From positions 1 through 27,753 of IMG/VR virus record IMGVR_UViG_3300027901_000026: a DNA stretch of 27,753 nt. The stretch is one strand, 5' to 3'. The notes beneath the pieces were generated by a model, which saw nothing but the letters and a program-made list of their open reading frames with translations, did no database searches and was not told where the DNA came from. Below are positions 1 through 27,753 of the stretch, one piece after another. Made by a program: the position numbers and the translations under genes. How positions within the stretch are numbered: the first letter of the stretch is position 1; the number at the start of each line of letters is the position of its first letter. Source of the stretch: a virus.

Positions 1-906
1 GAGTAGAGTATCTATATATATCTGAGGAAATCTAGGTGCCTTGATTACCTGCTCTTGAGCAACGGTAATAAGGACAAAGTGAAATTTGATATCAGCTTTT
101 AAGATTTCGATATATTCAACCAAACCACGGTTAGCTACTTGCAATTCACCATCAAATTGATATGCTTTTGGATGTGATTCACCATGTCTTGCAAGTTTTG
201 CCATGTTAACAGAACCAATTAGTTCTGATATATCTTGTGATTTTGGGTCAGATGGTTGAAAAGTACCGATACCAGTTCTTCTTTGTTCGGAAAATACCAT
301 AGTTTCAACTTGCATGTCTTCCCATTTTATTGAACCATCTTCGTCAGTATAGTCATTATCAAGACGATATTGACATACAGGGCAAAGATTACCTTCAATC
401 TTTACACCAAGTTCTTCTTGCCACATTGGTCTATCCCATCCAGGAATAAGATGTAAAGGATCTTCATGCATGGGACAACCTTTTATTTTATATGCAGGAA
501 TATCGAATAATTCAAGTCCTCTTTTCATCCAGTAAGCAATAGTGCTTTTACCAGATGCAACAGGACCAACAAGCATTAAAATTCTTTTACCTGTTTCAGT
601 TCTCTTTGCAGAAGCATTGAGGAACCTCATCATATCATGAATGGGTTCATAAGAACCATATATTTTGTCATTGAAGAAATTGTATTTAACGATGTCTTCA
701 TAACCTCTAGTACGATGCTCTTCAGGTAGGTCTTCAGTACCATAAGACATCATCATGCTATAGATACGTCCAGGGGCAAACAGAGCAATCCTTGGATCTT
801 TCTTCACCATCTCCAAGTATTGTAAACAAGTTCCTTCCCATTGTTCTCTTTTATATTTCGGTCTCTGTTTTTCGATTATTTCTCTTAGCCTATCCATATC
901 AGCCAT
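1..906 (-). CDS. prkA: PrkA/YeaG-family AAA+ serine kinase-like protein (3' end outside window)
   Basis: The reading frame stays open to the left edge, giving the first 302 residues; cellular PrkA is about 640-680 aa, so the C-terminal kinase-like half lies outside. Visible landmarks match PrkA: GTCLQYLEMV near residue 26, Walker A GPVASGKST (114-122), GCPMHEDPLHLIP (143-155), LCPVCQYRL with a CxxC pair (174-182), GIGTFQPSDPKSQDISELIG (212-231), the Walker-B-like FDGELQVANRGLVEYIE (251-267) and the arginine-finger-region block VIKAPRFPQIY. The start at 906 follows AAGGAG by 7 nt and overlaps the preceding gene's stop by 8 nt, so translation is probably coupled. In bacteria PrkA/YeaG acts in sporulation and starvation or stress responses; its biochemical activity (kinase or ATP-dependent protease) has been debated. 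Its role in a phage is unknown. Family assignment is strong; phage function is inference. Confidence 0.9.
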   Translation of the reverse strand, partial: MADMDRLREIIEKQRPKYKREQWEGTCLQYLEMVKKDPRIALFAPGRIYSMMMSYGTEDLPEEHRTRGYEDIVKYNFFNDKIYGSYEPIHDMMRFLNASAKRTETGKRILMLVGPVASGKSTIAYWMKRGLELFDIPAYKIKGCPMHEDPLHLIPGWDRPMWQEELGVKIEGNLCPVCQYRLDNDYTDEDGSIKWEDMQVETMVFSEQRRTGIGTFQPSDPKSQDISELIGSVNMAKLARHGESHPKAYQFDGELQVANRGLVEYIEILKADIKFHFVLITVAQEQVIKAPRFPQIYIDTLL

Positions 907-1390
907 TATCTTCTCCTTGTTCTAGTTGTTTCACATCAGGGGCAGAACCCCCACCTTTGCCTTCTCTGAGTATCTTTAGAATACTCTCTCTATCAGTCAC
1001 AAGTATTTGTTGTGTGCCTGATCTACCACTACCGATTTGCTTGATTTGAATTTCCTTTTCCTTTAACCTTAACACACTATTTCTGATTTGTAAATATGCT
1101 TTGTTATATTCGTCAGAAATAATAGAGTTAGCAGCATTAGTTACAGCATTGATAAGCTGTGCCATAACCTCTGCTTTCCTTGCACTTATTTTTCTTGTTT
1201 CCTTGGCATCATCTTCTAAGATATCTAGAATACGGTTTGCTCTGGAAATGTTATCAGAAAGGACTTGATCAGGGTTTGACTCACTCTTAAACTTATTTAT
1301 AGAAAGACTGCCTGTAATCTCAGCAATCTCTGCTTCTAATATTTCCATTTCTAGTTCTTCAGCTAGTTTTTCTTCATTAATTTTCGGCAT
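899..1390 (-). CDS. coiled-coil protein, possible small terminase subunit (gp16-like)
   Basis: This 163-residue protein is highly charged, with predicted helices and coiled coil over about residues 45-120, then a segment QQILVTDRESILKILREG and a Gly/acidic tail. The size and layout (central helical hairpin, then a short beta-strand-like segment) resemble T4 gp16, the 164-aa small terminase that recognises DNA for packaging. There is no motif that proves it. It has its own late-type promoter candidate (1417-1424) and an AAGGAG ribosome site. Its 3' end overlaps the PrkA-like gene rather than a large terminase gene, which would be unusual for gp16. It could equally be an unrelated partner of the PrkA-like protein. 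Confidence 0.4.
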   Translation of the reverse strand: MPKINEEKLAEELEMEILEAEIAEITGSLSINKFKSESNPDQVLSDNISRANRILDILEDDAKETRKISARKAEVMAQLINAVTNAANSIISDEYNKAYLQIRNSVLRLKEKEIQIKQIGSGRSGTQQILVTDRESILKILREGKGGGSAPDVKQLEQGEDNG

Positions 1391-1416
1391 AAAAATTCTC
1401 CTTGGTCATTTCTTAT

Positions 1417-1424
1417 TATTTATT
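1417..1424 (-). promoter_or_regulatory. T4-late-type promoter candidate, one mismatch
   Basis: On the minus strand this reads AATAAATA, one base from the T4 late consensus TATAAATA. It sits about 27 nt upstream of the gene starting at 1390 and downstream of the capsid-gene terminator. The surrounding sequence is generally AT-rich, so a chance match is possible. Confidence 0.4.
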
Positions 1425-1464
1425 ATAATACATGGCAGTATCTATGTAAACCTAGGGGAGAAAA

Positions 1465-1498
1465 TAAAAAACCCCTGTGAGCCTAGACCCACAGGGGT
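1465..1498 (-). terminator. intrinsic terminator after the major capsid gene
   Basis: A perfect 9-bp GC-rich stem (ACCCCTGTG, 1490-1498, pairing with 1471-1479) closes a 10-nt loop and is followed on the minus strand by TTTTTATTTT. It lies 26 nt past the capsid stop codon and is oriented to end leftward transcription. Confidence 0.85.
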
Positions 1499-1523
1499 AA
1501 ACTTACGTGATGTCAGTTAGACA

Positions 1524-2741
1524 TTACGGAAGGTTGACTACCTTAATGTACTGATAGTAGTTCTGTGAACCGAATAGCAAGTCAGTGGTACAACCACCGT
1601 AAATTGCATATCTGCTCATCAAACCTACTGTTGGTTGGAATGAGTCTTCAAAGGTTGCTCTCATTGCAAGTAATTGGATATAAGGTAGATAGATAACACC
1701 AGCATCGTACTCAGACGGACCCTTGTAACCTACGATAACTTCGTCTTGGGTTGCAAAGGTATCACGGTAAACAGTGATTCTACCGTCAAGAGAACCAAGT
1801 CTTGCTACTCCGGTTGGAGCAGTGCTTGCATCACCAGGAACAGGAGCAATGGTGAAGGAAGGCATGGTTTCAAAAGCAACTGCTACGTTTGGTGAAACGA
1901 TTATAAAGTTACCGGAACCACGTCTAGTGTTAATTGCAATTTGGTTAGTCTTTCTGATAACCAAATTCCAGAGGTTTCTGTATTTCTCAGCTTCCCACCT
2001 ACCGTCAACTGTTACAGTATCATTGTAATCAAATTTTGCTGAAGTTGCAACGGATGCAGTTGCAGCACATCTGATTTCATAGATCAATTCACGGTCAATT
2101 TCCTGGGTGATTTCGTAAGCCAAGATATCCATCATTTCCTCTTCGATATCGAGACCATGCATAGCCTTGAGGTCTTGTGCAACTTCAAGGGACCATCTTG
2201 ATCTCAACTTACGAGTTTTTGCTTCTACCTGTTTCTTTTCAACTGTCATGTTGACTTCTTTGATAGCTGTACCAGCACCAATACCAAGACCTTGCCCTTG
2301 ATCCCAAGGGGTAGTCATGTTGGAGCCTAGAGCTTCACCAGCAGTTGTTACAACTGAACCAGTGTAAGTTCTATCAATGGTATTGTACCCTAGTTCCACA
2401 CCAGGAGGTGAAGGTGTACCTGCATAGGTTTGACCTGCTCTGAATCTCAAAGCAAATGCCAATCCAACAGGACCAGTCAATGGCTGAACACCCACGATTT
2501 CATGAGCTACTAACTCAGGAAATGTACGTCTTACCATAGGTACTGCAATTTTATAGAAGTCACCAGAAGTAGCATAAGGACCACTTCTTGCAAGGGAACC
2601 TTCAGTATAACTTGATTCCATCAAGTAGTTATGTTCGTTCTCAAGCATAACAGCAGTAGACTTCATAACTTTAGGGTTAGTAATCTTCTTGCCCTCATTG
2701 AGAACTTCTTCCCACTTTTTAACTAATTCTTTTACGTTCAT
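1524..2741 (-). CDS. 23: major capsid protein, T4 gp23-like
   Basis: This 405-aa protein forms the head shell. T4 gp23 signatures are clear: VGVQPLTGPVGLAFALR (83-99) and SRWSLEVAQDLKAMHGLD (181-198) followed by an ITQEIDRELI-type helix. T4 gp23 is 521 aa, so this is a short version. The N-terminus MNVKELVKKWEEVLNEG is amphipathic and ends in LNE|G (after residue 16), a candidate gp21-type cleavage site much closer to the N-terminus than T4's (after residue 65). The gene follows the scaffold gene by 22 nt, with a strong GGAGG site, and is closed by a terminator at 1465-1498, consistent with a high-output gp22-gp23 unit. Confidence 0.96.
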   Translation of the reverse strand: MNVKELVKKWEEVLNEGKKITNPKVMKSTAVMLENEHNYLMESSYTEGSLARSGPYATSGDFYKIAVPMVRRTFPELVAHEIVGVQPLTGPVGLAFALRFRAGQTYAGTPSPPGVELGYNTIDRTYTGSVVTTAGEALGSNMTTPWDQGQGLGIGAGTAIKEVNMTVEKKQVEAKTRKLRSRWSLEVAQDLKAMHGLDIEEEMMDILAYEITQEIDRELIYEIRCAATASVATSAKFDYNDTVTVDGRWEAEKYRNLWNLVIRKTNQIAINTRRGSGNFIIVSPNVAVAFETMPSFTIAPVPGDASTAPTGVARLGSLDGRITVYRDTFATQDEVIVGYKGPSEYDAGVIYLPYIQLLAMRATFEDSFQPTVGLMSRYAIYGGCTTDLLFGSQNYYQYIKVVNLP

Positions 2742-2763
2742 ACTCAGTTTCCCTCCTTATTTA

Positions 2764-3585
2764 TTACCACTTCTTACTTCTTAGTACTTCTAGATACTCC
2801 TTAAATGGAGAATCTTTTGTTTCTTCTTCCTCATTGAGAAGTTGTTTATCATCTTCTACTTCAGAGTGACCTTCTTCCATTTCTTCTTCTTCCTCTTCCT
2901 CTTCCTCTTCGTCACCCTCTTTCTTCTTTTTCTTTTTCTTCTTCATTTCTTCGTCTTCTTCTTCTTCCTCTTCTTGCTCTTGAAGTCGAATAGACTCAAC
3001 AATGAGGTCGAACTTTCTGTCTATCTCTTCAAGATCAGTGATGCCTTCCATTAGATCATGAACTCTGAGCTTTTGGGTTTCTGTGAGTCCATCACTTTTC
3101 TTTCTGAGATACATTTGAGCTTCAAGCTCTTGTTGTTTCATTTCAAGATCCAACTTGTCTGCCATAAGTTGATCAATCTCACCACGATGCTTAATGATCT
3201 CTTCTTTAGCTTCTCTCAAGAGATCCTTAATTTCTGCATCAAGGAGACCTTCATCAATGGACAGTCTTAGCTTGAATTGCTCAATTAGGTCACTATAGAG
3301 TTCACCTTTACGTGCAAACTCCATAACCTTGTCAGGAATGACAAGCTCTTCTTCCAAGATGCTGTCAACAAAATTGGAGAACTTTGATGTGATGTCTTTT
3401 TTATATTCATCAAATCTTTCTTCCATTTCTGCAATCAATTGGTCTTTCTGTTCTGAAAGCTTTTCATCAACCTGTTCTGTTGCTCTAGCTTCAATAACAG
3501 TTTCAAGACCTTGTTTGATTTCATCTTGTTTACCTTCTTCAAGCTTGTCAACCCCTAGCATTTCAAGAATTTTCTTTAGATCCAT
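2764..3585 (-). CDS. 22: prohead core scaffolding protein, T4 gp22-like
   Basis: The 273-aa product is almost entirely helical and charged, as expected for the internal scaffold around which the prohead assembles and which the gp21 protease later degrades. Its place directly upstream of gp23 and downstream of gp21 is the T4 order. Residues about 203-240 form an extreme low-complexity stretch of runs of Glu and Lys. Several (L/I)xE tripeptides (for example LLNE near the C-terminus, LLRE in the middle) could be protease sites. The assignment rests on context and composition more than on residue identity. Confidence 0.85.
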   Translation of the reverse strand: MDLKKILEMLGVDKLEEGKQDEIKQGLETVIEARATEQVDEKLSEQKDQLIAEMEERFDEYKKDITSKFSNFVDSILEEELVIPDKVMEFARKGELYSDLIEQFKLRLSIDEGLLDAEIKDLLREAKEEIIKHRGEIDQLMADKLDLEMKQQELEAQMYLRKKSDGLTETQKLRVHDLMEGITDLEEIDRKFDLIVESIRLQEQEEEEEEDEEMKKKKKKKKEGDEEEEEEEEEEMEEGHSEVEDDKQLLNEEEETKDSPFKEYLEVLRSKKW

Positions 3586-3645
3586 AATAATCTATATCCT
3601 CCTTTATAATGTGTTTGTTGACAAACTTATGCTCCTGTCATATAG

Positions 3646-3653
3646 TATTTATC
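3646..3653 (-). promoter_or_regulatory. T4-late-type promoter candidate for gp22-gp23
   Basis: The minus strand reads GATAAATA, one mismatch from TATAAATA, about 60 nt upstream of the scaffold start. It lies immediately after the terminator of the protease gene, so the terminator-promoter pair would start a fresh scaffold-capsid transcript. Confidence 0.5.
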
Positions 3654-3666
3654 CTATATAGATTTT

Positions 3667-3700
3667 AAAAAACAAAACCCCAGATTTGTTGTCTGGGGTT
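3667..3700 (-). terminator. intrinsic terminator after the prohead protease gene
   Basis: A perfect 9-bp stem (AACCCCAGA, 3692-3700, with TCTGGGGTT, 3676-3684) and a 7-nt loop are followed on the minus strand by TTGTTTTTT. It lies 32 nt beyond the protease stop and ends leftward transcription. Confidence 0.85.
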
Positions 3701-3732
3701 CAAAATGTAATGTCTCTGTTTTTGGAATTTAA

Positions 3733-4485
3733 TTATGCTGGTTCTGTATCATAGCTTCCACACTTAGGGCATTTAACTTCAAATGTTTTGGCACCTATCT
3801 TTTTCTGGAACCTCTTTCCACATTCCATGCATTGCATTGGTGTTTTTTGTTCATTTAATTGATCAAGCCATTTACCGAAATATTCTTGTCTTCGTAACAT
3901 ATCTTCTTGGATCTTATCTATTTCTTCCTCTTCCATATCTTCAGTTTTTCTATCAGGACAGAAACAATGATCAGGATATTGCCATGTCTGTGCTTCATAT
4001 ATACCGTTAACCCATGATGGATTATTTGAAGGATCTGTTACTAAATCCCATGTGATTAGTTTATAATCTTCATTAACATATCCATCTTCAGCAACAGTTC
4101 CTAGACCCCTGCTGGAAATACCAAGGTTACCGTTCCTAACAAGAGTTTTTGCAATATTGCCTAAAGGTGTATCAAGGATTTTAGAACGTCCATAGAGATC
4201 ATTGCCTTTCCATTCTAGAGATTCGGTTAGAATAGCTATCCTTTCTGGATTGATCTCAGGGGAAGGTGGGTGACCTAATTCTCCCCAACAAGATCCTCTT
4301 GAAACCTTCTCCATTATTTTATCAACTTCTCTTTCCAGTAAATCCTTTTTGTATTTTCTGCTGTTATTATTTTCAATCTCTGCACTACTGAAAATACCAA
4401 CAACAAACATGTCTTTAGATCTATTGCCTTCTTGCACAGCAATATCATGACTCATTTCTGTAATAAGCTTGAATTGTTTGTTCAT
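3733..4485 (-). CDS. 21: prohead maturation protease, T4 gp21-like, with C-terminal zinc ribbon
   Basis: This 250-aa serine protease would cleave scaffold, capsid and internal proteins during head maturation. The catalytic blocks are WGELGHP (67-73, His72) and LGISSRGLGTV (121-131, Ser124/125), as in T4 gp21 (212 aa). After a helical linker the protein gains an extra C-terminal zinc ribbon, CxxC (219, 222) and CxxC (239, 242). A gp21-type site, QLNE|Q (after 212), lies just before the ribbon, so self-cleavage could shed it. The gene lies between the acidic core gene and the scaffold gene and ends at its own terminator. The protease call is firm; the ribbon's role and release are inference. 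Confidence 0.93.
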   Translation of the reverse strand: MNKQFKLITEMSHDIAVQEGNRSKDMFVVGIFSSAEIENNNSRKYKKDLLEREVDKIMEKVSRGSCWGELGHPPSPEINPERIAILTESLEWKGNDLYGRSKILDTPLGNIAKTLVRNGNLGISSRGLGTVAEDGYVNEDYKLITWDLVTDPSNNPSWVNGIYEAQTWQYPDHCFCPDRKTEDMEEEEIDKIQEDMLRRQEYFGKWLDQLNEQKTPMQCMECGKRFQKKIGAKTFEVKCPKCGSYDTEPA

Positions 4486-4487
4486 TT

Positions 4488-4784
4488 TTATTCCTCTTCC
4501 TGTTGTTTTTTCTTCAAAGCCTTGGCAACTCTTTTTCTCATTGCCTTTTTAGTTTCATCATCTTCATCATCAGCACTCTCTAAATCACCTTCAGGCTCTT
4601 CCTCTTCTTTATCACCTTCAGGCTCTTCTTGAGGATTTAAATCTTTTTGAAGACTGAGTTTATCTTTAAGAAATTCATCCCTTCTTTTCTTAACCACATC
4701 GGCTAGTTTGTCTTTTGCATCAGAAAACTTATCATTTTCGAAATCATCTAATGCAGCTTTTACTTTTTCATCATCTATAGGCAT
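4488..4784 (-). CDS. small acidic prohead core protein, T4 gp67/gp68-like by position
   Basis: The 98-aa protein (MPIDDEKVKAALDD...) is highly charged. An acidic centre rich in EEEPEGD is flanked by Lys-rich helices. In T4 the interval between gp20 and gp21 holds gp67 and gp68, small charged core proteins, and this gene lies in the same interval. I chose ATG 4784 because GGGAGG sits 8 nt upstream; an in-frame TTG at 4802 lies before that site and is unlikely. A perfect TATAAATA lies about 38 nt upstream. Assignment is by position and composition only. Confidence 0.65.
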   Translation of the reverse strand: MPIDDEKVKAALDDFENDKFSDAKDKLADVVKKRRDEFLKDKLSLQKDLNPQEEPEGDKEEEEPEGDLESADDEDDETKKAMRKRVAKALKKKQQEEE

Positions 4785-4822
4785 AACTATTACCTCCCAC
4801 AAAAATTTTAGTATTCACAAAG

Positions 4823-4830
4823 TATTTATA
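4823..4830 (-). promoter_or_regulatory. T4-late-type promoter, perfect octamer
   Basis: The minus strand reads TATAAATA exactly, in the 61-bp gap between the ParB-like gene and the acidic core gene. The octamer precedes the gp67/68-like and gp21-like genes, giving a unit that ends at the terminator at 3667-3700. Confidence 0.65.
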
Positions 4831-4845
4831 ATTTTATTTCATTTT

Positions 4846-5550
4846 TTAGAGATTTCTCTTATTTCCTATTGCATCACCATAAGCAGTTGCCATAGGTAAT
4901 AACTTGGCAATGGGCAATTTTATCTTTAATGCATTAACCTTACAACCAGTGCAAGCTATTAATCCACTTAGAAATCTATGGTGACCGTCAATAATAAAGT
5001 TATCTTCACTAATAACAAAGAATGATTTTTCGGTAATAAATTCATTAGATGCTTTAACACCGAATTGTGCAATTGCTCCCATTGACTTGTCATAGTAAAC
5101 TTGTCTTTGAATTGGTTTTAGTTTACTTATAGGAACCTGTGTAATTCTAACATCTATTATATCATCTTTTAAAGATCCATCTCTTAATCCTAATTCTAAC
5201 CATTTTTTAGCAGCAAGTCCAGATAGTCCGGTAGGAAATGGATTATGTTTTACTAAAGGATCTTTTGCCAGTGGCTTATTGATGTCAATTGTTCCTTTCT
5301 CTAGCCTAGCTTTAAACTTGTCAACATCTTTATCATCAATAACAGGCATGTCCTTTCTTTGGGTTTTGCCAATTTTAAAAATGCTTTGTGCCTTTTTAAA
5401 ATTTGTATCAAAGTCAGGAATTTCCTTATCAAGATCTAATCCTTTTTTCTCAGCAAACTTTCTTGCTTCTTCAAGACTGATCTTATCTACTTCCATTTTT
5501 CCTGCTGCTTGTCCACCTGCTTGCTCTGTTAGAAATTTTTTAAATCTCAT
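4846..5550 (-). CDS. ParB/sulfiredoxin-fold protein with capsid-targeting-like leader
   Basis: The 234-aa protein starts MRFKKFLTE|Q, a leader resembling the T4 internal-protein capsid-targeting sequence with a (L)xE cleavage site after residue 9. The C-terminal third (about 140-225) has ParB-N-like features: ISKLKPIQRQ, a strand-rich segment, and FIIDGHHRFLSGL (185-197), in which DGHHR is the hallmark nucleotide/DNA-binding box. ParB-like domains include CTPases, nucleases and kinases; which applies here cannot be told. The middle region is unrecognised. The start overlaps the portal stop (TAATG), so it is co-translated with head genes. The fold assignment is moderately strong; packaging into the head is inferred. 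Confidence 0.72.
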   Translation of the reverse strand: MRFKKFLTEQAGGQAAGKMEVDKISLEEARKFAEKKGLDLDKEIPDFDTNFKKAQSIFKIGKTQRKDMPVIDDKDVDKFKARLEKGTIDINKPLAKDPLVKHNPFPTGLSGLAAKKWLELGLRDGSLKDDIIDVRITQVPISKLKPIQRQVYYDKSMGAIAQFGVKASNEFITEKSFFVISEDNFIIDGHHRFLSGLIACTGCKVNALKIKLPIAKLLPMATAYGDAIGNKRNL

Positions 5551-7154
5551 TAGAATCTTCCTCCGAATCCCCCTCCACCTTCACCTTCTTCTGGTGGTTT
5601 TTCTCTGAAACCATATTCCATATCTTTCTGGATACCTTCAGCATTTTCTTTAATCTCTGTTTCATCCCACTTGAGATATTTCTTCATGAGATAGTATTTT
5701 GACATTTCCTCATTATTAGCAAGAGCATTGTAGTTATCGAATCTCTGTGCCAAGAACTGTTGTGCCATTTGTTCTCTATAATGAGATGGTGAAGACATTG
5801 TAACTGAAACCTTATTCTTGGTTATACCATATTCTTTCTTCATCCCCTTAAATTCAAGATGTAGTAAGAATAAATCACGAAACTCTTTACAGAACTGCAT
5901 TTGTTGTTTCTCTAGAAACTTGGACCACTTTATTTCATCTCTAGAGATTTCCCCAACTGATGTTCCACCAAATAGAATTTGGCTTTCTTGTTTTTCTTGT
6001 TGTGCTGTTACTCTGCTCATAGGATATTTGAGAGCACGATATAGCTTTCTTGCAAAGTAATATATATCATCAAGTTCTGCAAAGCCAGCAGGATTACCAC
6101 CAACTGTCTCGACACTTGATCCTCTTCCATCTGCTGATTGAGGTAACCAGAAGTTTTCCAGGATTGCCATTACGTTTGGCTCTTGGGTTAATCTACCTGT
6201 CTCTGGATTATAGGTTTGCTTTTTATAGAATTTTGTTTTGATCTTCTCGACAAACTTTAGAGCTTTGTCTTTTGGCATGTTGCCTGTATCAATTTTGAAA
6301 ACGAACCTCTCAGGTGCTCTAATGATACGGTATATAACAAGAGATGTCTCTAGTAGATTTAATTGATTGTAGGGGATTCTAGCATTGTCTAGATACCCTA
6401 TTATATCCTTTCTGTTAATACCATAGATACCTGTTGTTACCATGCCTATCTGTTCAGGTTCAAATACAATGACTTTATCATCTTTATCTGCTTCTGCTCG
6501 ACTTATAGGCATCTTTGACCTAGTAGAAAGATATTGGTAGTAGCAAAGTGTTCTTCCTGTTTTCTTGTCATAGTCATAGTCCATGGTAAGAGTAGGAAGT
6601 TTTTTAATACCAACAATACCATCACTAGGCTTTTCTTTATTGATGAGCCTTTCATAGTAAACTCTTCCATCAATGAAATAGGTTCTGAATAGTTCTTGGA
6701 TAATATCTGCTATATCAATTTTATCATAGAAGAGACTTTCAAATTCCCTATTCAAATTATCTACAATGTTTTTGTTAGTTGATAATTTCTTGTCATTAAT
6801 TACCAAGTCTAACATTCTGCCTTCTTCATTGTCCTGTGTTGCTTCATTCATTGCATCTTCAAGAACATCTGCAACTTCAGGCATTTTTGACATTCTTCTA
6901 TATTCTTCGACTTTAGCAACTTCATTGGCAAAAGCTTTATTAATGTATTTGTTATAAAAAAGGTTGAAAGATCCTAAAGAGGTTGATCCAAAAGCATCGG
7001 CAAGAGCTATATCTTCTATACCTTCACCCTGTCTTAGATTCCAGAGTGCATCTGAAACGGCAGAGTCTCCCTTTTTTGCAAAAGAAGATATTGCTTCAAT
7101 GATTTGGGTTTCTGATAATGTTGGTGGTGATAAAAACCTGTCAAGTATTCCCAT
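5550..7154 (-). CDS. 20: portal vertex protein, T4 gp20-like
   Basis: The 534-aa product is close to T4 gp20 (524 aa). It forms the dodecameric portal for DNA packaging and neck attachment. Diagnostic regions include LLETSLVIYRIIRAPERFVF, then KIDTGNMPKDKALKFVEKIK, and the downstream block ILENFWLPQSADGRG followed by ELDDIYYFARKLYRALKYP. The order of these blocks matches gp20 (IYRI.RAP, DTGNMP, DYWL, LY.AL..P.SR). The C-terminus is a Gly/Phe-rich tail. It is preceded by a 49-codon gene whose stop is 1 nt away and followed by a TAATG overlap with the ParB-like gene. Confidence 0.95.
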   Translation of the reverse strand: MGILDRFLSPPTLSETQIIEAISSFAKKGDSAVSDALWNLRQGEGIEDIALADAFGSTSLGSFNLFYNKYINKAFANEVAKVEEYRRMSKMPEVADVLEDAMNEATQDNEEGRMLDLVINDKKLSTNKNIVDNLNREFESLFYDKIDIADIIQELFRTYFIDGRVYYERLINKEKPSDGIVGIKKLPTLTMDYDYDKKTGRTLCYYQYLSTRSKMPISRAEADKDDKVIVFEPEQIGMVTTGIYGINRKDIIGYLDNARIPYNQLNLLETSLVIYRIIRAPERFVFKIDTGNMPKDKALKFVEKIKTKFYKKQTYNPETGRLTQEPNVMAILENFWLPQSADGRGSSVETVGGNPAGFAELDDIYYFARKLYRALKYPMSRVTAQQEKQESQILFGGTSVGEISRDEIKWSKFLEKQQMQFCKEFRDLFLLHLEFKGMKKEYGITKNKVSVTMSSPSHYREQMAQQFLAQRFDNYNALANNEEMSKYYLMKKYLKWDETEIKENAEGIQKDMEYGFREKPPEEGEGGGGFGGRF

Positions 7155-7155
7155 A

Positions 7156-7305
7156 TTATTCCTTTACCTCATTTTTTGCCATGGCATTGCTGATATCAAC
7201 CATGAGACCTTTCATATTAAATACTGTAAGCCTGTTGCCAAATTCCTGCTTGAAGAAATCATCAAGAATTTTTTGAATGTCTTCTGCCAGTTCGTCTTTA
7301 TACAT
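7156..7305 (-). CDS. small helical protein upstream of portal, function unknown
   Basis: A 49-codon reading frame (MYKDELAEDIQKILDDFF...) fills the gap between the portal gene and the next gene upstream. GGAGGA lies 7 nt before its ATG, its start is 1 nt beyond the upstream stop, and its stop TAA is 1 nt before the portal ATG. This perfect packing strongly suggests a real gene. The product is a charged amphipathic helical protein with no signal peptide or membrane segment. No family recognised. Confidence 0.75.
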   Translation of the reverse strand: MYKDELAEDIQKILDDFFKQEFGNRLTVFNMKGLMVDISNAMAKNEVKE

Positions 7306-7306
7306 C

Positions 7307-7678
7307 TTATTCCTCCAGTAACAATTTTTCTTTATCCTCTAGTTGCTTTTGTTTATCTTCATCTAGAGTGGGTTTAATTATTTTAATAGCTGTTCTTGCA
7401 ACATCCATCGGATTATGAAAGCCAAGATCTGCAAGTATTTTAAGTGCCATAACTGTTTTAGTCAGACCAACTTCACTTTGAAGCATGAATGCTCTATTAT
7501 GCATAGCTTCTACATTGTCTGCAATAATATTAATAGCACAATCTCTGAAAGGAAAACTTTCTTCTCTGGTCTCATTAAATCTTACACCTTCTCTGAAAAA
7601 GGCACATCCCATATCACAATTTTTAAAATTTCTAAATGGGCATTTTCCCAACAGCTTGTCTTTCTTTCTATTTAACAT
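7307..7678 (-). CDS. cysteine-containing protein, function unknown
   Basis: The 123-aa product has an N-terminal Cys cluster, KCPFRNFKNCDMGCAFF (C-x6-C-x3-C), and a fourth Cys in DCAINII near residue 47, which could bind a metal. The rest is helical and ends in a Lys/Glu-rich tail. AGGAGG precedes the start by 5 nt. It lies in the virion gene cluster just upstream of the portal, so a structural or assembly role is likely, but the family is not recognised with certainty. Confidence 0.7.
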   Translation of the reverse strand: MLNRKKDKLLGKCPFRNFKNCDMGCAFFREGVRFNETREESFPFRDCAINIIADNVEAMHNRAFMLQSEVGLTKTVMALKILADLGFHNPMDVARTAIKIIKPTLDEDKQKQLEDKEKLLLEE

Positions 7679-7687
7679 TTTAACCTC

Positions 7688-8113
7688 CTATATGGTAAAC
7701 TGTCTTCCTTTATGACCTTCAATGCCATATCTGACATATTTTATTGGTGCAAATTTTTTTACCTCTTTGGCTATTACTTCAAAGATGTTTTGGTTTGCAA
7801 CAACTTCATTGAAAAAAGGAAGTGACATAAAAGATTTATTAGCTATCATATAAAGCTCTTCATTTTCCTCAATGGTAAAATATATATTTTTAGTTGGTGC
7901 TTCTTTATATGCTTGTTTTAAATCTTTTACAAATTTGTTATGAAATATATCTGATCTCCATATCCATATATTATTTTCCGAAAAAAGACCCCTAACACTA
8001 TCTACACCCAATATGGATTTTGAAATCTTAGAAACATATTTATAATCACTTCTAGTAGGGTTTAAAAAAGCTTCATATTTCCCCTCTCCTAGCTGATATA
8101 TAGATTTCTCCAT
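7688..8113 (-). CDS. hypothetical protein (141 aa) in the virion cluster
   Basis: The protein is a mixed alpha/beta globular chain without membrane segments, signal peptide or cysteines. It contains aromatic-rich strands such as NIWIWRSDIF and NIYFTIEENEELYMIA. It lies 9 nt downstream of the collar-like fibre gene and 9 nt upstream of the Cys-cluster gene, in the same orientation. No family recognised. Confidence 0.7.
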   Translation of the reverse strand: MEKSIYQLGEGKYEAFLNPTRSDYKYVSKISKSILGVDSVRGLFSENNIWIWRSDIFHNKFVKDLKQAYKEAPTKNIYFTIEENEELYMIANKSFMSLPFFNEVVANQNIFEVIAKEVKKFAPIKYVRYGIEGHKGRQFTI

Positions 8114-8122
8114 TCTAACCTC

Positions 8123-9094
8123 TTATGAAGGGAATATTCGTTTCTGCATTGTAAAGTTTCTACCTTTTGGTCTCCATGAACTGGCAGTTGCAGCATTATC
8201 TGTATTGCCTGTTGCACCAACTGGAGAAGAATTTTGAACCCAGAAATCTCCAGCAGGGTTATTAGCATTACAGCTTGTTGCTTGTACAAAGAAACCATTA
8301 GTTGTATGTCCTGTAATACCATATGCAGTTCTCAAGTTAAGTTTAGTTACACCGTTTGATGCCCATGACTCACAAACCCCTTTGCTTATATAATCCATCC
8401 ATTTGTGATTATGTGCAGGTAAGGTAATTCCTGTTACACCATGATTATGTACTGGTTGAGTCCATGTTCCTGCTGGCTTTGCTGCACCACCTGCTTGTCC
8501 ACCAGCACCAGTGCCTTTGGTTATATATACAACATCATCATCCCCAATAAGTGTTTGTAGTTCATATCCATCTACCTGAGTATTAGTATAGAAAAGAATT
8601 ATTTCATCAACCGGAATTGAGGGTTTAAGCCATACACAATTTCCAGCAGTATCATTTGTTCCTAGCATTTTTCCAGGAGCAGGATGATAGTCTGGAACTA
8701 ACCATAAAGGTGGTCCCTCTACCTTTAAGTATTTGGTTATTATACCCCCAGATGTGTCATAACCTGCACCAACTTCAAGTGTTCTGGATACATCAGCATC
8801 TCTTCCTACATTTAAATCCCTAGTTACATTTAGATCATTACTAACAACTAAGTCTTCTATAGTTGCAGTCCCATCTACTTGTAGATTTTGAATAATGTGA
8901 GCTAATGGACCTTGAACTTCAAGATTTCGAAAAACTGTCATATCTCTTCTTGTATCAATGTCCCTTGCTTCAATGTCATTCTGAAAATTGACATAACCTG
9001 TACCATCTGTAATGGTAGCAGCAAGAGTACCATCTTGTGCTCTTATATTATCTGTGTTTAGTGGACCTCTCATAGTCCATCCATGACTTTCCAT
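8123..9094 (-). CDS. tail fibre/collar-like virion protein
   Basis: The 323-aa protein opens with repeated short beta turns over about residues 35-125 (for example LNVTRDLNVGRDADVSRTLEV), typical of trimeric fibre beta-helix shafts. The C-terminal region has two HNH tripeptides (216-218 and 228-230) in QPVHNHGV and LPAHNH, Gly/Ala-rich spacing, and ends NFTMQKRIF. Paired H-x-H motifs bind metal in T4-type fibre tips (gp37) and collar-like domains. It is probably a short fibre or a baseplate-associated tip. Receptor specificity cannot be read from sequence. Confidence 0.75.
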   Translation of the reverse strand: MESHGWTMRGPLNTDNIRAQDGTLAATITDGTGYVNFQNDIEARDIDTRRDMTVFRNLEVQGPLAHIIQNLQVDGTATIEDLVVSNDLNVTRDLNVGRDADVSRTLEVGAGYDTSGGIITKYLKVEGPPLWLVPDYHPAPGKMLGTNDTAGNCVWLKPSIPVDEIILFYTNTQVDGYELQTLIGDDDVVYITKGTGAGGQAGGAAKPAGTWTQPVHNHGVTGITLPAHNHKWMDYISKGVCESWASNGVTKLNLRTAYGITGHTTNGFFVQATSCNANNPAGDFWVQNSSPVGATGNTDNAATASSWRPKGRNFTMQKRIFPS

Positions 9095-9097
9095 AAA

Positions 9098-9448
9098 TTA
9101 CTCCACTGATATTAGATTTCTTACATAAAATTTGAACGTACCTGTAGCAAAGTTATCAGCACCAAAAGAAGCTGATACTGTTACAGATCTTAATTCAGCC
9201 TTGTTTCTATTATTATACAACATATTATCATGAGATGTTAAGTTAATTCTTATCTCAGAACCAGTAATTGGGTCAGTAAACATAGTCCAATTCTTAATAA
9301 CTACGTCTTCAGTTAAATCATCTATCCTCCAATTAACACCACATACAGGTGTTGTGAAGGTAGAGTTTCTTTTAAATCTGCATTTTAATATTGCAGCAGA
9401 CCCTTCATTAACACTATCTGTTGATGTTGATCCTACTAATACTCCCAT
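9098..9448 (-). CDS. Ig-like beta-sandwich virion protein
   Basis: The 116-aa protein is almost all beta. It starts GVLVGSTSTDSVNEGSAAILKCRF, passes through CGVNWRIDD and ends FATGTFKFYVRNLI. The Cys/Trp spacing is Ig-like. Small Ig-like proteins decorate phage heads and tails, and the neighbours here are structural. AAGGAG precedes the ATG at good spacing. The exact position in the virion is unknown. Confidence 0.6.
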   Translation of the reverse strand: MGVLVGSTSTDSVNEGSAAILKCRFKRNSTFTTPVCGVNWRIDDLTEDVVIKNWTMFTDPITGSEIRINLTSHDNMLYNNRNKAELRSVTVSASFGADNFATGTFKFYVRNLISVE

Positions 9449-9456
9449 AGTTCTCC

Positions 9457-9564
9457 TTATGAAACAAACTCAAATTCTACTTCATTCTCTACCAGATCAA
9501 ATTCTAGTGTGCTTGTTTCTATATCAAATTGAACTTCGTTTTCTACTAAATCAAATTCAATCAT
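9457..9564 (-). CDS. 35-aa acidic microprotein made of a duplicated segment
   Basis: This reading frame begins ATGA on the stop of the upstream gene and ends just before the AAGGAG of the next gene, filling the interval exactly. Its sequence is two copies of an 18-residue unit with shared core EFDLVENEV(Q/E)F. The DNA repeat has diverged at several third positions while the residues are kept. The strands are amphipathic and strongly acidic, suggesting a beta-hairpin pair. No family is known to me; translation is supported by coupling rather than by a strong ribosome site. Confidence 0.6.
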   Translation of the reverse strand: MIEFDLVENEVQFDIETSTLEFDLVENEVEFEFVS

Positions 9565-10382
9565 TTTTTATATTTTTCTCTTGCTTTATCGAATGTTTCT
9601 TGAGCATCTTTTAAAGCTTTCTTAAAATTTTTAAATGCTGTTTCTCCCCTTATAGATTTCAATGTTTCAAGGGCTTTTTCATATTCCTTTCTATTTGGTG
9701 CCATTAAAACAGCTTTATATAATGGATCTTTGTGATACATAGAAGGAAGATCTTTCACTGTCATTTTATCTTTTGATTCACCCAATAATGCTTTTGCTAA
9801 TCTTTCACCAAGCTTAGAAGCTTCTTCTGTTGGAGCTTCTTCTTCTCCCTCACCACCTAGCTTCTTGGCAAGTTTGGATTTCTCTTTCTTTTCCTTTTCT
9901 TTTTTCTTCTTTAGCTCTTCCTCTTCTTTTCCTTCTTCCCCACTCTTCTTATTGGAGGTGCCACTAGCAAGAGTTTTGATATCATACTTTGGTGCTTCTT
10001 TTAGCAATTTAAGAGTTGCTTTAACCTTTGGTGCTTCTTCCTCTTCTTGCAATCTTTGACCACCACTCTTCATTACTGCTTCAACTTTAATAGGATGTTC
10101 TAGAATTGCAGAACCTCCCCATGGTTGCATGAATGTATCAGCACCTACCATTTCAAGTTTTAGTGTGGCTTGATATTTATCAGGAATATCACCTTTTATT
10201 ACCTCATCAAGAGCAGGTATTTCTACTCTTACAACATTTCCATCTTCAACTGTTGCTGGAAAGCTGTAGATAACATTTTCATAAAATAAACTTAAACGTC
10301 CTGATAATGCATTGGGATCAACACCTTTGACATTTACATCAAACTCAACAATCTTTCTTTTTGTTACATTAATTTTTATCAT
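9561..10382 (-). CDS. virion protein with beta N-domain and charged helical tail
   Basis: Residues 1-105 of this 273-aa protein form a beta-sandwich-like domain (KRKIVEFDVNVKGVD, LSLFYENVIYSFPATV). It is followed by a long Lys/Glu linker (about 140-185) and a C-terminal helical domain (MTVKDLPSMYHKDPLYKAVL to KKYKK). The layout suggests an anchoring head or neck protein with an extended arm, but I do not recognise the family. It overlaps the downstream microprotein by ATGA. A purine-rich coding strand explains the low-complexity stretch near 9860-9950. Confidence 0.65.
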   Translation of the reverse strand: MIKINVTKRKIVEFDVNVKGVDPNALSGRLSLFYENVIYSFPATVEDGNVVRVEIPALDEVIKGDIPDKYQATLKLEMVGADTFMQPWGGSAILEHPIKVEAVMKSGGQRLQEEEEAPKVKATLKLLKEAPKYDIKTLASGTSNKKSGEEGKEEEELKKKKEKEKKEKSKLAKKLGGEGEEEAPTEEASKLGERLAKALLGESKDKMTVKDLPSMYHKDPLYKAVLMAPNRKEYEKALETLKSIRGETAFKNFKKALKDAQETFDKAREKYKK

Positions 10383-10384
10383 AA

Positions 10385-10597
10385 TTAATCCCCATTACCA
10401 TTCTGAGTTCTAATAGCAAGTACTCTCATATATTTATCAGATTTCTCTTCATCTACTCTAATTCTTTCAACGGTTACACTTGGTTTTCTTTTTGGGGGCA
10501 TGTGGACTCCACCAACACCACCACCTATAAAGGGAGCAGGAGCAGGTTTACAATCTTGCCATCTATACATTCCTAATGTTGCAATTCCAACTGACAT
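10385..10597 (-). CDS. small Gly/Pro-rich hypothetical protein
   Basis: The 70-aa product has a flexible Pro/Gly segment (CKPAPAPFIGGGVGGVHMPPKRKP) after a short N-terminus and then a strand-like end (SVTVERIRVDEE). It is 2 nt from the next gene and 3 nt from the previous one. AAGGA precedes the start. Probably a minor virion component; no family recognised. Confidence 0.6.
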   Translation of the reverse strand: MSVGIATLGMYRWQDCKPAPAPFIGGGVGGVHMPPKRKPSVTVERIRVDEEKSDKYMRVLAIRTQNGNGD

Positions 10598-10600
10598 ATA

Positions 10601-10843
10601 TTAATCCTTTATTTTTCTACCAACAGCAATAACAGCAGTTTGTACTGTATCTGCTATTTTTTTCAAACCATCTTCAAGATTTTTTAATTCTTTACCTGCA
10701 ATTGCTTTAGATGTTTTTCTTAAATTTTTTACATCTGTGGTAGCACTATTAATATTTGTAGCTATTTTTTTTAAATTGCTCCAGACACCTTTTAACTCTT
10801 GATTGGTTTGTTCTTGTAATAAGTATTCTTCTAGTTTTGTCAT
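10601..10843 (-). CDS. small helical protein with capsid-targeting-like leader
   Basis: I place the start at ATG 10843 (MTKLEEYLLQEQ), which forms a TAATG overlap with the upstream stop; an in-frame ATG 21 nt earlier lies inside the neighbour. The 80-aa protein begins with an amphipathic leader ending LLQE|Q (after residue 11), like the leaders of the accessory proteins elsewhere in this window. The remainder is helical (IATNINSATTDVKNLRK). It may be an internal head protein encoded among tail-type genes. Confidence 0.65.
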   Translation of the reverse strand: MTKLEEYLLQEQTNQELKGVWSNLKKIATNINSATTDVKNLRKTSKAIAGKELKNLEDGLKKIADTVQTAVIAVGRKIKD

Positions 10844-11364
10844 TATGCTTTTACCTGCTTCCATGTTGTAAATTTACCAGGACCGGAAGCATTAACAGTA
10901 ATATCATATTCTCCGATCACTCCGGTATTTGTTCCTACGTTTGCTGCTATATCATAAATTCTTACCCTTGCAGCAATCAAATTACAATCAGCATCAAATG
11001 TTGTTTGGTCAATGTAAAAGTTCTCATGAACTAGACCAAGTATTCTTTTATGTTCATCTGACAGAGTATCAAAGTCATTTGCATATACTCTAGTAATACC
11101 TGTCTTTCCCCATGGAAAATAAGTTTTGTGATATACTGCCAGAAACCAGTCACCGGAAACATTGGGTGTGAAAGTAGCTTCATAATGACCACTGCCCAAT
11201 TCAGTATATGTAACAATTATAGTTGAGCTAACTTCATTTCCACTAGGATTAAAAAGATCTTCATAAAAATCACTAGCACTTAATCCAGGCACAAGATTAT
11301 TGTTCAGGTCTGTAACGGAAAACCCTCTTACAACTGGTTGACCTACTCTTCCTATTTCTGCCAC
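10843..11364 (-). CDS. Ig-like structural protein (173 aa)
   Basis: The N-terminal half is a beta domain ending in a phrase typical of phage Ig-like and decoration proteins: GSGHYEATFTPNVSGDWFLA followed by VYH. The C-terminal half (DEHKRILGLVHENFYIDQ, then NLIAARVRIYD) resembles a recurrent phage structural module that describes how a polymeric beta domain packs. It lies next to fibre genes. The function is probably adhesion or decoration; the exact location is unknown. Confidence 0.65.
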   Translation of the reverse strand: MAEIGRVGQPVVRGFSVTDLNNNLVPGLSASDFYEDLFNPSGNEVSSTIIVTYTELGSGHYEATFTPNVSGDWFLAVYHKTYFPWGKTGITRVYANDFDTLSDEHKRILGLVHENFYIDQTTFDADCNLIAARVRIYDIAANVGTNTGVIGEYDITVNASGPGKFTTWKQVKA

Positions 11365-11389
11365 AAATATCCTCCATTAAGCTTCTCCA

Positions 11390-13105
11390 TTATGGATTAT
11401 AGTGTGCAATAGCAATCCAATCTACTGTAACACTACCTTCACTCTTTCCTCCATCATCCTCTGTTACTAAATTGAAACCACTTGCTGTTTTATCACTATA
11501 CATACAAGAGGTTGTATCACCTGGATTCAAAGGTGCTAATGCAATAGAGTAGTTAGTGTCAGGAAACGGTGTATTAAATGTTACTGAGCCATTTCCTGCT
11601 GGATTAGTAGTTACAGTTCCAGACTTCACAGTTGGACCACTACCATTACCTGCTGGTGCTGCTGGTTCCTGAATGGTTATAGAACTGGTCTGTGCTCCAT
11701 CTGAGAAGTCTAACATAAATTTAGCAAAATCAGTAAATCTCCAATATACTTGATTATCATTAACATCATTTTCTACAGAAGGATACTCTGACCAAATTCT
11801 ACCAGCACCCTTAACATTAGGTCTAGTCCAGAATGTTACTGTTGCTGAACTTGCACCATAGTAAGTATCACTAGTTCCAAATGCTTCTAGGCACCACATT
11901 ATTGATGAAATAAAACCAAATTCAAATAAGTCTTGACCATTTGAATTGTCATTATTAATAATTCCTACTGCTGCTAAGTTAATACCATAATTATATCTAT
12001 GGACTATTGCCCTTTCCCCTCTATATAACCAATCAGCTTTTGGTTCATATCCATCTGAACCTGAATATGCATCAGTATTGATGGGAAAACTTTCAAGCAA
12101 ATACCAATCATCTACAGTTAAATTAGATGCACTTAATCCTGGATTATATGTTGAATTGGGATAAGAGGGATCATTGGCAGTACCAATTACATGATCCATG
12201 TTCCATGCATTCACGAAACATAGATTTGCACTTGATTGATTGTGGACAAAATCAACCCTTTCATTAAAGACATCTCTATGTGTACCATAGTCATACCCTG
12301 CTTCATCCATGAATACACCATGAACACCTAATGTATTCCACTGCCCTGCTTTTGTTTCAAAATTTGATTTAGTCTGATTTACAGTTACATATCCAAATAT
12401 CTTAGTATCTGGATTTAACTCTTTTATTCGTGGGATTATTACAGTTGTGTTTGAATAGTCTCCATGTCCTGGGTCTTGTACACCATCACCAAGAACTATA
12501 AGACTATAGTTTGCCATGTCTTGAGCAACTTTCTCGTTATCCCATCCATTCTCTCCTGAATTGAAGGAGTTCATCCATCCATAGTATATCAAAATATTTT
12601 GGGGCTTTTGATAAATTCCTCTATACATTTCTCTTCTGTGCCATCCGGTCTTCCCATGAATGACTTCTAGATTAAGAATCCTATCAGCATGGTCTTGTAA
12701 GTGACCACCACTCCCAATAATAGGTACTAATGTAGATACATAGAGGGGATTTTCATCGTCATTAAAAATCTCTCTTCTGTTCATCAATACCTGCATTTCT
12801 AGGAAATTTCCAGACACGTTTGTATAGGGGTCAGTGACTTCTGCATTTACATCAAGAAATTCCTCAACAGGTGTTGGATTAGGTTCACCATCATGAGCAG
12901 AGACTAAAGCTGATAATGTTGTCTCTTCCCCTGAAGTCAAAGCTTCATCAAAAACAATATCACAATTATCAGGGTCACTTACCCCTGCATTTATATATTC
13001 AAGAGTTTTGGTAATTGAAGAATCTGAAATTTCATTATCCAATTTATCTGGATTTACTTGTTGATTAGGGAAATCCATTGATATTGAATATGTATATATT
13101 GCCAT
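11390..13105 (-). CDS. tail fibre with TIM-barrel glycosidase-like and lectin-like domains
   Basis: The 571-aa protein has three parts. Residues 1-75 (YSISMDFPNQQVNPDKLDNEI, DIVFDEALTSGEET) are a recurrent phage fibre N-domain. Residues about 170-410 look like a TIM barrel of the GH114/spherulin-4-like type: ILIYYGWMNSFN, YSLIVLGDG, TKIFGYVTVNQ, HGVFMDEAGYDYG (Asp267/Glu268 as plausible catalytic acids) and ANLCFVNAWN. Residues about 495-571 (GSVTFNTPFPDTNYSIAL to VDWIAIAHYNP) resemble an H-type lectin sandwich. I infer a receptor-degrading fibre acting on galactosamine-like or other surface polysaccharide; the substrate is a guess. It sits between an Ig-like gene and paired fibre genes. Confidence 0.75.
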   Translation of the reverse strand: MAIYTYSISMDFPNQQVNPDKLDNEISDSSITKTLEYINAGVSDPDNCDIVFDEALTSGEETTLSALVSAHDGEPNPTPVEEFLDVNAEVTDPYTNVSGNFLEMQVLMNRREIFNDDENPLYVSTLVPIIGSGGHLQDHADRILNLEVIHGKTGWHRREMYRGIYQKPQNILIYYGWMNSFNSGENGWDNEKVAQDMANYSLIVLGDGVQDPGHGDYSNTTVIIPRIKELNPDTKIFGYVTVNQTKSNFETKAGQWNTLGVHGVFMDEAGYDYGTHRDVFNERVDFVHNQSSANLCFVNAWNMDHVIGTANDPSYPNSTYNPGLSASNLTVDDWYLLESFPINTDAYSGSDGYEPKADWLYRGERAIVHRYNYGINLAAVGIINNDNSNGQDLFEFGFISSIMWCLEAFGTSDTYYGASSATVTFWTRPNVKGAGRIWSEYPSVENDVNDNQVYWRFTDFAKFMLDFSDGAQTSSITIQEPAAPAGNGSGPTVKSGTVTTNPAGNGSVTFNTPFPDTNYSIALAPLNPGDTTSCMYSDKTASGFNLVTEDDGGKSEGSVTVDWIAIAHYNP

Positions 13106-13107
13106 AT

Positions 13108-13845
13108 TTAATCTACCTTCCAGAACTCTAGTCTTGTTTTACGAATCACAGCACTACCAGCAGTACCAACTCTTTTCCATTGAATTTTGAATGTATGAGT
13201 TTCCTGTTCTATCCATATATATGAAAAGCCTGTAAAAACTGATATAGCTGATATACCTGATTGTTGTGATTCAGCTTCAGCTACTATTTCATCATCTGTC
13301 ACATTGTATAGCCTGACTGATACTGATTTACCTGGATTAGTTTCATAAAACTCTGAATACCATCCTACACGATAGTAGCCAGATGGACATGCTGATGTAT
13401 AACACGTAACTGTTAATTTGTCTTGCCAATCTGTAGATGTAGTTGAACTTTCATCAGCATCAGCAAACCACAGGTTATGAAACTGCTCCATAAATGGACC
13501 TGCACCTGATGTTTGTCCAACTAGTGTAGTCACCCAATTCTCAATATCTGATTGAAGAATTGTAAGGTCAGTAGGTGTTACTACATCCCCAAAATACTCA
13601 TATTCCTGTAAAAAATAAAGGGCATCTATTACAGATAAATCTTCAGAACCATCATTAATTATAACATCTCCAGCAGATACATACTGTATAAGCATATCTG
13701 AAGAAGATATTTCGAATAGTTCATAGAAGTCTGTTAAAACTCTAGTGGAACCTGGAGTTCCACTTGGTGAAAGTGAGAACCCCATATCCTCTATATTAAT
13801 GTCACCTAATGTAACATTTTTTGCAACTATGGTTATTGCTGCCAA
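13108..13845 (-). CDS. fibre-associated protein, N-domain paralogous to the next gene, TTG start
   Basis: The start is TTG at 13845: GGAGGG lies 6 nt upstream, overlapping the end of the previous gene, and no ATG is available nearby. The N-terminal ~90 residues (TIVAKNVTLGDINIEDMGFSL, AGDVIINDGSEDLSVIDALYFL) are clearly related to the N-domain of the 494-aa neighbour (IVKNNGG, FFEDIGISI, AGNIVINDGSNDLSATDGVWYL). The remaining 150 residues form a separate beta domain with two Cys (CYTSACPSGYYRVGWYSEF). The two genes probably attach to the same virion site through the shared domain. Confidence 0.75.
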   Translation of the reverse strand: MAAITIVAKNVTLGDINIEDMGFSLSPSGTPGSTRVLTDFYELFEISSSDMLIQYVSAGDVIINDGSEDLSVIDALYFLQEYEYFGDVVTPTDLTILQSDIENWVTTLVGQTSGAGPFMEQFHNLWFADADESSTTSTDWQDKLTVTCYTSACPSGYYRVGWYSEFYETNPGKSVSVRLYNVTDDEIVAEAESQQSGISAISVFTGFSYIWIEQETHTFKIQWKRVGTAGSAVIRKTRLEFWKVD

Positions 13846-15330
13846 TTATGCCCTCCAAGCAATTATTAATCCCACCTGTGGGTCTGAAACTGCTGCTGTT
13901 GCAGCAACATAACAATGTAAATAGTCTCCTGCATTTAGGTCAACATTGATAGTATTATCATGTGCTCCTTGTGCAGCAGCAATTGCTAGTGTAGCAATAT
14001 TAGTTACAAGATCACCATTCTTTCTTACATAGATTGTACATGTTCCTGATGAATCCAGTTGACCCCAGATGCCAACAATTGTTGCATTTCTTGACATTCT
14101 TTGACCAGCAATATTAGAAACTGTTAGACCTCCCCAATGGTTAAGGAACTGATCTTTTGTATTTCCACGTCTACCGAATGCCACTCCATGACTTCTTTCT
14201 ATACTTAGCCACTTTGATCTAGTTGAATCATAAGCATAAAGCAATCCATTGATTACTGCTAACTGACCAGCACCTAGACCTGACAATGGAGCAGTGCCTA
14301 AATCAGAAAGTTCTAATGGGGCATATCCACCATCAGCAGCACTAAGCTGTACTGACCCTGAATCAACATATACGGTACGTCCACCACCTGGAGTTGGATA
14401 ATCATAAGCATCGTCTAAACCACCAGCAGCACCAGAAACGGTAGCAAGATTTGCTATATGGTCTTCAATATTACTGAAGACTGTTTCTGCATCATCCGGT
14501 GCTCCTAAGTATGGGTATGTGCCTTCTACATCAATTTCTGATGCATCGTGCTTATTTGGTCCACCATTTAAGTGTGGGTTCCAATAATTTGCTGCTGATG
14601 TTTCAAGGGAAGTTATACGTGCTTCATAACCTGCCCAATCAACATCACCAATTTTTACCCATATATCTGTTGGTGTATATACATATATTGCTTGCTTACC
14701 ATCACCATCATCCTGTACCATGACTGCATCATTTGCAGTTGGTGTAAGGCTGAAAGTCCATACACCACCAACATTCTGATAGACTGGTTCTCCAGCAGCA
14801 CTAAGATTAATTACTCTTAAGTCTACTAAACCAGCAGTCACAACAGGAGTCCACATACCACTAACATACTTGTATATGTAGTTATCATCTGTATCTACAT
14901 AAAAATCACCTTCATTAGCAGTAGGTGGAGTTGAGTAGAGTCCAAGAACTCTTGCATAAACAGGTGGTAACCAATGAAGGTTTACAAAGTCAGGGGCATT
15001 TGCAATATTATCCCAATCAACTGTAGATTGTCCTGGTGTTTGAAGTTGTGTTTTAGTATAATGATTAGCTCTTACATCTTCAATGTGTTCAAAGGTAAGA
15101 TACCATACACCGTCAGTAGCACTAAGGTCGTTGCTTCCATCATTGATAACAATGTTACCAGCAGAAGCAACAGCAGACCTTAGATCATCACTATCTGCAA
15201 TCTCTTCATAAGTGAATTGATCTGAGAATGTGATTGATGCACTGGCAGGTATAGATATACCTATATCCTCAAAGAATACTGCTGAACCACCATTATTCTT
15301 TACTATTACTGTCCACATTGGTACTGCCAT
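13846..15330 (-). CDS. modular fibre protein (494 aa)
   Basis: The N-domain (1-95) is shared with the 245-aa downstream protein. The middle carries a common phage fibre segment, LGLYSTPPTANEGDFYVDTD with YIYKYVSGMWTPV, and helical spacers (ARITSLETSAANYWNPHLNGG). The C-terminal ~150 residues (AVINGLLYAYDSTRSKWLSI, RMSRNATIVGIWG, IYVRKNGD, NVDLNAGDYLHCYV) form a beta domain repeated in the upstream 150-aa gene. It is likely a fibre whose tip is the C-terminal sandwich. AGGAGG precedes the start. Confidence 0.78.
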   Translation of the reverse strand: MAVPMWTVIVKNNGGSAVFFEDIGISIPASASITFSDQFTYEEIADSDDLRSAVASAGNIVINDGSNDLSATDGVWYLTFEHIEDVRANHYTKTQLQTPGQSTVDWDNIANAPDFVNLHWLPPVYARVLGLYSTPPTANEGDFYVDTDDNYIYKYVSGMWTPVVTAGLVDLRVINLSAAGEPVYQNVGGVWTFSLTPTANDAVMVQDDGDGKQAIYVYTPTDIWVKIGDVDWAGYEARITSLETSAANYWNPHLNGGPNKHDASEIDVEGTYPYLGAPDDAETVFSNIEDHIANLATVSGAAGGLDDAYDYPTPGGGRTVYVDSGSVQLSAADGGYAPLELSDLGTAPLSGLGAGQLAVINGLLYAYDSTRSKWLSIERSHGVAFGRRGNTKDQFLNHWGGLTVSNIAGQRMSRNATIVGIWGQLDSSGTCTIYVRKNGDLVTNIATLAIAAAQGAHDNTINVDLNAGDYLHCYVAATAAVSDPQVGLIIAWRA

Positions 15331-15352
15331 ATTCCTCTTTCCTCCTATCTTA

Positions 15353-15805
15353 TTATATTCTTGCAGCTACTTCTATATTAACAACTGGATAGTCTACATT
15401 TCCACTTATGACTTCCAGAAAGCATTGAATATAGTCTCCTGCATTTAAATCAATATTTAATGAATTTATACTCCCTGTTGTTTGGTTATTAAATGTTAAA
15501 GAAGTAATATCTGTGGGAGAACCATTTTTTCTAATGTGGAAAATACAATCAGATATATTTTCAGTTTTTGCCGAAAGTGCAGTTATTACTGAATCCCTTG
15601 ACATTAAATAACCATTTATATTAGAAGGTATTTTACCTTCAATTCTTAACCACATATCAGCTACGATATTTCTATGGTCATGTGTAAAGGAGAAGACCTC
15701 TCTAAAAACACTTATCCATTTTCCTCTTGCTATATCGTAATAAAAGAGCACACCATTTACTTGCTTGAGGACACCATCCTTACCTACTATAGTATCTCTT
15801 AACAT
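15353..15805 (-). CDS. stand-alone paralogue of the fibre C-terminal domain
   Basis: This 150-aa protein aligns along most of its length with the C-terminal domain of the neighbouring 494-aa protein: VNGVLFYYDIARGKWISV matches INGLLYAYDSTRSKWLSI, FHIRKNGSPTDI matches IYVRKNGDLVTN, and NIDLNAGDYIQCFL matches NVDLNAGDYLHCYV. It lacks the N-terminal attachment domain. It may be a swappable tip, a decoy, or a decoration protein. It has its own AGGAG site, and the gene is intact. Confidence 0.75.
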   Translation of the reverse strand: MLRDTIVGKDGVLKQVNGVLFYYDIARGKWISVFREVFSFTHDHRNIVADMWLRIEGKIPSNINGYLMSRDSVITALSAKTENISDCIFHIRKNGSPTDITSLTFNNQTTGSINSLNIDLNAGDYIQCFLEVISGNVDYPVVNIEVAARI

Positions 15806-15820
15806 ATTTCTCTCCTATAT

Positions 15821-16576
15821 TTAGATCTTGTAGCCAGTAGATTTGATCATAGCTTTTAATTCGGCTTTGATCTTTTTTGCTTTATCTCCCCTCCAACTTG
15901 AAGCATTGCTAAGAAAATATAATACAACTGATTTTGCTGAATCCATGTAATACATATCAGTTATCTTATCTAATGAATACATTGCTTCAAGATAAGGCTT
16001 TGCAGCAAAGTTAACATTTTTCCAATCCATTTTAATTTCTTTTGCAATTTGCCATAATGGTCTATGTGCTTCTGATAAAGACTCTGCCATTTTACTTTTC
16101 TTTTTCTTTATGATTTCCCTTTTTACTTTTTCAGGAAGCTTGTCTGCTTGAGCCTTTGTGAGATATCTTCTTTCATCATCTCCCATTCCATGTGCTTTAC
16201 CACAAGTCTCATCAATATCATCTGATTCTTTCATGAAATCATATTCCTGATTCTTGTAGTCAACTTCAAATTGCATTGCATATCTCATAGCAAGCTTTTC
16301 TCTGTCTTTAGTTGGAAACATAGTTGCTGGCTTGTCTCCTGGACTACCAAACTCTTTCACGTATTTCTTGGCACCTGCATCTAACAAATACATGAATAGC
16401 TTTGCAGCAAGCTTTCTATCGTATATTCCTTTCTTCATCTTCTTTGTGAGATTCTTAAGTTGAGGAATAAACATCTGCTTGTATAGCTGATAGTCATTAT
16501 CAATATATAATTCCAATTCTCTCATTTCCGGTGTTAGTTCACCTTCATTAAGGCTTACAAACTCTCTAAATTTCAT
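15821..16576 (-). CDS. two-domain candidate internal head protein with N-terminal and internal processing sites
   Basis: The leader MKFREFVSLNE|G is followed by a helical domain (ELYIDNDYQLYKQMFIP, KMKKGIYDRKLAAKLFMYLLDAGAKKYVKEFG) that I have the impression recurs in other large T4-like phages. A Lys-rich linker then carries a second site, SLSE|A (about residue 169), followed by a distinct domain (PLWQIAKEIKMDWKNVNFAAKPYLEAMYSL to LSNASSWRGDKAKKI). Cleavage at both sites would yield two mature proteins. There is no catalytic motif. The two-domain reading is strong; processing is inferred. Confidence 0.75.
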   Translation of the reverse strand: MKFREFVSLNEGELTPEMRELELYIDNDYQLYKQMFIPQLKNLTKKMKKGIYDRKLAAKLFMYLLDAGAKKYVKEFGSPGDKPATMFPTKDREKLAMRYAMQFEVDYKNQEYDFMKESDDIDETCGKAHGMGDDERRYLTKAQADKLPEKVKREIIKKKKSKMAESLSEAHRPLWQIAKEIKMDWKNVNFAAKPYLEAMYSLDKITDMYYMDSAKSVVLYFLSNASSWRGDKAKKIKAELKAMIKSTGYKI

Positions 16577-16588
16577 CTGTCTTCTCCT

Positions 16589-17431
16589 TTATATTTTACC
16601 GATATTTCTAGAAATAGATCTTGTAAGAGCTTCTGCTTCTTGTTTAGTTAATATAACTTCACTTTTTCCTGCACGAACAGTAACTAGCCCCTTTCCAAAA
16701 TATACACTTTTTGTTCCAGAACTATTCAGTGTATCTCCTTTCATTGTTTCTTCTTTTGCTTTCATAAGAGCCTTGTGATAACTTGCTATCTTTCCAGATG
16801 GTGGAGAAGAAGCACCTTTATGTGTGGGGTGTTTACCTTCGTCAATAGATTCTTTCTTCAATTGCTCTTGACATTTCAGTGCAGCTTTTTTATATGTACT
16901 TGCAATATGCATCCAATGAGCTACATCTGGATTTTCTTTTGCTTTCTTTTTCCATTGAGCAGTTAATTTTTCTGGATCTGTTAATACAACTGCTTCTCTG
17001 AGCTTACTTTCTTTTATACCTCTTTCTTTCATTACCCTTTCCAGATTAGCTAATATGAGTTCCTGTCTCTCTTTATTCACATCAGATATCTTAGGTCTTT
17101 GTAAAACACGTTTTGTTCTTTCGTATGCTTGCTTAATAAACTCATCTGAGTCTTCTGCATAATCAAGATATACATAACCAACATTGGATGGATGTACTCC
17201 ATGTTGTTTTGCTAATTGCTGTGCTTTACCTCTATTTTGTGCAGATCTAATCTTCATATAAAATCCACTTGATTCAACTCCCTCTGATATAGGAACACAT
17301 ATTTTTTTCTCCTTGTTCCATTTATATCCTTCAGGACAACCTGCACCAACAACATCAACTGTACCTTGTGCAAGTGGTTGAGCTATATTAGCAGTTGTTG
17401 TAGTTTCCTCTAACCATTTTTCAAATTTCAT
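16589..17431 (-). CDS. candidate internal head protein with CPxGxxW...C motif
   Basis: The 280-aa protein starts MKFEKWLEE|T (leader). Residues 32-45 form CPEGYKWNKEKKIC (C-x12-C), a motif found in three other proteins of this window. A domain with SAQNRGKAQQLAKQHGVHP and YVYLDYAEDSDEFIKQAYERTKR follows, then an internal site SKLRE|A, a helical section (TAQWKKKAKENPDVAHWMHIA) and a C-terminal segment with VYFGKGLVTVRAGKSEVIL. It overlaps its upstream neighbour by 11 nt. Function is unknown; the multi-part build suggests a cleaved precursor. Confidence 0.72.
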   Translation of the reverse strand: MKFEKWLEETTTTANIAQPLAQGTVDVVGAGCPEGYKWNKEKKICVPISEGVESSGFYMKIRSAQNRGKAQQLAKQHGVHPSNVGYVYLDYAEDSDEFIKQAYERTKRVLQRPKISDVNKERQELILANLERVMKERGIKESKLREAVVLTDPEKLTAQWKKKAKENPDVAHWMHIASTYKKAALKCQEQLKKESIDEGKHPTHKGASSPPSGKIASYHKALMKAKEETMKGDTLNSSGTKSVYFGKGLVTVRAGKSEVILTKQEAEALTRSISRNIGKI

Positions 17432-17966
17432 ATTTCTTCTCCCCTTCCTTTTGATAAGAAGATCTGCTATATTGTCTGTCTATCTTAATTAATATATCTT
17501 CCTTAACAACACCTTCTCCACCTTCTTCCTTTTCAATATCTTCAATGCCATGCATTGTTGCTTCAGGATCTTTATCTCTTTCTATATTAATTTTTGCCAT
17601 TGGTTTAGTAGGATCTTCTCTCTTACGAGAATACCTAAAAATTCTTTTTCCGAAATGTGATTTTAAAACTTTATCATCTTCAAGAGATGGATGATAGTTT
17701 CCTATAAACTCCATTCCCTTAGCTCTTTCAAACTCATCCCACTGCCACTCATCTTTGGGAAAGAAATTTCTATATGCACCACCAGGAGCATTAATTGTTT
17801 GTTTTGTATATGGTCTGCCAATTAATATATTACCAGTAGGATGATCATCATCACTAGCAGTGGCACCATATTCTATTCCCTTATTTATAAAAATACCTGT
17901 ATCTGGAAGACCTCCGGTAATAGTTGCTTCATTAAGAAATCTTTCTAGTTTTCTTAAAATGTTCAT
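17421..17966 (-). CDS. candidate internal head protein with leader LNE|A
   Basis: The 181-aa product begins MNILRKLERFLNE|A, an amphipathic helix ending in the gp21-type site, followed by a Gly/Thr-rich mature N-terminus. The rest is mostly hydrophilic with a possible beta core (GNILIGRPYTKQTINAPGG, FEFIGNYHP-like strand) and a basic-acidic tail. ATGA overlap with the gene upstream and an 11-nt overlap with the gene downstream indicate co-translation. No family recognised. Confidence 0.7.
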   Translation of the reverse strand: MNILRKLERFLNEATITGGLPDTGIFINKGIEYGATASDDDHPTGNILIGRPYTKQTINAPGGAYRNFFPKDEWQWDEFERAKGMEFIGNYHPSLEDDKVLKSHFGKRIFRYSRKREDPTKPMAKINIERDKDPEATMHGIEDIEKEEGGEGVVKEDILIKIDRQYSRSSYQKEGEKKYEI

Positions 17967-18673
17967 AGTGTTTTAAGTCTCCCGAAACTTTTCTCTCCCC
18001 ATGGCTCTTTTTCAGCAATATCATCCCAACTTTTTTGCACTTCATTATCAGCTTCTCTTTTATCTTTTGCCCAAAACATCTCTCTGCTTGTATTAATATA
18101 ATCTGCATATGGATCTACATAGAACCAAAATCTTTTGGCAAACTTTTTATCAACCTGATTTTTTAGGGAGAGGATTAGTCTGGGATGCATTTTTGAGTGT
18201 GTCTTTTTAAGAAGATCATTAAGAGTTTTTACATTAAGCCTTTTCCATTTGGCATCATGATCAGCTTCTAAAAAGAAGATATCAATATTTGATAGATCTA
18301 CTTTTGCTGGAGCATCTGTAGCTTCCCATGCAAATTCGACTTTATCTTTTTTAACATCCGGTCCTGGTAATTGTGGTGCAGGAACACCCATTCCTGTTCG
18401 TTCTTGTCTATCAATACATGCATTACACTTAGGACACCATACTTGGTTCCTAGGGCAAATTTTCTGCTCAATAGATTTCCCTACAGTACCAACAACAACA
18501 GCTTCTAGCATACTATCAATTTTTTCTAGAATGCTTTCACTGCCAGAATAATGCCTATACATACCAAGACATTTTCCAACAGCTTGTTCTTGTGTTGCTC
18601 CTTCATCCTTTACCATTGGAACACATCTACTCATGTAATCACTTTGGCTTTCTCCAGGTTTTACTTTAGGCAT
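17963..18673 (-). CDS. multi-cysteine accessory protein with internal leader-like segment
   Basis: The 236-aa protein opens with a small phage-type module, KPGESQSDYMSRCVPMV then EGATQEQAVGKCLGMYR. A segment SILEKIDSMLEA (48-58) then closely resembles the N-terminal leaders of the rightward operon, and is followed by a Cys-rich stretch CPRNQVWCPKCNAC (73-86), a variant of the CPxGxxW...C motif. The C-terminal half (WKRLNVKTLNDLLKKTHSKMHP to WGEKSFGRLKTL) is unrecognised. An in-protein leader suggests release of the C-terminal part by the head protease. AAGGAG precedes the ATG. Confidence 0.7.
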   Translation of the reverse strand: MPKVKPGESQSDYMSRCVPMVKDEGATQEQAVGKCLGMYRHYSGSESILEKIDSMLEAVVVGTVGKSIEQKICPRNQVWCPKCNACIDRQERTGMGVPAPQLPGPDVKKDKVEFAWEATDAPAKVDLSNIDIFFLEADHDAKWKRLNVKTLNDLLKKTHSKMHPRLILSLKNQVDKKFAKRFWFYVDPYADYINTSREMFWAKDKREADNEVQKSWDDIAEKEPWGEKSFGRLKTL

Positions 18674-18682
18674 ACGAACTCC

Positions 18683-18952
18683 TTAAGGCTTAGGTATAGG
18701 ATTTTTCAAGCCCTTAAAATGCAATACTAATTCTAAAACAATCCATAGTACAATGGGAATTGCTGCTCCAGCCATTCCCCAAATTCCAGCTTTAACTTTC
18801 AGTATAGCCAAATCAATTCTAATTTTTTCAAAGCTTCTCTTTACACAATCCCTGAACTCTGCCATGTCTTTTCTATCTTTATCCCTGCATTGGTTTAGTC
18901 GTTCAAGTTCATGGAGCACCAATTTACTGTACTCATTCCATCCATTTTCCAT
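18683..18952 (-). CDS. small membrane protein, holin-like candidate
   Basis: The 89-aa protein has an N-terminal amphipathic helical region (ENGWNEYSKLVLHELERLNQ), a Lys-rich stretch, then one strong transmembrane helix (about 57-78, IWGMAGAAIPIVLWIVLELVL) and a short basic C-terminus. Many phages encode small proteins with this plan (helix, LKVKAGIWG, TM), some annotated as holins or holin-like. With a single TM and no lysis genes nearby the role is uncertain. The start is ATG 18952; an in-frame GTG at 18967 overlaps the AGGAG sequence and is less likely. Confidence 0.6.
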   Translation of the reverse strand: MENGWNEYSKLVLHELERLNQCRDKDRKDMAEFRDCVKRSFEKIRIDLAILKVKAGIWGMAGAAIPIVLWIVLELVLHFKGLKNPIPKP

Positions 18953-18956
18953 GCTT

Positions 18957-19214
18957 TTAAAATTCACTCCTGTTTTTCAATTTGAAATCCGGTGGTGTTC
19001 CTTTTGGTTCTCCAGATGGTAAATCTTTAAGTATCTGTTTCATTCTGTGAATATTCTCTGAGTCTCCATTAGGCATGACACAACTATCAGGATCATCCTC
19101 TATTTCTACATTCATTTCCAATGGCAGAGGACACGAATTTTCTTCATCACATATAGGAATAACAAACTCTTCTTCTTCAAAAAATACAATCCTGAGCATT
19201 TCAATTATACTCAT
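18957..19214 (-). CDS. acidic hypothetical protein, first gene of the leftward late operon
   Basis: The 85-aa product is rich in Asp and Glu and has three cysteines (PICDEENSCPLPL, DSCVMPNG). Its first residues, MSIIEMLRIVFFEEEEF, are amphipathic and could be a degenerate leader, though no clean LxE|A site is present. GGGAGG lies upstream of the ATG and a perfect TATAAATA lies about 55 nt further. Function is unknown. Confidence 0.6.
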   Translation of the reverse strand: MSIIEMLRIVFFEEEEFVIPICDEENSCPLPLEMNVEIEDDPDSCVMPNGDSENIHRMKQILKDLPSGEPKGTPPDFKLKNRSEF

Positions 19215-19268
19215 TTAATACCTCCCATCACTCTTTGAACAAAGTTATCCCATAGATCAGTTCATTAA

Positions 19269-19276
19269 TATTTATA
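19269..19276 (-). promoter_or_regulatory. T4-late-type promoter for the leftward operon
   Basis: The minus strand reads TATAAATA, the exact T4 late octamer, about 55 nt before the first leftward gene. It stands back to back with a rightward octamer 18 nt away. Confidence 0.65.
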
Positions 19277-19293
19277 AAATTGCTTCTGTTAAA

Positions 19294-19301
19294 TATAAAT
19301 A
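19294..19301 (+). promoter_or_regulatory. T4-late-type promoter, distal, rightward operon
   Basis: The plus strand reads TATAAATA about 195 nt upstream of the first rightward gene. A transcript from here would carry the whole inverted repeat (19353-19462) in its leader. Confidence 0.5.
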
Positions 19302-19352
19302 TCATATAGGAAATATAATAAATACTAGTGAATAAATAACTGAAAAATGTAT

Positions 19353-19462
19353 AGGTGGTCTTCCTCACCTTTAACAAATAAGAACCATGAGTCGTTTCCT
19401 TTGTGTGTGGAAACATTGACACCATTTATAAATATACAAGAGAGGGTTAGAGAAGACCACCT
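19353..19462 (+). repeat. long-range inverted repeat in the rightward leader
   Basis: AGGTGGTCTTC (19353-19363) and its exact reverse complement GAAGACCACCT (19452-19462) are 88 nt apart; the match continues imperfectly for about 8 more bases on the inner side. Inside lies a small hairpin (GTTTCC, 19394-19399, with GGAAAC, 19409-19414) and the proximal promoter at 19427-19434. The arms could pair only in RNA started at the distal promoter, or form a protein-binding pair on DNA. The intergenic region 19215-19495 holds no convincing gene. Confidence 0.6.
19427..19434 (+). promoter_or_regulatory. T4-late-type promoter, proximal, rightward operon
   Basis: The plus strand reads TATAAATA 61 nt before the ATG at 19496. 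This spacing matches the leftward promoter on the other side, so it is the likeliest start for the rightward operon. Confidence 0.65.
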
Positions 19463-19495
19463 TCATTTAATTTCAGAAATATAGGAGGAACTGGA

Positions 19496-20698
19496 ATGTC
19501 TGTAATTAACAAAATTGATTTTCTTCTTGGTGATGGATTTCTCAGGGAAGCAACTGAATTTCAAAAATTCTTTAAGAAGAAACTAAAGCAGTATGGTGCA
19601 AATTCACCTGCTGATCTACCAAACGATAAGAAGAAAAAATTCTTCGATGAGGTAGATAGAGAATGGAAAGGCAAGAATGAAAGTCTTTCAGAAGCAACCT
19701 TACAATCCATCATGATGCAGTTTGGTCCTTATGCTGCTGCAAAGAAAATGGGTATCTTGAATCCTAAGCAGTCTGGTCCTGATACAGGTGTTGTTAAAGC
19801 ATATCCTGGATCTGGAAAAGAGCATTTTCATCCAGACAAACAAGATACAAAAATTCCTACCAAAGACAAGGGTACTGTAAAAAGCTATCCTGGATCTGGC
19901 AAGGAACATTACCATCCCGACACCCAAGACACAAAAATCCCCACCAAAGACTCCGGTGTTGTAAAATCCTTTCCTGGTGGTGGAAAAGAACATTTCCATC
20001 CTGATAAGCAAGATGAAAAAATTCCCACAAAAGACAAGGGAGTTTTGAAATCTTATCCTGGATCTGGTAAGGAACATTTTCATCCTGACAAACAAGATGA
20101 TAAGATCCCTACTAAGGATAAAGGCACTGTAAAGTCTTATCCTGGATCTGGTAAGGAACATTTTCATCCTGAAACACAGGATACAAAAATTCCTACTGCT
20201 GATAAAGGTACTGTTAAGGGATTTCCAGGAGACCATCTGGTAAGACATAAGGGAAAAGGTCTTATGGGATTCAAACAAATGTCTGAGCAGGAAGATTTAG
20301 AGGATATCCAAGATAAATTCGGGCCAATGAAGTATGCAGAAGAAAAGGGACTAGTTGACAAGAAAAAGAAAAAGAAAAAGAATGCTGTGGATGATGTTAT
20401 GAAAGATGAAAATAAAAATATCTTTGAAGCATATCAAAGAAGCATCCTTGTAACAAATGAAGAATGGCTTGAATATGAAAAAGCCTATGGTGAAGTACTA
20501 GACGAAAAGTGGGCAAAGAAAGTTAAGATAGAAAAAACCGGAGAACATGCTGGAAAATCTGTCGAACAGTTGAAGAAAGAAATTGAAGCACTAAAAGGCA
20601 AACCTGGAAACAAAGAGAAGATGGGTGAATTGCTCTTTGCATTGAGATCAAAGACAGGATGGAAGAAAGGCAAGGGTGCTGCTGGTCTAGGTGGTTAA
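19496..20698 (+). CDS. modular candidate internal head protein with six-fold His/Pro repeat
   Basis: The 400-aa product is modular. Leader: MSVINKIDFLLGDGFLRE|A (18 aa). Domain A (20-60): EFQKFFKKKLKQYGANSPADL followed by KKKKFFDEVDREW, which looks like a phage-type helical module. Site SLSE|A (66) precedes LQSIMMQFGPYAAAKKMGI. Five 28-residue repeats (96-235) and a partial sixth follow, each with YPGSGKEHFHPDKQD then KIPT. Site MSE|Q (264) precedes IQDKFGPMKYAEEKGLVDKK, a second copy of the FGP...GL block. The C-domain (338-400, after VLDE) includes SVEQLKKEIEALK and ELLFALRSKTGWKKG. AGGAGG precedes the ATG. The HxH pairs might bind metal. I infer a multi-cleavage precursor; function unknown. 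Confidence 0.8.
   Translation: MSVINKIDFLLGDGFLREATEFQKFFKKKLKQYGANSPADLPNDKKKKFFDEVDREWKGKNESLSEATLQSIMMQFGPYAAAKKMGILNPKQSGPDTGVVKAYPGSGKEHFHPDKQDTKIPTKDKGTVKSYPGSGKEHYHPDTQDTKIPTKDSGVVKSFPGGGKEHFHPDKQDEKIPTKDKGVLKSYPGSGKEHFHPDKQDDKIPTKDKGTVKSYPGSGKEHFHPETQDTKIPTADKGTVKGFPGDHLVRHKGKGLMGFKQMSEQEDLEDIQDKFGPMKYAEEKGLVDKKKKKKKNAVDDVMKDENKNIFEAYQRSILVTNEEWLEYEKAYGEVLDEKWAKKVKIEKTGEHAGKSVEQLKKEIEALKGKPGNKEKMGELLFALRSKTGWKKGKGAAGLGG
19781..20236 (+). repeat. 84-nt tandem coding repeat, five full copies plus a partial
   Basis: Full copies start at 19781, 19865, 19949, 20033 and 20117; a degenerate copy starts at 20201. Each encodes 28 residues built on D(K/S/T)G-VK-(S/A)(Y/F)PG-GKEH(F/Y)HP-QD-KIPT. 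Copies differ at many third codon positions (for example ATTCCTACC against ATCCCCACC) while the protein is kept, pointing to selection on the protein rather than recent DNA expansion. Confidence 0.95.
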
Positions 20699-20716
20699 TC
20701 CATAAGGAGGAATCAC

Positions 20717-20902
20717 TTGAACAAACTTGAAATGGTCTGGAAGGAGATTGAGTATACCGATAGTCTTCTCCTAGAGAAGACTTTTACGGAAGAAGAACTT
20801 CTAGATTATCTTTCAGAAAATCCTAAAGAAATCAATAAGTTAGAAGAAGATAACAGATATTCCGATATGATTGCTAAGTTCAAAGAAGGGGGATTATTGT
20901 GA
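20717..20902 (+). CDS. small acidic helical protein, TTG start
   Basis: The 61-aa product (MNKLEMVWKEIEYTDSLLLE...) is helical and acidic. TTG at 20717 is preferred because AAGGAGG lies 6 nt upstream; the next in-frame ATG (20732) is 21 nt from that site. The N-terminus resembles the neighbours' leaders, with LLLE|K near residue 20 as a possible but non-ideal cleavage site. Its stop overlaps the GTG of the next gene (GTGA). Confidence 0.65.
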   Translation: MNKLEMVWKEIEYTDSLLLEKTFTEEELLDYLSENPKEINKLEEDNRYSDMIAKFKEGGLL

Positions 20903-21675
20903 GCAGAGAACAGGATCAAAAATTAGTTAATGCTTATGAACGAATAGTAAAGGGAGAACCACCACAACTTAATGAAGCATCAATTGATGAGTACAAAAAA
21001 TCAATGGATGATATGACAGATAAACTTAGGGCAGCAGATAAACTCTGGTTTAAATTGAAAAAGTCAATAAAAGATGATATAGATATACCTATAAAATCAA
21101 AATATCAAATCCAGAAGTCAATACAAGATGTAGATAGCTCTTGGCATAATGTTTATGCTACTACAAGAAATATTTTTAGTCAATTAAGATTGAATTTAGA
21201 AAGTACAAGTATTGATGAAGCTAAGAAGAGAGAGTTTACAAAAACCCTAGGCAATTGGTTTTCTACAAGGTTTAAGAATATGAAGGGGTCTGTCAAAGAC
21301 CTTGAAGAAGCAATTGCCGAAAAGAATCCAAATGCAATACGTGCAAGCCTTACAGGTATTAAGTCCATAATGACAGTAATGGACCATGCACTTGAAAATA
21401 TAAGTGAGGTAGAAGAAATTGTAGAGCAACTTAATGAAGCTGAAAAGAGATGGACCAAGAATCCATATCAATTTAAAAGAGATATGGCAGAAAATCTAAG
21501 AGAAATTGCAAGGTGGATAGACAATATTCATGTAACAGATAGATATTATCCAGGTGATGTTGATCATAGCCCAAAAGAAAAAGCATATGTTGATAGAGTT
21601 TTCAAACTAATGAGTGATGCTGTTTTCAAACTTGAAACTGCTTTACTACAAGCAAAGAAAATTAGGATGTACTAA
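20899..21675 (+). CDS. helical candidate internal head protein, GTG start
   Basis: The 258-aa protein starts with GTG in a GTGA overlap, so it is translated by coupling. The opening LVNAYERIVKGEPPQLNE|A contains AYERI, shared with the later 334-aa protein, and ends in a gp21-type site after residue 26. Two helical domains follow, separated by a second site, EQLNE|A (about residue 182): the first includes ADKLWFKLKKSIKDDIDIP, the second RDMAENLREIARWIDNIH. Possibly cut into two helical bundles. No family recognised. Confidence 0.72.
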   Translation: MSREQDQKLVNAYERIVKGEPPQLNEASIDEYKKSMDDMTDKLRAADKLWFKLKKSIKDDIDIPIKSKYQIQKSIQDVDSSWHNVYATTRNIFSQLRLNLESTSIDEAKKREFTKTLGNWFSTRFKNMKGSVKDLEEAIAEKNPNAIRASLTGIKSIMTVMDHALENISEVEEIVEQLNEAEKRWTKNPYQFKRDMAENLREIARWIDNIHVTDRYYPGDVDHSPKEKAYVDRVFKLMSDAVFKLETALLQAKKIRMY

Positions 21676-21887
21676 TGATGGATATACTCTTGAGATTAAA
21701 TTTCTTTCTCCAGGAACAAAATGAACGTCCTGACCCTGAAAAAGAAAGAAAGAAAGCAGAAAGAGAAAGAAGAAAAAGACAGGCTGAGACTGTAAGAAGA
21801 AGACTTGAAAGAATGTCTGACAGAATGGAAGCTGAGAGAGATGCAGCAGCACGAAGAGGTTTGCCTGGATTTTATGGAGGGAGATAA
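21675..21887 (+). CDS. small, highly basic protein with leader FLQE|Q
   Basis: The 70-aa product begins MMDILLRLNFFLQE|Q and is then almost entirely Arg/Lys/Glu (KERKKAERERRKRQAET), ending GLPGFYGG. Mature, it would be a charged helix suited to binding DNA or RNA. The start overlaps the previous stop (TAATG) and its end overlaps the next ATG. A DNA-condensing packaged protein is an attractive but unproven reading. Confidence 0.68.
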   Translation: MMDILLRLNFFLQEQNERPDPEKERKKAERERRKRQAETVRRRLERMSDRMEAERDAAARRGLPGFYGGR

Positions 21888-22294
21888 TGGGATTTGCAGG
21901 TGCAATGATGAGAAAGCATAGGGGAGAACCAAAATATGAGATCTTCCATGGTAAACAAAAACAGTCTGATGCATGGGATATAGCAGGTGCTAGAAAATAT
22001 TTGAAGTGGATGGTATCAAAAGGATATACCAATGTAATAGTTAAAGACAAAAAAGGAAAAACATTTATGACTGATAAAGACCTACGAGAATCTAAATTAA
22101 GAACATGGCTAGAAGAGGAAGTTGCTGTATCTGCTGAGAAACGTAATTGGAGACAAATAGAGCCTAAGATGGATAGTGCCATAATGCAGCTTGATGGTGT
22201 TGAAAAACTTGTTGGCAGTAAATTCAGAGGACCAGTAAGAAAAATAGTCAATTCCCTCAAGGCAATAAGAGCAGATATAAGGTTAGCAGATTAA
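21887..22294 (+). CDS. two-part hypothetical protein with internal leader-like site
   Basis: The 135-aa protein has a compact N-terminal domain (YEIFHGKQKQSDAWDIAG, ARKYLKWMVSKGYTNVIV) and, after ESKLRTWLEE|E, a C-terminal helical part (RQIEPKMDSAIMQLDG to NSLKAIRADIRLAD). The ESKLR-type linker also occurs in the leftward 280-aa protein (ESKLREA). This fits domain fusion through a leader. It overlaps both neighbours by 1-4 nt. Confidence 0.65.
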   Translation: MGFAGAMMRKHRGEPKYEIFHGKQKQSDAWDIAGARKYLKWMVSKGYTNVIVKDKKGKTFMTDKDLRESKLRTWLEEEVAVSAEKRNWRQIEPKMDSAIMQLDGVEKLVGSKFRGPVRKIVNSLKAIRADIRLAD

Positions 22295-22707
22295 TGTCAA
22301 GAGTATTAGAACAAATAGATAAAGTTCTAGAGCCTACAGATATGGATGATACACCTGTAGGAATTGATATGGAACAGGCAAGTTTTACATTTGAAGAAAA
22401 ACTCTTTAATAACTTGCTTGATTTTGTTGGCACACTTGAACCAGATCAATTGACTGATGATCAATTATTAGAATTATGGAATATTGTAAACTCTCTTAAT
22501 CCTACTGATGGATTATCAGAGGTTGAAATTTTGGATAGAACCACTCCAGAGCAAAGAAAAAATGCAAGGCTCTATAAAAGAAGAAGCAGAGATAAGATAA
22601 GGGAGTGGAAAAACAAAGTAGGTGAAAAGTTAAGACGTAACCGAAAAAGGGGCAAGGGTGTAAAAGGTGGTATGTTAGGACAATCAAGAAGGAGAGATGT
22701 TGTCTAA
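22294..22707 (+). CDS. candidate packaged protein with basic C-terminal tail
   Basis: The 137-aa product starts MSRVLEQIDKVLEP, matching the leader form LEQIDxxL. The middle is acidic (FEEKLFNNLLDFVGTLEP) and the last ~45 residues are strongly basic (NARLYKRRSRDKIREW, KLRRNRKRGKGVKGG), suggesting nucleic-acid binding. The cleavage site after the leader is LE|P, not the ideal LxE|A. No family recognised. Confidence 0.65.
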   Translation: MSRVLEQIDKVLEPTDMDDTPVGIDMEQASFTFEEKLFNNLLDFVGTLEPDQLTDDQLLELWNIVNSLNPTDGLSEVEILDRTTPEQRKNARLYKRRSRDKIREWKNKVGEKLRRNRKRGKGVKGGMLGQSRRRDVV

Positions 22708-23507
22708 TGGAAGATCAAGTTCTAGATGAAGCAAAGTTTAGAAGAGTTATCAGAGGTGGAAAAGTTAGAAGAAAGCTCTTCTGTCCAGATGGGTTTAAAG
22801 CAGTTGATAACATTTGCCAGAAAATGTCACCATCTGAAAGAATAAAACGTAAGAAGGCAACCAAAAGAGCAGCAAGGAAAAAGAAAGGTGCTGTTCTTGC
22901 AAAAATGCTTAAGAAGAGGTCAAAATCCATGAAAAGAAGAGCAATGCAGATACCCCAACAAGCAAGTCAACCAGGAGGTCAAGTATTCGATAATAAAATT
23001 ATTGATAGACTTGATATGTATCTCAAAGAAGATGCAAGAGGAAAAGTTAAAGTTGGAAAGGTTGTGATTGATACCGATAATGACTTTCAAAGAAGTATTT
23101 TAAATCAATCATATATTGAAACAAAAAGCATGAAAGCAGGATTTGCCGTAGCTCAAGCATTAGGTGCAAAAACCAAACATGGTTCACGTCCTGTTTCTGA
23201 AGAAGATATTCAGAAGATATATCAAGAAAGTAAAAAGTATTGGAAAGATGGTGGAAAATATATTGATGTAGATGGAAAGAAAATTAAGCTTGAATTACAT
23301 TTTACCTCTCATGGTGCATGGGGTAGAGGTGAAGGATGGGCTTATTATGGATCTTACTCATGGGGAGGATGGGTAGGTTCAACTAAAGAATATAAGAATC
23401 CCGATCAGGCAATGACAGAAATTGAAAAAAGAGTAAGAAAAGTCATAAAGACAAAACCTAACCTACGTGGTGAAGATGAGCCTGGATGGGGAAGAAGAGA
23501 AAGATAA
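22707..23507 (+). CDS. basic, two-domain candidate internal head protein
   Basis: The 266-aa protein opens MEDQVLDE|A, then KLFCPDGFKAVDNICQKMS (C26-C37, a short form of the CPxGxxW...C motif) and a very basic helix (RIKRKKATKRAARKKKG, MLKKRSKSMKRRAMQ). Around residue 98 a new leader-like segment, IIDRLDMYLKE|D, begins a second domain with Trp/Gly/Tyr-rich strands (HGAWGRGEGWAYYGSYSWGG). I infer a DNA-binding first half and an unrelated second half, separable by the head protease. Confidence 0.7.
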   Translation: MEDQVLDEAKFRRVIRGGKVRRKLFCPDGFKAVDNICQKMSPSERIKRKKATKRAARKKKGAVLAKMLKKRSKSMKRRAMQIPQQASQPGGQVFDNKIIDRLDMYLKEDARGKVKVGKVVIDTDNDFQRSILNQSYIETKSMKAGFAVAQALGAKTKHGSRPVSEEDIQKIYQESKKYWKDGGKYIDVDGKKIKLELHFTSHGAWGRGEGWAYYGSYSWGGWVGSTKEYKNPDQAMTEIEKRVRKVIKTKPNLRGEDEPGWGRRER

Positions 23508-23520
23508 CGGAGGAAAATAA

Positions 23521-24636
23521 ATGGCACAACAAGGACAAGGGGATATTTTAGCACAAGCTGATGGTTTTTTGGAACCAGCAGGTGTGGATTTTTCATACAA
23601 GACATGGAGAAACTATCCTGTCAGTGATGAGACCATGGATGAAAAATCCAAGAAAGGTGGAGAAAGAGAAAATATAACATATCCAACTATAACTATAAAT
23701 ACACCAACTTCAGCAACAAGTGCAGACAATTATACTTTTTCTGGCAGTGTGAATGATCATAATGCACAAATCCACAGTCTTTCATATGAATTGACTGGTG
23801 GAAACAATAGTAGTGGATTGATAACAAGTGGAAATTTTCTTAGAAGAACTTCCAGGCCATTTGGTGGTACGTGGAGATTGCCTGTTTCACCTATAGCTGT
23901 AGGTCAAACAGTTTTATTTATGAGAGGAAGAAATGTAAAAGGAAGATGGGGTCCGATAAGAGACTCATCAATTACAAGAACACCAACTGCTAGTCCAGTA
24001 ATTCCTTGTGGTTGTGGTGTTTTTGAAGATGTATTTTCTTCTCTTAATGCCAATGACTGGTTGCTGGATGATGTTGCTGGTATGACAGTTTTTGGTGCAA
24101 ATGGATGGGAGCATAACAATAACGAAGATAATTATGCAAGAATAAGAGGTAATGGTGGTGCCGTACCGTGGGTTGTTGGTGGGGATTTTGATATTTGTTG
24201 TGAAGTTGTGATAACTGAAATTCCAGATCATATAACACTTTCACATCTTTACTTTTCTTTAAGTGAGGGTGTCAAAGGTGGTGCTGCTGCAAGTATTAAA
24301 CTAGCAACAGAAACACCAAGCAGTGGAACATTACAATACCAATCTGAAGCTACAAATGGAAATTTTGATAAAGCAAATTTTGGAAGTTTTAGATCAGGTA
24401 CAACACATCTATTGAGATTCACTAGGACTGGAAATACTGTAAAAGCTTTTGTATGGAATGAAGGTTTAGAACAGTGGGATTGGGATGGTGATACTGCTGG
24501 AAATACCTGTGATGGTGTTTTTGATTTAGATCCATATGTTTTGTTAGAATGGAATGATGTTGATCCTGCTACTGGAGATTATCTAAAGGGAGCAGTAAAG
24601 TATTTCTGTATTAACGATGGTACTAAAATTGATTAA
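23521..24636 (+). CDS. beta-sandwich/concanavalin-like protein in the rightward operon
   Basis: The 371-aa protein starts with a variant leader (DILAQADGFLEPAG). About 55-150 looks Ig-like (TITINTPTSATSADNYTFSG). From about 165 a concanavalin A-like (LamG-type) jelly roll is suggested: FEDVFSSLNANDWLL, DFDICCEVVITEIP, HLYFSLSEGVKGGAA, THLLRFTRTGNTVKAFVWNEG. Cys pairs are present (PCGCG, ICCEV). This domain usually binds sugars. GGAGG precedes the ATG. It is either a lectin-like virion protein or a packaged protein; the leader is weak. Confidence 0.6.
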   Translation: MAQQGQGDILAQADGFLEPAGVDFSYKTWRNYPVSDETMDEKSKKGGERENITYPTITINTPTSATSADNYTFSGSVNDHNAQIHSLSYELTGGNNSSGLITSGNFLRRTSRPFGGTWRLPVSPIAVGQTVLFMRGRNVKGRWGPIRDSSITRTPTASPVIPCGCGVFEDVFSSLNANDWLLDDVAGMTVFGANGWEHNNNEDNYARIRGNGGAVPWVVGGDFDICCEVVITEIPDHITLSHLYFSLSEGVKGGAAASIKLATETPSSGTLQYQSEATNGNFDKANFGSFRSGTTHLLRFTRTGNTVKAFVWNEGLEQWDWDGDTAGNTCDGVFDLDPYVLLEWNDVDPATGDYLKGAVKYFCINDGTKID

Positions 24637-24836
24637 TGTATAAATGTTCTATATATGATGATAGGCCACAAATTTGTAAAGATTTTCCAACAGAATTTAC
24701 AGATTTGAAAATCTATCCATCATGTACATATTGGTTCGAAGGTAAGAAACGAAAAGGAGAATGTAGCAGATGTGGGGAGTGTTGTAAGTTAACGAAAATG
24801 TACAAGGATACTTGCCCATATTTGAAAAAGCAATGA
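24636..24836 (+). CDS. YkgJ-like cysteine cluster protein in permuted order
   Basis: The 66-aa product contains the two halves of the YkgJ (zinc/iron-chelating) signature in reverse order. CSIYDDRPQICKDFP (4-18), normally near the C-terminus, comes first; CSRCGECCKLTKMYKDTCPYL, normally N-terminal, follows. Eight Cys in all could bind a metal or Fe-S cluster. The start overlaps the previous stop (TAATG). The frame then meets TGA, but stays open and protein-like for another 38 codons (see next entry). Possible origins are a tandem duplication that lost its outer parts, or a genuine permuted form. Confidence 0.7.
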   Translation: MYKCSIYDDRPQICKDFPTEFTDLKIYPSCTYWFEGKKRKGECSRCGECCKLTKMYKDTCPYLKKQ

Positions 24837-24953
24837 TGTATTTCAAATGTTGATGATGGTGTTAGTGAATTAAGTGAAATGAAACCAAGAATCGTAAACA
24901 TGTTGAAAGAATTTGAACCTCTGGCTAAAGAAGAAAAGGGATGGAAAAAGTGA
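24837..24953 (+). other. open in-frame extension after the YkgJ-like stop
   Basis: Following the TGA at 24834-24836 the same frame reads CISNVDDGVSELSEMKPRIV and then a helical LKEFEPLAKEEKGWKK to TGA at 24951-24953, overlapping the next gene's start. It looks protein-like, and the gap otherwise has no gene. Options are a recent nonsense mutation, UGA readthrough or recoding, or a sequencing error (TGG would restore Trp). UGA clearly serves as a stop elsewhere in the window. Confidence 0.45.
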
Positions 24954-25405
24954 TCAAGAAGCAAATTGATAAAGGTAATAATGTATTTACTCCGAAATTT
25001 CCAGAGAAATATAAAGGCAATTATCCAATTGTATCAAGATCAAATTGGGAATTACAGTTCATGAAGTGGTGTGATAACAATCCCCTTGTAGTAGAATGGT
25101 CGAGTGAGAGTGTTAAAATACCTTACTTTGATCCAACACAACAGAAAAGAAGATTCTATTACCCAGACTTTATGATAAAGGTAATAGATAAAAAGAATAA
25201 TATAGTACCATATATAATAGAGATAAAACCACATAAAGAAACTGTTCCCCCAAAAAGAAGTGGACGTAAAAGCAGGAAGTCAGTGCTATATGAGCAACTA
25301 ACATTTCAAACTAATCAGGCTAAATGGAGGGCAGCACAAGACTTTGCAAATAAAGCTGGAGCTATCTTTAAAATATTTACCGAAAGGGAGTTATTTGGAC
25401 GATGA
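24941..25405 (+). CDS. 4: head completion protein, T4 gp4-like, TnsA/nuclease fold
   Basis: The 154-aa protein matches T4 gp4 (150 aa) in length and pattern: FTPKFPEKYKGNYPIVSRSNWELQFMKWCD, then VVEWSSESVKIPYFDP, YYPDFMIKV, YIIEIKPHKETVPP, and the C-terminal block QTNQAKWRAAQDFANKAGAIFKI. Predicted catalytic residues of the restriction-like fold are Glu37, Asp76 and Glu94-x-Lys96. In T4, gp4 acts late in head completion. It lies in the rightward operon, which supports a head-related role for that operon. The ATG at 24941 overlaps the preceding open frame. Confidence 0.9.
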   Translation: MEKVIKKQIDKGNNVFTPKFPEKYKGNYPIVSRSNWELQFMKWCDNNPLVVEWSSESVKIPYFDPTQQKRRFYYPDFMIKVIDKKNNIVPYIIEIKPHKETVPPKRSGRKSRKSVLYEQLTFQTNQAKWRAAQDFANKAGAIFKIFTERELFGR

Positions 25406-25647
25406 AACTATTAGAAAAAATTGATAAAAAACTAAGATTAGATGAAGCCTATCAGTTAGTAAAAATTGCTGGTCTTCCAGATATGGTTATTAAAGGATCT
25501 ACTGGAGAAGTTAGAACTCTTGTAAAGAAAAAGCTGAAAAACCCAATGGATCTTGAATCAATTGAAATGATTTCCAAGGGTGGAATGCAGAAACTTTTCA
25601 GAGATATTGTAGCAGGTAAAGAAGCAGTAGAGGAAGAACTTATATGA
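25402..25647 (+). CDS. small candidate internal head protein with leader LDE|A
   Basis: The 81-aa product begins MKLLEKIDKKLRLDE|A, the full leader pattern. The mature part has a short strand-helix domain (VKIAGLPDMVIKGSTGEV, RTLVKKKLKNPMDLESIEMI). ATGA-type overlap with gp4 upstream and ATGA overlap downstream. No family recognised. Confidence 0.72.
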   Translation: MKLLEKIDKKLRLDEAYQLVKIAGLPDMVIKGSTGEVRTLVKKKLKNPMDLESIEMISKGGMQKLFRDIVAGKEAVEEELI

Positions 25648-25937
25648 AATTAGATGTATTAGAACAAATTGATATTTACCTTGCTGAACAAGAAAAGAAA
25701 CCACCTGCACTAGTGTATTCCATAGCAGATAAAATGGGAATCTCAAAAGCCAAAGCAGAGCAAAGATGGGAGAAGGCTAGAGATGCAGCAGAAAAGCAAG
25801 GTAAAAAACCATCTGACAAGTTCTTCTGGCCTTATGTTGTTAAAATTTTTAAGACCATGATGGGAACAACTGTAAAGAAAACATGGTCACCGGAAGAAGT
25901 TATGAAAATTGCTAAGAAAGTTTTGGCAAAGGCATAA
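25644..25937 (+). CDS. small helical candidate internal head protein with leader LAE|Q
   Basis: The 97-aa product begins MKLDVLEQIDIYLAE|Q. The mature part reads SIADKMGISKAKAEQRWEKA and then KFFWPYVVKIFKTMMG, a helical module that I have the impression recurs in other large phages, then SPEEVMKIAKKVLAKA. It is basic overall. Overlaps the upstream gene by ATGA. Function is unknown. Confidence 0.75.
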   Translation: MKLDVLEQIDIYLAEQEKKPPALVYSIADKMGISKAKAEQRWEKARDAAEKQGKKPSDKFFWPYVVKIFKTMMGTTVKKTWSPEEVMKIAKKVLAKA

Positions 25938-25947
25938 GGGAGAAACA

Positions 25948-26169
25948 ATGGGCATATTAAAAAGAATTGATGAACAGTTGAATGAAGCTGCAAATCCTCT
26001 TATGAAGATGAAAGCTACTGATGCAGCAGGTAAAATTCTAGGTCTGGATGTTGGTAAGAAAGGATCTCTAAGAGAGATACTTGCCAAGAGTGGTGCAATT
26101 AAAAGTGTTGGAGATTCAATGAAAGTGCTACAACAAATTGCAAAAATAATAATTGATGAAATGGAGTAA
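25948..26169 (+). CDS. small candidate internal head protein with leader LNE|A
   Basis: I start at ATG 25948, which is 5 nt after AAGGGAGAAA and gives MGILKRIDEQLNE|A, an ideal leader; an earlier in-frame ATG (25909) lies inside the preceding gene and lacks a ribosome site. The 73-aa product has a mature helical domain (MKATDAAGKILGLDVGKKGSL to QQIAKIIIDEME). No family recognised. Confidence 0.72.
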   Translation: MGILKRIDEQLNEAANPLMKMKATDAAGKILGLDVGKKGSLREILAKSGAIKSVGDSMKVLQQIAKIIIDEME

Positions 26170-26172
26170 AAG

Positions 26173-27177
26173 ATGAGTCTACTTGAGGAAGTTAGAATAC
26201 TTGAAGCATATGAAAGAATAATTCTCAGAGATGATGTCAGAAGAGAACTAAATGAAATCTTCAAACTAAAGCCAGAAGCAGCAAAGGAAAAGGCAAAACA
26301 AAAGCTAAAACAACTTTCCGATGATATAAAAAAGGCTATAGAAAAACATGGTGAAGATTCTAAGACAGTTCTATATCTAAGAGCTAAAAAGAAACAATTT
26401 GCTCATGCAATGGGAGAAAGTGATGAGATGTGTCCAGAGGGTGAAGTATGGGATGAACAACTTCTGGACTGTGTGACAAAAACCCCAGAGCAACCAGAAG
26501 TGCTAAAAACAGAACAAGAAGAAGAATGCCCAGAAGGTCAACAATGGTGTCCTGTTCAAAAGAAATGTGTTGAACCTGGAAGAGTACAGGCAAGAATGGG
26601 TTTAGGTCCAGGAAGAGCCAGAGGTAGAATGGCAGAAGATGAACAATGCCCTGAAGGTCAAATATGGGATGATGTTCAGGAGAAATGTGTTGAACCTGGA
26701 AAAGATCTAAAAATGGCCGATGAAGGTCTAGCAATTCCCAAAGGTGCTTCAGTAGAAACAATTGCAAATTTCCTTCAGAAAGAATTTGGCATAAGTAAAG
26801 CCAGAGCAATGAAACAAGCAAAAGAATATAAGGAAAAGATCAAAACAAAAGGGTTCCATCATTTTGAAAGTGAAGAACTATCTGAAGCACAAATGAAAAA
26901 GAAATATGGTGGTAAAGATCTTAAATTCCGTTTTCATTATGGTATGGATTTAAGTGAATTAATCAATCTGGTAAGACATAAAGTTTTTGAGGAACTTACC
27001 AGACCTGGAATCCCTACAGATCCTAAAAATAAAACACACTACAATAAAGTGTTTACATCAGTAATGAATGAAGTACAATGGCAACTTGACAATAGAACAC
27101 AAGTAGCATTAAAAGATATTAGAAAGGTACTTCCAGAAATAGTTATAGATGCATTAACAATACCAGAGGTGAAATAA
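26173..27177 (+). CDS. candidate internal head protein with three CPEGxxW...C motifs
   Basis: The 334-aa protein opens MSLLEEVRILEAYERIILRD and has a site RELNE|I near residue 28. A basic helix follows, then three copies of a Cys motif with C-x12-C spacing: CPEGEVWDEQLLDC (87-100), CPEGQQWCPVQKKC (119-132) and CPEGQIWDDVQEKC (159-172). Copies two and three continue into VEPG(R/K). The C-terminal 150 residues form a separate helical domain (ETIANFLQKEFGISKARAMKQ, LSELINLVRHKVFEELTRPG). Single-motif relatives occur elsewhere in the window. Function unknown; the small Cys loops could form disulfides or bind metal. Confidence 0.72.
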   Translation: MSLLEEVRILEAYERIILRDDVRRELNEIFKLKPEAAKEKAKQKLKQLSDDIKKAIEKHGEDSKTVLYLRAKKKQFAHAMGESDEMCPEGEVWDEQLLDCVTKTPEQPEVLKTEQEEECPEGQQWCPVQKKCVEPGRVQARMGLGPGRARGRMAEDEQCPEGQIWDDVQEKCVEPGKDLKMADEGLAIPKGASVETIANFLQKEFGISKARAMKQAKEYKEKIKTKGFHHFESEELSEAQMKKKYGGKDLKFRFHYGMDLSELINLVRHKVFEELTRPGIPTDPKNKTHYNKVFTSVMNEVQWQLDNRTQVALKDIRKVLPEIVIDALTIPEVK

Positions 27178-27587
27178 TGAAATTTGAAAGATACTTGCTA
27201 AACGAAGGTTTTTCGGTAAGAGATATATTTAGTGGTGTTCCACAACAAATGATGTCAAAGGTAAAATCAAATCCAGCATTAAAGAACAAGCTCAATAAAG
27301 GTATTACCACTCTTTTGAAGCCAACTTACTTTAATGCCATTCCACTAGATAAAATTTTTGGTGTTCTTAATAAAGAAGGGATAGTAGCTTTACAAGAAGA
27401 CCAAACTGAGTGGAGTGGTCTTTTATTAGGTGGTTCTAAAGAAACTCAACTAGTCACCTTTCACTTAGGATGGAAAGAAACAAAAGACGAAAACAAGAGA
27501 TACCAAGTAATTCCTAATATTGCTTTGCATCTATCTTATTTTAAAATGCCTTCAGGCAAATATGAGGTAATTGCTTATGTCAGTTAA
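27177..27587 (+). CDS. candidate internal head protein with leader MKFERYLLNE|G
   Basis: The 136-aa protein has the same leader class as the leftward 251-aa protein (MKFREFVSLNE|G). After the site a helical part (IFSGVPQQMMSKVKSNPALKN) leads to a mixed domain (FGVLNKEGIVALQEDQTEWSG, LVTFHLGWKETKD, ALHLSYFKMPSGKYEVIAYVS). The 3' end overlaps the next ATG by 11 nt. No family recognised. Confidence 0.72.
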   Translation: MKFERYLLNEGFSVRDIFSGVPQQMMSKVKSNPALKNKLNKGITTLLKPTYFNAIPLDKIFGVLNKEGIVALQEDQTEWSGLLLGGSKETQLVTFHLGWKETKDENKRYQVIPNIALHLSYFKMPSGKYEVIAYVS

Positions 27588-27753
27588 TGAAGATCTTGTA
27601 AATAGATTAGAAGTTAAAATTTATGAAGGAACAGATCTAAAATCTGTTAATAATGATATTGAAGAAGCTATGTTTACTATTCGTGATAAGATAATTCCCA
27701 AATTGATTAGAAATATGGGAAAGAAAGTAGATGGTAAAACACTGAAACATCCT
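27577..27753 (+). CDS. hypothetical protein, truncated by the window edge
   Basis: An ATG inside the end of the previous gene (GAGG 9 nt upstream) opens a frame, MSVNEDLVNRLEVKIYEGTD, that runs 59 codons to the right edge. It is helical and charged. No leader site of the LxE|A type is evident. Function unknown. Confidence 0.6.
   Translation, partial: MSVNEDLVNRLEVKIYEGTDLKSVNNDIEEAMFTIRDKIIPKLIRNMGKKVDGKTLKHP

Follow-up and report, generated by a model that had tools for sequence, protein, structure and literature searches.

The capsid-targeting sequence (CTS) of bacteriophage T4 has long been viewed as serving a handful of small internal proteins. On IPI, IPII, IPIII and Alt it is an amphipathic N-terminal leader of 9-15 residues, hydrophobic at positions -6, -3 and -2 and ending in (L/I)xE (PMC9026906, PMC3012670). 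In IPIII numbering, targeting depends on residues 4 and 7 and processing on residues 8 and 10, with the gp21 cut falling after (L/I)xE (PMC9026906). We found the same leader in a 27,753-nt stretch of DNA from an uncultured T4-like phage, here called the window, for which a DNA similarity search against cultured phages returned no match. This leader very probably represents an expanded T4-type CTS system that would bring cargo into the prohead for release by gp21; packaging, cleavage and ejection we infer from sequence.

An initial annotation had described the leader as a feature of one rightward operon. All seven strong sites that it claimed were found at the genes it named (19496, 21675, 22707, 25402, 25644, 25948 and 27177), but the leader is not confined to that operon: the leftward genes 4846, 10601, 15821, 16589 and 17421 and the major capsid protein (MCP) bear it too (Table 1). 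Among the weaker forms that had been proposed, the leader of 22294 is conserved, although followed by proline, whereas 20899 and 26173 have an AYExI-type start and 23521 was unconvincing; two or three of these cases had been over-counted, and all three of the latter may be chance. The window thus holds at least 12 non-shell bearers, 7 in the reported operon and 5 on the opposite strand, and, as had been proposed, they share no homology with each other. LxE sites are also present in the MCP, gp22 and gp21 protease of the window.

Table 1. Leader genes, head genes and promoter of the window (arrows mark proposed cuts).
Feature	Position	Strand	Details and evidence
MCP (gp23)	1524..2741	-	MNVKELVKKWEEVLNE↓G, i.e. 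LNE↓G at 14-17; phrog_138, 1.2e-92
gp22-like scaffold	2764..3585	-	several LxE sites; phrog_237, 3.4e-4
gp21-type prohead protease (Peptidase_S77)	3733..4485	-	PF03420, 1.7e-28; phrog_207, 1.6e-52
Leader protein with ParB/sulfiredoxin-like domain (IIDGHHR)	4846..5550	-	MRFKKFLTE↓Q; 17-homologue alignment, phrog_2859
Leader protein	10601..10843	-	MTKLEEYLLQE↓Q; listed at 10601, real start 10843; sequence
Leader protein	15821..16576	-	MKFREFVSLNE↓G; homologues, AlphaFold model
Leader protein	16589..17431	-	MKFEKWLEE↓T, further LRE↓A at 144; sequence
Leader protein	17421..17966	-	MNILRKLERFLNE↓A; sequence
Late promoter element, T4-type	19427-19434	+	TATAAATA; 61 bp upstream of 19496 ATG
Leader protein, first gene of operon	19496..20698	+	MSVINKIDFLLGDGFLRE↓A
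Weak candidate	20899..21675	+	AYERI-type start, LNE↓A at residues 24-27; sequence
Leader protein, 70 aa, very basic	21675..21887	+	MMDILLRLNFFLQE↓Q; sequence
Leader-like protein	22294..22707	+	MSRVLEQIDKVLE↓P; homologue in G002
Shortened leader	22707..23507	+	MEDQVLDE↓A; sequence, homologues
gp4 head completion/closure, within leader operon	24941..25405	+	phrog_218, 1.3e-47
Leader protein	25402..25647	+	MKLLEKIDKKLRLDE↓A; sequence
Leader protein	25644..25937	+	MKLDVLEQIDIYLAE↓Q; sequence
Leader protein	25948..26169	+	MGILKRIDEQLNE↓A; sequence
Weak candidate	26173..27177	+	AYERI-type start, LSE↓A at 236; sequence
Leader protein	27177..27587	+	MKFERYLLNE↓G; sequence

We counted L.E[AGQ] starting within residues 1-24 of the products of the 39 genes in the window, whose starts came from a home-made caller. 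The comparison with random expectation that had been proposed bore out an N-terminal enrichment: 15 of the 39 genes carry the motif, whereas 2000 shufflings of the N-termini gave a mean of 1.24 (maximum 7). Of 295 internal windows of 24 aa, 17 contained it (P = 1.7e-9 by binomial test and 1e-7 by Fisher's test). In the rightward cluster as first reported, 8 of 14 genes match. Motif discovery run without constraints drifted towards overall N-terminal composition, and shuffle-controlled patterns were used in its place.

The same enrichment was seen in relatives. Seven of them carry 8 to 38 leader genes each where chance gives ~1-2, with up to 38 leader ORFs in one 161-kb relative. Regex counts, with those from shuffled N-termini in brackets, were 30 (1.6) in G001, 22 (1.7) in G002, 14 (0.9) in G005, 12 (0.9) in G006, 11 (1.4) in G004, 9 (1.4) in G003 and 7 (0.8) in G007. 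An identical scan of 90 kb of T4 retrieved its positive controls, IPII and IPIII, and nothing else, and by regex scan HTVC008M had no leader genes, equal to its own chance level. A strict DNA pattern run on whole records gave 2-25 matches in nine relatives vs 0-2 in each of 15 cultured T4-like or giant phages, which upholds the earlier suggestion that the set is unusually large; the reversed pattern gave 0-1 per strand. Short amphipathic N-termini rich in Lys, Arg and Glu could often yield LxE by composition: the motif is short, the proteins are rich in Lys and Glu, and the loose form does occur in internal windows. Nevertheless, the P-value of ~1e-9 in the window, relatives 5- to 20-fold above their shuffles, HTVC008M at chance level and the reversed-pattern control make this extremely improbable, and rule out chance as the source of the whole set.

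The leader has a defined register. In 100 leader proteins, which fall into 81 families with the leader as their sole common part, the consensus is MxxxxYLxE, with hydrophobic residues at -6 and -3, L/I at -2 and Glu at 0 (E9, in at least 90%). These conserved positions correspond to the T4 targeting and processing residues; the leader matches the T4 CTS position by position. Residues following Glu vary widely in relatives, where A, S, G and Q make up about half and E, K, V and D also occur, so some leaders may target without cleavage; the E↓P site of 22294, whose homologue in the G002 head operon reads MYDVLEQVDNFLSE↓P, may escape it. In the two families with enough homologues, 4846 and 15821, the site is conserved while the leader drifts. 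Most leaders of the 17 homologues of 4846 differ (MRFKKFLTE, MKTFKEYITE, MNFRAYLLE), yet xE ends them before an invariant GG, and Glu11 is invariant in nine sequences of the 15821 family. Searches for relatives of 17421 and of 27177 yielded at most one match; in the called ORF of a 27177 homologue (L021_4748), alignment is confined to the part downstream of the leader.

The protease that would cut these sites is encoded in the window, and S77 (PF03420) was also found in 11 of the 11 relatives first tested. Of 17 records containing cargo homologues, 12 encode it, those of at least 80 kb included. In the MCP, YLME↓S near residue 42 is the likely maturation site; (Y/W/F/H/S)LxE↓(A/S/T/G) occurs near residue 40 in 42 of 60 clade MCPs, although the site columns themselves are unaligned. 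The cut in T4 gp23, at FLTE↓A, falls at roughly the same position.

Leader genes are interspersed with terL, portal, gp21, gp4 and gp15. As had been noted, gp4 lies inside the rightward operon, and leader genes surround it in G001 and G002 as well. The sequence that had been given for the start of the operon was also found there, as a T4-type late promoter element (Table 1); in relatives this octamer stands ahead of the portal, gp22 and sheath genes. The initial annotation had asked if the motif is as common in early genes: none of the identified replication genes bears it. Some leader genes lie in islands distant from head genes (G001, 49-57k and 140-148k). This location, together with the broad residue after Glu, would fit a docking helix for another target, such as a membrane, a replication compartment or a shared chaperone, with LxE incidental and the proteins outside the head. 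We consider this quite unlikely: Glu is nearly invariant in the T4 register, leader-rich phages encode S77 and bear similar LxE sites in their MCPs, the islands in both G001 and G002 come after similar genes, which by eye appear lysis-related, and TATAAATA stands upstream of some island genes in G006 and G001. Taken together, the encoded S77, the T4 register, the clustering with head genes and site conservation in 4846 and 15821 support the proposed T4-style CTS cut by gp21, a reading consistent with all sequence tests tried.

According to this CTS reading, an amphipathic segment of 8-18 residues would dock a protein into the prohead core during head assembly, the phage's own gp21 would cut after the Glu of (L/I)xE, and the protein so freed inside the head would then have DNA packaged around it. 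Several bearers have more than one site. In 19496 the leader is followed by a 45-aa module to LSE↓A (64-67), tandem repeats and a gp67-type C-terminal module; its first 62 residues match stand-alone leader proteins (MRILEKIDNYLSE↓E), residues 20-64 match phrog_28651, and relatives' core proteins match residues 306-399. Residues 3-80 of 22707 form a head scaffolding (gp68-like) domain (phrog_3503, 1.7e-7), after which comes a second, internal leader-like stretch, IIDRLDMYLKE; its homologues bear a full leader (MDIIDKINLFSLDE↓S, MNILEKIDLFLIDE↓G). The 26173 product shares CPEGxxWxxxxxxC modules with a gp22 scaffold, where they lie at the C-terminus, and a family scan of the 20899 product gave nothing above threshold. 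In 15821, residues 12-117 are a module that occurs elsewhere as a stand-alone protein, and a phrog_13953 domain (169-245) comes after LSE↓A at 167; an AlphaFold model, good for 12-117 only, has residues 1-11 disordered, 12-117 folded and 118-173 mostly disordered. The multi-site bearers 19496, 22707 and 15821, and possibly 26173, resemble core components or else polyproteins that are cleaved into fragments.

The modules of 19496 and 22707 shared with core proteins, the multiple LxE sites and a G002 leader operon directly upstream of portal-gp67-gp21-gp22-gp23 would also suit a set made mostly of gp67-, gp68- and gp22-like pieces that the leader brings to the prohead core, where gp21 chops them for expulsion, with little or no delivery to the host. 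This is rather unlikely, since many bearers combine a single site with a folded domain or can be recognised as enzymes (CCA-adding enzyme, 5'-nucleotidase, CN-hydrolase, ParB-like), which is not expected of disposable scaffold. The CCA-adding enzyme has different leaders immediately before AREM(F/L)KxWQ in two relatives, the domain match of a relative's 5'-nucleotidase starts at residue 11, directly after the leader, and a fold search with 4846 gave ParB N-domains as best matches (probability 0.99, E 0.03). Across all proteins, LxE falls at domain joints in 106 of 1058 starts vs 57 expected; conserved gp22 and MCP families dominate and confound this statistic, and we therefore set it aside and cite individual cases. 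Single-site bearers with a folded domain, such as 4846, are most likely cargo retained in the head, which on infection may exit together with the DNA. That any leader-bearing protein is loaded, so that tens of proteins per virion, including tRNA repair (CCA-adding), nucleotide-metabolism and ParB-like enzymes, reach the host with the DNA, is a tentative proposal that we hold at slightly less than even confidence. PADLOC gave isolated matches only, which leaves an anti-defence role without annotation support.

The best reading of the set is a T4 internal-protein system expanded across a clade of uncultured T4-like phages; searches of the open literature found no description of such an expansion for T4-like phages from metagenomes. 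If dozens of unrelated CTS proteins, enzymes among them, are present in uncultured relatives, head-packaged cargo would be a major and predictable part of infection. The leader would then be a culture-free sequence signature for injected anti-defence or take-over proteins in metagenomes, and the set a natural source of parts for using phage heads to deliver proteins.

As here, T4 internal proteins combine an S77 protease, a late-type promoter and unrelated mature parts (PMC9026906, PMC3012670), and T4 gp67, gp68 and gp22 core proteins are likewise cut at several LxE sites. Among the families listed in scans of leader proteins from the window and relatives, none was homologous to the mature parts of IPI-III or Alt. 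T4 has three internal proteins and Alt, whereas 27.7 kb here hold at least 12 bearers in several clusters, enzymes and multi-site proteins included; and while gp67 and gp68 belong to the T4 head operon, core-type modules are here fused with extra domains and a CTS. The ejection proteins of phiKZ and SPN3US are also a large packaged set, whose N-terminal propeptides are removed by cleavage after Glu at motifs of the A-X-E or S-X-E type. This giant-phage type (S80, A/S/G-X-E) is ruled out here by the S77 protease and L/I at -2: phiKZ and SPN3US have an S80 protease, another motif, longer propeptides and paralogous abundant cargo, whereas in the phages described here the leaders are short, of T4 type, and borne by small proteins that are mostly unrelated.

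It was proposed in an initial annotation that a rightward operon (19496-27587) encodes internal head proteins sharing a cleavable leader, a short N-terminal amphipathic segment ending in LxE, and we found all seven of its listed leader sites in the window sequence. The motif L.E[AGQ] lay within residues 1-24 of 15 of the 39 window genes; internal 24-residue windows had it in 17 of 295 cases (P = 1.7e-9), and shuffled N-termini would give 1.2 genes. The window's leader proteins show no homology to one another. The leader was not restricted to a single operon: the minus-strand genes 4846, 10601, 15821, 16589 and 17421 (named by window coordinate) and the major capsid protein (MCP) also have it, and it is therefore a feature of the head and structural region of the genome. 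The octamer TATAAATA, given as the start of the operon, was located at 19427, 61 bp 5' of the 19496 start codon; relatives also have it 5' of their portal, gp22 and sheath genes, so the rightward operon is probably late.

A search of the cultured-phage collection gave no close DNA match to this 27.75-kb virus record, which carries a T4-type head module. Identity of its MCP to those of cultured phages does not exceed about 37% (best, HTVC008M), but reaches 56-99% for 80 IMG/VR loci. Among those loci are contigs compared below as G001 (161 kb), G002 (120 kb), G003 (127 kb) and G004 (127 kb).

Head genes identified in the window
Feature	Strand	Match or context
MCP gp23	minus	phrog_138, 1e-92
S77/gp21 prohead protease	minus	PF03420, 1.7e-28
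gp22-like scaffold	minus	within T4-type head module
Portal	minus	within T4-type head module
gp4	plus	phrog_218

In the T4 IPIII leader, residues 4 and 7 are reported to be required for targeting and residues 8 and 10 for processing, with gp21 cleaving after (L/I)xE (PMC9026906). Counted from the Glu, these residues are positions -6, -3, -2 and 0, and a pattern shaped on this capsid-targeting sequence (CTS; hydrophobic at -6, aromatic or His at -3, L/I/V at -2, Glu at 0) returned IPII and IPIII from the 90 kb of T4 scanned and no match in HTVC008M. In seven relatives it returned 30, 22, 14, 12, 11, 9 and 7 genes, compared with 0.8-1.7 expected from shuffles. A stricter DNA leader pattern gave 25, 10, 2, 5, 5, 8, 5, 3 and 6 matches in nine relatives, while 15 cultured phages (including T4, KVP40, Aeh1, RB49, S-PM2, P-SSM2, phiM12, Vi01 and phiKZ) had 0-2 each; the reversed control pattern gave 0-1 per strand. 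A ten-residue leader form, which detects T4 IPII and IPIII, finds a few per genome in cultured phages, so the leader is in use in cultured T4-like phages too, on a small scale. Once missed starts are included, G001 has 38 leader-bearing ORFs of at least 50 aa, of which 31223 and 154871, at least, match by chance. Among 100 leader proteins (58 to 875 aa), MxxxxYLxE is the sole common feature, and removing the leader leaves 81 families.

The site (Y/W/F/H/S)LxE↓(A/S/T/G), with the predicted cut marked by an arrow, is kept near residue 40 in 42 of 60 clade MCPs, mostly 26-42 residues ahead of a conserved VRR; the T4 gp23 cut, FLTE↓A, lies 33 residues ahead of VRR. The T4 site columns did not align with those of the clade MCPs, so the correspondence rests on spacing. 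The probable shell substrate of gp21 thus shares its type of site with the leaders. Clade MCPs also have LNE↓G at residues 14-17, absent from the HTVC008M MCP. As for the protease, gp21 of G003 (107292-108965, minus strand; locus L109:7292-8965:-) is interrupted directly after its GELGHPE motif by an intein (PF14890, 3.4e-9; LAGLIDADG also matched), and the gp21 frame of G016 (contig of L155) is similarly split. In-frame TGA in both gp21 and the 4846 homologue of G017 (contig of L151) suggests that TGA is read as an amino acid in this phage.

Selection appears to act on the cut site more than on the leader's exact residues. Leaders of 17 homologues of 4846 mostly differ (MRFKKFLTE, MRFKRYIDE, MKTFKEYITE, MNFRAYLLE), ending in xE and followed within a few residues by an invariant GG, with which the conserved domain starts; some few homologues deviate or were clipped in the alignment. 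All contigs of at least 80 kb bearing these homologues encode S77. In other phages the first module of 15821 makes up an entire protein by itself; its Glu11, the predicted cut, is invariant in nine sequences, and AlphaFold models a disordered stretch (1-11) ahead of a folded one (12-117). Stand-alone homologues of this module in marine contigs (L166-L190) start with MKITKTQLREIIKEEIQLLTE before the predicted cut, a different leader also ending in LTE. The CCA-adding enzymes of G001 and G002 start MRFKRYLAE↓AREMFKEWQ and MKFLDYISE↓AREMLKDWQ, with differing leaders and near-identical residues past the cut, and the matching PHROG family begins about 30 residues further in. The family match of the G002 5'-nucleotidase runs from residue 11, directly behind MRLKQYLIE. 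Among G001 leaders, differences are more frequent at third codon positions than at first and second (0.41, 0.27, 0.06), as would be expected under selection on the peptide.

Among the window's leader proteins, functions were assigned to three and to none of the others: 4846 is ParB/sulfiredoxin-like (IIDGHHR; best Foldseek matches ParB N-domains, prob 0.99, E 0.03), 22707 starts with a gp68-like scaffolding domain (phrog_3503), and 19496 joins modules that occur in gp67-type and other core proteins. Leader proteins in relatives include a CCA-adding enzyme, 5'-deoxynucleotidase, CN-hydrolase, methyltransferase, acetyltransferase, amidoligase-like protein and HAD phosphatases. Because core-type modules and enzymes both bear the leader, the set is probably a mix of core components cut into pieces and cargo keeping one folded domain. 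Residues from about 92 to 245 of 19496-20698 form five to six tandem units of ~28 residues (KGTVKSYPGSGKEHFHPDTQDTKIPTKD) between two LxE sites. Cys modules (CPxGxxWxxxxxxC) recur in leader or leader-like proteins (16589-17431, 17963-18673, 22707-23507, 26173-27177), the copies of 26173 matching the gp22 scaffold C-terminus in L008. A second N-terminal type, (I/V)xxAYExI(L/V), common to core-like proteins (20899, 26173 and relatives L031, L040 and G006_77081), might be another core-docking motif.

Leader genes of G001 at 87-126k are mixed with sheath, gp15, terL, MCP, gp21, portal and gp4, and further ones form two islands (49-57k and 140-148k). The G002 leader cluster stands immediately ahead of portal-gp67-gp21-gp22-gp23 and includes gp4, as does that of the window. 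No real leader was found on the identified replication genes (gp43, gp41, gp44, gp46, gp47, UvsX, UvsW), so the objection considered in the initial annotation, that the motif is equally common in early genes, fell away. A pattern match on the G002 gp44 homologue was a chance match within MIDRRLWTFVYE.

By analogy with T4, each protein would be docked into the prohead core by its leader. Cutting by gp21 after the Glu would follow, as suggested by the encoded protease, the form of the site and the MCP, and the mature protein may then be retained in the head, more likely so for single-site proteins. T4 IPI and Alt offer a precedent that would make ejection into the host plausible (PMC9026906, PMC3012670). 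Reviews describe T-even internal proteins as diverse, with the CTS alone conserved (PMC3012670). The leader itself is already known in T4; what appears to be new is the scale of its use in this clade, its presence on proteins recognisable as enzymes, and the way core-type modules are fused.
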